Source: Pyropia yezoensis
Taxonomy: Eukaryota > Rhodophyta > Bangiophyceae > Bangiales > Bangiaceae
NCBI GenBank assembly: GCA_009829735.1
Contig: CM020620.1
Span: 26,010,951-26,074,950, forward strand
Length of the DNA stretch: 64,000 nt
Direction of reading: 5' to 3'
Part shown: one piece after another, positions 1 through 64,000 of the stretch
Position numbering within the stretch: the stretch's first letter is position 1
How the letters are laid out: each line of letters begins with the position of its first letter
The notes under the pieces: generated by a model
Databases searched by the model: none
Told to the model about the DNA's origin: nothing
The model's input: only the letters and a program-made list of their open reading frames with translations
Made by a program: the position numbers and the translations under genes

Positions 1-275
1 AAGTTCTCCAAGGTAAACAACACATGTCCTACACCGATATCCGGTGTAGCTCGGGCATCCTGAACAGGGCCCTTGTCTGGTTCAACGTGACGGGGCTTCC
101 CGTCCTCTCCTCCCAACCTTGGAGGTTGGTCATCAATCCCCTGACGCCGTGTCGTCGGGGCCGGAAGGTGTACCCGGGGGTTGATGCGGCGTCGGCTCAA
201 CCGCGCTCTCCGTGGGGCTTTCCCCGCGGTACTCCGGGGTGGCTTGCTTGGGTGACCCCAGCGCCCCCCGGTCAT
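1..275 (-). CDS. pol: Ty3/gypsy pol polyprotein, N-terminal part (family A copy 1), cut by window edge
   Basis: The frame opens with an ATG at 275, nine bases past the gag stop and in the -1 frame relative to gag. It runs open to the window edge (91 residues). The visible part is a basic linker before the protease. Its last visible residues (GHVLFTLEN) resemble the segment just before the protease domain in the family B pol of this window (AVLTGENF). No catalytic motif lies inside the window. The frame is also open upstream of the ATG through the GGGAAAC heptamer, so a Gag-Pol fusion by -1 frameshifting is more likely than independent initiation. Function is inferred from position and from the family B counterpart. 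Confidence 0.7.
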   Translation of the reverse strand, partial: MTGGRWGHPSKPPRSTAGKAPRRARLSRRRINPRVHLPAPTTRRQGIDDQPPRLGGEDGKPRHVEPDKGPVQDARATPDIGVGHVLFTLEN

Positions 276-283
276 CCTTCCTC

Positions 284-2467
284 TTACTCGTTTCCCGCCC
301 TTGGTAGGGTGCTGTCCGCCGGGACATCCGGCTGAGGAGGTGCCCCCTCGACGGCCAGTACTCCACCTGGAGCTGGCTGCCTACCCGGTGCGGGTCCGGG
401 TGCTCGGGCGGGATACCCCCCGGTGGATGCCTTGCGTTGCGCCGCTGCCCGCCGAGACTCCTCGGGGATGAGTGGGCAGGAAGACACCCAGTGCTGGGGA
501 TCCCCACACAACATACATCCGGACGTGCCGGTCCCCCCTTGAGGTCGCATCGGGGTAGCCCCGTAGCTACGGTTGCCTCCCTCGGGCGCCCGAGTGCCTG
601 CTCCCTGGTAGGCCTTGGGTCCTTGGGTCAACCGGAACATGGACTCCCCCAACCGGTTGGGTCGGCCCGCAATCTGCGGGGGTGCCTCCGTGCGCACCGC
701 CCATGTTGGCAAGGGATGGTGAGGGTTACCCGTCACCGGGGAGTACCCCGTAGTCCGCACATACGGGACGCGCCGTCCCGTTCCTTCGTTGACCTGGAAC
801 TGGGTTCCAGCCGGGGCGATGTACGCTACCGTACCATGTTCATCAATCACCGGCGTCGCCGGTAGCAACAGGTGGCCCTGTTGGTCGACCAGAGGGTCAC
901 CCTCACCAATAGGGGTATGTTCGGTCGCCACCAGTACTGGTGCGGCCTTACGTTCCACCTTCTCTTGCCTCGGTACCGGGGTAAGACTGGGCTTGCCTCC
1001 CTCACCCTTGGGCTTCGGGGCCAAGGCACACTCCGGGTGTAGAGCCCGGTAGGCGTCCCCTAGGGACTTGCACATATGCATCAGTCGACTGAAGTTCGTC
1101 CGTGCCGTGTTGGCGCCCCGTGCGGATATCCGCACGTAGTTGGGTACTCCTGCGAACAGGATGGCCCGCAGCTCCCCTTCTCCGAGGAGCTTCCCCAGCT
1201 CGTAGTCGAGCTCTTGGATCCGGCGTCCAAACATCTCCTCATCCTCCCAGGACTGGGCGGTGGCAGTGCGAAGGGCCCGATAGTGGTCCTCGCACTTGTC
1301 CTCACTGAGGTAGCTGCTCAGCAGCTCCTTCAATATTCCACGGTAATCCATGGGGGTGGCCGCGACCCTCATTCCCGGCATCGGGGATGCCTGGCGAAGA
1401 ATGCCTCGCACCCGTTCATCAACAAAGAACGGGAGGATCTCCAGGGCCAGCCCCTCGTTAACGAGCGCCTTGTCTGCGGCTGCCTTGAAGCTAGTCAAGA
1501 AGCCGATGACTGCCAACGGGCGTCCGTTCGGCCCCCCGAACATAGGGACTCCCTTCATAAGGGTCTGCATAGAGCGGATCGCCCGATGCGACGTATTACG
1601 CATCGATTCCGATACGGTGGTAGAGCGGTCCTCCAAACGATAACGTTCCGGAGTAAGAACCGACCGGAAGACCTCGTTGACGATCTCCGTGTCAGCGTCC
1701 TGGATATCCAGTCGCTTAGCCAGTTGATGAGCGAACTCATCGGACTCCATCCGCTTCAGTAGGCTCGCAGTTACCTGCGCGGTCATAGATTCCACCACTG
1801 AAGATGGTACTTCAGGCGTCGGCACCTCGGGAACCCGAGTTGCCGGGCCTCCTTCGTCGTGAGGGTACTGCGAGAGGGTACCCCCTCCTCCAATAACCGA
1901 CTCTCCCCCGGCGTACGTATCCGCCGGGTCGTGTCCGCGGAGTCCGCTTCGGGTGCTCCGAGCGTATCGCTCCGTGTGACTCCGTTCCAACTCTGCCGAC
2001 GAGTCGGACCCATACCCCATTGTGTCCGGGGGTTGTCCAGGAGTAGCAACACCGGGGTTGACCCTGGTGGACTCCGAAAGTAGTCCGGCCGGTTCGAACC
2101 GTACCGGTGTGGGAGGAACACGACGGGGTCCCGTCGTGTGCCGTGTTGACATCAACACTGCCATTGCGTCCTCCGTCCGATCTTGACGGGCGTCGAGCCC
2201 GGAAAACCGGGCCTCGATGCGGGCCAACGATGCCATCAGGGAATCCCCTGGTGAAGGAGGCGGCGGAGTGAGGTCGGTCGACGACAGTTGAGGCGGGCCC
2301 CCGCCTCCTGCCGTCCGAGCCGTGCCAAACGTCGATCCGGCACCGGAAAGCATTGGCGTCTCAATGTTATCGATCGGGTTCCCGATCCCGGTTCCCGTAG
2401 TCACCTCCGGGGTCGGCGTCGACGCCGATCCGTCATCTTGAACGTTCCCCGTCTCTTGGGTAGACAT
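284..2467 (-). CDS. gag: Gag polyprotein of Ty3/gypsy element, family A copy 1
   Basis: The 727-residue capsid/nucleocapsid precursor has an acidic, Ser/Thr/Pro-rich N-terminal third. A helical gag-like core lies at about residues 240-470. A single CCHC zinc knuckle (C-x2-C-x4-H-x4-C, GCMLCGDPQHWVSSC) lies at about residues 651-664, and the C-terminus ends AGNE. I chose the ATG at 2467; the only start further upstream in frame is a GTG two codons earlier. The gene lies 226 bases inside the 5' LTR (2693-3055), and the PBS lies between them. The frame is intact. The C-terminal AGNE is encoded by the same GGGAAAC-containing bases as in family B, so the end of gag doubles as a probable frameshift signal. 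Confidence 0.9.
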   Translation of the reverse strand: MSTQETGNVQDDGSASTPTPEVTTGTGIGNPIDNIETPMLSGAGSTFGTARTAGGGGPPQLSSTDLTPPPPSPGDSLMASLARIEARFSGLDARQDRTEDAMAVLMSTRHTTGPRRVPPTPVRFEPAGLLSESTRVNPGVATPGQPPDTMGYGSDSSAELERSHTERYARSTRSGLRGHDPADTYAGGESVIGGGGTLSQYPHDEGGPATRVPEVPTPEVPSSVVESMTAQVTASLLKRMESDEFAHQLAKRLDIQDADTEIVNEVFRSVLTPERYRLEDRSTTVSESMRNTSHRAIRSMQTLMKGVPMFGGPNGRPLAVIGFLTSFKAAADKALVNEGLALEILPFFVDERVRGILRQASPMPGMRVAATPMDYRGILKELLSSYLSEDKCEDHYRALRTATAQSWEDEEMFGRRIQELDYELGKLLGEGELRAILFAGVPNYVRISARGANTARTNFSRLMHMCKSLGDAYRALHPECALAPKPKGEGGKPSLTPVPRQEKVERKAAPVLVATEHTPIGEGDPLVDQQGHLLLPATPVIDEHGTVAYIAPAGTQFQVNEGTGRRVPYVRTTGYSPVTGNPHHPLPTWAVRTEAPPQIAGRPNRLGESMFRLTQGPKAYQGAGTRAPEGGNRSYGATPMRPQGGTGTSGCMLCGDPQHWVSSCPLIPEESRRAAAQRKASTGGYPARAPGPAPGRQPAPGGVLAVEGAPPQPDVPADSTLPRAGNE
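290..296 (-). promoter_or_regulatory. Candidate -1 ribosomal frameshift heptamer GGGAAAC at gag/pol junction (family A)
   Basis: On the minus strand the gag frame reads GCG GGA AAC GAG TAA. This puts GGGAAAC in the X-XXY-YYZ register one codon before the gag stop. After a -1 slip the pol frame stays open into the ATG at 275. Family B has the same heptamer in the same register before its gag stop. GGGAAAC is a known class of retroviral slippery site. A clear downstream stem is harder to see here than in B. Confidence 0.6.
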
Positions 2468-2672
2468 GGTCACAATCAGTCAACCGACGTATCAATCACC
2501 ACGAACAAGAGAGCGAGGGGGTAGATTGGGGAGAGTAACAGTAGATCACAGTCACAGGTAAAATCTCAACACAATCGATCAGGTCGCAACACCACGAGTA
2601 CAAGAAAAGGACCGGATCCCTATCCGTGTGCCAGGGCCGAAGACGGCGTCACCACAAGGGTGACGGAAACCC

Positions 2673-2691
2673 GTCCCCTGCTGCTCCACCA
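2673..2691 (-). other. Primer binding site, family A copy 1
   Basis: On the minus strand, one base inside the 5' LTR, lies TGGTGGAGCAGCAGGGGAC. It starts with the TGG that complements a tRNA CCA end. Exactly the same 19 bases lie two bases inside the 5' LTR of the family B element, although the LTRs differ. The matching tRNA would have the acceptor 3' strand CTGCTCC; I cannot name its identity. Confidence 0.7.
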
Positions 2692-2692
2692 A

Positions 2693-3055
2693 TGTAGCAC
2701 AATAGGGATCCGTCGCACGTCCACTCTCAGGGAACACTCACCAAGGGGGATCGGCACCAACGTCACCGGGAGGCCAAGGTTGCTGTCCTTGGAGCGCAAG
2801 CCACGGGAACAAGATGGGAGCCCAAATGGGAGGGGTTTGTTGTTCTACCTTGGCCGGCGGTGGAGTCGCCACCGGCCCCCTCGTTATAAACCCTCGGAGA
2901 CACTACTAACTACCCTTCACCCCAAGATGCAAGTCCCTCTGGTCATACGTAACTTATAGATACCGTGACCAGTACGAACTATCAAATTGAAAGTTAAGGG
3001 TTAGAAGTAGCCCCCCTGATATTAGGGTCACAATACGGACAACCATATTGCTACA
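2693..3055 (-). repeat. 5' LTR of family A copy 1 (363 bp)
   Basis: The LTR is bounded by TGTAGCA and TGCTACA and is 363 bp. A second copy of exactly the same length and orientation lies at 52583-52945 with scattered substitutions. It is the 5' LTR because PBS and gag follow on the minus strand. It interrupts a Harbinger transposase frame at 3055/3056. The other LTR is outside the window, so the target duplication cannot be checked. Confidence 0.9.
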
Positions 3056-4128
3056 TTGAACATCCGCCGTCGCTCCGTCGTGAGCTGGTCCTCGGGGTAA
3101 AGCTTCAGCAGCCATGTCTCGAGAGCAAATCCCCCGTCAGCCAGCAAAATGTAGTGAGGGCAGAGCACCGGGGAGCTGCCAGTCCGGCGCTCATACCATG
3201 CGCTCTCCTTGAACGCACGACTGTCAGCCATGGAGCCACGTAGCCCTGACCGTGTCATAATGAGCCGCTTGCCCGCGTCGACGATAGCGAGAAGAATTAC
3301 ACCGTAAAAGCACTTACGCGTGTTGAAAGCCGTCTTGTATCTAGCTGGAGCGGTGCAGATGGGGATGAGGCACCCGTCGATGACGCCAGCCACACGCCTG
3401 ATTTTTTAGTCCAGGCGACTCTCAAACCGCGCCGCGACGGCCGCTTGACCTGTCTCCGTCCGGGGAAAGTGCGGGGGTGGCAACGCACATTGAATCGCCC
3501 GGAGAACTTCTCTGACGATAGATGAGAACGTAGAGTTGGCCATGTCCGCCACCTCGCACGCCTCAAACTGGCTTCCCCCTTGACCAAGCCAAAACAAAAC
3601 CACCAGGAGCCGAATACGAGGCTTGATGCTTGGCGCGCGTCCCACTACCCCGTCTCCATCACAGCGCAGAAACGGCTGTGCTCGCGAGAGAAGAAGTTCA
3701 AACGAGGTAGGCGTCATGCGCATCCGCTTGTAAAAATATTGATCGCCACGTTCCTTCAGGCGAGAGAGCCATGTCTGTTCGTTGTCGCGGTTCCACACCG
3801 CCCGTGACTCTCCGTCTCCCCAGCGAAAGAGAACTGCTAACGCGAACGCGTAAAGGAAAGCATTGTTTTCATCTTCGTCCGAACCGTCGTCGCCAAGAGC
3901 TCCGTCCACTCCCACACAATCCTCGCCCACCGCGCCCATGCCTCCGCCTCCGCATGCGGACAAATCATCAACGTCCGGACCCCCCAACATATCCAGCCCG
4001 TCGTCGCCCCCAGGCAAGCAGTCGGCAGCCGCATCCCCAGGTGAACTGAGCTCATCAAATTCGCCGTCCAGAGCGGCGAATGGATCCTCAACGGGCCACC
4101 GGGGTACCACCGGGCGCGGGCGACCCAT
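3056..4128 (-). pseudogene. PIF/Harbinger-type DDE transposase, truncated by LTR insertion
   Basis: The frame starts at an ATG at 4128 after an acidic Gly/Asp-rich leader. It shows a helix-turn-helix-like stretch (about residues 145-210) and then the DDE nuclease: GVIDG with the first Asp, and LLADGGF with the second. The region that should carry the third acidic residue is lost where the family A LTR begins at 3056. There is also an in-frame TAA at 3406-3408, between the HTH part and GVIDG; reading resumes in the same frame. The motif spacing fits the DDE_Tnp_4 family of PIF/Harbinger. It is distinct from the transposase at 22456. No MYB-like partner gene is seen near it. Confidence 0.8.
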
Positions 4129-4684
4129 GCCAACGGCCGCAGGCGCACGTGCGCCCAGATAGCACGAGGGTATACGAGATAGACCACTCGAGATATCGCG
4201 TGGTCAGGCCTGTGGCCGGGGGGGGGGGGGAGGGGGGGGGGGGGCAGGAAGAAGGCCTGTGAAGCAGTTCGGGGGGAACACGCGAGAAAGGGTCGCTTGC
4301 AGTGTTGAAAGGGGCGCCGCTGACCTGCCACCGGCGCTCGGATGAAGGCGCGCGGGGACCCTCTCTGCACTCGCGAAGACGGTGCTGGTCAGTGCCAGAT
4401 CTTCGCTTGACTCGGGCGACGTCGGGTCGTCCCCGCAAGTGGTCACGGGGTCCTGGATTGAAAGACTTGTTCCCATTTGTTCTCCTTGTATCACTTACAT
4501 TCGGTCCGATCGATCGACTGGCTGTACTTGACTGTGGTTTCGTCTCTGGCCCCGACTCCGAGACCTGGTCGGGGAGGTGGTCCAGCGCTGGGTCTTGCAA
4601 CGGCTCATTTTACTATGAAATCGAAGGGCGTGGTCCCGGAACTGCGCGGGACCGGGGCCCAGAAACCAATTACCGAATCGGGCT
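4129..4684. other. Non-coding interval next to Harbinger pseudogene
   Basis: There is no convincing gene. The interval has long G runs near 4219-4243 and a short inverted repeat near 4633-4656 (GGTCCCG and CGGGACC around an 8-base loop). It is probably Harbinger flanking or untranslated sequence plus the broken edge of the family D fragment, but I cannot place either boundary. Confidence 0.4.
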
Positions 4685-5025
4685 CAGAAGTGACCGGGGT
4701 CCCGCCAGCAATACTTGAGGGGTCCATCGTTTCCAGGAGTTAACTCCAGGAGTTATAATTTCACCGGACAGACCGACCTGGATTTGTAAAAAATGCCCAG
4801 TCAAAGTCCGGGTGGGTTTGTGTACGTACTTTGGTCAACCAACGTAGTGACGCGCGACAATTGGTCAAGTGCCGCGGGATCGCGGCGACGAGATCAAGAG
4901 CGTGCAAAACTATATCGTTTAATCCAATAACAAGCCAATCGTTCGAGGGCGCGCAATCGGATTTTCGGTCGGCGTCCGCGCTCGGGCCCGAGTCGGTCTC
5001 GTCGGATTTTCACGCGGGGGGGAGA

Positions 5026-5807
5026 TCAAAGGGGGAAAATCGGGCTCACGCGGTAGATCGATGGGGGTTGTCCATCGGTGCCCCGCGCCAGCTGGCGGTG
5101 GTGCGCCTTGCCACGCAAGTGGCTTTCGAGTTGAACCACCGAATCAAACTCACGCCCACAGGGATCGCAGCGTGGGAGAGTGGAAGGGCGGTTGACAGTA
5201 TTGCGATGCCGATGTGAGTTGCGATGGTCGCCGAGAGGCTGTTGCACGTCACACAGCAGGGCTTACACTGGTGTCTGCCCAGTGGGATGCGGTGGGCCTT
5301 GGCGATTCGGCGCTGGTCGCGCTGTTCCACCGCCCGCGCGGTAGTCGGCTTAATGTGCCCAATCAGCGGTGGGGGCGGCGCGATGAAACGGCGCGCCGGT
5401 TCCTGCGGTGGTAGCAGCATGCGCCGGTTCGTCCGGGCCGCTGTGCCCGCCGAGGCAGGGCCCTTTCCCTTGCCCGAGAGGGGGGGCTTGGGGGCGGTCC
5501 GCCCCAGCAGGGATAGGTGCGGGGGGGCCGCCTGGGTGGAGGTGGAAAAAGCGCCCGCCGGGGGCCTGCGTGCCCCCGGGTGAAGGTGCCCTGCCACGGG
5601 GCCGCGTGCCGACGGACTGCCGCGTGCCGACGAGCCGCGCGCTGTACCAGCGCCGCGGATCGTCGGGGGTGCGCGGGTCGTCGGGGGTGCGCGGGTCTCA
5701 GGGCTTCCACGTCACGTGGCCACCGTGTTGCGGGCCGTCGTGCCGGAGGATGCCGACGCGGCCGCCACAGCCGAGAAAGAACATTCGGAACCTGATTTGG
5801 AACTCAC
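5026..5807 (-). pseudogene. Decayed double U1-type zinc-finger frame of family D copy 1
   Basis: This is the counterpart of the frame at 46295-47038. The N-terminal Pro/Ala-rich part and finger 1 cysteines (HQCKPCCVTCNSLS) read in one frame. The rest of finger 1 and finger 2 (CDPCGREFDSVVQLESH) read in another, so a frameshift lies inside finger 1 near 5225-5240. The stop after RGTD is also lost and reading runs on to 5026. The frame has no ATG at its left end in either copy. Confidence 0.75.
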
Positions 5808-5882
5808 CGGGATTCAACAATCGGTTGACCAAAAAGAAAACATCCGTGACATCAAGCGCGATGGCAGTGTCAGGGAAATATT

Positions 5883-6351
5883 TGTGGCAGTATTGACCCC
5901 CAGGTAGGGAGGCAACACGTGCCATGCAAGGGGCGGCAGGCCACTAGCCTGATCCGTTCCTCCCCCTGCATTTGGGTCCATATTCCCTAAGTTTGGGATA
6001 GTTAGCTTAGTAGTAAATCCAACTTGGATTTGAGGGTTTTCTGCATTTATCGTCTTGAATTTTCGTGTGGCCCGGTGGGCAGGTGCTGGGGTGGGAGATT
6101 CCGAGTGGCGAGATTCTGAGGGGACCCTGGGGGGATAAGGGGAGGGACAGCGGGGCTTGGCCCTGCGTCCCCGTCCCGACCAAGAAACTGTTGGACCACA
6201 CACCATCCTCTTGTATGTCCGTGGGGGGTTTGCCCCACAACAGGGACAGAGTGTGTGCGACTTGCACTTCTTTCGGTTCCCCCGACACGGGAGGCAGCCC
6301 TTGCACACCGCCCCAACTTGGGTGCCGTGTGTGCATGTGGTTTTTGCCACA
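5883..6351 (+). repeat. Solo LTR of family B with 5-bp duplication ATATT
   Basis: This is a 469-bp copy of the family B LTR (TGTGGCA...TGCCACA), in the same orientation as the LTRs of the element at 11277. It is flanked by ATATT at 5878-5882 and 6352-6356. The intact family D copy (near 47105) shows the uninterrupted target. It is therefore a solo LTR left by LTR-LTR recombination, inserted after the D fragment. Confidence 0.95.
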
Positions 6352-6517
6352 ATATTCTGTCGGTGTGATTCGTGGAACCCACTGCGTTCGTATTACAATG
6401 CCCGTGGCAAGCCGAACGCAGGGGGCAACACGACGTCACAATCGCAGGGAGGTCCAAATCACGCACGGAATCGCAGTCACCGCCAGGTAGAAAGTCGAAC
6501 AATCGGAAGCTACCACA

Positions 6518-7414
6518 TGTGAGGACCCACCCAAGACCGTGGAGCCCTCAACGTACTCGCGGGGGTGTCAGCGGGCCCTTCGAGCCAATGGGCCGGCGGG
6601 GCACGGGGGAGAGGACGGTGGTCTCGACGGGGGTGGGTCTGGGGAAGAAGATGGGCGCGACGTCGGTGGGGATCGAGGGTACAAAAGGTAAACAGTGTCT
6701 TTGGTCTGTGTCTGTGGTTGCCCCTCTTGTCTCCCCCGGTGGCGCCGACCCCCACGCACTATATACTCGTGTCGGGGCACCCGAGGTGCCCCGAAGCATG
6801 CGTTTCCCCATCGCACCGCCGGTAGGCACAGAACGCTCCAAAAACAAAGCATGTCTCTCAGAACAAAGCATGGGCGGGCGTGCGCACTAAAGGAGTGCAG
6901 CCCCAGTTTGCCCGAAACGAAGGGGTTCCCGTGGATGGCGCCCAGCGCGCCCGACCAGCCGGCTCCACACGCCGGTCGGCCAGAACGTCCGACTGGCTGT
7001 AAGGGCGAGCAAGGCCAAATTCAATCAATCCCTTGACCGGCCAGCCAGTCACCAACCAGCTGGCCGAATTCAATCAATCCATGTGACTGGTCCGTGATGC
7101 CAGCTTTCAAGCAGCGCAGAGAATAAAATTCAGGCAGCACAGACGGGGATGTCCGCCCGTGGTTGGTTGACGATGTCACTCGCTCCTCGTTGTCGAGTTT
7201 CGACGTCCATGACAGGGTTCCGACAGTGCGTTGACGGCGGCTTTCGTGCGGTCGGCCGACGTCCGCAAAATGTCACGGATACAGCGTGGTGTCGCCCAGG
7301 GTAGTGGGGAATTGATGTGTCTTGCGGGGAGTTATCGGGGCCGGACATGTAAGGAGATGTCCCAGTCCATATCCCCTGGATTCCGGGTGGGGATTTAAGA
7401 GGCAAATGCTTACA
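6518..7414 (-). repeat. 5' LTR of family D copy 1 (897 bp, internally deleted)
   Basis: On the plus strand it starts TGTGAGGACCC and ends GCTTACA. The other three D LTRs are 970 bp; this one lacks about 70 bp, the block around positions 41135-41215 of the full LTR at 40577. A TATA-like element (CTATATACTCG, 6759-6769) is conserved in all D LTRs. Confidence 0.9.
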
Positions 7415-8609
7415 GTGGGGGGTGGGCACCGGCACTGCAAGCGCCGGTGCCGACGCCGGCTCCGGCGGCGCGTCACCGCGGATGCGGGGGCCCGGGCTGG
7501 GGGGGGGCGGTGGTGAGGCGGAGAGGAAGGGGCTCAGGCGGCCGCCGCGGGCGGCTGCCGCCGCCATCCCCCGAACCCCATCACGCGCCTTCCCCATCCC
7601 CCCCTTTCCCCCCTCCGCCGGCCGCTGGGAGGGGGGGGCGAGGGACCCGCTGCAGCTTCAGGTGATACTCTCGCGCGCCCAGAGGTGCTTTCCTTTTTGC
7701 AGGCTCTAGGGGGTGCTGGAACGGGGCCGCCCACGCCGCCCGCGGGGCACTGTTGCGGCAGTGGTGGCGACGTCGGTGCCGACTCCACTGTTCCCACCGC
7801 CGCTGGAAACTGTTTTCTGCGCTTCTGCTCATCTCGCCCACCCGTCCTGGATGGGGTGTCCTCTGCTGTGCCCGCGCAGCGGGGAACCGTAGCGGCAGCT
7901 GCGGCGAGGGCGTCGGCGGCAGCCCCGCCTAGCCGACCAAAGCACCGGGATCCGCGGGCCGCGCGACCCTCTCCATGCTTCTTACGTCCCTTCCATTCCT
8001 GCCCTTCCCCCCTCCTCCCCCGCGTTCCCCAATCGAGGCGCGGGGCACGATTCCCCCACCAGTCCAACCCTCAGTCCTTCTCGTGTAGCGGCAGCGCCAC
8101 GGCCACGGCCAGCTGCGGCCCCATGGGGGGAGACGAACCCCAGTGCCAGAGGAGTGGAGGGTGAAGGGGGAAGGACGCGGGGGAAAGAGGGGGGTGGGAC
8201 ACAGGGGCTGGGGGGGGGGGGGGGCGAGGCAGGGGGGCGGGCTTTGGGGGGGGTGACTACGGGGATGGGAGGAGGAAAGACATGGAGGGGGGAGGGGGTG
8301 GGGGTGACGGGCAACGAGGGGAAGGGTTGTGACCAGGATGAGGCGATAGCAGGGATGCCGGTGTGAAGTACAATTCCTGACATACTTTGTTCGACGAGAG
8401 CTGGGACCCGAGGAGTTCTTGACGATCGGGTGTGGGACCCCGATCGTGGACGACCTGGGACGCCACTTAGACGACGATCGGGAGTCCAAGCGCTCACATG
8501 TGCACACTTGTTCCCGGGGTTCACAGACCGGGCAGTCGCTTGTAACCGACGGACTATTCATATTGAGTACGCTGGTCTTGGCTGAAGTCACTATAAATAC
8601 TTCACTTGA

Positions 8610-8675
8610 TTGGCCACTCGTGCCATCCCCCTCATTCTTGTCAACCCCCCCGGTCATCGCTGCCCGTTGACCCCA
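8610..8675. repeat. Diverged direct repeat, copy 1 (copy 2 at about 10190-10250)
   Basis: Both copies share, with mismatches, a CTCGTGCC...TGGTCA-CCCCCC-GTC...GCTGCCCGTTGA layout. They lie in the same orientation about 1.58 kb apart. They could be the ends of an old insertion or a segmental duplication. No coding is seen between them. Confidence 0.4.
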
Positions 8676-10486
8676 CCATGTTCGTCACCCCCACCTTGGA
8701 CCCCCTGAACTGGGGCGCCAGCTGGGGCGGAGAGCAGCCTCGGAGAGCGGCAGTAGTGCCGAGTCCAGCTTTCCAGCCACGCCTCACCCGGCGCGGTGCG
8801 CCACGCCCCTCCAGCCCCACGACCGCCGGCCCCCGTGACGGCATCTGCAGCCGCCACAGCTGCCGCCACAAACCCGGTGCGGCGGGAGCGCTCCTCGACA
8901 ACCAGCTACCTGGCGGCGTCGTCCAGCCCCAACCCTACCCACTATCGCTACAGCGCGCAGGCCGGTACATTGGTTGGTGTGGGGGAGGCACCAACGTGGC
9001 GGAGGCTATGCGGTGGCCGAGGCGGCAGCTGTCGCCACGAGTGAGCACAGTGGAGAGTGACTCATCCAGAACGGCGGGTCAACGTCGGGGACGAGCATGT
9101 CAAGCCCAAACTTTCACGCCCCGCAAAGTGGTGGACGCGGCGGCGGCGGGACCGCCGCCGCCACCACCACCGCAACCACCGCCCCAACCACCGCAGCCGT
9201 GCCTGCCGGCGGCGCGCGCGGCTCCCCAAGCAGATGCTCACCAGCGCTTGCAGCCTTCACCATGACCTGCACAATGAAAATGCACCCGTCGGCGCGAAAG
9301 TGCCCAGCCTGTGGCCAGCCCTCCCCCCCAGCTCGCCTTTTGCGCAGTCTTTTTCCGCCGAAGATTCCGCCCGCAATGAAGTGACGGCTGCGGCGATATC
9401 GACGCCCACCCCTGGGAAACGACCCCCCGCCTCCCCCCCCCTCCGGTAGTACCCCCCTCCACCCCCCCCCCCGCACGGCGGAGTTGGCCAACGCAGCGTT
9501 AGTGATGTAGGTGGGGGGGGAAAGGGGCTGCTGCCGCAGCGGTGGCTCCGTCGGCGTTGCCTCTCTCGGCGAATGCGCGTCGGGGGACTCGTTGCCATCG
9601 CCGGCTGGGGCAGCCGGCTGGAAAAGCTGAGCCGGCAGCGGCGGAGGTGGCCGTGGCGCCAGGTTGCGGGAGATGAGGTGGGGGGGGCGCCGCCGTCGCC
9701 ACCACCGTCGGCCTCTTCGACGGCCGCTTCGGAGGTGAGGCACTGCGTCACCACCGCCGAGGCAGCCGTCGCCTCCGCGCCACTCCTCTGCTCACCCCAT
9801 TGGCACCACGATGGCTGCCGTTGTGGCTAGCCCCCCCCAAGCGCCCCTCCCCCCCTATGCCATCGCCCCCCGCCGTCTGTCGTGCAAGAAATGGAGGTAT
9901 GCTCCTTGACGGTTGCGGCAGCAGCGGAGGCCGCAGCCAGCGGCGACAGCGGCCCGCAGGCCTTTTTCAACTCGTTCGACGTGGGGGGAAGAGCACCACA
10001 AGCACCGGCTGTACCAACGACTGCGGTGGCGGCCGCGAGGCTGGGCCGGTGCGGTTCGAGTTCGTCCCCTGCCCCCCGCAGTGGTCAGGGGGGGCGGGAG
10101 ATGGCCGAGGCGGTGGACGGGGACCAGACAGGATGCAATATTAAGTACGGAGATCCAATATGTAGTCATCTAAATTATGTACTTTCTGGGCCTCTCGTGC
10201 CTTCCTCCTGATCCTGGTCAGCCCCCCCGTCTTCGTTGCCCGTTGATCCTTCCCTGCCCCTACCCCCACCCTGTCCCCCCCGACTCGGGGCGCCCGCTGG
10301 CGCGGAGTGAACAGACCATAAAAGCTGCATGAGTGCTCTTGAGGCTGCAGAGCAACGGTGGCGTCACCGACGCTGTCGGTCGTAGCTGTAGCATAATACA
10401 TATTCACCGATCGGCTTACCTACAAGGTAGGTACTCGTAATGAGATGGGGCCAAAACCCCAAATCTGGCTCGAGATGTCAGGGATT

Positions 10487-10575
10487 TTGCCCTGTTGCCT
10501 AGTGGTTTGAGCGCGCTATTCCGCTTACTTCTCAAGGGCCCGGGTTCGATCCCGACTCTCCCATATCTACTTTTT
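10487..10575 (+). other. tRNA-like relic with Pol III A and B boxes (tRNA pseudogene or SINE head)
   Basis: An A-box-like TTGCCTAGTGGT starts at 10495. A perfect B box GGTTCGATCCC lies at 10543-10553 with tRNA-like spacing, followed by a T5 run at 10571-10575 that could end Pol III transcription. A full cloverleaf does not form: the T stem has only four pairs with a six-base loop, and no acceptor stem is seen. It is therefore tRNA-derived rather than a working tRNA. Confidence 0.4.
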
Positions 10576-11276
10576 CGTTCTACCACAGTAGCCGCGGTAG
10601 CGAGCACAAACACGCTTTCGAGGTGTAGCCCCGCCCGTTCCCCAATTTCTCCCAATGGAGGGCCCCCTGCCCCCCCTGACCGCGGTGACAAGTTCGTCAA
10701 AGATCCGGCCTTCCGACACTGTGTTGGTCTGCGTGGGGAGGGCACTACCGTCGCAGACGCCGTAGCTGCCGCCGCTTGTTGGCGCGGAGAGGGGCGCCCC
10801 ATTCAGGACGGTAATTCATCGGCGGGGACCATCGTGTGAGAAGAAAAGAAGTCCATGCCACTCACCGGTTGCGAGAGGGGTGGCGGCGGCTCCTCTGTCG
10901 ACACCGCCGCGGCGGCTGTGCCGGCAGCAGCCAGGAGTGGGGGGGGGGGGGGGGGGGTTGGGGAGGCGCGGGGGGGGGGAGGATGTCGGGGGGCGGTCGG
11001 AAGATCTCATGGGAGCAGGGGACGTCGCGCAAGCCACAGCCGCGGGCGCGAATGCATATCAGGACGGCCGCCGGGTCGGCCGCCACCGCCCACGCCCTGC
11101 ACCATTCGTCCATGATGGCCGTGGCAAGGTGGCCGCCGCGAGGCCACCACCACACCCCCACTCCCCCCCATCCCCCATGTCCTGGGAAGTGCACCGCCAT
11201 GCGCCTTGTTCACGCCGGCCGCATGGGCTGTAGTGGCGCCAGGTGCCAACTCGATGGCGGTGGCGCGACGCGATTT

Positions 11277-11744
11277 TGTGGCAGTATTGACCCCCAGGTA
11301 GGGGGCAACACGTGCCATGCAAGGGGCGGCAGGCCACTAGCCTGATCCGTTCCTCCCCCTGCATTTGGGTCCATATTCCCTAAGTTCGGGATAGTTAGCT
11401 TAGTAGTAAATCCAACTTGGATTTGAGGGTTTTCTGCATTTATCGTCTTGAATTTTCGTGTGGCCCGGTGGGCAGGTGCTGGGGTGGGAGATTCTGAGTG
11501 GCGAGATTCTGAGTGGACCCTGGGGGGATAAGGGGAGGGACAGCGGGGCTTGGCCCTGCGTCCCCGTCCCGACCAAGAAACTGTTGGACCACACACCATC
11601 TTCTTGTTTGTCCGTGGGGGGATTGCCCCACAACAGGGATAGAGTGTGTGCGACTTGCACTTCTTCCGGTTCCCCCGACACGGGAGGCAGCCCTCGCACA
11701 CCGCCCCAACTTGGGTACTGTGTGTGCGAGTGGTTTTTGCCACA
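11277..11744 (+). repeat. 5' LTR of family B element (468 bp)
   Basis: It is bounded by TGTGGCA and TGCCACA. Its sequence matches 20192-20659 by eye without differences. It is preceded by GATTT (11272-11276), which recurs after the 3' LTR. Confidence 0.97.
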
Positions 11745-11746
11745 TT

Positions 11747-11765
11747 TGGTGGAGCAGCAGGGGAC
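11747..11765 (+). other. Primer binding site, family B element
   Basis: TGGTGGAGCAGCAGGGGAC lies two bases after the 5' LTR. The same 19 bases follow the family A LTR, so both families would use the same tRNA primer. Confidence 0.75.
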
Positions 11766-11863
11766 AGAGGTAAACTTTACCTCCGGGTGCACCCGGGTGT
11801 AGGGGGCCCTCTGTCTCAGAGGAACGGTGGACTTGGACCGTGTCATACGGATCGTTAGCCAAC

Positions 11864-13810
11864 ATGGCTAGCTCGGACCCCCCGTCGTCCGGGGAGTACA
11901 CGGGTGACGCACGTACTTCAGTGCCTTTGAATACTGGTGAGACACAGGTGGGTTTACCTGGGGTCGCAGAGGGACTAGAGGTCCCTCAAGCCAGCAGGAC
12001 TGGAAGTGCGGGCGGGCAACAGGCCACCCCGACTCAGTCGGGAGTTCACTCGGGTGACACTTCTGACGTGGGTGGGCCGAAGTCTGGCCACCGCGTGGTA
12101 TACTCAACGGGAACGTCCCAAGGGGTGAGGACTGTCCCCGCGAGTTCCACTCGGGTTGGAGCCAACTTTGGCATGGAGCCATCGCCAACTAGGCTTTCGG
12201 AGGACGGCGGACCTCCGTTGGTCGGCGATGGGCTCGCGCCCATGCCCCCGGTTGAGACCCCTGAGGAACGTGGTTACCCCTCAGGTGGACTCCCGGAGGT
12301 GGACCGAGACTCAACTGGAGTCGTCAATCCACTCCTCGCGGAAACTGTCCGTCGGGAGGCGACCACTGTGTTGCGGCAGACTTTGCCGGACCTGGTGGTC
12401 ACGATGACGAATACTATTCTGAATCAGATTGTGGCGAGTTTGCCAGATGGCCTTAATGTCCAGACCGGATTGGGGCCTTCGAGCCCGCAGGCGCAGGGGG
12501 TGCCCCCCCTGACACCTATCTCGGGTCGCCCTGAACAGGGGGCGACCCCTGTGACTCCCAACGAGGGAGCCACACCATACTCGGTGGGGCGTACGCCCTT
12601 CATGGGGGAGTTCCCCCCGACAACACCGGCGGCTACACCAAGCGCGCCGCGCCGGACTACAGGCACTGTGGGTGAACTTACCCCAGTGCCACAGCGGCTG
12701 TTCCCTCAACGTGAGGTGCCGCCCAAGATCCAGGTAGCCAACCCGGTCTACCAGAGAATCTTTGACTGTGAGACCTACGCCCTCCACAACAAGTCGGTGG
12801 CGTATGGTCCTGACCAGGCCCGAGCCATGGGCCGTGCCAAGAAGAATGCACTTCACTCTTTTGGGCACAAAGCGGAGTGGGATGGAACTCCCCCCCTCCG
12901 TGTCTTTGAGTTCCTACGTCGTTTCACAAAAGCCTGTGACGACAATGCCATAAGTGAAGGCATGGCTTTTTACATGCTACAGGAGCTTACGAAGGGAGAC
13001 CTGCGGACAGAACTTATGTCCGTCATGCCCAGCTCCTCAAGTGGAAGCGCTGGGGAGGTGACGTCCTATTTGGAGCTCGTCAACTGGTTGTTGAGGGCCA
13101 TGGTTGATGAAGCGGCGTTGGCTTCTCAAGTCGAGGAGTTTACGCAAGCCCATCAGGAAGAGGCGGAGGACGAGTTGTCCTTTGCGGAGCGAGTCCGTAA
13201 GCTCAACAATCTTTGTGGGTTTCTTCATCCACAAGCTGTGGTGAAGAGTCGGTTTGTGGAAGGACTCCACTGGTCAGTCCGGATGGAGACCCGGGAGCAT
13301 AACACTGCCCGGGCGACCCTGGCCGAGTTGGCTAGGTTCGCCTACCGCAGAGGCGAGGCCTACCGCAAGTTGCGGGAAGAACAACGCCAGGAGCGTCAGG
13401 CCGAGTTGGCCAAGGAACGGGAAGAGGCGCGCCAGGCCAGAGAGTTGCGAGAGGCACGCCGAATCCGCAAGGAGAGGGTGGTAGCTGCCGTGGGAACTTC
13501 CCAAGGTACCTCGTCGTCTTCCCCAGTTGGGAAGACCCCTCCGGGAACTGATCATCGGTGTTGGAACTGCAACTCCGATGGTCACTGGGCATATGATTGC
13601 CCCAAGTTGAGTAAACGCATCCAACAGCTTGTTAGGAATGCGAGTAAGAAGTCGGCTACGAACGAAGTGCGTTCACGCCGCGAGGGTGGGTCTCGACCAG
13701 TGGTGGCGGTCGCCACACCCTCGACGGAGGGGGCGGACACGTCGTCCTCGGACTCGTCGTCGTCCCCTTCGCCCTCAGATTCGGACGCCAAGTCGGCGGG
13801 AAACGAATGA
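11864..13810 (+). CDS. gag: Gag polyprotein of family B chromovirus
   Basis: The protein has 648 residues. The start is the ATG at 11864 (AACATGG); an in-frame GTG lies eight codons upstream. The N-terminal half is Ser/Thr/Gly/Pro-rich. A retrotransposon gag core follows at about residues 335-500, then a charged helical stretch rich in Arg/Glu (residues about 500-545) and a CCHC knuckle (CWNCNSDGHWAYDC, about 566-580). The C-terminal tail is Ser/Asp-rich and ends AGNE. It should form the particle and bind RNA. The stop TGA overlaps the pol ATG (ATGA), and the frame shift from gag to pol is -1. Confidence 0.93.
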   Translation: MASSDPPSSGEYTGDARTSVPLNTGETQVGLPGVAEGLEVPQASRTGSAGGQQATPTQSGVHSGDTSDVGGPKSGHRVVYSTGTSQGVRTVPASSTRVGANFGMEPSPTRLSEDGGPPLVGDGLAPMPPVETPEERGYPSGGLPEVDRDSTGVVNPLLAETVRREATTVLRQTLPDLVVTMTNTILNQIVASLPDGLNVQTGLGPSSPQAQGVPPLTPISGRPEQGATPVTPNEGATPYSVGRTPFMGEFPPTTPAATPSAPRRTTGTVGELTPVPQRLFPQREVPPKIQVANPVYQRIFDCETYALHNKSVAYGPDQARAMGRAKKNALHSFGHKAEWDGTPPLRVFEFLRRFTKACDDNAISEGMAFYMLQELTKGDLRTELMSVMPSSSSGSAGEVTSYLELVNWLLRAMVDEAALASQVEEFTQAHQEEAEDELSFAERVRKLNNLCGFLHPQAVVKSRFVEGLHWSVRMETREHNTARATLAELARFAYRRGEAYRKLREEQRQERQAELAKEREEARQARELREARRIRKERVVAAVGTSQGTSSSSPVGKTPPGTDHRCWNCNSDGHWAYDCPKLSKRIQQLVRNASKKSATNEVRSRREGGSRPVVAVATPSTEGADTSSSDSSSSPSPSDSDAKSAGNE

Positions 13811-13843
13811 CCGTTGGAGCTGGTCGTCCGAAGCTCACAACGG
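13798..13843 (+). promoter_or_regulatory. Probable -1 frameshift signal: GGGAAAC plus stem-loop
   Basis: The heptamer GGGAAAC (13798-13804) is in the gag register GCG GGA AAC. A six-base spacer (13805-13810) contains the gag stop. Then CCGTTGGAGCT (13811-13821) pairs with AGCTC and CAACGG (13832-13836 and 13838-13843): 11 base pairs with one bulged A and a 10-base loop. Heptamer, 5-9 base spacer and stable stem match the known layout of -1 frameshift elements. The alternative is reinitiation at the overlapping ATGA. Confidence 0.75.
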
Positions 13844-16800
13844 CAGCCTCGGCCAAGTGGGCCAAGAGGACGAACCAACCGTGTCGGATACTGCGGCGAC
13901 CTAAGGGAGTCCGCCCACCTCGGGTGGGACTTCCCAAGAACGTAAACCCACGTCGGGTCATCGCGGTGCTGACGGGTGAGAACTTCCAGGTGGCTGGACG
14001 GGTGCAACTTGCCCCCGGCCGCGCCTGTTGTGCCCGTATCGTACTTGATACCGGGTCAGGAGCCTCCTTGATACGCAAGTCGCTATTACCAAAGGGGATG
14101 AGGCTCCAACGCTGGAAGTCTAAAGCGGACCATCTGATCGATATCAATGGTGGGGTACTTCCCATCGTTGGTGCCGTGACCCTACCAACTCGGTTGGGGA
14201 CCCATGAGGTCGACGTGACCTATGGTGTAGTTGAGAATATATCGGTACCCCTGCTTCTGGGTACCCCTTATGTCGTAACACAAGTGCCTTTGATTTGTGG
14301 CCCTGAGTACTGGGTCAAGTTGATGAATGGGGAGACTATCCCCATCCTTGGTAAGGGAAAGTCTGTGGCTCCTGTGACAGTTTCACAGTCGAAGCCTGTT
14401 TGTTCTGTGAGGGAAGGGTTTACTGCTACTCTGCGTTTAGCCCGTAAAGTCATGTTGCCCCCCAACTCGGTGGCGCACGTGGATGTTGTAACTGATTATG
14501 CGGGGAACGGGTTGGTGCACCCTAACCCCCGTCTTGCTCGCAAGCACCAAGTGCATGTTGCCCTTGGCACGATGGACTCCAAAGCCGGAGTCCCGTGGAG
14601 GATCCAGGTGATGAACCTGAGCTCGTCGCCCAAGTTCTTCAAGTCGGGGGCCAAGTTCGGCTATATCGACCAACACGAGGGACCGGTAGTAGCGGTCACC
14701 CTCAGCGCGGGCGCAAGTAGCGACCCGAAGTCCGGAAAGGAGAAGCATCAAGCCAAGTCGGCCGCCTCTCCTCGGCCCCAGGTAAACATGGAGGGTGTTC
14801 CACCCAGGTTGAGGGTTCAAGTTGAACGCCTCTTGGACCAATATCACAAGTTGTGGGATGGTCAATTGGGACTCATGAGAGCTACCCAACACCGGATCGA
14901 GTTGAAACCCGGTGCGCCCCCTATACGCCAACAACCGTATAGGGGGGGACCCCGTTCAAGGGCCCTCGTTAAGGAGCAAGTTGCTCGCATGGAGGCCCTC
15001 GATGTGATCGAGGCCAGCAACGCCGAGTGGGCGAGTCCGGTGGTGATCGTCCCCAAAGTTGATGGGACCCCCCGGTTCTGTATCGACTGCCGTAAGCTCA
15101 ACGAGAGCACGGTGAAGGATAGTTATCCCCTACCTCGGATGGATGACTGTCTGGACTCTCTGGGGGAGGCAAACGTGTTCTCTACCCTGGACTGTAACGC
15201 GGGGTACTGGCAAATTCCCATTGCCCCGGAGGACAGGCATAAAACTACCTTTACCTGTCACTGTGGTACCTACCAGTGCAAGCGTCTACCGTTTGGCCTG
15301 TGTAACGCGCCGGCAACTTTCCAGCGCGCTATGGACATGATTCTGGCCGGAGTACGGTGGCAGATCTGTCTCGTGTACCTAGACGATATCATTGTGTTCT
15401 CCCGAAGTCCGGAGGAACACATTGGCCATCTTGGCCAGGTGTTCAAGCTACTTGCTGACGCCGGAGTGTCACTGAAGGCGAGTAAGTGCCACCTCTTCAC
15501 TCAAGAGGTGGAGTACTTGGGACATGTTGTCCGTCCGGGGCGTCTCAGTGTCAACGAGAAAAACTTGAGGGCCATCCGCAAGGCTCAGTACCCCCGGACC
15601 CAGACCCAGATGAGGAGCTTCCTCGGGATGTGTAACGTGTACCGACGTTTCACTAAGGGCTTCGCCAAAGTGGCGAAGCCGTTGAATGAGTTAGTGAGCT
15701 CAACGCTACCGAAGAACCTGCCTCCCCCAAGTCGGGTGGAGCAGGAATCCTTTGAGACTCTTCGGGACCTTCTGCTGAAGCCCCCTATCCTGGCTATTCC
15801 CTGGTTGGGAGGCCACTACATCCTGGATGTGGACGCTAGCTACGACCAACTTGGTTGTGTGTTGCTTCAGCAACAGCCGGACAAGGAGTACTTGCCGGTG
15901 GGATACTACAGCAAGGGGCTAAACTCGGCCGAGAAGAACTACGGAGTCACCGAGTTGGAAGGACTCGCAGTGGTATGGGCGGTGACGTCACTTCGTCACT
16001 ACCTAGAGGGTGAGAAGTTCCTCATCCGCTGTGACCACCGCGCGTTGCAGTTCATCTTCAAGACGGACTGTACGAACACTCGTCTCAACCGGTGGAGGGT
16101 GCGACTTGCACCCTTCAACTTTGATATTGAGTACCGACCTGGCAGGCAACATGCCCTTGCCGACGGCCTCTCTCGGGTACCTACCGAGGGACTGGACACC
16201 ACCCCAGTCGATGAGGACATCCCCATCGTGGGGGTAGTCACGCGCTCGGGTCAGGCGTTGAATCCCGAGGCGCCAGGGAACAAGAAGTACTTGCCCCTGT
16301 CCCTGGACGAAGTAGTGAAGGCCCAGGCCGAGGATCCCTTCTGCAAGTCGCAGAGGGATACCCTGGATACAGTGGCGGAGACGCGGTTCTTCCTGGGAGA
16401 CGATGGCCTCCTCATGAGGAGGGGGGTATTCCAGGGGACCGAACAACTTGTCGTCCCCGCATCCCTCAAGGACAGTATCCTTGAGAGGGAGCATAACGCT
16501 CCCACGGGTGGACACCTGGGGTCTAGTAAACTGTACCAGACCCTGAGGACCAGGTACTACTGGCCGTCCATGGTGGTGGACATCTACAGTTGGGTGGCTG
16601 CCTGCACAAGTTGTGCACAGAACCGTCTGATGGAACGGCGGCCTACTACGGCTATGCTATTGTTCCCGGCCAAGGAGCCCTTCGCCGCGTTGGCGATGGA
16701 CATCCTTGGGCCACTGCCAGTGACCGAGGAGGGCAACCAGTACCTCCTGGTCATCTGTGACCGCTTCACGAAACTTACGCGAGCGATCCCACTGGCAGAG

Positions 16801-17790
16801 ATCACGGCCATGTCGGTCGTGTCAGCCTTCCTAGATCACTGGGTTGCCGCGTATGGCATTCCGGATAGTACACTATCGGACAATGGACCGCAATTTGCGT
16901 CTGTACTGTTTCAAGGAGTGCTGGATATGTTGGGGGTTAAGGCAAACTATGCCACCCCCTACCACCCACAAACTAATGGGCAGGTGGAGCGCTTCAACAA
17001 AACTATTGTTAGGCAGCTGCGCCATTATGTGAGTGAACACGTGAAGACGTGGGACCAATACATTTCTATTCTGACCACTGCCTACAATTCGCAGGTTCAC
17101 TCATCTACCGGGGAAGTACCCCTCGCTTTTGTGACCCCCCGTCGCGTGCGGTCTATTGCCGTGCGGCGGCCGCTCCCAACTAGGGAGGATGGTGGCAGTA
17201 CGCCCACTCCTACTGAGAGTAAGGCGGAGTTCGCTGCTAGGCTTGAAAACCTCATCCCTAAAGTCAGGGCTGAGATGGACAAAGCACAAAAGCGCTACAA
17301 GCGTACCTTTGACAAAAAGGTGCGCAACGCCAAGCATGTCCCCGAGCAGGGTGACTGGGTATTGGTCCACTCACACACCCCAACTGGGGGTAAGTTGGTG
17401 TTCCAGACGAAGGGGCCGTACCAGGTCCTTCGTACTGATGGGCGGCGCTTCACCATCGAAAGTGACGATGGGGTCCGCACAGTGAACGGACAGGACGTGG
17501 TCAAAGTTGCACCACCGCCTGCAGGCGACCCAGCTTGGGCGCGTGCTTTGAAAACGTGGCGCCTGCCCTCGCTGCCTGCAGCCAAACAGGGCCCGCAGGA
17601 GTACGTGTTTGACAAGTTCATCGACCACGGCTGGGATGAGGATACTGACCGCCTCATGTTGAGGGTGCGTTGGTTTGGCTACAAAGCCAAGGATGATACG
17701 TGGGAGTATGTGGAGGACCTTCCTGCTGAGAAGGTCCGGGCGTACTGTGCCCGGAACGAGATAGACCCTAACAGCCCTCCCTCAACGTGA
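13807..17790 (+). CDS. pol: Pol polyprotein (PR-RT-RH-IN-chromodomain) of family B chromovirus
   Basis: The protein has 1327 residues and is intact. Domains in order: aspartic protease with LDTGSG (Asp 81); reverse transcriptase with PLPRMDD, LPFGLCNAP and YLDD at about 524-527; RNase H starting near LDVDASYDQLG (about 673); and integrase. The integrase has an HHCC zinc finger (H...H...CTSC, about 897-935) and a D-D-E core: AMDILGP (about 965), SDNGPQF (about 1025), QVERFNK (about 1061). A C-terminal chromodomain (YVFDKFIDHG... LRVRWFGYKAKDDTWEY, about 1265-1320) is diagnostic of chromoviruses and should guide insertion through histone marks. The gene lies 111 bases before the end of the convergent antisense ORF. 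Confidence 0.96.
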   Translation: MTVGAGRPKLTTAASAKWAKRTNQPCRILRRPKGVRPPRVGLPKNVNPRRVIAVLTGENFQVAGRVQLAPGRACCARIVLDTGSGASLIRKSLLPKGMRLQRWKSKADHLIDINGGVLPIVGAVTLPTRLGTHEVDVTYGVVENISVPLLLGTPYVVTQVPLICGPEYWVKLMNGETIPILGKGKSVAPVTVSQSKPVCSVREGFTATLRLARKVMLPPNSVAHVDVVTDYAGNGLVHPNPRLARKHQVHVALGTMDSKAGVPWRIQVMNLSSSPKFFKSGAKFGYIDQHEGPVVAVTLSAGASSDPKSGKEKHQAKSAASPRPQVNMEGVPPRLRVQVERLLDQYHKLWDGQLGLMRATQHRIELKPGAPPIRQQPYRGGPRSRALVKEQVARMEALDVIEASNAEWASPVVIVPKVDGTPRFCIDCRKLNESTVKDSYPLPRMDDCLDSLGEANVFSTLDCNAGYWQIPIAPEDRHKTTFTCHCGTYQCKRLPFGLCNAPATFQRAMDMILAGVRWQICLVYLDDIIVFSRSPEEHIGHLGQVFKLLADAGVSLKASKCHLFTQEVEYLGHVVRPGRLSVNEKNLRAIRKAQYPRTQTQMRSFLGMCNVYRRFTKGFAKVAKPLNELVSSTLPKNLPPPSRVEQESFETLRDLLLKPPILAIPWLGGHYILDVDASYDQLGCVLLQQQPDKEYLPVGYYSKGLNSAEKNYGVTELEGLAVVWAVTSLRHYLEGEKFLIRCDHRALQFIFKTDCTNTRLNRWRVRLAPFNFDIEYRPGRQHALADGLSRVPTEGLDTTPVDEDIPIVGVVTRSGQALNPEAPGNKKYLPLSLDEVVKAQAEDPFCKSQRDTLDTVAETRFFLGDDGLLMRRGVFQGTEQLVVPASLKDSILEREHNAPTGGHLGSSKLYQTLRTRYYWPSMVVDIYSWVAACTSCAQNRLMERRPTTAMLLFPAKEPFAALAMDILGPLPVTEEGNQYLLVICDRFTKLTRAIPLAEITAMSVVSAFLDHWVAAYGIPDSTLSDNGPQFASVLFQGVLDMLGVKANYATPYHPQTNGQVERFNKTIVRQLRHYVSEHVKTWDQYISILTTAYNSQVHSSTGEVPLAFVTPRRVRSIAVRRPLPTREDGGSTPTPTESKAEFAARLENLIPKVRAEMDKAQKRYKRTFDKKVRNAKHVPEQGDWVLVHSHTPTGGKLVFQTKGPYQVLRTDGRRFTIESDDGVRTVNGQDVVKVAPPPAGDPAWARALKTWRLPSLPAAKQGPQEYVFDKFIDHGWDEDTDRLMLRVRWFGYKAKDDTWEYVEDLPAEKVRAYCARNEIDPNSPPST

Positions 17791-17901
17791 GGGAAGGCCG
17801 AGCAACAGTGCCAAGAGAGTGCTTCAAGTCGAAGTGGTACGCAGAGTGGCTTGTAACTACAGCCCTAACCCTCACGCTCTCACAACAAAGGCAGCTGCCA
17901 A

Positions 17902-19845
17902 CTAGGCACGCATGCTAGACTCTCCCACTCCACGGCCCTCGCCCTCACGTGGAGGCGAGCGGCGAGACCCACGCCGATAACGGTCTCCACTCGTTGGAAG
18001 GGGTGGCGGCTCCAAGTCGGAACCGTCGCGCCCCTCACGGTCGCGCAAGTGGCGCCGACCGTGGCTACTCTTCTGCCTGGTCTTGCGCGCAAGTTTGCGA
18101 CGCAGACGCTGGACAGACTCCGTCTCCGATGGGGTAGAGGACTCCGAGACGGAGTAAGACAACTCGTCTTCCGACACGGAGGGAGAGCGCCGCGAGTGAC
18201 GGCGACGACGGCGAGGAGGCGAGTATGCCCGGCTCGCACGACGCTTGCCACGCCCAAGTGGGGTTGGCTGGGGCATAATAGCCCCAATGCGAGCCAACTC
18301 GGCCGTCGTAAACTCCGCCACCGACTCGCAACTCGCGGTCGCCACTGCAGTACGAACGCGCTCCTCAAGTTGAGGAGTCTCGGAACTTTGGAGGGTTGCG
18401 GTCGACGCGGCCAACCAGGAAATGGTGCGCACCAACGTGGTGATCATCATCTCTGAGGTTAGAGGCGTGGGCGGTAACACCAACTTGGGGTATACCGTCA
18501 GGAGGGTGGCCCCCAAGTTGGGGGACACCGGTGTGGATGACTCCACGGCCACGCTGATCGGGATGTTCCCGTGAGGCTGGAAAGGAACAGGAGGAAGCGG
18601 AGGGGCACGCCGAGGTGGCGGTACCCGGGTGTAACTGCGACCCCGACTTGGGGCCCCCGCAGTAGGTTGAGTCATATGGTCATCATATGAGGGCACAGCC
18701 ATAACTATGGGCTTGTCCGGGGGTGGCGCAGTGTGACGATCCACCCCCGGGGCATACGGGTAGTCCCCGATGCCCAACCCCTCTCGTAGGACCACACGGC
18801 CGTCGTGAAGTTCACGAGCGACCCACACGAACTGGCGAAGTGCGCCATCGTCCTTGGGCCCCCGAGTGGGGCGGCGCAACTTGTGCTCAATGCTCTCCCA
18901 CTCGATAAACTTGTGGAGGCGGAGCATCTCCTCAAGTAGAGTGAGTTGTCCTGACGAGCACCCCTCAGCAACTAGCTGAGGGGTGAGCTGTTCCAAACCC
19001 TGGATGAGCCGGAGGGGGAGATGCCAGAGCATCCCCCGCCGCTGAACACATGACACCCAGGTCGACATGACCTCGAGGAGCCACTGGGTGGCCAACATGG
19101 CCCACACCAGATGATCAGGGCCAGCCGTCAACATGACGGAGCCGAAGTGGTCAAGCAACCGTGGCAACAATGCCGGGAACCCGTAGGGGACCTCAACTTG
19201 AGGCCACCACTCGGGCTTCTTCGGGTAGTATTGCTCCTTACTGGCAGCAGACTGCTGAGGAAACTCAAGTTGAGCCGAGGTCACCAAGTAGGGACCTCGC
19301 CGGAAGTCCTTCTCCATCCGCACATCAAAGTGATGAGTGTGCGGATCGGCCTCGTGGAGGTACGGGGGGCGAGTTGCCACCGCGTCCCAAGTGAAGGTCG
19401 GCAAGTCGCCGGGACCCGGGATAGTTCCCCCGCGGTCCACCATGGCCTTGGCCCGCTGCACGTCCTCGACCTCCTCGTCGTCCAGGAAGGCAAACTGGTC
19501 CGTCCTGAAGCCGGCAGGGAACCCGACCCTACGGGGATACTTCTCCCGTAGGCGGTCCCATACCCGACCCATCGCTGCGCCGAGTCGGCCACAGCGAAGA
19601 ACAGTCAACCCCTCCTCATACAGAGGCCAAGCGGGGTAAAACCACCGCCCCAAGGCCTCACGCGGGACAACTTGTCCCGCCTCCGGGGGAGATCCTGCCG
19701 TCAACCCAAAGCCGGGTGACGCGGGAGTCCCACCCCCCGGAGCGATCGCGGAGCCCCCGCCGGAAGTCCCGGCGGGCGCTGCACCGTAGGAGGTGTCCTC
19801 CATACGCTCATCGAGAGAGTCCGTCTCCACTCCCGGAGTCGCCAT
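17902..19845 (-). CDS. Antisense accessory protein of family B chromovirus (unknown function)
   Basis: I chose the ATG at 19845 (CCATGG context), giving 647 residues; the copy at 51057 has an ATG at the same place. The N-terminus is acidic and Gly/Ser-rich. A folded-looking core (about residues 60-370) has motifs shared with relics in two other families: VWDRLREKYP, DLPTF, PEWWPQVEVPYG, HFGSVML, LREGLG and PYAPG. The last ~130 residues are Arg/Ser-rich (RRRRRHSRRSPS type), suggesting nucleic-acid binding or nuclear targeting. No transmembrane segment or signal peptide is seen, so it is not an obvious envelope protein. It lies between pol and the 3' LTR on the opposite strand, so it needs its own antisense promoter. 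I do not recognise the family. Confidence 0.8.
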   Translation of the reverse strand: MATPGVETDSLDERMEDTSYGAAPAGTSGGGSAIAPGGGTPASPGFGLTAGSPPEAGQVVPREALGRWFYPAWPLYEEGLTVLRCGRLGAAMGRVWDRLREKYPRRVGFPAGFRTDQFAFLDDEEVEDVQRAKAMVDRGGTIPGPGDLPTFTWDAVATRPPYLHEADPHTHHFDVRMEKDFRRGPYLVTSAQLEFPQQSAASKEQYYPKKPEWWPQVEVPYGFPALLPRLLDHFGSVMLTAGPDHLVWAMLATQWLLEVMSTWVSCVQRRGMLWHLPLRLIQGLEQLTPQLVAEGCSSGQLTLLEEMLRLHKFIEWESIEHKLRRPTRGPKDDGALRQFVWVARELHDGRVVLREGLGIGDYPYAPGVDRHTAPPPDKPIVMAVPSYDDHMTQPTAGAPSRGRSYTRVPPPRRAPPLPPVPFQPHGNIPISVAVESSTPVSPNLGATLLTVYPKLVLPPTPLTSEMMITTLVRTISWLAASTATLQSSETPQLEERVRTAVATASCESVAEFTTAELARIGAIMPQPTPLGRGKRRASRAYSPPRRRRRHSRRSPSVSEDELSYSVSESSTPSETESVQRLRRKLARKTRQKSSHGRRHLRDREGRDGSDLEPPPLPTSGDRYRRGSRRSPPREGEGRGVGESSMRA

Positions 19846-20178
19846 GGCTCTCCCCAAGTTGGGGAGAGACGTCCTGGCTATCGCGGCACGAGACCCGCCT
19901 CGAGTTGAGGGGGACTCGGATCGTGGGTAAACGGGTGGCCTCCCCAGCGTGGGGTGGCCCCGTGTAAGGTGAAGGAGAAGTGGTGGTGGTGGTGAGGTGT
20001 GAACCGAGGAGAGCAAGCTGCCAAGTGGGCAAGTTTGAGGAGAGGGGCGGCCAACGTGACCGCCTCCACATCCGCGTTACGTACTCAAGGGGGGACAGCA
20101 AGTCGCGTCCCCCCCCCCCCAACGCCGAGACGTGCGTTTACGTACCCCCTCACAGGGCCGACCGGGTCGGTCGGAACT

Positions 20179-20191
20179 GAGGAGAGGGGAG
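20179..20191 (+). other. Polypurine tract, family B element
   Basis: GAGGAGAGGGGAG directly precedes the 3' LTR, as expected for the plus-strand primer. The mirror arrangement is conserved at the B copy at 50718. Confidence 0.8.
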
Positions 20192-20659
20192 TGTGGCAGT
20201 ATTGACCCCCAGGTAGGGGGCAACACGTGCCATGCAAGGGGCGGCAGGCCACTAGCCTGATCCGTTCCTCCCCCTGCATTTGGGTCCATATTCCCTAAGT
20301 TCGGGATAGTTAGCTTAGTAGTAAATCCAACTTGGATTTGAGGGTTTTCTGCATTTATCGTCTTGAATTTTCGTGTGGCCCGGTGGGCAGGTGCTGGGGT
20401 GGGAGATTCTGAGTGGCGAGATTCTGAGTGGACCCTGGGGGGATAAGGGGAGGGACAGCGGGGCTTGGCCCTGCGTCCCCGTCCCGACCAAGAAACTGTT
20501 GGACCACACACCATCTTCTTGTTTGTCCGTGGGGGGATTGCCCCACAACAGGGATAGAGTGTGTGCGACTTGCACTTCTTCCGGTTCCCCCGACACGGGA
20601 GGCAGCCCTCGCACACCGCCCCAACTTGGGTACTGTGTGTGCGAGTGGTTTTTGCCACA
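20192..20659 (+). repeat. 3' LTR of family B element (468 bp)
   Basis: It is the same length as the 5' LTR and identical by eye. It is followed by the target duplication GATTT at 20660-20664. Confidence 0.97.
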
Positions 20660-20664
20660 GATTT

Positions 20665-22455
20665 GACCGCGCGTGGCGGGGTGAGCCCGACACGGGCGCA
20701 GAGGTGTGGCGGCGGGAGGGAGGGGAGGGGGAGAGGCTTCCAATGCTTTCTTCCTCTCGCGTCAGTCCGTGGCAGCGGCGGTGGCGCCCCCGTCGACATT
20801 GCCGCCTTCCGCGACCGTGCGCCGGGCGCCTTGTCGAGAGAGGCGGTAAGGGTAGCTGGCGGCGGCAGCGCTGCCTGCGCTGGCGGAGTCGGCCGAGACG
20901 CCAGGGTGGGAAGGACGAGGCGAGGGGGGGATCCCACCGACGCTGGCCACGTCGGCGGGGCGGCCGGCCGCCGCCGGGGAATGGCTCTGCGTTACCGCAG
21001 CTGAGGCCGCCGGGGCCGCCGCGCCGCTGCCGGCGGCGGTGGCGGCAGCGGTGGGGTTCGCCACGATGGCTTTGGCGGAAATGTTGCCGTCTACTGCACC
21101 GGCCGCACCCTGTCTGAACGCCTCCGAGGCGGGTGCTCTGCCCCCGGCTACATCTCTTTCCGCACTTTCGGCTTCAACAGCCGCCGTCCGCTGCTGCTGC
21201 GCCGGCGATGGGAGTGGGAGCAGAGCCGGAAGAGGTAGCGGTTGAGGACGGAGTATTACAGGCTCCACGAAGATCGCGAAGTGGGCCTTGAGAGCACGCC
21301 CTTCAACAGCAAACCCCAACCGAATATGTACACGTGGTAGAAAATTGCCCCCCAAACAACCCCAATATGACACAAATGTGGTCGATTCGGCAATGAACGG
21401 GTTGGTCGGGTGCCTGTAGCAACACTGGGACCCCAAGACTATTGCAAGCGTTTTGAATTCATTTACCTGACCGACGGAAACTCCTTGTCGATTGAGATTC
21501 AGGGATGGGGGTTGGTCTTGGTCCCGCCCCATTTGTTTCAGAAATGGGGGAGGACCAAGACCATTCCCCATTCTCGAGGCCCTCTGGCAGGCGATTTAGA
21601 GAGTCCGTAGCGTGCCGCGTGGCAATTTTCTGAATACCATTCTAGACGTAGACGATCGCGTCCGCGTCGCCCGACGATCGCCTCCCGACTGGCGCTTGAT
21701 GCGCCCCGCCGTCGGCTTTCTGAAGTGATATCGCCCTCGTGTGCCGAAGCGCATGCCGGCTATCCCGACGGGACGTGGTTGATGCCGGCGGCAATCCACA
21801 CCACGGTCTCATGACAACACGTGCGTGCTTTGTTGCCATCCCCCCTGGGACCGTTGATTTCCGGCAGCGATAGCGAAAGCGCCCCCCCCTCCAGAACTGC
21901 GTGGAATGGGCACCTGGCGTGGAGGGGCGGCGGCGCCACAGTGATTGCCGCCCGCTGATTGGGTGAATTGATGCAGGCGGGAAAGCCTCGGAACGGCCGC
22001 CGAGCCCCCTCCCCCTGTCAACAGTGTTTTCTTGCTGGTGGCGGATGAGCGTGCGGGGGCCCGACCGCATCGGGCCCCTATGGCGACTGGATGAGGGGGG
22101 AGGACAGGGGGCACAGCGTTTGCCCGATTTCTTGCCCTTGATTGGCCGACGCGAAGATAGGAATGTGCTGGCGTGCTCTGGCCACCCGACCGCCTTCTGC
22201 AAGCATGTTTTGGGGGGTTGGGGGGGGGGTTGGGCGTGTCCGTTGCGACACTGGCCGTGGGGCCGATTCCTGGGGGGGTGGCCAACCACGCCAACCGCTG
22301 TCGCCACCGCCGCCACGCTCATCGTCGTCGTCGGCACGCCCACCATCGTCGTCACCCGCGTCCCTACGCCCGCCATTAGCTCCTTCCCCCCCCGCCAATA
22401 GACCTGTGTACCCGCCGGCATAGAGGAGAAGCTTGATCTGGGCGTTTGCGCGCTG
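20665..22455. other. Region upstream of Harbinger transposase
   Basis: There is no convincing gene. It holds an Ala/Pro low-complexity block to about 21240, then more balanced sequence. A foldback at 21514-21566 pairs TTGGTCTTGGTCC with GGACCAAGACC around CCCATTT/AAATGGG arms. Near 21288-21312, AGAGCACGCCCTTCAACAGC is an inverted match to AGAGCAGACCCTTCAACAGC on the other strand at about 29546-29566. That match could mark related element ends around the Harbinger module. Confidence 0.4.
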
Positions 22456-23889
22456 ATGCGGGACCAGGAGGACATTGAGGAGGCCTCGGCCGTTGCTGCC
22501 CACCTTTCCGTTCTGCGGCGTTATCGCCGCCGTGTGCGCGCGACCCACCGTGGGAAGCGGCTGAGGTACCGCGGATCTGCGCGGGGCCGGCAGAACAAGC
22601 CACGGGACTTTGCGTTTGGCATGTTTTGTATCTTACGTGACTATTTTGGTGTGAATGGTGCCCCCCCTGTGTACTCGGAGGCCGATTTTGAGCGTCGCTT
22701 TCGCGTCCCTCGCGCTGTGTTTGTCCGCGTGTATCGAGCTTTGAAGGACCGGCCGTGGTGGGCGCAGAAGGTCAACGCAACCGGCCAGCTGCAGGCCCAC
22801 CCGCTGCAGAAGCTTGTTGCCGCTTTTCGAGTGCTGGGGTATGGGGAAGCCACTGACCGTGCAGATGAGTACTGCCGCATTTCCTCCACCACGATCGAGA
22901 TTGCTGTGAAGAAGCTGGTTGTTTTTATTGGTAATGAGCTTGGAGGCGAGTACCTGCGCCCACCCAACGATGCCGAGCTGGACGTGCTGCTGAAGAGGAG
23001 CGCGGAGAGGGGCATGCCGGGCTGCATTGGATCGCTGGACTGTTCCCAGTGGGAGTGGAAGAACTGTCCGAAGGGGCAGGCTGGTCTGTACCAGAACAGA
23101 AAGGGGCGCCGGGCAGTTTTCATGGAGACCGTGTGTGACGAGGACCTGTATATCTGGCACCTGTTTGTCGGCTGCCCAGGCAGTATGAATGACCTCAATG
23201 TTATGCAGCAGTCTCCGCTCTACCAGGATATCACTGCGGGGGATTGGCCGCCTCGTAGAAAGCCCTTCACTATCAATTGCCACACGCGCACGCTTCCCCA
23301 TTACCTGGTTGACGGCTTTTACCCGCACTACGCCTTCTACATTTGCTCGTATGGACGGGCTGTCACAGACAAGCAGGAGACCTTAAATCGCCTCCAGGAG
23401 GCGCTGCGTAAGGACGTTGAGCGACTTTACGCGGTACTGACCTCTCGCTTTCACATCGCCCTCCACCCGGCCAGGTACGCCAAGGTCACAACCATCTGTT
23501 CTGTGGCCAAGGCGGTTGCTATCTTGCAGAACATGGTGACTCAGGTGCGTCGGGGGGGGTATCTGGCCAAGCAGCGGCGGGACTTCGCTGTTGCTGTTGC
23601 TGAAGAGACGTCGGACTCTGGTTCTTTGAGTGAGTCGGGTGGCTCTGCCGCCGGGAGTGGTGCACCTGGCAGTAGGCGGGGGGGAGGTCCACTTGGAGGA
23701 CGCTTTCCCACCGCTGGCGAGGCAGGCCCAGACATCATGCCCATTGCCCAGGCGGCACCCAACGCGTTTGTACGAGCTATGATGGCCTGGAAGGAGGTCC
23801 GAAGTGCTAAGGAGCACGTCGCGCTGCGTAACGACCTCGCCGAGCACATCTACCGCGACCGGGAGGAGCTGCTGGAGCCGTACCTGTGA
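22456..23889 (+). CDS. PIF/Harbinger transposase (plant_tran/DDE type)
   Basis: The protein has 477 residues and an intact frame from an ATG at 22456. The N-terminal part is basic (RRYRRRVRATHRGKR). The nuclease follows: GSLDCSQWEWKNCP with catalytic Asp 195, FVGCPGSMNDLNVM with Asp 246, and LRKDVERLYAVL with Glu 322. The pattern WxWKNCP...PGSxND...DVERxxxVL is that of the Plant_tran family within PIF/Harbinger. The last ~90 residues are a Gly/Ser-rich linker and a helical tail. It should cut and paste an element with 3-bp duplications. A MYB-like gene in convergent orientation at 25255-26694 fits the known two-protein system. Exact element ends are not found. Confidence 0.92.
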   Translation: MRDQEDIEEASAVAAHLSVLRRYRRRVRATHRGKRLRYRGSARGRQNKPRDFAFGMFCILRDYFGVNGAPPVYSEADFERRFRVPRAVFVRVYRALKDRPWWAQKVNATGQLQAHPLQKLVAAFRVLGYGEATDRADEYCRISSTTIEIAVKKLVVFIGNELGGEYLRPPNDAELDVLLKRSAERGMPGCIGSLDCSQWEWKNCPKGQAGLYQNRKGRRAVFMETVCDEDLYIWHLFVGCPGSMNDLNVMQQSPLYQDITAGDWPPRRKPFTINCHTRTLPHYLVDGFYPHYAFYICSYGRAVTDKQETLNRLQEALRKDVERLYAVLTSRFHIALHPARYAKVTTICSVAKAVAILQNMVTQVRRGGYLAKQRRDFAVAVAEETSDSGSLSESGGSAAGSGAPGSRRGGGPLGGRFPTAGEAGPDIMPIAQAAPNAFVRAMMAWKEVRSAKEHVALRNDLAEHIYRDREELLEPYL

Positions 23890-23922
23890 GGGAGTTCGCC
23901 AAGCTGAGAGTGTAGTCGTCAT

Positions 23923-23976
23923 CAAAGGTTTTTTTTTCCCCGTTCAGCAGGGTTTTTTTTTTTCCTTGGACACGAT
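23923..23976. repeat. Inverted repeat with poly-T, left arm
   Basis: ATCAAAGG followed by T9, a C/G-rich 14-base spacer containing GCAGGG, and T11 ending CCTT. The reverse complement of 25140-25205 has the same layout (AATCAAAGG, T10, spacer ending GGGCAGGG, then a long T run and CCTT). The arms lie just after the stop codons of the two convergent genes. They could be terminal repeats of a 1.28-kb nested element or paired 3' end signals. Confidence 0.65.
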
Positions 23977-25139
23977 TCTCTCTTGCTCTTGTGTACGACA
24001 GCAATGGACGCAAGTGTGTAGCCGTCCGAAGCGGGAGAAGAGGGCGGGGAACTCGGTGGGGGGAGGGGGAGGAGCGTATCAACTGGCTACGCGCGGGGAG
24101 GGTGTGTCCAGCAGCGGAGAGGGGGGGAGGGTGTCCGGAAACTGGCGGCGTGCAGGGGGAGGACTGCGCTGGGTGTGATGGCGTAAAAGGGGTGCCAGTC
24201 GGGGATGGGTTGCGCGCGCGTGCGGCGGTGCGAGTAAGTGGGTGGGGGGGGGGGGCATGCGCCCAGACCTGCGGTGGTGGCCGTGTTCACGCGCGACAGG
24301 CACAGCGGCGCCGCCGGCCACAGTCGGCCGGAGCTGAGGGGGAAGTGCTGACGGGTGGTGGGATTAAAGGCGGCACAACTCTCTGCCGCTCGCTGGACGC
24401 CGACATCCGCAGCGGCGGTTTCGGCGGTGGTGGCGGCGGCGCGAGCCTCTGCGGCGGCTGCTGGGGTTGTTCGCTGGGTAGCTGAGAGGATAGGTGGGTA
24501 GAGGAGTGGGAAGGGGGCCAGCCCCTGTGGGGCTCGCCGCCCGAAGCCATCGGGGGTGGTGGCGGTAGCGGCGCCGGCACGGCGCCAGCCGTCGCGGCTG
24601 GGGTTCCAGAGGAGGTGGGGGGGGGGGGGGGGGGCGGGGGGGGGAGTGGCCACAGACCTTTGGTGCTTGCCGCCAGCCGCCATAGGCGGCGGGTGGCGTC
24701 TGCGGCGGAACTGGCCGCGGCGCCGGCCGCTCTGTCTGGCTGGGGTAGACGCCAGGGGACAGGTGGGCAGTGGGTGGGGGAAGGTGCGAGCCGCTGGCTC
24801 GCTCGCCAATCGATTGCGGCGGTTTCGTTGGTTAGGGCGGCAGCCGCTGGGTCTGGCTGGCGTGGAGGGGGGGGAACTCGTGCGAGGTGGGGGGGGAAGG
24901 GGCCAACCCGTGTGGCGCTTGTCGCCCCTCGCCGTCGGGGCAATGCCGCTGGCGGCGGCGGCAGCGGCGCTGGGCGCCGCGGCTGCTTGGGGTGGAAGGG
25001 GGGGGACTGGTGGGAGTCGGGGGGGGGAGCCGGCCAACCCCGTACCGTGTGCCGCCCGCCTCCATCTGCGGCGGCAGCAACGGCGGTGATGGCCGGGGAG
25101 GAAGTTGCCCTGATGCTCTGGTTCATCCAGGACAAACAA

Positions 25140-25205
25140 GAGGTAAAGGAAAAAAAAAAAACACCCTGCCCAATGGGTGTAAAAAAAAAACCTTTGATTC
25201 CCACG
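25140..25205. repeat. Inverted repeat with poly-A, right arm
   Basis: This is the mirror partner of 23923-23976. The sequence between the arms (23977-25139) is G-rich, has many poly-G runs and shows no gene. No clear target duplication flanks the pair. Confidence 0.6.
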
Positions 25206-25254
25206 GTTTCGTACTAGCACAAGCAACATGCACAAACACTTCCGAGGTACAACA

Positions 25255-26694
25255 CTACACGCCGGCATCACTATCAGATTCACTGCTGGATTGGTCAGAA
25301 AGGCGGGGAGTCCGCGCCCGCCCGCGGGGCGAGGACAGCCCAGAGGACAGCTCGGACTCATCGAGGGGTAGCGTGGTGCCCAGTGACTTGTTCTGCAACT
25401 TCGCCGCGGCCGCCACCTTTGTCAGTTGGGCTTTGGCCGCGCGCGAGAGCGCGAGAACAGGGGGCACAACAGTTTGGGGGCTGGAGCGTTGAGCGCCCTC
25501 CGCTGCTGCGGGTACTTGCGCAGGTGTGGCTGCCTCCGGTCGCGTAAGCGGCCGCACGGGCCGGTCCAGGGCCGCTTCAACAGTTTCCAATGGCCCAGCC
25601 GCAGAGGCGGGCAGCGGCACCATATGAACAGGGGCGGCGGGGGGGGACGGCGGCGGTCGCACACTGTCGTCGTCGTCGTCGTCCTCGTCGGCAGGGGCCG
25701 CGGATGGGGGCGGCGGCGGTCGCACACTGTCGCCGTCGTCGTCCTCCTCGTCAACAATCTCATAAACAGCAGGCACGGTCGTGGCGTCCATTGCCGCGGC
25801 CGGGCTCACCGTCGGGGGGGTCCAGGACTTGGCCGGCTCGGGGCCGAGAGGAATGCCGGCCGCCTTCAGCATCTGGCGCGCCTTGGTGCGCATAAACAGC
25901 TTCGCCTCCTCCGTATCGCGCATGTTGGGCTGGTTGAAAAGGATAATGGCCGACCGCTCGGCCGCGGCATTTGCCACAGCTTGGAGTGCTTCAGTGCTGG
26001 CCCGCACTTCCCGCGCCGCCGCAATGTCTTCCTTGCGGCCACGCTTAGCCGCTTTGGTGCCAGGTGTGCGAGGGTCAAATTTGCGTGCAGGGCCCCCGAC
26101 GTTGCCACTGGTGCGGGGGCCATCCGCCGGGTCGTCCGTCTCAGGTTCGTCATGCTCGCTCGTCCCGCTGCCCTCCGTGCCGCTGCGGGTGCCGATTCCC
26201 GCCGCGGCCGATCCAGCGGCGCCGCTCCACTTCTCCGAGTTGCGCAGTACCTTCCAGCACGGGACATATTTCTGCAGCGGGTAGTACTTGCGCTTCCCAG
26301 TCTCGGCCTCCGCCCCGTCCATACGCGCCTGATGCTTTCGGATAGCCTCGTAGATGTCCATGCCCTTGCTGTGGGCCAAAGCGCCCTGGATGACCGCCTC
26401 CTCGGTCGGGTTGCCTGTCAGCTTCAGGCGCTGCACAGCTAAAAACGACGATGCGAAAGCGCTGGTCCCCTTCTTGACTTTGTCCCAGGTCTTGGTGATC
26501 GATCCCACCGTGCGGTCGTTCGTCATTGGCAGCGCCCCGCGGGCGCGCATCAGGTCCAGGTACTCGTCGCGCACCCCAGTGTAGAAGTCTGCCCCCCTCT
26601 GGTCCGTCCCCACAATGTTGTCTTGCGTCTTCACAAGCCATGCCTGCGACAAACACGTCAGCTCCACCTCCGACCACCCCAGGCCAGAGCCCAT
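25255..26694 (-). CDS. MYB/SANT-like DNA-binding protein of the Harbinger module
   Basis: The protein has 479 residues. I chose the ATG at 26694 (CCATGG), directly before the first recognisable domain. Residues about 5-130 form a trihelix/MYB-like region: WSEVELTCLSQAWL, then GADFYTGVRDEYLDLM, RTVGSITKTWDKVKKGTSAF, and after about 60 residues KYYPLQKYVPCWKVLRNSEKW. That order matches plant NAM-associated/MYB-like proteins that accompany PIF/Harbinger transposases and help them bind DNA and enter the nucleus. A basic stretch (KRGRKED), an Ala-rich helix and acidic DEDDDD linkers follow, and the tail is Ser/Asp-rich. It converges on the transposase gene. Confidence 0.8.
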   Translation of the reverse strand: MGSGLGWSEVELTCLSQAWLVKTQDNIVGTDQRGADFYTGVRDEYLDLMRARGALPMTNDRTVGSITKTWDKVKKGTSAFASSFLAVQRLKLTGNPTEEAVIQGALAHSKGMDIYEAIRKHQARMDGAEAETGKRKYYPLQKYVPCWKVLRNSEKWSGAAGSAAAGIGTRSGTEGSGTSEHDEPETDDPADGPRTSGNVGGPARKFDPRTPGTKAAKRGRKEDIAAAREVRASTEALQAVANAAAERSAIILFNQPNMRDTEEAKLFMRTKARQMLKAAGIPLGPEPAKSWTPPTVSPAAAMDATTVPAVYEIVDEEDDDGDSVRPPPPPSAAPADEDDDDDDSVRPPPSPPAAPVHMVPLPASAAGPLETVEAALDRPVRPLTRPEAATPAQVPAAAEGAQRSSPQTVVPPVLALSRAAKAQLTKVAAAAKLQNKSLGTTLPLDESELSSGLSSPRGRARTPRLSDQSSSESDSDAGV

Positions 26695-26698
26695 GGCG

Positions 26699-27358
26699 TT
26701 AGTTACGCGGAGGGCCTTGCCCGCGGTAGCCGCCACGACCACCGTAACGCGGCAAAGGCAGTCGAGGAGTCGGCGGGCGGGGGCCCAGGTCGGCGGGAGG
26801 CGGGGGCGGCGGCGGCGGTGGCGTCCGCTGGTCGTAGAGCACAGGGGGGCGCTCGTTGTAAGGCGGGGGCAGGCGTTCGTTGTAGAGCTGGGGCAAGCGC
26901 TCGTCGTAGGGCGGGGGCGGGGCGTCAGGTGAGACCCAGTGGTCGCCGCGGTCCTCCTCCCAGCCGGGACTGGGGGGGCGCCGGCGTTGGTGGTCCCGAT
27001 ACCGCGGTGCGCGTGTGCGGCTGCGGGGGCGCGGCGGCTCTTCCTGCTCAACGCGGGGGGGGTGGCGGCGTCCAAAGTTGTCGTTGTCGCGACCGCCGTA
27101 GCGGCCGTGATGATCGTTACGCGGAGGCGTAGGTCCGCCACCATAAGTAGTCGGCGGCGAGGTGTAGGTCCAGCCAGGAGGCGGGGGCGCCGCCCAAGGG
27201 CACGGGCAAGTCCAGTGGCAGGCGCCGCGGGGCGCGCTGCTTGCCGCACGCGGCATCCAATCAGTCGGCGAGGGCGCGGCCGGCATCCATGCGCCGTCGC
27301 GGGGAGGCAGCATCCAGGCGCCCCCCGCGGAGGGGCCACCAGCACCGCGGCCGTGCAT
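26699..27358 (-). CDS. Pro/Tyr/Arg-rich low-complexity protein upstream of MYB-like gene (hypothetical)
   Basis: The frame has 219 residues from an ATG at 27358 and ends four bases before the MYB-like ATG. It is rich in Pro, Arg and Tyr with repeats of the type YDERLPQLYNERLPPPYNERPP. The C-terminus is RG-rich (RYGGRGGYRGQGPPRN). This bias towards a regular peptide repeat, rather than the scrambled GC-rich peptide of the other frames, suggests that it is translated. It may be a separate small protein or the N-terminus of the MYB-like protein joined by splicing or frameshifting. No known domain. Confidence 0.4.
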   Translation of the reverse strand: MHGRGAGGPSAGGAWMLPPRDGAWMPAAPSPTDWMPRAASSAPRGACHWTCPCPWAAPPPPGWTYTSPPTTYGGGPTPPRNDHHGRYGGRDNDNFGRRHPPRVEQEEPPRPRSRTRAPRYRDHQRRRPPSPGWEEDRGDHWVSPDAPPPPYDERLPQLYNERLPPPYNERPPVLYDQRTPPPPPPPPPADLGPRPPTPRLPLPRYGGRGGYRGQGPPRN

Positions 27359-27765
27359 GTCGTTACGGGCGGGGAAGGGAACGGTTGGCGTCGGCGGGGG
27401 CGGGGTAGGCCGTGCCGGCCCCAACGCGGGAGAGGGAAAGGCGGGAGATGGAATGGTGGGTTCGGTTGGGCGAGGGCAAGCAGAGTGGCGAGCGTCGTGC
27501 GGGGCGGGGCGCGGCTAACGGTAGCGGGTGGGCGGGGTGGCGTCGACCCGGAGAGTGTTGCGACGTCCCCGCCCTCTCCCAAAAAAAACCGTCGACGGCG
27601 GGTGGGAGCGCGCCCTCCGCAAGCGCAACGCCTGCGCCCCCCCTCCCACCATTGCAGGGGAGGTGGGGGGGGTGCGTGTCCGGTCGTTGGGGCTGTTGGA
27701 AGGTCAGCCCGGAGTCACGTCTTGGGGGGGGGGGGGGGGCCGGAGGGGGGCATAGACGGGGCGGG

Positions 27766-28110
27766 GGCGGTTTCGCGGTGTGCTCCCCCCGATCCAGGCT
27801 GTGAGCGGGGATTGAACGGGGGGGGGCGGTCAGGGGGCGGTTTCCACTGCGTCTTCGCTGTCCATGCCGTATGGGGGGGTTATGACGAGGGGGGGGGGCG
27901 TCGAGGGGCGGGCGGCCTACACTGCACCCCCCACAGAAGCACGCTGTGGGACGGGGGTCGACCGGGGGGGGGGGATAGGGCGGTCGGAGGGCAGTTTGCA
28001 CTGCGCCCCCGCCGTCCATCGCGAGTGGGGGAGTTGCTGCGGGGGGGGGGGGGGGGGGGGCGGGGGGCGCGCGGGGTACATTGCACCCCCGCCAAACTAT
28101 GCTCAGGGAG
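27766..28110. repeat. Degenerate tandem repeat, period about 70-85 bp
   Basis: Five units start near 27767, 27836, 27909, 27983 and 28068. Each has a GGGCGGTTT-like start, then a CACTGC/CATTGC-CCCC core and a G run. G runs reach G20 at 28041-28060. No coding is evident. Confidence 0.55.
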
Positions 28111-29885
28111 GGGTTAGAAGGGGGGGAGGGGGCTGCTGGGGGGCTGTAGGCCGTGCCGGGGCTGCTGGTGGGGGGAGGGCCGAGAAATGGCTCTCCTGCC
28201 CCGGGTTGCTGGGCATTTCGTGCGGTAGAGGGTGGTGGCTGCCGCGAGAGAGTGGTGTCGGTTGTCACACAGAGCTTGTGGAAGAGGGGCCTGTGGCACA
28301 CACACCCCCCTCCCCGCCTGCTGCATGCCCCGACGCAGCCGCCCCGCCCCGCCGGAAAATATCCAGAGGGCTCGCGCGACCGCCGCGGGAGCACCACGAC
28401 GAGCGCACACTCATCTGTCCAATGATATGTATCGTGGGGAGACTGTGGCAGGGGGGATTTTGGCAATGGGGACTGTTTGTAGGTGGCGACCTGGTGGCAC
28501 AACGCCCGAACACCCACCTTCCTTGCAGGCGGATGATAAAGACCACCTCACGTCGGCGCCATGACGGCCTCACACTTTTCCGTTACGTAATGCCCGCCAC
28601 CGGCGGCGTCACATCATGGCCTGCCGTGAGGGAGCCCCCCCCCTGTGTGTCTCGTCCTGGTGGGAAACGCTCGCCATATGGGCTCGAAAGCCATCAGAAC
28701 GGTCCTCCCGCCAATCAGAACCGAGGCTTCCAGGCGAGGGGGCGGGGCGGACGTGGTGAGCGCACAGAGCCCGAGGGAAGGACGATGTGGTGTCTGCAAG
28801 AGAGGCTGACGCGAGAGAGAGAGAAAAGAGAGACGCAGGTGTTGCTGACCGCAAACGGACGGCTGCGGGGTCCACGCTGGTGCCACCCGAAAAATCAGCG
28901 GCTGATCCATGTACATTGTTGGCGACCCGTGGAGTCACGCGGGAAGGGAACACAGGTGACATGGTTGCCATAGGAGACACCGCGACACACCCACACTAGC
29001 ACCCCCCCACCAAAACCCCCTGTATACGGGGAGACTACGGCCAATGCGGCGGGTCAAAGCGAGTGTTCCACCCGTTTCTCCCCCCCCACGTCGCGCGGAC
29101 GAGCACATAGGGGGAGATCCGAGCCAGATTGCGACGCGTGCGCCGATCGTCGAGAAAATTGTACGGTTTGGGGGCCATTCGGGGGCCATGATTGCGATCG
29201 ACAGCGTAGTTGCGCTCTACGTGTCACGTTTGATCGCCCAAGAACCGCTTCGGAAGGATACGATCGCAGGCGATCCAGGAGGCTCGGACAGTATCTCCCC
29301 CGCCAAGATACCGCGCTTCGGTGGTCCCTATGAAATATTCTAATGGGAATGGGCTTTGGTCCGGCACGGTGTAGCAATGGCTCCGATATTTTACGCCCGA
29401 TTTTGCCGCCCTCTGACATCGTTCTACACAAGTCCTGCCCCCCCGGTTGGGGAAGCACGGTTTTGTTTGGTCGTCCAGTCACAAGCCGCCACGTGCTCCC
29501 ATTTCAGCCTTAAATGGAATTCGCTTGGTCTTGGTCTCGCTGTTGAAGGGTCTGCTCTGATAGACACAAGTGGCGCGGTCACGGTGACGTAATGGGACCA
29601 AGGGATCCCATCAAGGCATGTCTCATAATGGTGCCATTAGATGGGGGCCTCAATGGTGTGGCGCAGTTTACTGATATTCGGGGCATGAACCTGCCTCGTG
29701 CAGGGATGCAGTTTACGGTGTAATCATCAGCTGAAGGGTCTATTTCAGTATAATTATAGAAATGCTGACAATAACATTATAGAAAGCTTCTGTGGAAGAG
29801 TTATGAGTTCCACGTTCCAAATATATCAAAAGTATTCCGACCGTTTCGCCTGGCGATCTACCTCGTCACCGGCAATGGCTGCGGC

Positions 29886-30018
29886 TGATGGCGGCGCTGC
29901 GGGCAATGCCAGGCAGCCGTTTTGCGGGGGGGGGGGCGGAGCAGCAGGCAATGCCAGGCAGCTGTTCCGCTGCGCTGGGGGGGGTGGCGCTGCGGGCATT
30001 TCCAGACAGCCGTTTTGA
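29886..30018 (+). repeat. Three-unit tandem repeat (45-60 bp units)
   Basis: Units contain GGCAATGCCAGGCAGC or GGCATTTCCAGACAGC and are spaced by G runs. In one frame they encode AAGNARQPF, AAGNARQLF and AAGISRQPF. That frame (29698-30018) is short and I do not call it a gene. Confidence 0.55.
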
Positions 30019-30245
30019 GAGGGTGGTGCCGCTGGCTGTGTCGCCAGAGCCGGTTGTGGCGGGAGCACTGGGAGGGCCTGCCTGCTCAGCTTTCGCCAAA
30101 CGGCGTCCGTGCCTGCCCCTCACGCCGCACTGCCTGCGCTCTCGCCGCACGTGCAGTACTGCATTGCCGATGTAAGTTTAGTACTTAGATACTACGAAGA
30201 GAGAGGAAATGAGAATCAACTATCGACCCGTGGTGCCCACGTTGC

Positions 30246-30321
30246 ATAATTATTGTCTGCCCATCCATGGTTTGGATTAATACAGTGAAATATTCAGCTG
30301 TATTAATCCGACTATAATTAT
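30246..30321. promoter_or_regulatory. AT-rich two-part palindrome upstream of the PHD-like gene
   Basis: Inner arms GGATTAATACAG (30274-30285) and CTGTATTAATCC (30298-30309) match perfectly over 12 bp. Outer arms ATAATTATTGTC (30246-30257) and GACTATAATTAT (30310-30321) match at 11 of 12. It lies about 480 bp before the start codon at 30797. It could be a promoter cruciform or the remains of a small foldback element. Confidence 0.5.
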
Positions 30322-30796
30322 CCCCTCTCAACCCTGGCCTCGTGCGCGCAGTCCTCCGCTCGTCGACGGGCCTCTCTCCCCCCCACAGCCGCTCGTGTGC
30401 CCCGCGCCGTCACGCGTGCGTGCGCGGGAGGGGCCCGGCCAGCGCCGCGGTTCGCACAGCCGTTGCCACACGGCGCGGCTCCGCACGCTCAGCCCCCAGA
30501 CGTCCTCCCCGATCCCCCTTTCTTTCGTTCCCCCCTCTGTTCTCCTGCCTGCCCCCCCCCCGCCCTGCCCTCACACCTCTCGTTTGCTACATCACTTCCA
30601 ACGGTGGGGGGCGTCGGGCCCCCGCCTGTCCCTGCCTGTCTATTTTTTTTCTTTTCTTTCCCCGCTCTCCTCACCTCCCCCCCCGCCATCCCATCTCCAT
30701 TCCCCCACCCCCCCCCCCCCCCCCGTGCCCCTCCCCGCATGCCCCCGCTTGCCTGTGCCGTATACGGCAGTCTTACTGCGGCGGTCAGGGGCATCG

Positions 30797-31648
30797 ATGG
30801 CCGACGTGGCCGCGGCTGCGGCGGCGGCGGACAACGTTGCATTGACACCAATGGCCGACGCGGCATCGACACCAATGACTGACGCGGCAGCGGTTGGGGA
30901 ACCGGCGACCGGCGCGGCAGCGGCTGGGGCACCCGATGCGGGTGCGTCGGCGGAGGAGACACCAAATGCGGATGCTTCGGCGGATGCGACGCCGAACGCG
31001 GGGGCATCGGCGGATGAGACACCAGACGCGGGGGCGTCGGCAGCTGGGACACAAAAGGCAGAGGCGTCGCTGGCTGGGGCACCGAATGCGGAAGCATCGC
31101 TGGCTGGGGCACCAAAGGCGCCTGCGGCCGCCGCCGATGCATCGCTGACCGACGCGGCGACTGCCGCGTCGGCGGACCCTCTCGTAATGGTGGCGGTGGG
31201 TGGAGCCTCGGCGGCGCCGTCCCTCGCCGCCCCCTGGTGGACCGCCGGCCGCCGCCCCGGCGCCGCCGTCATCGTGCGCGTCGGCCGCACAACTTTCCGC
31301 CCCGCTACCATCCCCGTGTCGGTGACGGCCGACGAGGAGGAGAAGCATCGGAAGGGCTTTTCGGCCGGCCTCATGCTCGTCCGCTTTGCTGAGGGTGCTC
31401 CCGCTCAGTCGGTCAAGGTGAAGCACGTGAAGCGGGCGGGGCGAAGGGAGGCTGCGGGGGTGGGGAGGGGGCACCCGCCGCTTCTCCGGGCCCCCCGCAT
31501 GACTGTGGCCACCGCGTCTGTCCCTTTGGCGGGGGGAGGGGGGCGGGGTGCCTGCACATTGCCGTCGAGGCCGCCGCCGCCGCCGTCCTCGTCGCCGCCG
31601 CCATCGTCGCCGCCGCCACCGCCGCCGCCGCCGCCACCGCCACCACCG

Positions 31649-31679
<31 letters not shown>

Positions 31680-34600
31680 CGACACCGCCACCATCGACGC
31701 AGCTGCCGTCGACGCCGCCGGCGTCCCGGTCGGGCGGTCAGGCGGCGGCGGCGTCGACGGCAGCTGCGTCGATGGTGGCGGTGGCAACACTCGCGCCGGC
31801 AGCACCCGCGGCGGCGGTCATCCCCGGCCGGGCTCCTGTCCCGGCGGTAGCGACTGCGGTGGCTCTTCTCGCGACCACTGCTCCCCTGCAGCCCGCTGCG
31901 GTGGCTGCCACCGCGACCCCTACCCAGCCAGTGGAAAGCGGTGACAGTGATGTTGAGCTGGTGAGCGAGTTTTTGACCAAGCCGCGGCAGCCCCCGATGA
32001 GCGACGGCATCTCTGAGTCGGCGGCAGCGCCGCCTCCCCCAACGGGGACGGCGCCTCCTCCTCCACGGGACTCGGAGGAGGTGCAGGTGGTTGTTCAGAG
32101 GTTTGCTCCGGCGGTGGCGTCAGCCCCCGCGCCCATCGTGTCTGTGTCTGACGATGAGGACGTGATGCTTGTCAGCGTCAGTACAGCGCCCCAGACGCTG
32201 CCCATGCATCCGTCGGAGATAGAGGCGGTGGGAGGGGTGCCCGAGGGTGCTGCTGGCGGCGATGGCGGGGATGACGCAACCCCGCTGCCTTTCTTCTTTG
32301 ACCGCAGCGGCGCGCCCACCGAGGAGGAGTCCCCGCATTTCTTCATTGACCGCTGTGGCGCGCCCGCCCAGGCGGCGTCTCCGCCTGCGTCCCCGGCCGA
32401 CGACTCACGGGCTGCGGGCGGTGCACACGGTACTGTGGCTCGGTTGCCTTCACCCCCAGCCTTCCTAGAATGGACTCGAGGTAACCTGTCCGTCCAGGTG
32501 CGGGGGCGGACGTTGGCGGGCCCCCGGCAGCGGCCGGACGCGGCCGCGTCCGAGCCAGACAGGCCGGACCAGAGGCGCGGTGACTGGGGCGGCGGCAGGT
32601 CCAGGACGTCGCCGCCGCCACAGTGGACGCACTCGCCCAGTCGCAACGCGGCGGGACGGCGCGGCAGCGGCGGCATTGGCGGCGACGGCGGCAGCTACGG
32701 CAGCAACCATTGGCTGCCACCGCCGCCGCCGCCACCGACCGTCGGCGGTGCCGGCCGCGGCGCAGACGGCGGTGGCCAATGGTACGGAGACTGGCCACAG
32801 CGGCGGTCGTCGCCATTGCCGTCACAGGGCGAGCCGCAGGCGTGGCGGCCCGCGTTACCCGCGTGGGGCAACCGTCTCGGGCCTGCGCCGGGCCGCCGTA
32901 TGCCCGTCTCCTCGGAAGACGGGTACCGGCCGACCGCTCGGGCTGGGCGGCGGCGATGCCCAGACCTGGCGGGTTGCTGCTGGTCAGACTCTCAGCGGGT
33001 CGCCGCGTTGCAACCGCCACTGGCACGAACGCCTCCGCCCCCACAGACACACCGTAGCAGGCCGGGCGGCGGCGGCGGCTCTGCGGGCGGGCCCGCCGTC
33101 GGCTCTGCGGGCAGGCCCTCCGTCGGCGGTGATACAGCTGTAGACCGGTGGTCTCGCCAGGACTCGCCGCAGGTTCAGGAGGCCCGCTCTTACGAGGATG
33201 ATTGCCGAGGCGACGGCTGGTATAAGGTCAACCACCGCGGCAACCGCCCCTACGACGTCGGCCACCATGGTGACGGTCGCCGTGGCGACGACCAGTGCAT
33301 TGACGGCCGCCACGACGACGGCCGTCATGACGATGGCCGGTACAACGATGGCCTGTACAATGATGGCCGTCATGACGATGGCCGGTACAGCGGTGGCAGG
33401 TACAACGATGGCGGGTACAACGGTGGCAGGTACAACGATGGCGGGTACAACGGTGGCAGGTACAACGATGGCGGGTATAACGGTGGCAGGTACATCGATG
33501 GCCGGAACAACGACGGCGGTTACAACGGTGGCGGGTACAACCGTGGCCGTTTCAAGGATGGCCGTTTCAACGACGGCGGGTACAGCAACGGCGGATACAA
33601 CAATGGCGGGTACTACGACGGCCGGTACAACGACGGCCGCCATGACGACGGCCGCCACGGCATCGGCCGCTATGTCGACGGCCGTAGATACGATTTCGGC
33701 CGCCATGACGAAGGCCACCGAGACGGCGGTCGCCAGATGGGCCCCTGGTCCGGCCCGCCTGCCGTCGACCACCGGCCGCATTCTGCGCCTCCCCACCATC
33801 AACACGGGGACCCGGGTGGCCGCGGCGAGGGTCGTGGCGAGTGGCAGCCACACGAGCATGCGGTAGACGCACTCCACGCAGAGTCGCGGTGGCGGTCGTC
33901 GCCTCCGGGCGGCGCGTGTCCGCCGCCCAACGAGGCGCCCACCCCACCGCACGATGATCGGCCGATGCCTAGCGCTGCTGGGTCGCTGCCACCCCACCGG
34001 GGTGACCCTCGGTCTGCCCCCGCCTACGACCCATCTCCCGTCCACGAAGCTGCCGGCCGGCTGCACTCGACCCCGGCCCACGATGCATACGCGCCGGACC
34101 CGCCGGCCGCAAGGTCGCAGGCAGAGCAGCGGGCACCGCCGCACGGCTGGTATTACACAGAGTCGCTGCCCGTGCCCCCCCCACCCGCAGACAGCCCGCC
34201 GCCCCGGTTGCCACCCCCGCTGCCGCCACAGCCACCGCCGCTGCAGCTGTCGCCGTCGCGCGCGCTCCTCGGGCGGCGGTCGCGGCCACTGACTATCCTG
34301 GCAAAGAATCGGCTCAAGCAGGCGGGGCTGCCCGTGCCGTCCGACGACTGTGCCGCGTCGGCAGCACTGGGACCGGCAACGGGACCGGCGGCGGCGGCAG
34401 GGGCGGAATCGCCGGCGGTGGGGGCAGGGGCAAAGGCCGGAATGGCGGAAGCGGCGGCAGCAGAGGCGGCGGACAGGGAGGGGGTGGAGGTGGTGGAGGC
34501 GGCAACTTCTGCGGGCGAGAGCGCCGCCCGGATGTCGCCGCTACGTGTATCGCCCCCCTCCCCGTCCCCCCCCCGCCTGGCCTCCCCTGCTCGCCGCGGT

Positions 34601-36658
34601 GGCAGCAGCGTCAATGGCGGTGGCCAGCGCGGCAGGTCCCGCGACGCGGTTCCAGCAGACGCGGCGGGCACAGCGTCCCCGTCGAGTCGCGCCACCTCCT
34701 CCCCACACGAGCCGGCGCAAACGGACCGGGGCCGCCGCCTTGCCTCCCCACCCGCCGCAAAGGGGGTCGTCCGAGCGGCGGGGCAGCAGCCCATGGCGGC
34801 CGCTGCAGCAGCGGCAACGGCGGTGGCGGCGGCGGTGGCGGCAGAAGCGTCGGCAGCGGGGGCGGCAGAGGCGGCTGGGCGGGCTGGCCGCGCCTGCCGT
34901 CGCCCCCGCCCACTGCGCGACGCCGCCGCTGCGGTCGCGGCGGCCGCGTCAGACGGGTCGGCGGCCGGCAAGGGCCCGCGGGCGTCGGTCGCTCGAGTCT
35001 CCCCCCCCTCCCCCGCCGCTGCGCACGACGGGCCGCCGCCGGCCAAGCGTCGCCGCGTTCCCGACGACGGTGCCCGCCGGCGGCCCGGCCGCGTGCTGAA
35101 TTTCACCATCTCCTCCGACGGCTCGGCAGACGACGCGGCACCGGCGCGCCGCGGGCGCGTCGACGGCGATGGCGCGCCGCCGCGGACGCGGCCGCGGCCC
35201 GGTGCCGCTGCCGCGCCGCCGCGTGCGCAGCGGCCGCGACGGCAGCGGGGGGGGGGCTCGTGGAGCGGCTCAGAGTATAGCGACGTGCCGCCTCGCGCGC
35301 GGCGGCGGAAGCGGGTGGTGGGGCCGCCAGCGCCGAGCAGCGGCTCTGAGGGGCTAGACGGGCCGGCCGCCATTGTCGGGAGGGGGGAGGCGGCGGTGGC
35401 CCGCCTGGGCGGCATCTGGTTCCCGCCGCTACCCCCCGTGGCCGCCGCCGCTGCCGCCGCTGCCCGTGACGACCGTGACTGTCAACGCGGCGGCGACCGC
35501 GGCGGCGGCTGGCGTCGATCAACGCGTAAGGGCGTACCCCGCGCGCTCGACGTGGCCGCCTGGTCCGCCGCCGACGGCCGCCCGCCGTCGTCGGCGCACC
35601 CCCGCTGCGGCCGCCGCGGCCGCGGCGACCCAGCCGGCGGGGCGTCGGCTGCGGCGGCGGCGGTGGCGGCTGTGGCGGCCGCCGCCGCCGCCGCAGGGCC
35701 ACCCCCCTCCGCGGACGGCGCGTTGCCCCTCTACGCGTGCCCCTGTGGGGTGGAGGTGGGCGTCGGGTCGGGCCTCCAGTGCGGGGGCCCCTGCGGCCGC
35801 TGGTTCCACCGCCCCTGCACGGGCCTGCCGCCCGCGGCGGTGGCGCACGTCACCGCCGGCCGCGCAGCGCTGGGCTGCCCCGCTTGCGTCGACGCGCTCA
35901 TGTGTGCGCGGGCGGCGACGGCGGCGGCGGCGGGGGCGGTGATGGCCCGCCCGACCGTGCCCCTGCTACTCTCACCGTCGCTGGTGGTGGCCACCGCCGC
36001 CGCCTCCGCCGCCGCGGCGGCGTCGGGGGGGGGGGGGCGCCGGCGGCGCGCACCGGCGGCCGGGGGGGCGCTGCGCCCGCCGCCGAGCGGCACGCCGGCA
36101 ACACAGGGTGCCGCGGCGTGGCCGTCCTCCCTGTCCCGCCTGCGCACGCTTCTCGGTCTGGTAGCTGGCGCGACGGCCGCCGAGCGCGCCGCCGCTCGAC
36201 CGGCGGTGGTGGCGGTCGTCCGCCGCCTCGCCGCCGCCGCCGCCGCCGCCGCCGCCAGCTGCCGCCGCCGGCTGGGCGGGGCGGGGGCGGCGGCGGCCGC
36301 GGCGGCGGCGGCGGCGGCTGACCGGCGGCGGCTGCTTGCGGGCCACCCCCCGCCGCACGCGTCGGCCGCGGCGACGGGCGCTGAGGGGGTGGCGGCAGCG
36401 GCGCCGCCGCCAGCGACGGCGGCGGCAGCGTCGCTCGGCCCCCTGCTTGCTCGTCACCAGGCGCGGCGCCACGGGGCGGCAGCAGCGGGCAGGGTGGTAG
36501 CGGCGGCAGCCGCCGCCGCCGCCGCCGCCGCGAGTGGCGCGGGGGGGGGGGGCGCTGGTGCGCCACTGCCCGCCCGCCCCGACGCCGACAGACGGTGCCT
36601 GCCGGGGGCGGGGAGGGGGGGGGTGGCGCGAGACGCCCCGCCGCTGCTCGTTTCGTAG
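30797..36658 (+). CDS. Giant low-complexity protein with C-terminal PHD-like zinc finger
   Basis: The protein has 1953 residues from the ATG at 30797 (ATCGATGG); the open frame reaches upstream to 30395 but that part is CT-rich leader. Order: decapeptide-like repeats (GAxxAxASAxxTP, about 35-110), a long poly-Pro tract (about 255-300), and acidic Ser/Val segments (about 375-520). A Gly/Tyr/Asn/Asp repeat zone (GRYNDGGYNG type, about 830-980) and Ala/Arg-rich stretches follow. Near residues 1646-1700 is a C-C-C-C-H-C-C-C set (ACPCG, LQCGGPCGRWFHRPC, LGCPAC) that fits a C4HC3 PHD finger, which commonly reads histone H3 tails. The rest is poly-Ala/Arg. A chromatin or transcription role is inference. 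It converges with the sigma-factor gene. Confidence 0.7.
31566..31690 (+). repeat. CCG/CCA trinucleotide repeat coding poly-Pro
   Basis: This is a near-continuous run of CCN proline codons, mostly CCG and CCA, inside the large gene, interrupted by a few TCG/TCC codons near its start. It is length-variable in principle. Confidence 0.8.
33391..33490 (+). repeat. 30-bp minisatellite coding the GGRYNDGGYN repeat
   Basis: A 30-bp unit begins at 33391, 33421 and 33451 with almost no change between copies. Weaker 15-bp periodicity extends from about 33295 to 33725. It encodes alternating Gly-Arg-Tyr-Asn-Asp and Gly-Tyr-Asn-Gly. Confidence 0.8.
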
Positions 36659-36868
36659 TGCACGTGCCCGGCGTGGCGGGAGGTCTCGTGGGGGATGCGA
36701 TGGTTCTCCCCCTGTGGCGACCCGGCCGGTCTGTACAGACGCAGGGCCGCAGGCAAAAGTAAACAAAAAAGATATCAAATGAGGGCACTCCCACCCCCCC
36801 CTCCCCCACTCTCCGTCTACCCACCCACCCACTCACCCCCCCACCCCGGTTTGCCGCGCGTACTTTCC

Positions 36869-38701
36869 CTACTCGAGAACGCCGGCAAAGGAGCGGAGCT
36901 GGGGCTCCCGCTCCCGCAGCTTGCGCAGCGCCCGCCGCTCCAACTGCGCCACCCGCGGCACCGACACGGACAGGGCACGCCCAACGACCGGCTGCGTGGC
37001 GGGCGCGTCGCCGGTCAGGCCAAAGCGCAGGCGGATGAGGGTGGCCTCGCGGGGCGACAGCGTGCCGTCGAGCGCCGCGTCGACGCGCTCGCGGAGGAGG
37101 CCTGCGTCGGTTGCCGCTTCGGGCGTGGCCGCCGTCGCCGACGGGTCGTTGGGGATCACGTCGAGGATGTTCACCGCCCTGTTGCCGCCGCCGCCGCCGC
37201 CCGACAGGGACTGTCGATTGAGGGGCGCGTCGAGCGACAGCTCGGCGCGATAGAGGGCGAGGTAGGAGCGGAGTTTGGGCACGGGCAGGTCCACCGCCGC
37301 CGCGACCTCCGCATCGGTGGGCGACCGCGCGTGCGCCATGTACAGCCGCCGGTGTGCAGCCTGCACCGCACAAAGCACAGTCGACACATAGTCGGGGAGG
37401 CGTACGAGCCGCGCGCCCGCGCGCACAGCGCGGCGCGTGTAGGCGCGCACCCACGGGGTGGCGTAGGAGCTGAACCGCCCCACCCTCGGGTCGTATAGCT
37501 CGGCACAGCGGATGAGGCCGAGGGTGCCCTCCTGCACCACGTCCAGGAGGGTGACGCCGCCCAGCGCGCCGGCGCTGCCCCGGCTGGCCGCGTAGTAGGC
37601 GGCCCGTGCAATGGACAGCACCAGCCGAAGGTTGGCCGACACGAGCAGGTCCTTGGCGTGCCGCGCATCACGCAGCTGCGCGGCCAGGTCGGCGGGAGGC
37701 ACGCCCACGGCCGCGGCCCAGGCGTCCATCGACGGTGCCGCGCGCTCCGGGTGCACGGCGGTCAGGTCGGCGGCGACGCGCTCGAGCGTCACCAGCCGCT
37801 GCACCCACACGGCCAGGGCGGCCTCCTCCTCAGCTCGGAGCAGCGCATAGGTGCGGATCTCCCGGTCATAGGCTGTCAGCGCGTCGGTTGCGCGCCCACT
37901 GTGGGATTCGGTCGCCTTGACCAACGACGGATCCAGCCGTGTCGTCGCCGTCGTCAGCGTCGTGGACGGTAGCGACGCAGGTGACAGGCGGCCCGCCGAC
38001 GACGGCGACGGCGACGGCGCAGCGGCGGCGGCGACGGCTGCGGTGGGCAGCCCCGCCGTCTCGGCCACCACAGGCGTCACCACCCCGCCGCCGACGGGGG
38101 GGACGCACCCGCGGACCACATCCGCCAGCAGCGCGTCATCGTCTGGGAAGAACAGCTCGGCGTCGGTTGTGGCCGCACCCCCGTCATTGGCGATAACGGG
38201 GGTGGCGCGGCGGGTGGTAGTGGGGACGAGCGCGTCGGGCAGCGGCGGCAGCACGTCCACTGCCGGCGCGCCGTTGGCGGTGGCAGCCGGTGCTAGGGTC
38301 TGGCGCCTACGGCGACGGCCCGTAGACGGCGGCAGCGACGGCACCACCACCGCGTCCACATCCGTCGCTGCCGTCGCTGCCGCTGCCGCCGCCGCGTCGG
38401 CCGCCGCCGCAGCCTTGGCAGGCCGCGGTCTCCGTGGGGACGCGGCCGGCGCACCCGCGGCGCCCGCGGCGCCCGCGGCGCCCGAGGTGCGGCGGCCGCC
38501 GGCTGCCAGCCGCCCCCGTCCGCGCGACGCGGCCGGCGCAGCGGCCGCGGCGGGGGCGGCCGCCCGCGGGCGACCGCGGCTGATGGACGGGGTGCCACCG
38601 GCTGCCACTGCCGCCGCCGCCGCCACTGCCGGCCAGCGGGGCGGCGACAGCAGCAGCGGCGCCGCTACAAAGGACGCCAAGAGGGGGGGATGTCTGTCCA
38701 T
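36869..38701 (-). CDS. Sigma-70 family RNA polymerase sigma factor, probably plastid-targeted
   Basis: I chose the ATG at 38701 (610 residues); an in-frame non-ATG extension reaches 38845. The first ~70 residues are Ala/Arg/Pro-rich with few acidic residues, like a plastid transit peptide, then come ~180 low-complexity residues. Region 2 (about 345-420) has NLRLVLSIARAAYY, LLDVVQEGTLGLIRC and RFSSYATPWVRAYTRRAV. Region 3 has SPTDAEVAAAVDLP. Region 4 (about 545-605) has LSPREATLIRLRFGLTG and an HTH with RVAQLERRALRKLRE. It should direct the plastid-encoded RNA polymerase to plastid promoters. The eukaryotic surroundings exclude a bacterial gene. It converges with the PHD-like gene 210 bp away. 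Confidence 0.9.
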   Translation of the reverse strand: MDRHPPLLASFVAAPLLLSPPRWPAVAAAAAVAAGGTPSISRGRPRAAAPAAAAAPAASRGRGRLAAGGRRTSGAAGAAGAAGAPAASPRRPRPAKAAAAADAAAAAAATAATDVDAVVVPSLPPSTGRRRRRQTLAPAATANGAPAVDVLPPLPDALVPTTTRRATPVIANDGGAATTDAELFFPDDDALLADVVRGCVPPVGGGVVTPVVAETAGLPTAAVAAAAAPSPSPSSAGRLSPASLPSTTLTTATTRLDPSLVKATESHSGRATDALTAYDREIRTYALLRAEEEAALAVWVQRLVTLERVAADLTAVHPERAAPSMDAWAAAVGVPPADLAAQLRDARHAKDLLVSANLRLVLSIARAAYYAASRGSAGALGGVTLLDVVQEGTLGLIRCAELYDPRVGRFSSYATPWVRAYTRRAVRAGARLVRLPDYVSTVLCAVQAAHRRLYMAHARSPTDAEVAAAVDLPVPKLRSYLALYRAELSLDAPLNRQSLSGGGGGGNRAVNILDVIPNDPSATAATPEAATDAGLLRERVDAALDGTLSPREATLIRLRFGLTGDAPATQPVVGRALSVSVPRVAQLERRALRKLREREPQLRSFAGVLE

Positions 38702-40576
38702 GACGGAGAGGGCCGCCAGATGGAAGGGGTGCAGGGGGGGGCGGGGGGGGAGGGAGGGGGCGGGAGGGTTCTCCCCCCGAAAAACAGGTCGGCGGCGAGG
38801 ACACACACGGAAGAGCAACGCAAGAGGCACGCACACACCCGTCAACGGTCAACACTAAGATGGGGGCCGTGCGGAGTGGGGGAGCACCGGGCCCGAGTAA
38901 GTGGGGGCAGGCAGGTGATGGCAACGAGGGTTTAGGTCGGCGTACAGTCTGACCGGGGATGGGGATAAAACCGAGGGAGTGGAACGAGGGGGGCGGTGCG
39001 GCACGAGTCCAAACAACCATGCATCAACAAGGCCACCGTCCGTCAGAAGACGCGTCGCACGGCGGACCGCGCCGCCTCAGCGGCCGGGTACGCGCCCTCC
39101 CCACGGAGGCGGCGGTGGAAGCAGCGCACGGCCGCGGGCGCGCGGCGCCGGGGGGGCCGGCGCGGCGGCTGCCTCCGCACAGCCGCTGCGGGTGGGAGCA
39201 TTGGCATCGGGAGCGACCACGCGCACCGTACGAAGCTGGGTGGGGCTTCGGCCAGTGCGGCGTCTCTCCCTGCTGGCGGCCAAAGAGGCCCCCCACTGCC
39301 CGACCGACGCCAGCCGCGGAGGCGACTGGAAGGCGGAGCGCAGTGCCGCGGCGCCGCCACTGCTGGGTGGTGGTCGCCGCCCAATGGGTGCGCGGCGGTG
39401 TCGTTCGGGAGAGGTGCAGTCGTCCAGTCAGGGGCGCGGGCCAAGTGGAAGCCACGCGACGGAATGAGCGGTGCCACGCTATCCCAAAAGAGGACAAGTA
39501 ACAACTATCCATTGTGTGTACAATTGGTTGGGTTCAATACTACTACAATGTAGCCACAGCCGGGACAGCGAAGCCTTTTTATATGAAAGATTGAACTTTC
39601 TGCTGCGAAAGCAATGGGGTTTAAAAGAATTACTTGCACGTTCGATGTGCCAGAGCAGTTAATCCAACCAAGAAGTGAGCACTGTACGCTTGTTATGTCG
39701 CATCACCACCCTCCCTTCGGCGGTGCTGCGCGCTACCTCGCGTGCCGACGCAGCAGCCCAGGGTCGCGATCAAGTTCGCTCGTACGTAGCGAAAGGAGAG
39801 GGAGGGCCAACCGCGGGCAGGCTCATGTTTGGTCTGGTCCGCTACGGTTGGGTGGGGGGCTCACGTGGGAATGGAGAGGGGGTTAGAAGACCTCTTGAAA
39901 TCAGGGTCAGAATGCTCATTGTGAGGGGGGCGACCCAGCGAGGCACAGCGGAAACTCGAAGGAGCGAGTTAAGGGGCCACGGTGCAGTACATCCATGGCT
40001 GCAGCCAAGCCCAAGATCCACGTGCGCGCATGTGCGGATGCCCCTTATACGGAAACAAGCGGGGGACAGTCGTACGCGAGGGGTCTGCGTGGGGGCGCGG
40101 GGGACGAGCAACCTGCAGCTCTCCCGCCTATCTGTCCGGCTGCGGGGGGACACTCGCATGCGAATACGGGGGACAACCAGCCCATGGAGACTTAATGGTG
40201 AGGGGCTCGTAGTGTATTTTGGTGCCAGGCCGCCTGCTCACAACGGACTGCGCCCAGGACGCCGGTTCCACAGACCCTACTTCTCATCCCAGAATCTAAC
40301 AGGTTGATATAGTCCTTGTCCAGACTGACGTACTTACGACACGTTTGCCGACCTCTAGTTGTCCAATCATGCCAGGCTGTTGGAGAACGCACGGCGCAGA
40401 GCTATTCAAGCTTCCCGTGCGCGACACCTATTGGTGACCATCCGAGAGTGATTGTGAGCCATGAATCGACCCTGAGGGTGTCCGCGTCGTACAGTAGGCT
40501 CGCTCACAATATAGACTGGGAACGCGTTCGGTCTGGTTGGCTAGAAGTCAGATTCCGTGGGACTAGTGATGGTGAT
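38702..40576. other. Sigma-factor upstream region and intergenic sequence
   Basis: 38702-39000 is probably promoter and leader of the sigma gene. 39000-39470 is low-complexity GC-rich. 39480-40576 has more balanced composition, with AT-richer patches (39480-39700) but no recognisable gene. The sequence ends at the GTGAT that flanks the family D element. Confidence 0.4.
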
Positions 40577-41546
40577 TGTGAGGACCCACCTAAAACCGGG
40601 GAGCCCTCAACGTACTCGTGGGGGTGTCAGCGGGCCTTGCGAGCCAATGGGGCGGCGGGGCACGGGGAAGAGGACGGTGGTCTCGACGGGGGTGGGTCTG
40701 GGGAAGAAGATGGGCGCGACGTCGGTGGGGATCGAGGGTACAAAAGGTAAACTGTGTCTTTGGTCTGTGTCTGTGGTTACCCCTCTCCTCTCCCCCGGTG
40801 ACGCCGACACCCACGCACTATATACTCGCGTCGGGGCACCCGAGGTGCCCCAAAGCATGCGTTTCCCCATCGCACCGCCGGTAGGCACAGAGCGGTCCAA
40901 AAACAAAGCATGTCTCTCAGAACAAAGCATGGGCGGGCGTGCGCACTAAAGGAGTGCAGCCCCAGTTTGCCCGAAACGAAGGGGGTCCCGTGGATGGCGC
41001 CCAGCGCGCCCCACCAGCCGGCTCCACACGCCGGTCGGCCAGAAGGTCCGACTGGCTGTAAGGGCCAGCAAGGCCAAATTCAATCAATCCCTTGACCGGC
41101 CAGCCAGTCACCAACCAGCTGGCCGAATTCAATCAATCCAAAAGCCGGCGAGCCAGTCATATCGCACTCAGCCGCCAGCGAGGATGTGCGGTGTCCTCAG
41201 TGTCGGTGAATCATGTGACTGGTCCTTGATGCCAGCTTTCAAGCAGCGCAGAGAATAACATTCAGGCAGCACAGACGGGGATGTCCGCCCGTGGTTGGTC
41301 GACGATGTCACTCGCTCCTCGTTGTCGAGTTTCGACGTCCATGACAGGGTTCCGACAGTGCGTTGACGGCGGCTTTCGTGCGGTCGGCCGACGTCCGCAA
41401 AATGTCACGGATACAGCGTGGTGTCGCCCAGGGTAGTGGGGAATTGATGTGTCTTGGGGGGAGTTATCGGGGCCGGTCATGTAAGGAGAGGTCCCAGTCC
41501 ATGTCCCCTGGGTTCCGGGTGGCGATTCAAGGGGCAAATCCTTACA
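40577..41546 (-). repeat. 3' LTR of family D element (970 bp)
   Basis: In element orientation it starts TGTAAGG and ends CCTCACA. A TATA-like CTATATACTCG block and a tandem of GGCCAGC(C/T)AGTCA(C/T)-like pieces (41085-41160) are conserved among D LTRs. Confidence 0.93.
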
Positions 41547-41560
41547 CCTCCCCCCCCTTA
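41547..41560 (-). other. Polypurine tract, family D element
   Basis: On the minus strand TAAGGGGGGGGAGG runs straight into the 3' LTR. Its first three bases are the pol stop codon TAA. Confidence 0.85.
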
Positions 41561-44500
41561 GGACGCGCATCGAAGAAACGCGTCTAAAACTTCAGGGGCG
41601 TTCACAAGGTCTTGCTTTGTCAGCCAAGAGTTCTCGCTGATGTCGCAGCCTTTCCATTTGACGAGGTACTGCAGTCGTCCACGGCGCTTTCGTGACCGTA
41701 TAATGGAGTCCACTTCATACTCGACCGAGCCATCCGGAAATGTAACCGGGGGTGGAACGGGAGGAAGTCGACCATACGGATCAGCGCGGTACGGCTTCAG
41801 GAGGCTGGCATGGAAGGCGTTGTGAACTTTGCGATCGAGGACAGCTTGAGGAAGATCGAGACGGAACGTGACGTCATTGATGCTCTCCGTGACTTTGTAG
41901 GGTCCGGAGTATTTGGGCATCAGCTTACGAGCGCCTTGAAAAGCGTCGGGCAAGAGGTTCTTGGTGCTGAGGAGTACGTGGTCGCCCACAGCGATTGTGC
42001 ATGGTCGGCGATGACGGTTTGCGTACGCCGCGCGCGTCTCATTGGCGCTCTTGATGGCGGCGATAGCCGTCTTTTGAGCATCGTGGAGGCTGGATAGCCA
42101 ATCCGACACAGCAGGAAGATTTGAGTCCCTGCTGTCAAGGATGTCCATAGGCACGGTCCTTGGTTCAAACCCGTAGTTCAAGAAAAATGGAGAGTACGTG
42201 GTTACGGCATTAGGTGACCGGTTGTACGCAACTTCCGCGCCAACGAGGAAAAGATCCCAGTCGCCTTGATGATGGTTGACGAAGTTTCTGAGGATTTCTT
42301 CAATTTTCTTGTTCATAATCTCAGTTTGGCCGTCCGTCTGCGGGTGGTAGGCCGATGAGGCTTTGATCTTGACCTTGAGGATCTTTGTCAGTGACCGCCA
42401 GAAGTTGGATAAAAAGATGGGGTCGCGGTCACAGACGACTTCTTAAGGTAGGCCGTGGTTGCGATAGACGTGATCGTGGTAAAGCTGAGCTGTGACCGGC
42501 GCTGTACATTCCGGCTTCATTGGTGCCAGGCGAATCATCTTGGTGAGTCGGTCAACAACGACATAAATGCCGTTGTGGCCTCGTGGTGTCAGTGGCAGTG
42601 GGGTGATAAAGTCCATGGAGACACTTGCCCATCTTTGGCTTGGGGGTTCGAGTGGTTTGAGATGACCCAGAGGTGAATGAGTGCTAGCCTTGTTCCGCTG
42701 GCACGAACCACATGATTGTACGTATCTTTGGATGTCCTGCCGCATAGATTTCCAGTAGTAATTGGAAGCAACGGCCTTGGTGGTTTTCTTCACTCCCATG
42801 TGCCCTTGGCACGGGACGTCATGGTAGTCGTGGAGGAGTCTTTGACGTAGAGTACCAGCGGGGATGCACGTACGGTCACCTCGTTTCAACAACCTCATAT
42901 GAAACCGGTAGGGAGATACCGGGTCCTTGGCTAGGTCGGCAAATTCGGGGTCCGCTTTGTACTCTTGTTCTAGGGTGGCGAGGTCCTGATCACTTTGGTT
43001 GATGGTCATGAGGTTGTTGATTTCAGTTTTCTTGAGGGCTTCGTCAATGGTCTTGGTCAGCACGCGACTAAGGAGATCTTGGTTGGGTTCGTGCTTGTCA
43101 GGGGCATCTTGGGGTTGCCTGGAAAGGGCATCAGCTACGGCGTTGGAGATGCCTTTGATCGGGACAATCTTGAACTGGAATTGGTCCAGAAGTTCAAGCC
43201 ACTTGACTTGGCGGTCGTTCAGCCTTTCTTGGGTTCGCAGGTATCTCAGGGACTCGTGGTCGGTATGGACCTCAAAGGGTCTTCCGTGGAGGTAGCAGCG
43301 CCAGTGCCGGATGGCTTGGACCACTGCGAGCAGCTCACGTTCGCGGATGCTGTAGCGTTGTTCGTGGATATTCAAGGTCAGGGAGAAGAATGCCACTGGA
43401 CGCCGTCCCTTTCCGTCGTCTTGTTCGAGGACTGCGCCAATAGCATACCCGCTGGCATCGGTAGACACGTAGATGGGATATCGTTTGTCAAACGGCCTTA
43501 GTACCGGTGCACTTGTTGTCAGAGTCCGCAGCTGCTCGAAGGCTTTTTGGGCGTCCGGCGTCCACTCAAAGTCGACCTTCCCCGTCAACCTCGTAAGAGG
43601 GCTAGCAACTGCGGCCATTCCCTTGATAAATCGGCGATAGAAGTTGACCATACCGAGGAAGGACTGCACGTCCTTCTTGCTCTTGGGGGTTGCCCACGTC
43701 CGAATGGCTTGGACCTTCTGGTCCTCCATGGAAAAGCCTGCGTCAGATATGACGTGGCCGAGGTAATCGACAGTGGTTCGAGCGAATTGGCACTTACTCG
43801 CCTTGGCATAAAGCTTGTGGTCTCGTAGCTTGGCCAGGGTTTTTCTCAGGTGTTTGAGATGATCCTCGTAGGTTTCGCTGTAGACCAAAATGTCGTCTAA
43901 GTAGACGCAGATGAAGTCGTACAGGTAAGGTCTGAACACATCGTTCATCAAGTTCATGAAGACTGCGGGGGCGTTCGTCAGTCCGAAGGGTAGCACAGTA
44001 AACTCGTAGAATCCATACTTGGTCCGGAACGCCGTCAATGGGATGGTGTCAGGGTCCAGCCGGATCTGGTGGTAGCCAGAGCGGAGGTCAATCTTCGTGA
44101 AATACTTGGCCTTTCGTAGTTGATCAAAGATGTCATCGATACGTGGTAGAGGATACGCATTCTTGATGGTGGCCTTGTTCAATGCTCGGTAGTCGATGCA
44201 CATCCGCCAGCCGCCTTCCTTCTTCGCCGCAAATAGAACGGAGGAGCCCCACGGTGAGGCACTTGGCTGGATGAATCCCTTCCGAATCAGGGTCGCAAGT
44301 TGCGTCTTGAGTTCATCGAGTTCCCACTCGGAGAGGCGGTAAATACCGCTGCGACGTGGTTCAGCGTCGTCGGTCAGCTTGATGCTAAACTTGTGACTAC
44401 GCTCGGGAGGGAGTCCGTCCGGGAGCTCAGCCGGGAAGACGTCAGCGTACTCCTTGAGAATCTGTTGGACTTCATTTTTGTCTTCAGCTTCTCCCATAAT

Positions 44501-45088
44501 GATGGAGTTGATGTCAAAGCTGCTTGAAGGGTCTTCAGACTGCAGGTAGATGGCGAATACAGGGGTCCTTTGGATGAGGTCACGTGCGAGTCGTTGCCGG
44601 CTAATGAGGCCCTCCGGTTTCTTGAGGGAGGCGGTAATAGAAGTATTCTTGTGGTTGAACTTAAAGGATATCTTGTTCTTCTTGTTGTTGATCTTGGCGC
44701 CCTTGTCATCGCGCCATTTCTTACCGAGGATAACGTCGTACGCACTGAGGTCGCATACGGCGAACCGTAGTCGTTCTTGGTAAAGGCCGATGTGAATCTC
44801 TAAGGGTTCAATGGTTTCAGCGAGTACATGGGAACGTCCATCGGGCATGTTTGCCGCGAAGTCCGTTTCAGGGGTCTTGACATTCAGGGTTTTCATGAGG
44901 CGCCTGGAGACGACGTTGATGGGAGACCCGTCGTCGAACAGCACCTTTACAACATGGCCATTGACAGAAGCAGTAGAAAGCAGTAGCCCGAGACGCGGGC
45001 CTTCAAAGGGTGACGATTTGTTTTCCGGAACCAAAGGAGCATCTTTCACCGTTGTTGACGACGGTTGCTGCTTCAGTTCCGCTGGCCT
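41558..45088 (-). pseudogene. pol: Pol polyprotein of family D chromovirus, one nonsense codon
   Basis: The -1 frame relative to gag is open from the slippery site at 45088-45094. Domains in order: a protease-like domain whose active site reads FDDGSP instead of the usual D-T/S-G; RT with [16 protein letters not shown] and YLDD; RNase H ([19 protein letters not shown]); integrase HHCC (H...H...CGSC) and D-D-E with SMDF, DRDPIF and QTEIMN; and a chromodomain (EYEVDSIIRSRKRRGRLQYLVKWKG) near the C-terminus. A single TAA at 42443-42445 falls between the first and second catalytic Asp of integrase. The frame continues on both sides, so this copy cannot make full integrase. Confidence 0.92.
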
Positions 45089-45951
45089 TTTGGGCAGTCC
45101 TTTGCCAGGTGCCCCTTTTCGCGACAGCGGAGGCAGAGTCCCTCGCGCATACAGCGCTGGCGCTCCACGGGCGTGAGCTTCTCGACCTTGATGCTGGAAA
45201 TGTCCATGGGGACGACACCCGTCGCAGACGGCTTCCCAGAGGTGCTGCTGAGGTTGTTCGTGAAGCGCGAGGCTCCAGCCTTGGCAGCTTCTACGCGCAG
45301 GGCGTCTGTCATTAGAGGCTCGAGTTCAGTGTAGTTCTTGAGGCACAGTGCCTGCCAGATGTCCCGCTTCAGACCTCGCGTGTAGCGGTCAATCTTTTCC
45401 GCTTCAGTGATGTCTGGGATGTCCACGACGACGCTCAGGAAAGTCTTGTTAAACGTCATGACGTCCTTAATCTGTCGCCATGCGTGCAGCTTGTCCCGTG
45501 CCGCCTGCGTCTTGTTCAGGGGACTGAAGCGCCGGATGAGTGCAGCACGGAAGGCGTCCCAGCTCGAAACGTCTGTAGTCTGACTATAGGTATGCCACCA
45601 GTTGAACGCTTCTCCATCGAGATAGGTGCAAGCGACACGACACGCTTCGGCGGGTTCACTCAGCCGGACGTAGGAGTCCATGTGGGAGCACCACGCTTCA
45701 ATGGTCCCGGGTTTGCCAGAGAAAAGCCCGGGCTTGTTCGGCCGCGCGGGTTTTGCGTTCTCGCGGGCTGCTTTCGCCTTGGTCTCGGCGAGCTGCTGCT
45801 TCGTGTCTTCCAATTCCACCTTGTGTGCCTCGAGCTCGTCACGCATTTGCGTCACAAATGTCGTAAGCTGATTCCATGCCTCGACACTGGGGGTGCCGGA
45901 TGTCGACCCAGAAGTGACCGGGGTCCCGCCAGCAATACTCGAGGGGTCCAT
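45073..45951 (-). CDS. gag: Gag of family D chromovirus
   Basis: The protein has 292 residues from the ATG at 45951 (ACGATGGACCC). It is much shorter than the A and B gag proteins. An N-terminal coiled-coil-like stretch ([30 protein letters not shown]) leads to a gag core with [13 protein letters not shown] and AFNWWHTY, typical of Ty3/gypsy capsid. A CCHC knuckle [14 protein letters not shown] lies at about residues 271-284, near the end. The frame is intact. Only the first codons of this gene survive in copy 1 at 4685-4727. Confidence 0.92.
45088..45094 (-). promoter_or_regulatory. Candidate -1 frameshift heptamer CCCAAAA (family D)
   Basis: The gag frame reads TGC CCA AAA GGC on the minus strand, placing CCCAAAA in the X-XXY-YYZ register, 15 bases before the gag stop. 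The pol frame is -1 and open from this point, and it has no ATG before its protease. Possible downstream pairings (ACCGT/ACGGT; CGGAAC/GTTCCG) are weaker or more distant than in family B. Confidence 0.5.
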
Positions 45952-46294
45952 CGTTTCCAGGAGTTAACTCCAGAAGTTACAATTTCACAGGACAGAGCGC
46001 CCTGGACTTACAAGAAATGCCCAGTCGAACTCGGGATAGATTTGTGTAAGAAATTTGGTCAAGCAACGTAGTGGCGCGCGACAATTGGTCAAGTGCCGAG
46101 AGATCGCGGTGACGAGATCAAGAGCGTGCAACACTATTTCGTTACATCCAATCACAAGCAAATCGCTCGAGGGCGCGCAATCGGATTTTCGATCGGCTTC
46201 CGCGCTCGGGCCCGAGTCGGTCTCGTCCGATTCTCACGCGGGGGGAAGATCAGAGGGGGAAAATCGGGCTCTCGCGGTAGATCAATGGAGGTTG

Positions 46295-47038
46295 TCAATC
46301 GGTGCCCCGCGCCAGCTGTCGGTGGTGCGCCTTGCCACGCAAGTGGCTTTCAAATTGAACCACCGAATCAAATTCACGCCCACAGGGATCGCAGCGTGGG
46401 AGAGTGGAAGGGCGGTTGACAGTATTGCGATGCCGACGTGAGTTGCGATGGTCGCGCAACACCGATAGGCTGTTGCACGTCACACCGCAGGGCTTACACT
46501 GGTGTGTGCCCAGTGGGATGCGGCGGGCCTTGGCGATTCGGCGCTGTTCGCGCTGTTCCATCGCCCGCGCGGTGGTCGGCTTAATGTGCCCAATCAGCGG
46601 GGGGGGCGGCGCGATGAAACGGCGCGCCGGTTCCTGCGCGGGTAGCAGCAGGCGCCGGTTCGTCCGGGCCGCTGTGCCCGCCGAGGCAGGGCCCTTGCCC
46701 TTGCCCGAGAGGGGGGGCTTGGGGGCGGTCCGCCCCAGCAGGGATAGGTGCGGGGGGGCCGCCTGGGTGGAGGTGGAGAAGGCGCCCGCCGGGGGGCTGC
46801 GTGCCCCCGGGTGGTGGTGCCCTCCCACGGGGCCGCGTGCCGACGGACTGCCGCGTGCCGACGAGCGGCGCGCTGTACCAGCGCCGCGGATCGTCGGGGG
46901 TGCGCGGGTCGTCGGGGGTGCGCGGGTCTCAGGGTTTCCACGTAACGTGGCCACCGTGTTGCGGGCCGTCGTGCCGGAGGATGCCGACGCGGCCGCCACA
47001 GCCGAGGAAGAATATTCGGAACCTGAATTGGAACTCAC
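46295..47038 (-). CDS. Double U1-type C2H2 zinc-finger frame in family D leader (hypothetical)
   Basis: The open frame of about 247 codons lies between the 5' LTR/PBS and gag, on the same strand as gag. The first ~175 residues are Pro/Ala/Arg-rich. Finger 1 has C181, C184, H197, H203; finger 2 has C216, C219, H232, H238. Both are C-x2-C-x12-H-x5-H, the U1/matrin/JAZ type that often binds dsRNA or DNA. There is no ATG at the start: the frame opens after a TGA, and the first codons read GTGAGT, which resembles a splice donor. Translation could depend on splicing, or the frame may be a captured remnant. Copy 1 (5026-5807) preserves both fingers despite a frameshift. Confidence 0.55.
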   Translation of the reverse strand: MSSNSGSEYSSSAVAAASASSGTTARNTVATLRGNPETRAPPTTRAPPTIRGAGTARRSSARGSPSARGPVGGHHHPGARSPPAGAFSTSTQAAPPHLSLLGRTAPKPPLSGKGKGPASAGTAARTNRRLLLPAQEPARRFIAPPPPLIGHIKPTTARAMEQREQRRIAKARRIPLGTHQCKPCGVTCNSLSVLRDHRNSRRHRNTVNRPSTLPRCDPCGREFDSVVQFESHLRGKAHHRQLARGTD

Positions 47039-47254
47039 TGGGATTCAACAATCGGTTGACCAAAAAGAAAAATTCCGTGACATGAAGCGCGATGGCAGTG
47101 TCAGGGAAATATTCTTTCGGTGTGATTCGTGGAACCCACTGCGTTCGTATTACAATGCCCGTGGCAAGCCGAACGCAGGGGGCAACACGACGTCACAATC
47201 GCAGGGAGGTCCAAATCACGCACGGAATCGCAGTCACCGCCAGGTAGAAAGACG

Positions 47255-47272
47255 AACAATCGGAAGCTACCA
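47255..47272 (-). other. Candidate primer binding site, family D
   Basis: On the minus strand, two bases inside the 5' LTR, lies TGGTAGCTTCCGATTGTT. The same bases precede the LTR in copy 1 (near 6498-6515). The first TGGTAGC is shared by many Met-tRNA-type primer sites, but the rest does not let me name the tRNA. Confidence 0.5.
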
Positions 47273-47274
47273 CA

Positions 47275-48244
47275 TGGGAGGACCCACCTGAAACCGGGGA
47301 GCCCTCAACGTACTCGTGGGGGTGTCAGCGGGCCTTGCGAGCCAATGGGGCGGCGGGGCACGGGGAAGAGGACGGTGGTCTCGACGGGGGTGGGTCTGGG
47401 GAAGAAGATGGGCGCGACGTCGGTGGGGATCGAGGGTACAAAAGGTAAACAGTGTCTTTGGTCTGTGTCTGTGGTGGCCCCTCTTGTCTCCCCCGGTGGC
47501 GCCGACCCCAACGCACTATATACTCGCGTCGGGGCACCCGAGGTGCCCCAAAGCATGCGTTTCCCCATCGCACCGCCGGTAGGCACAGAACGGTCCGAAA
47601 ACAAAGCATGTCTCTCAGAACAAAGCATGGGCGGGCGTGCGCACTAAAGGAGTGCAGCCCCAGTTTGCCCGAAACGAAGGGGGTCCCGTGGATGGCGCCC
47701 AGCGCGCCCCACCAGCCGGCTCCACACGCCGGTCGGCCAGAAGGTCCGACTGGCTGTAAGGGCCAGCAAGGCCAAATTCAATCAATCCCTTGACCGGCCA
47801 GCCAGTCACCAACCAGCTGGCCGAATTCAATCAATCCAAAAGCCGGCGAGCCAGTCATATCGCACTCAGCCGCCAGCGAGGATGTGCGGTGTCCTCAGTG
47901 TCGGTGAATCATGTGACTGGTCCTTGATGCCAGCTTTCAAGCAGCGCAGAGAATAACATTCAGGCAGCACAGACGGGGATGTCCGCCCGTGGTTGGTCGA
48001 CGATGTCACTCGCTCCTCGTTGTCGAGTTTCGACGTCCATGACAGGGTTCCGACAGTGCGTTGACGGCGGCTTTCGTGCGGTCGGCCGACGTCCGCAAAA
48101 TGTCACGAATACAGCGTGGTGTCGCCCAGGGTAGTGGGGAATTGATGTGTCTTGGGGGGAGCTATCGGTGCCGGACATGTAAGGAGAGGTCCCAGTCCAT
48201 GTCCCCTGGGTTCCGGGTGGCGATTTAGGGGGCAAATCCTTACA
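47275..48244 (-). repeat. 5' LTR of family D element (970 bp)
   Basis: It has the same length as the 3' LTR with scattered substitutions. The terminal CCTCACA of the other copies is CCTCCCA here. It is followed outside by GTAAT. Confidence 0.93.
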
Positions 48245-48271
48245 GTAATATTGCAACGACGTCGTGACATT

Positions 48272-49715
48272 TGTGGCAGATCTGGCCCCACGCAAGGGGG
48301 CAGGGCGTGCCATACTGGGGCGGGAGAGAACTGGTTTGACCTGTTTCTCCATTTGCATTTGATCCCGATTTTCCTTAAGTCAGGAATACTTTGCTTGATA
48401 GTAAATCCAACATGGATTTGAGGGTTTTCCGCATTTTATCGTCTTGAATTCTCGTGTGGCCCTGTGGGCAGGTGCTGGGGTGGGAGATTCTGAGTGGCGA
48501 GATTCTGAGAGGACCCTGGAGGGATAAGGGGAGAGACAGCGGGGCTTGGCCTCGCTTCCCCGTCGCGACCAAGAAGCTGTTGGCCCACACACCATCATCT
48601 TGTTTACTGGTAAAGGGATTGTGTAAGGATGTGCCCCTTAAATCGCCACCTGGAACCCAGGGGATATGGACTGGGACCTCTCCTTACATGTCCGGCACCG
48701 ATAGCTCCCCCCAAGACACATCAATTCCCCACTACCCTGGGCGACACCACGCTGAATCCCTGACATTTTGTGGACGTCGGCCGACCGCACGAAAGCCGCC
48801 GTCAACGCACTGTCGGAACCCTGTCATGGACGTCGAAACTCGACAACGAGGAGCGAGTGACATCGTCGACCAACCACGGGCGGACATCCCCGTCTGTGCT
48901 GCCTGAATTTTATTCTCTGCGCTGCTTGAAAGCTGGCATCAAGGACCAGTCACATGATTCACCGACACTGAGGACACCGCACATCCTCTCTGGCGGCTGA
49001 GTGCGATATGACTGGCTCGCCGGCTTTTGGATTGATTGAATTCGGCCAGCTGGTTGGTGACTGGCTGGCCGGTCAAGGGATTGATTGAATTTGGCCTTGC
49101 TGGCCCTTACAGCCAGTCGGACCATCTGGCCGATCGGCGTGTGGAGCCGGCTGGTGGGGCGCGCTGGGCGCCATCCACGGGACCCCCTTCGTTTCGGGCA
49201 AACTGGGGCTGCACTCCTTTAGTGCGCACGCCCGCCCATGCTTTGTTCTGAGAGACATGCTTTGTTTTCGGACCGTTCTGTGCCTACCGGCGGTGCGATG
49301 GGGAAACGCATGCTCTGGGGCACCTCGGGTGCCTCGACGCGAGTATATAGTGCGTTGGGGTCGGCGCCACCGGGGGAGACAAGAGGGGCCACCACAGACA
49401 CAGACCAAAGACACTGTTTACCTTTTGTACCCTCGATCCCCACCGACGTCGCGCCCATCTTCTTCCCCAGACCCACCCCCGTCGAGACCACCGTCCTCTT
49501 CCCCGTGCCCTGCCGCCCCATTGGCTCGCAGGGCCCGCTGACACCCCCACGAGTACGTTGAGGGCTCCCCGGTTTTGGGTGGGTCCTCACAGATTGCCAC
49601 ACAACAGGGATAGCGTGTGTGCGACTTGCACTTCTTCCGGTTCCCCCGACACAGGAGGCAGCCCTTGTGCACCGCCCCAACTTGGGTGCTGCGTGCGCGA
49701 ATGGTTTTTGTCACA
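48272..49715 (+). repeat. Diverged family B LTR split by a family D solo LTR
   Basis: The B-like LTR (TGTGGCA start, TTGTCACA end) occupies 48272-48621 and 49592-49715. It is clearly diverged from the young B LTRs. A whole D LTR is inserted in it. The two outer flanks show no matching duplication, so it may be a rearranged LTR rather than a clean solo insertion. Confidence 0.85.
48622..49591 (+). repeat. Solo LTR of family D with duplication GATTG
   Basis: This is a 970-bp D LTR in plus orientation (TGTAAGG...CCTCACA). It is flanked by GATTG at 48617-48621 and 49592-49596. No internal D sequence is attached, so it is a solo LTR. Confidence 0.95.
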
Positions 49716-50320
49716 TGGATCACATCAATGACCCATTGGAAGGTAGCCGGAGCGTTAGTCAGACCAAAAGGGAGCCGTAGGTGCTTGAAAGTCCCCTCGT
49801 GCCAGGTAAACGTGGTCTTATCCTGGTCCTCAACGGCCACAGGGATCTTCCAGTAACCCGCGTTGGCGTCCAGCATCGAGAACACAGTAGTCTCGCCCAG
49901 GAAGTCGATGCAATCGTCCATCATGGGCAGCGGAATCGTGTCCTGAACATTGATATCATTGAGTCTTCTGTAGTCCACGCAGAATCTCGGGGTCCCATCG
50001 GGCTTTGGGACCAGGACGACAGGGAAGGACCACTCCGCCTGTGACGGCTCAATGACTCCAAGGGCCCATTGCTTGACCACCTGTTCCTAGATCCAGTCAT
50101 GGTGATGCAGGCCAGAACGGTACAGCTGGGATCTTATAGGCTTGGCCCCTTCGGTCAACGCTGTACGGTGCGGCCTCATATCCATCCCGCCCAGCTGACC
50201 ATCCCAGAGTCCCTTATTTCGGACCATCAAATCCTGAACAGCTTCACGTAGGGCCGGAGGGATCAACTCGAAAGCAACTCTTGGCATAGGGACCTTATCA
50301 TTTGGCCCCGTATTCGTCCG
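49716..50320 (-). pseudogene. Ty3/gypsy reverse transcriptase fragment
   Basis: The minus-strand frame covers the linker before RT and its first half: GLWDGQLGG, HRTALTEGAKPIR, FCVDYRRLND, PLPMMDD, FSMLDANAGYWKIP and [13 protein letters not shown]. It breaks off before YLDD, where the split B LTR begins. An in-frame TAG lies near 50088. The sequence is closer to B/C RTs than to D but is a distinct lineage. B LTRs in opposite orientations border it on both sides. Confidence 0.88.
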
Positions 50321-50717
50321 TGTGGCAAAAACCTCTCGCACACGCGACACCCAAGTTGGGGCGGTGTTTAAGGGCTGCCTCCCGTGTCGGGGGAGACGGA
50401 AAAAGTGCAAGTCGCACACACTCTATCAGGGAAGCAAGGCCAAGCCCCGCTGTCCCTCCCCTTATCCCCCCAGGGTCCCCTCAGAATCTCGCCACTCAGA
50501 ATCACCCACCCCAGCACCTGCCCACCGGGCCACACGAAAATTCAAGACGATAAATGCAGAAAACCCTGAAATCCAAGTTGGATTTACTACTAAGCTAACT
50601 ATCCCAAACTTAGGGAATAAGGACCCAAATGCAGGGGGAGGAACGGGTCAGGCTAGTGGCCTGCCGCCCCTTGCATGGCACGTGTTGCCCCCCTACCTGG
50701 GGGTCAATGCTGCCACA
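50321..50717 (-). repeat. 3' LTR of a decayed family B copy (397 bp)
   Basis: This is the reverse complement of the B LTR with about 70 bp deleted inside. The purine tract follows on its right (minus strand GGAGAGGGGAG), then the antisense ORF relic, so it is the 3' LTR of a minus-strand copy. Confidence 0.9.
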
Positions 50718-51056
50718 CTCCCCTCTCCTCAGTTCCGACCGACCCGGTCGGCCCTGTGAGGGGGTGCGTAAACGCACGTCTCGGCGTTGGGGGCGCGACT
50801 TGCTGTCCCCCCTCGAGTACGTAACGTGGATGTGGAGGCGGTCACGTTGACCGCCCCTCTTCTCAAGCTTGCCCACTCGGCAGCTTGCTCTCCCCGGTTC
50901 TCACTTCACCATCACCACTACCTCCCCTTCACCTTCCACGGGGCCGCCCCACGCTGGGGAGGCCACCCATCTACCCACGATCCGAGCCCCCCTCAGCTCG
51001 AGGCGGGTCTCGTGCAGCTGCAGCCAGGTCGTCTCTTCCTAACTTGGGGAGAGCCA

Positions 51057-52582
51057 TGGTGACCCCGGGGGTGGAGACTGACTCTTTGGATGAACGTATG
51101 GAGGACGCCTCCTACGGTGTAGCGCCCGACGGGACTTCCGGCGGGGGCTCCGCGGTTGCTCCGGGGGATGGGACTCCCGCGCCACCCGACTTTGGGTTGG
51201 CGGCGGGATCTCCCCCGGAGGCGTCCCGGGTCATCCCACGGGAGGCCTTGGGGCGGTGGTTCTACCCCGCTTGGCCTCCATATGAGGAGGGGTTGACGGT
51301 TCTTCGCTGTGGCCAACTTGGCACAGCGATGAGTCGAGTATGGGACCGCCTACGGGAGAGGTATCCCCGTAGGGTCGGGTTCCCTGCCGGCTTCAGGACG
51401 GACCAGTTTGCCTTCCTGGACGATGACGAAGTCCAAGACGTGCAGCGGACCAAGGCCATGGTGGACCGCGGGGGAACTACCCCGGGTCCCGGCGACTTGC
51501 CGACCTTTACTTGGGACGCGGTGGCAACTCGCCCCCCGTACCTTCACGAGGCCGATCCGCACACTCATCACTTTGATGTGCGGATGGAGAAGGACTTCCG
51601 GCGAGGTCCCTCCTTGGTGACCTCAGCTCAACTTGAGTTTCCGCAGCAGTCCGCTGCTAGTAAGGAGCAGTGATATCCCAAGAAGCCCGAGTGGCGGCCT
51701 CAAGTTGAGGTCCCCTACGGTTTCCCTGCGTTGCTAACACGGTTGCTTGACCACTTCGGCTCCGTCATGTTGACGGCTAGCCCGGATCACCTGGAGTGGG
51801 CCATGTTTGCAACCCAGTGGCTCCTCGAGGTCATGTCGACCTGGGTGTCTTGTGTCCAGCGGCGGGGGATGCTCTGGCATCTTCCTCTTCGGCTTATCCA
51901 AGGTTTGGAACAGCTCACCCCTCAGCTAGTTGCTGAGGGGTGCTCATCAGGACAAGTCACTCTACTTGAGGAGATGCTCCGCCTCCACAAGTTACTTGAG
52001 TGGGAGAGCATCGAGCACAAGTTGCGCCGCCCCACCCGCGGGCCCAAGGACGATGGCGCACTTCGCCAGTTCGTATGGGTCGGTCGTGAACTTCACGACG
52101 GCCGTGTGGTACTACGAGAGGGGCTGGGCATCGGGGACTACCCGTATGCCCCGGGGGTGGATCGCCACACTGCGCCGCCCCCGGACAAGGCCATTGTGAT
52201 GGCCGTGCCCTCTTACGATGACGATATGACTTAACCCACTGCGGGGGCCCCGAGTAGGGGTCGCAGTTACACTCGGGCACCGCCTACTCGGCGTGCACCT
52301 CCGCTTCCTCCTGTCCCCTACGAGCCGCACGGGGACAACCCGATAAGCGTGGCCGTTGAGTCGTCCACCCCGGTGTCCCCCAACTTGGGGGCCACTCTTC
52401 TGACGGTTTACCCAAAGTTGGTGTTACCGGCCACGCCTCTGACCTCAGAGATAATGATCACTACGTTGGTGCGCACCATTTCCTGGTTGGCCGCGTCGAC
52501 CGCATCCCTTCAAACTTCCGAGATTCCTGAACTTGAGGAGCGCGTTCGTACTGCGGTGGCGACCGCGAGTTGCGAGTCTGTG
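51057..52582 (+). pseudogene. Decayed antisense accessory ORF of family B copy
   Basis: It starts at an ATG aligned with the one at 19845 and follows the intact protein closely. In-frame stops are TGA at 51671-51673 (in SKEQYYP of the intact copy) and TAA at 52232-52234 (CAA in the intact copy, a C-to-T change). The frame then continues to SCESV at 52582, where the family A LTR is inserted. The high similarity outside the stops confirms that the antisense frame was once under protein-level constraint or is only recently decayed. Confidence 0.88.
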
Positions 52583-52945
52583 TGTAGCACAATAGGTATC
52601 CGCTGCACGTCCACTCTCAGGAAACACTTACGACGGGGGATCGGCACCAACGTCACCGGGAGGCCAAGGTTGCTGTCCTTGGAGCGCAAGCCACGGGACC
52701 AAGATGGGAGCCCAAATGGGAGCGGTTTGTTGTTCTACCTTGGCCGGCAGTGGATTCGCCACCGGCCCCCTCGTTGTAAACCCTCGGAGACACTACTCAC
52801 TACTCTCCACCCCAAGATGCAAGTCCCTCTGGTCATACGTAACTGATAGATACCGTGACCAGTACGGACTCCCAAATTGACAGTTAAGGGTCAGAAGTAG
52901 CCCCCCTAATATTAGGGTCACAATACGGTCAACCATATTGCTACA
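52583..52945 (-). repeat. 3' LTR of family A copy 2 (363 bp)
   Basis: It is the same length and orientation as 2693-3055. A purine tract (minus strand TCTAAAGGGGGGATA, 52946-52960) abuts its right edge, showing that the element interior lies to the right. The insertion point is inside the family B antisense ORF relic. Confidence 0.9.
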
Positions 52946-53534
52946 TATCCCCCCTTTAGATTCGGCCCGTCCTCGGGTCGAGTTGCATTCGGGTTTCCGA
53001 ATGTAAGTGGGTCGCGTGACCGTTTACCAGTCGGGTGGGGCTTTGCGCCCTGTCGCGACAGACACCCCTTTTCGAGGTTGTATGAGGGGGGTGCCCCCCT
53101 TTGTGTGGTACACACACGATCCGTTTTCCGGACCGTTAAATTCCCGATGCGGGTTTCTGTTCACGACCCCCCTTTCCGAGGGGTGATGCAAGCGGATCCG
53201 CCACCAGGCGTCTGGTGGTAGGGGGGCCCCTCTCCTGTGGACGATTGAGTGGGGGGCGGGGGCTGCCCACGTTGCGTGGGGGCGGTTGGGGGTGACCTCC
53301 CTTGAGTACCCCGTGTGGGGGGGGCGTGGCCCCGATCCAGGTGCCTGTGCGGAGCGCCCTCGTAGCTCGGCTGGCGCGGGTCGTACCGCGCTGCCGTATC
53401 GCTCGTGCTGAGCTGTGCGGTTACAAGCGCGGGTGCCCGCGCTTCCCTGGCTCGTCCGCGCGAGCGTTCCTTGTACCAGGTCGAGCCGGCTGCGACTTTT
53501 CTGCGCGGGGCGCCCCTGCTACCCCGGCTCCACT
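52946..53534. other. Family A interior between 3' LTR and antisense ORF
   Basis: It holds the polypurine tract at its left edge, then about 575 bp with no gene. By analogy with the B layout it should contain the promoter and leader of the antisense ORF; I see no definite TATA box. Confidence 0.5.
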
Positions 53535-55836
53535 ATGTCGGACCCCCAGGTACCCGGGGGCGAGGACGACCTCCTGCTTGAGGAGGAGGAGGTGATGCAG
53601 GGCGACGTTCCCGTCTCTGCCACCGCTGCCGAGTGCTTCTTGGCGAGCTCGTTGGAGGACGAAGGCGACCGGGTGACCGTTCGCGTGGCCCCGGAAGGCG
53701 CGCCTGGCGGATTGTCGTCCGTGTGCAGCGGCACGACGGCTCCGTCGGGTGGCGGTCAACCGCGTATAGCGGCTGCGTCTACTCCCACTCCTCCGGCGAC
53801 CTGGATGGCTCCTGTCGCCGGTGCCGGCGCGGCTCTACCCCAAGACGGCGCAGCTGGCGTGTCGGACGGTCGTGGCGGCACCCCGGCCGGGACGGTGGGT
53901 CAAGACGGTGCGGGTGCCCGCCCGGTTGGTGGTGTGTCCGTGGCGGCGGGTAACGGGTCTACCCCTTCCGTCCCCGTGGAGCCCACGTCGGGCCCGGATG
54001 GCGGCGATGCTCTGCCCGCGGTGCCGCGGGCGATTGGTGGTCAAGACGTGGCTTCCCCGATGGCGGTGGACTCCGGGAGCTACTCCGGGCGGGCGCCCGC
54101 CCTTCTTCTTCCTCCTCGGCCCCGTGCACCTCTGGCACCGGCCCATCTGCCGGTGGGGCATCCCCTGGCGCCCCCGACTCTTCCTGGTCCTGCCCGGGTT
54201 GCCCCGTTGGGTGGCGGCGTCGCCTCTGCGGCCGGTCAACCTGCCATGTCGATGTCCGACTTGGTGGCTCGGGTTTGAGGCATGACTGTGCGGGAGTCGA
54301 TGGAGTCCGCTGGGCGGATGCGGGTGGACATCCACCAGCCGCGTCTCCCTGGAGAGACCTCCCGGCGCGTCAAGGTGGACCCGAGTTGGGAGCGGAAGTT
54401 GGTGCGGCTGGTCAACCAGCCGAACGCGGTCCGGGTGGAACACCATTGGATCCTGAGTCAGCCGGACGACCGGCATGCGCAGCTCTGGCGCACCCGGGTG
54501 GGGCGGGGTGAGGTCTACCTCGACTCCGCCTTCGGGGTATGCGACTTGATTGCCCCCGCGTTGCCGCGGGAGGTTGAATACCTGGCTAGTGCTCGGGGGG
54601 TTGCGGCGGCGGCGGAGCCGGTGGCGTTTGGGGAGACGGTGGGCGATACCGGCCGGTATCCCGGCTTTGAGTACTTCCCGGGGGTATCCCCGTATCTGAC
54701 GTTGACGGCTCCCTACCCGCCTATGGCGGGGTTAAAGTCGGCGTCCAGCTGGCGGCGCAACCATGGTGTCATGGCGGATGCGTTCCGCACCGATATAACG
54801 TGTGCGTTGCAGACCGGCAACGGTCGTGCGCCGGTATACACTCCTGTGCGCCCGCCTCTGCGGCAGGAGGGGTGGGAATCCGCCCCTGCTTTCCGGTTTG
54901 ACACCGGCTCCTGCCTCCGATACTTCGGGAGTGTGTTGTGTAGAGGTTTTACGTACCTTAGGCGCCTAGCACCCAGAACACACAGAGAAACGACCCACAA
55001 AGAACGCGGGGAGACCGGAGAGAGACAGAACCGCCGACCGCCTGGCTGGTTCACGCGGGGATCTGCGACCAGGACGACAGTGTTCAAGCACACGCAAGTC
55101 TGTTTTTTTTCGAAGGGGGAAGCAACGCGCACCTCCACGCACACTCTTACCCTCTCTCACCCGCACCCAGCAACCCTCCAACCCGGGCCACGTGCGAGCC
55201 AATCAAAACCCTCCAACATGTCCGGAGGGCCCCCTCCCCCACGGATCATCCCTGCCAGCGGGGCAGGAATCTCCAAGATACGGGGGAAGAGGAGCCCCGC
55301 CGGACATCAGTGCCAACACTCAAGATCTCCCCAATCTCACAATCACGCAAAATACACAATCAAAATCCAAACCCCAAATGCATCCCATCCCGGAATATTG
55401 ACCAATGGCCAATTCCGGTCAGGGGAAATTCCCATACACTGGAAATCCCAACATGGGCTCCAGAACCAATGGCGACCCGGTCCCATCTCCATAGGAGGGG
55501 ACCAATCGGAAGCCAGTAAAATCCTAAGGGGCCAAATCGGCCCCGTCCTCCTCACTAGGAAGGTGGGCACAGGGGTACGACGCGATCTCTTCGAGGACCC
55601 CCTACGTGGAGGGCCCATAGGGTCCCTACATGTTGGCCTCCCGGCCGGTCCACCCGTTGCAGGGGACCTTCACCCTCGAGGTTACCCTCGGGCAGGCGTC
55701 CAGGGGGTTGCGACCCGCGACCCAGACACTGAGGGAAACTCCCCCCCAGCGCCTAACGGGCGGTGGAGGCAATGCCACTTGGCAGCATGCCGTCCCCACC
55801 GCCGAGTGTACCCATCCCCACGGGAGGAGTGGATGA
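53535..55836 (+). pseudogene. Family A antisense accessory ORF, broken by stop and solo LTR
   Basis: It starts at an ATG at 53535 with an acidic start (SDPQVPGGEDDLLLEEEE) and a Gly/Pro/Ala-rich region. An in-frame TGA lies at 54276-54278. The next part resembles the family B antisense protein: LWRTRV, LPREVEYLASARG (compare DDEEVEDVQRAKA), GRYPGFEYF and LRYFGSVL (compare LDHFGSVML). Right after GSVL a solo LTR (54939-55630) interrupts it. Reading can be followed on the far side for about 65 codons to a stop at 55836. The C-terminal LREGLG/PYAPG part is not found. The homology is remote and should be treated as probable. Confidence 0.65.
54939..55630. repeat. Solo LTR of an additional family (E), duplication TGTTG
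   Basis: This 692-bp block begins TGTAGAGG and ends CCCTACA. It is flanked by TGTTG at 54934-54938 and 55631-55635. It matches none of the A, B or D LTRs by eye and has distinctly higher A content (CCAAT-rich, 55200-55520). TG...CA ends plus a 5-bp duplication identify a solo LTR. Confidence 0.85.
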
Positions 55837-56366
55837 CACTGGGTCAGCTCGGTCCCATGGTTTTCTCCCCTGGGGAGACAATCGTGTCCGTCCCCGTTGA
55901 ACGACAGGGGGGGGGCATGTGTGGAGACACCCCCCTCAAAACCACCACCTGAGGGGTGGGGGACGAAGCAAGGATAGGGCCTGTCGCCTCCCACGGCCCT
56001 GCCCGCACAGGGTGGGGCCGTGAGGGGACTGGCTCTCCTGGCGTAGCCGGGAGCGAGGGGTTTAGGGGCCTCTTGTGCACCCCCCGCTCGGCCCCTTGTC
56101 AGGGGGCTGAGGGATAGAAGAGGGCCGCCTGTCCACCCGAGAGGGGTGGATCGTAGCGAGGGGGGCGGCAACGGGTGCTCGCCGCGAGGACGGCCTCCGT
56201 CCCCACCACTCCCGCTACTCCTTCTCGCTGCCACCGGTCTGCGTGCGTCTCCCTCGCCCTCACCCTAAGGGTGGGGGTGGCATTCACACTCTTCCCCCCC
56301 CCCGTCCCCATTGGAGAGCTGTCAGTCATTGCTATCCCGTCGGGGCAGTTGGGCAACCCCGCTCCC
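55837..56366. other. Interval between the two antisense ORF relics
   Basis: It is GC-rich with C/G runs. If family C is a separate element, its 3' LTR must lie here or just to the left, but I could not define LTR ends. One frame across 55640-55952 reads a plausible peptide (EEWMTLGQLGPMVFSPGETIVSVPVE split over a frame change), which may be more of a decayed ORF. Confidence 0.35.
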
Positions 56367-58061
56367 ATGGGTGAGGGTGGCGGGTCCGCTTCCTCTCCGG
56401 CTCCTTCCTCCCCCCGTGGCCCTTCGGACACGGGGTTGCCACCCGCCTCTCCCGACGACGTCCCGATGGACGACGCCGGGAGTGGCCGGGGTGATGCCGG
56501 TCCGGCTTCGCCGGCCGAGGTACCTGTTCCGCCGTCGGCGGACTCACGGGGGCCGGGCTCCTTCGGGGAAGTCATCCCCTTTCACAAGGAGTGGCCCTAC
56601 CCTCACGCGCATCCCGGCGCGGTCACCGACCGGTGGGTTCAGGTGGATCCACGCCGCATGACGGGGGTGTGGACAACATTCCGCCATCTCTACCCGGACC
56701 TCTACGAGGTCCCGATTGGGACGCCGACGGACTACCCCGTGGTCCGCTTTGCGGAGGATTGGAAGCTCGCTCAGCAGCTGGATGATGCGTGCTCGCGCCC
56801 CCCGTCACCACCGGGGACAATGCCGGTCTTCGACCTGGCGTATTACCCGGGTCCGTTACCGGTCATTGGGCGACGCCCTCGCAATTACTTCCTACGCCAA
56901 GCGTTAACGGAGCATCGGCATCGTCGGCGCCATGGCATCTTCGCCTGCGCAGAGCAGCGGGAGGTAGAGTGCTTCTCCCACGGAGAGCGCCTCAAGTTGT
57001 ACCTGGTCATCCCCTCTTGGTGGAGCGACTACGAGGTTCCACGCGGCATGGCCGCGCGTATTGGCAACTTAGTTGCCGTGCGGGGGAGTCGGCTGATGGC
57101 CGACGGCCCGGACTCGGCGGCCAGAGCAGCTCTGAACGCCTGCTAGCTGGTGGAGGGAGCCGACGTCTTGCTGTCTTCGGGGTTGTACTACGGACATGCT
57201 TGGCTTGTTCCGATCCCCCTTCTGCGTGCTCTCCAAGAGAGCCCCATTGACGTGTTGTGTCAGGGTAACCCTGACTCCGCGGCGTACCTGCGTGCACTTC
57301 TCCATCTCATCGAGAAGGTCCATCAAAAGGCCTTGCCTTCTTTCCTGGGTCTTCCTCTTCGAGCTCGTGCATTGGTACGATGCGCGAAGTCTTTGTCCGC
57401 GGACGGTGTTCTCTTCTTGGAAGAGGGGTTGGGTCACGAGGAGCTACCCTACCCTCCGGGGTTGATGGCCGCCACGCGGGTGCCCAACCCGGAACCCCGA
57501 ATGGAGGAGAAGGGGCCTTGTCGCCCAGGGTTTGGCCAGGAGCGGTATGGCCTGTCTATGCGGCCAAACTCCCCGAGGGGGAGTCGTGCTCAAGGCGCGT
57601 CATCTTCTGGGCGTTCCTTTGGAGCGCCCCCTCGGGGGAATTATCCCCCCGGTGAGGAGGTTCGGTCGCCCAGCGGACGGCGGGCAACGGTCCCTGAGCC
57701 AGTGGCTTCCTTCCGTTGGGGCGGTCCGCCTTTGGCGTTGCCTCGACCTATCCCGGGTACTACCGTAGCGGCATTGGGGCGGGTCTTTGATCCACCCCCC
57801 CCATCCCTTGGGGATGCCGTCGAAGACTCCCTCGTCATGGGGCTATGTCGGGCCTACACGAGCCTGGCTAACGACATGGCGGCGATTGTCACCACACGTC
57901 GAGACTGGCGGGATATTCCGCCGGCGGCGTTGCCACTACTATCTCAGTCCGCGCTCTTCGAGCGCCTGGACCGAGAACTCGGGCGAGCTAGCATGGAAAA
58001 CATGTTGCAGATCCCGAGTTTGTCCCTCCGGGGCGCAGCCGAAGCCGCATACGGAGGTTGA
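56367..58061 (+). pseudogene. Family C antisense accessory ORF, one nonsense codon
   Basis: It starts at an ATG at 56367 (CCCATGGG) and would encode about 564 residues. A TAG at 57144-57146 interrupts it and the same frame continues. It aligns along its length with the family B antisense protein: GVWTTFRHLYP (B: RVWDRLREKYP), GTMPVF (B: GDLPTF), PSWWSDYEVPRG (B: PEWWPQVEVPYG), GSRLMADGPD (B: GSVMLTAGPD), LEEGLG (B: LREGLG) and LPYPPG (B: YPYAPG). Unlike B it lacks the long Arg/Ser tail. It ends 136 bases before the convergent pol stop at 58198, the same layout as in B. Confidence 0.8.
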
Positions 58062-58197
58062 GGACATGGCCCTCGATACCATGATGGGTCCCAGCTCTAT
58101 GGGCACCGGGGTTACTGATGCATTGTAGGGCGCCTCGTAGAGGCGTCTCACGTAGTAGTCTGTTTCGTTTACCGATTTCCCTGAGGGAGATAGTTTG

Positions 58198-60860
58198 TTA
58201 TCCTTCTTCTTCGATCCCCCCTTGGGGGAATAGTCGGGACACGTGGTCCCGTCCCTTGATGGGGAGCTTGTGCTTCCGGGCATACTTCAGGAGAGCTGCT
58301 CGAAGCACCCCCTTCTTGGGGTGCCAAGTATCCCCTTCGGGTCCGTGGCCAAACCAACGGACCCGGAAGTCCAAGTCGGGTTTCCCGTTGTCGTCTTCCA
58401 CCCATTGGTGGCCGACGATCTGCTCGAACACATCCTTCCCCGAGGTTTCCTCAGGGCACTCATTGAATGCGTCACGGGCTTCCCGCGCCTGCTTCCACAC
58501 TGGATCCCCTGCCTTAGGCGGGGGAGCGCGTGTGACATTGTCACTACTCTGGGTCTGTTCTCCCGTAGGGGTTTCAATGAGAAACCGTTGACCGTCAGTG
58601 CGTAGCACCATATATGGCCCCTTCGCCTTAGACGACAACTTGGTCCGCCCCTTAGTATAGGATTTCACATAAACCCAATCCCCTTGAGACATGGCCTCAT
58701 TGTCTTCTCGAATACCCGCGTCATAGACACGCTTGTAGGCCAGTTGCGCCTTATTCAAGTTCGTCCTAATCCTTGGGATGAGGTTGCGCAACTCTTTCAC
58801 GTATTGAACCGCCACCGAGTCGGCGTCGGGTTCCTCCGTGTCCACTGAGCGTACCTTAGGTAAACGTTCAATATTCGAGGCCTCCAATCGCCGAGGGCTT
58901 ACGAAGGTCAGTGGGGCAACCCCAGTACTCGAATGTACCTGCATATTATATGCAGTCGTCAGTAGGGACACATAGCGATCCCGTTCCCGTGGGTGCTCGG
59001 ACGAGTACGTCCGTAGCTGTCGCATAATCGTTTGTTATACCGTTCCACCTGACCATTGGTCTGGGGGTGATATGGGGTCGTGAAGTTGGTGGCGATCCCC
59101 AGGAGCCCCATGACTCCTTGGAAGTACACGGCAGCGAACTGAGGTCCGTTGTCCGTGAGCGTAGAATCCGGGATGCCGTAGGCAGCCACCCAATAGTCAA
59201 TGAATGCCGAAGCTACCCCAAGGGCAGTGGTCTCCGACAGTGGGACGGCCCTCACCAATTTGGTGAAGCGATCACACATTACCAGGAGCATGGTGTGACC
59301 ATTCTCCGTCTTCGGGAGCGGGCCCAACAAGCCCATCGCCACGGCTTGGAATGGCTCCCGCGCGGGGAACAGCTTCATAGGAGACGTGTGCCTCTTGTCC
59401 GTTATGCGATTCCGAGTGCATCCTGGGCAGTTATAAACATACCCGTATACGTCCGCCACTAGGGCGGGCCAGTAAAAATACTGCCGCATCGTACGATACA
59501 TCTTCCGAGAGCCCGGGTGACCCGCCGTGGGCGCGTCATGGTACATTTCCAGAACACGCTTTTGAAGCGACTCTGGAACGACCCATTGGTTGTTCCCCCT
59601 GAGGAGGGAATGGCGACACAGTACACCATCGTCATCTTCGAAGAAGAAGGCATGGCGTTGCCAACGGGCATCTTTCGGAGAGACCATACGCCCCTCCAAG
59701 CGACGCTGCTTGCAAAACTCATCCGAAGCCTGGGCCTCAATGAGCTCTCGGAGCGTAATCTTGCCGAGGCCCTTAGGGCTCTGGTCCGTAAGGGCCTTTG
59801 CTGACCTCGTCACCGCTAGAACGGGGATTTGATCATTCAGAGGCGTCTTATCCAAGCCATCCGTAGGAAGGCGCGATAGGGCATCAGCCACCTTGTGGTC
59901 CTTACCCGGCTTGTGCTTAATCTGGTACGAATATTCCGCCAAGCGGAGTCTCCAGCCCGTAAGGCGTCGATTGGGACTACTACTCGTCATCACCGAAGTG
60001 AGGGCGGAGTGGTCACAACGTACAAGAAATTCGGTCCCTTCCAAGAAGGAACGCAGGTAGGTCACAGACCATACGACCCCTAGGGCCTCAATTTCTGTGG
60101 CACAATAGTTCCGTTCCGCCGGGGATAAACCCCGACTAAAATACCCAACGGGGAGATACTCCCCGTCCTCTTGCTGCTGCAGCAAGGCACAGCCCAGTTG
60201 CTCATAGCTGGCATCCACCTCCACAATGTAATGGGCTCCCTCCCGAGGGATTGCCAAAATAGGAGGCTTCAGAAGACAGTCGTGGAGCTCCTCGAACGCC
60301 GCTTGAGTCTCCTCCGTAGGAGGAGGTAGTTCCTTGGCCAGATGCGTACTAGTCAGTATGTTCAGCGGCCGAGCAATACGGGCGAAATTGGGGACAAACC
60401 TTCGGTATACCCCGCACATGCCCAAAAAACTCTTCAGCTGCGTCTGCGTACGCGGATAATGTAGCCCCGTCAGGGCCTTGGTGTTCTTCTCATTCACGGC
60501 CACCCGCCCTGGGCGGATGACATGTCCCAGATATTCGACCTCCCTCTGGAAGAGGTGACACTTGGACGCCTTCAGCGATACGCCGTTCTCCTTGAGAAGG
60601 CTCAATACGTGCTCCAGGTGGTGCAGATGCTCCTCGTCCGAACGAGAGAAGACGATAACATCGTCTAGATATACTAGGCACGTCTGCCACTTCACGACGG
60701 CCAGGATAATATCCATGGCTCGTTGAAAAGTCGCTGGAGAATTGCAGAGCCCAAAGGGCAACCGCGTACATTGCCACGTGCCCTTATGGCACGTGAAGGC
60801 CGTAAAGTGCCTATCCTCTGGGGCAATTGGGATTTGCCAATATCCGGCGTTGCAATCTAG
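58198..60860 (-). pseudogene. pol: Pol of family C chromovirus, RT-RH-IN-chromodomain part
   Basis: It begins inside RT right at the DNA transposon junction (LDCNAGYWQIP). It continues with LPFGLCNSPATFQ, YLDD, RNase H (VEVDASYEQLG) and the integrase HHCC finger (HDAPTAGHPGS... CPGC). The integrase core reads LLGPLP, where the first Asp is replaced (VAMGLLGP against AMDILGP in B), then TDNGPQF and QVERYNK. A one-base frameshift lies just after the last motif, near 59025. The chromodomain follows (FEQIVGHQWVEDD... FRVRWFGHGPEGDTW), and pol ends at 58198. Confidence 0.9.
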
Positions 60861-62827
60861 TGTCTATTCTACCGTGGGCATCATTTGATGCCCTCGGCAT
60901 CAATTGCTGCCCATTTTCAACCTGTGTTTTGGGTGTGTTCCCGACCTCTCAGGGCAGTTTTGACTGCAGAATCGGACGCAGCGCCGTCTGTTTGACTTTG
61001 GGGGAACTCACGTGCGTCCTAGCCTGCTGAGAACTCGAGTGTCACGAGTTTTCCCGCGTGCGCCAACGGTCCTGCGGGCACACACGTTGTCCTCTCGGGG
61101 TGGACCGCTGCAGCCCCCCCCCGGCGGTCATTGGCCGTCCTGTCCCCGTCGCGGGTGTGTCCCGCCGCCCCCTCACCTTCCTCCCCCCCGCCGCCCTCCA
61201 TCCCACCCCACCCCCCTCCTTTTTTTTTCTCCGCCCACGACTCGTCGGCGCTTGGTGTTCCCGCTGGTGCCGTCGCCGCCGCCGCAGCCGCGCGGGCGTT
61301 GGGGCGACGGCCGGCGGCGCGACGGGCGCCGCGCGGACGGCCGCCCATCCCGCCGCCCCCCTTGGTCGCCGCCCCGGCGCGGTCGTTGCTCACGCCGGGC
61401 CGCATCTACCGCGGCGGGGGGGCGGTGTGCGTGGGGGGGGGGGGGGGCGGGCGGGGCGGCGGTGGGGATGCAGGTGGCGGCGGTGGGTGGGCGGGCGGGA
61501 GGGGCGGCAGGCAACAAGGGGGGGGGGGGGGGGGGGGGGGGGTCTCTACACGGTGCGTGGACGCGGTCGACGTGCGCGGGGGGGGTGGGGGGTGAGGGGA
61601 GGGGGGGGGGAAGGGCGGCGGCCGTCGTGGGCAGGCCGGTTTGGTCTACTGGCCGTCGGCCGCGGAGGCCGTGGAGGGGGGGTGGGGGGGGAGGTAGGGG
61701 GGGGTGGGGGTGGCGGTGGGGGTGGGGGGGGCAAGGCCACCGACGCGGCCACCCGCCGCCCGTGCACCCTTAGTCGCAGCGGCGCACCTGTCCCCGGCGC
61801 GGCAGGGGTTTTTCCTCCCGTGGCCTCGTCGGCTGGCCCCGGGGTGAGCGGGGGCACCCCCGCGTGGGCCCTCAGAGGGGGAGGGGATGGTACTGGCCGT
61901 GCCGCTAGACGCGGCTGCCGCGGCGCGCTCGCGGCTGCTGCTGCTCCAGCTGGAGCTGGCGCCGGCCAGAGGCAATGCCGGCAACGCGGCGGCGGCGGCG
62001 GCAGGCAGCTGGTGGCCAAGAGCGGCCGCCACATACCCCACCACGTCCGCGGCGGCAGTGCACGGCGGCCAGGGTAGGGGAGGGGCGGGGGGGGGGGGGG
62101 AAGGCGGAAGGTGAGAGGGATTCCAATCTTTTCAGCCCATGATGCGAATGGTGGGGGTGCTGGGGGGGTGCAAAACAGTTGAGCACACTTCCCAGGTGTG
62201 AGGGTCAGCGGGAAGGGTGGCGGGCCTTCGGCTGACCCGTCGACCGTCCTGTCCAGATATTCAATCAAGGATGCCCCGACCGCATCCTCTTTCCCTGCCA
62301 CGAGGCCCAGCTCGAGGATGCCACCAGACAGACAGGGGCGTGTCCGAAGTCATTTAGGGAGGGGGCCGACCTGGGCCTGTTGATGACGTTGGAGGGCGGG
62401 GCCAGACTCTCGAGAGTCCGCTCGTACGCAGGACTCCGGTGGCCTCTTCACAAGGACGAGAGCACCCTGGAATTGTCATGGAGGGAGTGATGGGGGGTCG
62501 CGTGTGCTCCCTTCGTGAAGCGTGATGCTGTCCATATCATTCTGTTGGCCTCCCTCGACCAGTCAAAACCCGCGCAAGAAGAGGAGATCGGAAGCAGAGG
62601 GCACGAAAAAGGTGCAAACATACTGAACCGTCAGCGAGCGCCGCGTCAATGTGCCCAGGACGCCTGCTACTGGCCAAAAACGGAAGAAGCGCTTCACATG
62701 TAGGCCTCCAGAATGCGATTTTCCTATGCAGGCGACCTAGAATCGGCGATCTTGGGGTCCCGGATCTCGGGCATCATTTGATGCCCAGCCGGGCATCATT
62801 TGATGCCCAGATCCGGTAGAGTAGACA
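60861..62827. mobile_element. Non-autonomous DNA transposon in family C RT (1967 bp)
   Basis: Terminal inverted repeats are TGTCTATTCTACCG (60861-60874) and its near-perfect complement at 62814-62827 (one mismatch in 14). Flanks are CTAG at 60857-60860 and 62828-62831. Because CTAG is a palindrome, a TA duplication with 15-bp repeats fits equally well. Just inside the ends are hairpins GGGCATCA-TT-TGATGCCC at 60876-60893, 62769-62786 and 62791-62808. The interior is G-rich, with a G25 run at 61518-61542, and shows no transposase. I cannot assign a superfamily. Confidence 0.85.
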
Positions 62828-64000
62828 CTAGGGTGCTTAACACCCTGGCCTCCCCTAGGTAGTCCAAACATTTATCCATCCTTGGGATGGGATACGCGTC
62901 CTTCACCGTGACGAGGTTGAGCCGCCGGTAGTCAGTACAAAACCGGGGCGTGCCGTCCTGCTTCGGGACGATCACCACGGGACTAGCCCACTCGCCTTTG
63001 GCGGGTTCAATAACTTCCAGTTTTCGCATTTGTTCCACTTGTTCCCCTTCTAGCTGGCGGTGCTTGTGCCCTGCCTTGTAGGGATGTTGCCTTACCGGGG
63101 TTGCCCCGGGTTTTAAGCCGATACGATGTGCGGTATTCTTGATGAGCCCAAGAGTACCATCCCATAGGGATTTGTATTTCTCCACCAGCTCCAAAAGCTG
63201 GCCACGTAGGGCTTCGGGGACCTCTCCTAGGTCCACCTCGGAATGGGCGCCCTCCGGCTTCGCCGCGGGACCTTCGCTCAGCTTTTGCATCTCTTCTTGA
63301 GAGACACTCAGTATAGGTCCTTGATAGGAGGAGATTGACGCCACCACCGCCCCAACGGGGAGGCGGACAATCCTTGGCGTAGGATTCATCATTTGCACGG
63401 CGTACGGGGCGTCCCGGTTGAGCTCCGCAGGGCCGTTGGCCACGTGAACCCCATACCTGGAGGCGATCCGGGGCTGCCCGGAAATAATCCCGTGGCCCTG
63501 GAACTGCCCTCTCACCTTCACGTGGGAGACAACCCCAGGCTTCAGCTTCAGCTTGTGACACAACCTGAGCTTAGCGGTCTTGGCGTTAGGACAAGCGCAC
63601 ACAGAGCTCCACCTAGTGGGGCCGGATTCCACGTCCTCCATATCCCGAAGGATGGGGACGACCATCCCTGTCTTGAGGGTGACCGTTTGGTCCTCACAGG
63701 AGATGGTTTTCACTTCGGTATCTCCGAAGGAGTTACTTAATATGACGGGTACCGCCAGATTATCGATCACTCCAAAGCAGACGTAGGAAACTTGGTCTCC
63801 CACTTATACGCCTAAGCCCACAGTTCCTCGAATGGGGAGCCACCCCCCATTCAGGTCAAAGTATAGTATGTTCTCCAGCTCCCCTAGGGGCTGGAGCCTC
63901 AATCCCTTAGGGAGCAATGAGCTTCGAGTCAGGGAGGGCCCACTGCCGGTATCCAGGACAGCGTGTAGAGCATGCTCTACCCCTTCAGTAGCAAGCAAGT
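62828..64000 (-). pseudogene. pol: Pol of family C chromovirus, protease to RT start, cut by window edge
   Basis: From the window edge the minus strand reads the protease (LDTGSGPSLTRSSLLPKG), the linker (KLKPGVVSHVKVRG, LWDGTLGLIKNTAHRIGLKPGATPVRQ) and the RT start (FCTDYRRLN, YPIPRMDKCLDYLG). It then meets the DNA transposon. An in-frame TAA lies near 63804, inside the protease region. The order and sequence parallel the family B pol. Gag and the 5' LTR lie beyond the window. Confidence 0.9.

What the first reader, a model, noticed from the sequence alone, without database searches (positions are those of the whole stretch)
17902..19845. Conserved antisense, convergent accessory protein in several chromovirus families
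A 647-residue ORF lies on the strand opposite pol, between pol and the 3' LTR, in an apparently young element. Relics with the same placement and orientation occur in family C (56367-58061), a second B copy (51057-52582) and, more remotely, family A (53535-55836). Between B and C the DNA is too diverged to align by eye, yet the motifs WxxxRxxYP, P-WW-EVP-G, GS-M-A-GPD and L-EGLG-PY-PG keep their order and spacing. This suggests protein-level selection across old lineages. Antisense additional ORFs are known in some plant LTR elements, but I do not recognise this family. The Arg/Ser tail in B suggests nucleic-acid binding.
Basis: partly seen in the sequence, partly recalled or inferred. Interest (0 to 1): 0.9.

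Follow-up and report, generated by a model that had tools for sequence, protein, structure and literature searches.

The report
Backward gene in seaweed jumping genes
Retrotransposons of the nori seaweed carry an extra protein gene on the strand opposite their copying genes; natural selection has kept that protein intact in several element families, yet it resembles no protein family in the databases searched.

Summary
The 647-residue antisense ORF is real and behaves as a gene. It lies at 17902-19845 (-), convergent with pol, in a complete Ty3/gypsy element (11277-20659) with identical 468-bp LTRs and a GATTT target duplication. Chromosome lengths identify the host as Pyropia yezoensis, a red alga. 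The protein belongs to an orphan family present in element families B, C and F, and in a repeat D without detectable pol. All 41 loci with a readable pol end (39 distinct) are convergent. dN/dS is 0.18 between the window's two B copies and 0.12-0.24 in 42 pairs across two C subfamilies; pol of one such pair gives 0.15. In the C pairs only the antisense frame is free of stops. D copies evolve nearly neutrally (24 of 28 pairs 0.6-1.0). The claimed family-A relic (53535-55836) is not a homologue. No convincing Pfam, NCBIfam, PHROG, PDB or viral-contig relative was found; structure prediction failed (pLDDT 35). The arrangement is known (plant Grande, RIRE2, Retand; fungal Boty); the protein family and the red-algal host appear new in the searches made. 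Most likely a trans-acting accessory regulator made from its own antisense transcript; that function is inference.

The parts
11272..11276 (.). target-site duplication GATTT, left copy
   Evidence: sequence shown
11277..11744 (+). 5' LTR of element B, 468 bp, TGTGGCAG...TTTTGCCACA
   Evidence: self-comparison at offset 8915, identical over 468 bases
11840..13810 (+). gag ORF with CCHC zinc knuckle
   Evidence: PF00098 E 2.2e-5
13807..17790 (+). pol ORF: RT, RNase H, integrase, weak protease and weak C-terminal chromodomain matches
   Evidence: Pfam matches
17902..19845 (-). antisense ORF, 647 aa (P0001), convergent with pol; conserved core about residues 86-372, Arg/Ser-rich tail from about residue 530
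   Evidence: dN/dS
19846..20191 (-). antisense 5' leader between 3' LTR and the ATG; proposed place of an antisense promoter (inferred). Also holds the sense strand's purine-rich tract 20180-20191 (read by eye)
   Evidence: sequence; the 267 bases next to the ATG differ at 27 positions between the two B copies
20192..20659 (+). 3' LTR of element B
20660..20664 (.). target-site duplication GATTT, right copy
51056..52585 (+). antisense ORF of a second, truncated B copy, with two in-frame stops
   Evidence: tblastn 91% identity; stops; dN/dS 0.18 to the first copy
56328..58115 (+). antisense ORF of a family C element, one in-frame stop at 57144-57146
   Evidence: tblastn 95% to uninterrupted C copy L010
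58324..60863 (-). pol of the family C element, convergent with its antisense ORF
   Evidence: two tblastn matches to B pol, 43% and 61% identity

Best explanation
A group of Ty3/gypsy chromovirus-like retrotransposons of Pyropia yezoensis carries a third gene. It lies between pol and the 3' LTR on the opposite strand and encodes an orphan protein of about 600-650 residues without membrane segments. Shown: homology across families, fixed convergent placement, and purifying selection on the protein within B and within C. Inferred: it is made from a separate antisense mRNA whose promoter lies in the 3' LTR or the 346-base leader, because the genomic RNA cannot encode it. The protein then acts in trans as an accessory regulator of the element (transcription, genomic RNA balance, integration or escape from silencing), as HBZ does for HTLV-1 and as has been proposed for GENE23 of Grande and TRP28 of Retand.
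For: Coding: in four C pairs the antisense frame is the only one of six without stops, with dN/dS 0.15-0.19; in B1-B2 it gives 0.18, with the two stops of B2 skipped. Across all 42 pairs between the C subfamilies the ratio is 0.12-0.24; pol of L039-L040 gives 0.15. B1 against L044 gives dN 0.010, dS 0.096. Placement: 41 of 41 loci with a pol end are convergent, match ends 3-383 bp apart. Abundance: a 45-mer of the B antisense ORF occurs 966 times, an RT 45-mer 1135 times. 144 of 150 and 143 of 150 best-scored B-like matches have no stop in the matched stretch of about 200 residues (my count; best-scored copies only, of 1756 and 1702 candidates). Two of two B deletion derivatives seen, lacking most of gag and pol, keep the full 647-aa ORF (L007, L044). 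No membrane segment in B, C, F (highest 19-residue hydropathy 1.23-1.43) and a basic tail in B fit a soluble, possibly nuclear, protein.
Against: No RNA evidence for antisense transcription was available. The Arg/Ser tail is absent from C and F, so nuclear location or RNA binding is not a shared feature. No usable structure: pLDDT 34.7 and 34.8. Nothing separates a regulator from other trans-acting roles. Deletion derivatives may keep the ORF only because cis signals lie near it, and a C-like deletion copy (L058) has lost its C-terminal half. Within subfamilies ratios are higher (C1 0.19-0.68, C2 0.21-0.70, F pair 0.35), read here as neutral decay after insertion. The shared start column in the alignment is partly by construction, since I cut each frame at a chosen ATG.
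Confidence: 0.5

Rival explanations
1. The antisense gene is a passenger: an independent gene or element (D-like) that inserted next to the 3' LTR of an ancestor and serves its own spread, not the host element.
For: A D repeat of more than 13 kb carries the same protein core with no match to the B pol in 28 kb; 24 D copies at 84% identity or more (my count).
Against: D ORFs show near-neutral dN/dS (24 of 28 pairs 0.6-1.0), so there is no sign of selection for an independent life. Strong constraint is seen only in convergent elements. The same place and orientation in B, C and F suggests one old acquisition followed by co-descent (inference).
Confidence: 0.15
2. The antisense RNA, not the protein, is the active product: dsRNA with the genomic RNA triggers or tunes silencing.
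For: The antisense transcript would be complementary to about 2 kb of genomic RNA (positions). The review raises this for plant elements (PMC7264820, passages).
Against: Protein-level constraint: low dN/dS in the coding frame, above 1.2 in four of the other five frames. RNA pairing alone would not protect codons. Both functions can coexist.
Confidence: 0.12
3. It is an Env-like or second structural (capsid-like) protein.
For: Helix-rich predictions, but at very low confidence; the position between pol and 3' LTR is that of env in retroviruses.
Against: Opposite strand; no membrane segment in B, C, F, though D reaches 2.15; no relation to the element's gag (hhalign probability 0.1%); no convincing Pfam hit.
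Confidence: 0.06
4. Chance open frame in GC-rich DNA.
For: The window is 63.5% GC and has other long open frames.
Against: 0 of 500 shuffles reach it; homologues at 27-35% identity share invariant residues; purifying selection.
Confidence: 0.01

Closest known systems
Antisense additional ORFs between pol and 3' LTR (aORF-3R): Grande gene23, RIRE2, PvRetro13, fungal Boty
   Same: Position, orientation, presence in most copies and unknown function, as described in PMC7264820 (abstract, passages and section 5).
   Different: Different host phylum (red alga). No sequence of those proteins was available to align, so non-homology to gene23, RIRE2, PvRetro13 and Boty is untested directly.
Retand TRP28 (PF04195) antisense proteins
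   Same: [quoted passage not shown] non-autonomous versions exist (PMC11963269, abstract and passages).
   Different: No PF04195 match in any of 11 family members (E up to 5; the filter drops most matches above about 0.1). Retand is described as a non-chromovirus lineage of flowering plants; here a weak chromodomain-like end is present.
HTLV-1 HBZ and related retroviral antisense proteins
   Same: Antisense gene at the 3' end of an LTR element; own promoter proposed here (HBZ facts from passages and recall).
   Different: No bZIP or other convincing Pfam domain; promoter and function not tested.

Membership tests
Ty3/gypsy LTR retrotransposon | LTR pair with TG...CA ends and target-site duplication | tested here: met
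   identical 468-bp LTRs, TSD GATTT
Ty3/gypsy LTR retrotransposon | domain order RT, RNase H, integrase in pol | tested here: met
Chromovirus | chromodomain after integrase | tested here: inconclusive
   PF00385 at residues 1269-1313, E 0.00096, 19.5 bits against cut-off 25.1
aORF-3R elements | ORF between pol and 3' LTR, antisense to gag-pol | tested here: met
   full anatomy of element B; 41 of 41 loci with a pol end are convergent; LTRs of the other loci were mostly not mapped
aORF-3R elements | present in most copies, conserved like other element proteins | tested here: met
   45-mer counts 966 antisense ORF against 1135 RT; dN/dS 0.18 (L010-L022) against 0.15 for pol of the same two loci (L039-L040)
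aORF-3R elements | antisense transcription from its own promoter (reported for Grande) | not testable with these tools
   no RNA data; statement on Grande from passages
Retand TRP28 family | Transposase_28 domain PF04195 | tested here: not met
   no match in 11 members
Env-like aORF | sense orientation | tested here: not met
   antisense
Env-like aORF | transmembrane segment | tested here: not met
   highest 19-residue hydropathy 1.23-1.43 in B, C, F (usual threshold 1.6, recalled); D reaches 2.15
HBZ-type antisense regulators | bZIP domain | tested here: not met
   no bZIP match
HBZ-type antisense regulators | promoter in 3' LTR, nuclear regulator | not testable with these tools
   needs RNA and cell data

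The most novel reading that the evidence does not exclude
A red-algal lineage of chromovirus-like elements has, independently of retroviruses and of plant Tat/Retand elements, evolved a two-strand gene programme: gag-pol from the 5' LTR and a separate antisense regulator of a new fold from the 3' LTR side, which tunes sense transcription or counters silencing. Its retention by B deletion derivatives and its presence without detectable pol in D repeats would mean that the regulator is a tradable module.
Probability: 0.25. Interest if true: 0.75.

Novelty: new variant of a known kind. Interest (0 to 1): 0.52.

Why it matters
Antisense extra genes in retrotransposons have been described mainly in flowering plants and their role is unknown. 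Here is such a family in a distant host, with protein-level selection measured, hundreds of copies, several divergent families and near-neutral comparison copies in one genome. That makes the question of what an antisense element protein does directly testable in a red alga.

Tried and rejected
Family A relic (53535-55836): no homology. Homology to the element's own gag: none. Viral source: no relative in viral contigs for the core profile (32 pattern matches, none confirmed) or for P0001; records near this genome may be left out there. Database homologues: 1, 3 and 6 hits in the 5.8-billion-protein collection, with only the 8000 candidates sharing most words scored each time. P0009 is 100% identical to a copy in this genome; P0008 has a best match of 86% and P0011 of 84% here, plus 94% over its first 122 residues. 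So cross-species conservation is not shown. Pfam over 11 members: two single-member matches at E 0.16 and 0.41, taken as chance. Solved structures: none with P0001, two hits at E 0.28 and 2.9 with the core profile. Structure prediction twice: too poor, so no fold search was made. Bacterial-type promoter and terminator scan: 0 and 2 sites, no more than in shuffles (0.5 and 2.1), and not suited to this host. The inverted repeat seen around D is a common dispersed repeat, not a terminal one. RT copies without an exact antisense 45-mer: of five fetched, two do have the antisense ORF and three stop matching inside pol. Dropped before counting: D loci L054 and L055 (broken frames) were left out of the D comparison, which used eight chosen copies without stops. 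Pol comparisons with relic L033 gave 0.42 and 0.49, and pol of the F pair 0.49, against 0.15 for L039-L040.

Full report
What the window is. It is G000:C3:26010951-26074950 of a 107.48-Mb genome in 11 contigs. Its three large contigs (29.39, 34.33 and 43.59 Mb) equal the three scaffolds reported for Pyropia yezoensis (29.4, 34.3, 43.6 Mb; PMC7423979, passages seen). The host is therefore taken to be that red alga.

The element. Positions 11277-11744 and 20192-20659 are identical over 468 bases, bounded by GATTT on both sides. Inside are gag with a CCHC knuckle and pol with RT, RNase H, integrase and a weak chromodomain. The antisense ORF starts at an ATG 346 bases from the 3' LTR and its stop lies 111 bases from that of pol. 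No frame in 500 dinucleotide shuffles of that interval reached its length.

A family, not a single ORF. Searching the genome with the C-family piece scored 124 matches out of 1040 candidates, from 100% down to 27% identity, many in long open frames, up to 923 codons. Eleven members (B, six C, two F, one D, and database protein P0004, a partial B) align with 33 invariant columns, among them W96, W213, E218-V219-P220, G222, G235-S236 and W255. I cut each frame at a chosen ATG, so the shared start column is partly by construction. B-C identity is 27%, C-F 30-35%. Pol of the same families is 50-60% identical, 45-48% between the relic L033 and B or F, so the antisense protein has diverged more than pol.

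Placement. Of 64 units examined (contiguous pieces joined), 41 have both an antisense homologue and a pol C-terminus. All 41 are convergent with the nearest pol end, with 3-383 bases between match ends, and none has another arrangement. L010/L039 and L022/L040 are the same places, so 39 are distinct. Twenty further units have the antisense ORF but no pol end in the held DNA, ten of them D; three have no antisense ORF. Those three stop matching the element inside pol.

Selection. With the Nei-Gojobori method (own script) the 42 pairs between C1 (L010, L011, L012, L016, L017, L038) and C2 (L022, L023, L026, L028, L029, L034, L037) give dN 0.15-0.21, dS 0.75-1.38 and ratio 0.12-0.24. For L010-L022 the differences by codon position are 108, 71 and 260. 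B1-B2 gives dN 0.043, dS 0.240, ratio 0.18 over 507 codons. Read in the other five frames, four C pairs and B1-B2 give 1.2-2.7, or 0.28-0.34 for the one frame that shares wobble positions; each of those frames holds 15 or more stops in the pair. By region, for L010-L022, the core is tightest (0.13) and the N-terminal low-complexity part loosest (0.54). Pol of L039-L040 gives 0.15; pol against relic L033 gives 0.42 and 0.49, and pol of the F pair 0.49, where the antisense ORF of the F pair gives 0.35. In B against L066 the antisense ORF has dN 0.038, dS 0.16 and pol 0.013, 0.11. Within C1 the ratio is 0.37-0.68 among five close copies and 0.19-0.27 against L038; within C2 it is 0.21-0.70: read as neutral decay of inserted copies on top of a constrained master lineage. 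B-C-F comparisons have saturated synonymous sites and are not used.

D as internal control. Twenty-four D copies at 84% identity or more carry the core alone, in a repeat longer than 13 kb whose right end lies near L047:795. No similarity to the B pol was found in 28 kb around one copy (part of it masked); a different pol type was not excluded. Eight D ORFs give ratios of 0.47-1.40, 24 of 28 pairs between 0.6 and 1.0, on few changes per pair. So the low ratios in B and C are not an artefact of the method.

Copies. The B antisense 45-mer occurs 966 times and an RT 45-mer 1135 times with up to three mismatches, against 0 for reversed controls. L007 and L044 share one deletion that removes most of gag and pol yet keep the full ORF. 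L007 is a mosaic whose 3' half is 99% like B1 while its 5' remnants are 86-93%. That suggests exchange with full-length elements, so selection on the derivative itself cannot be isolated. Against this, a C-like deletion copy (L058) has pol running into the middle of the antisense ORF.

What it does. The protein has no convincing Pfam, NCBIfam, PHROG or solved-structure relative, no membrane segment in B, C, F, no relation to gag, and a basic Arg/Ser tail in B only. An antisense gene cannot be read from the genomic RNA, so a separate transcript is needed (established logic). A trans-acting accessory regulator is the best fit. It is inferred by analogy with aORF-3R proteins (PMC7264820, passages and section 5; PMC11963269, passages) and HBZ, and is put at 0.5.

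Known or new. The arrangement is known from plants and from fungal Boty. Searches of the paper library for Pyropia + LTR retrotransposon + antisense (0 papers), antisense ORF + LTR retrotransposon + algae (1 unrelated review, listing), Pyropia yezoensis + retrotransposon (17 papers, 13 listed; passages of one), red algae + Ty3 + chromovirus (166 papers, 15 listed), Porphyra + Ty3 (7 listed) and red algae + antisense transcript (6 papers, 5 listed) showed no report of it in red algae. The plant survey PMC6317226 holds none of five terms such as 'antisense' or 'red alga'. One survey found no retrotransposon chromodomains in red-algal data of 2012 (PMC3350952, passages), while the abstract of PMC3605345 speaks of chromoviruses even in red algae (listing). 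Subscription papers were not searched.

Noticed in passing
window 40577-48244: A second Ty3/gypsy element on the minus strand (LTRs about 970 bp, Ty3-type capsid gag, pol 31% identical to B). Its pol match runs to within about 60 bases of the 3' LTR, so there is no room for an antisense ORF.
   Followed up: partly
L042 (C3:25772800-25781800), L046, L047: D repeat: 24 copies of the 342-aa core protein in a unit of more than 13 kb, mostly 91-98% alike, with no detectable pol; type of element and left end unknown.
   Followed up: partly
L007 and L044: Deletion derivatives of B with the same gag-pol deletion and an intact antisense ORF; L007 looks like a recombinant with a full-length B.
   Followed up: partly
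window 36869-38845 (-): Sigma-70 factor (regions 1.2, 2, 3, 4), probably a nuclear gene for plastid transcription (that reading is recalled).
   Followed up: no
window 22456-23889 (+) and 25255-27582 (-): Harbinger-like transposase (PF04827, PF13359) with an ORF nearby that matches the NAM-associated domain, as in PIF/Harbinger elements (the pairing is recalled).
   Followed up: no
window 30395-36658 (+): 2087-codon open frame with no Pfam match; may be a chance frame in GC-rich repeats or an unknown protein.
   Followed up: no
L045:6024-8138 (-): 705-codon open frame with a weak DUF1280 match (E 0.002, below its cut-off), perhaps a transposase-like ORF of another element (the resemblance is recalled).
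   Followed up: no
window 20116-20220 against 50689-50793: The LTR edge and its flank are 98% alike between two B copies whose antisense ORF differs by dS 0.24, so this stretch may be constrained or recombined.
   Followed up: partly
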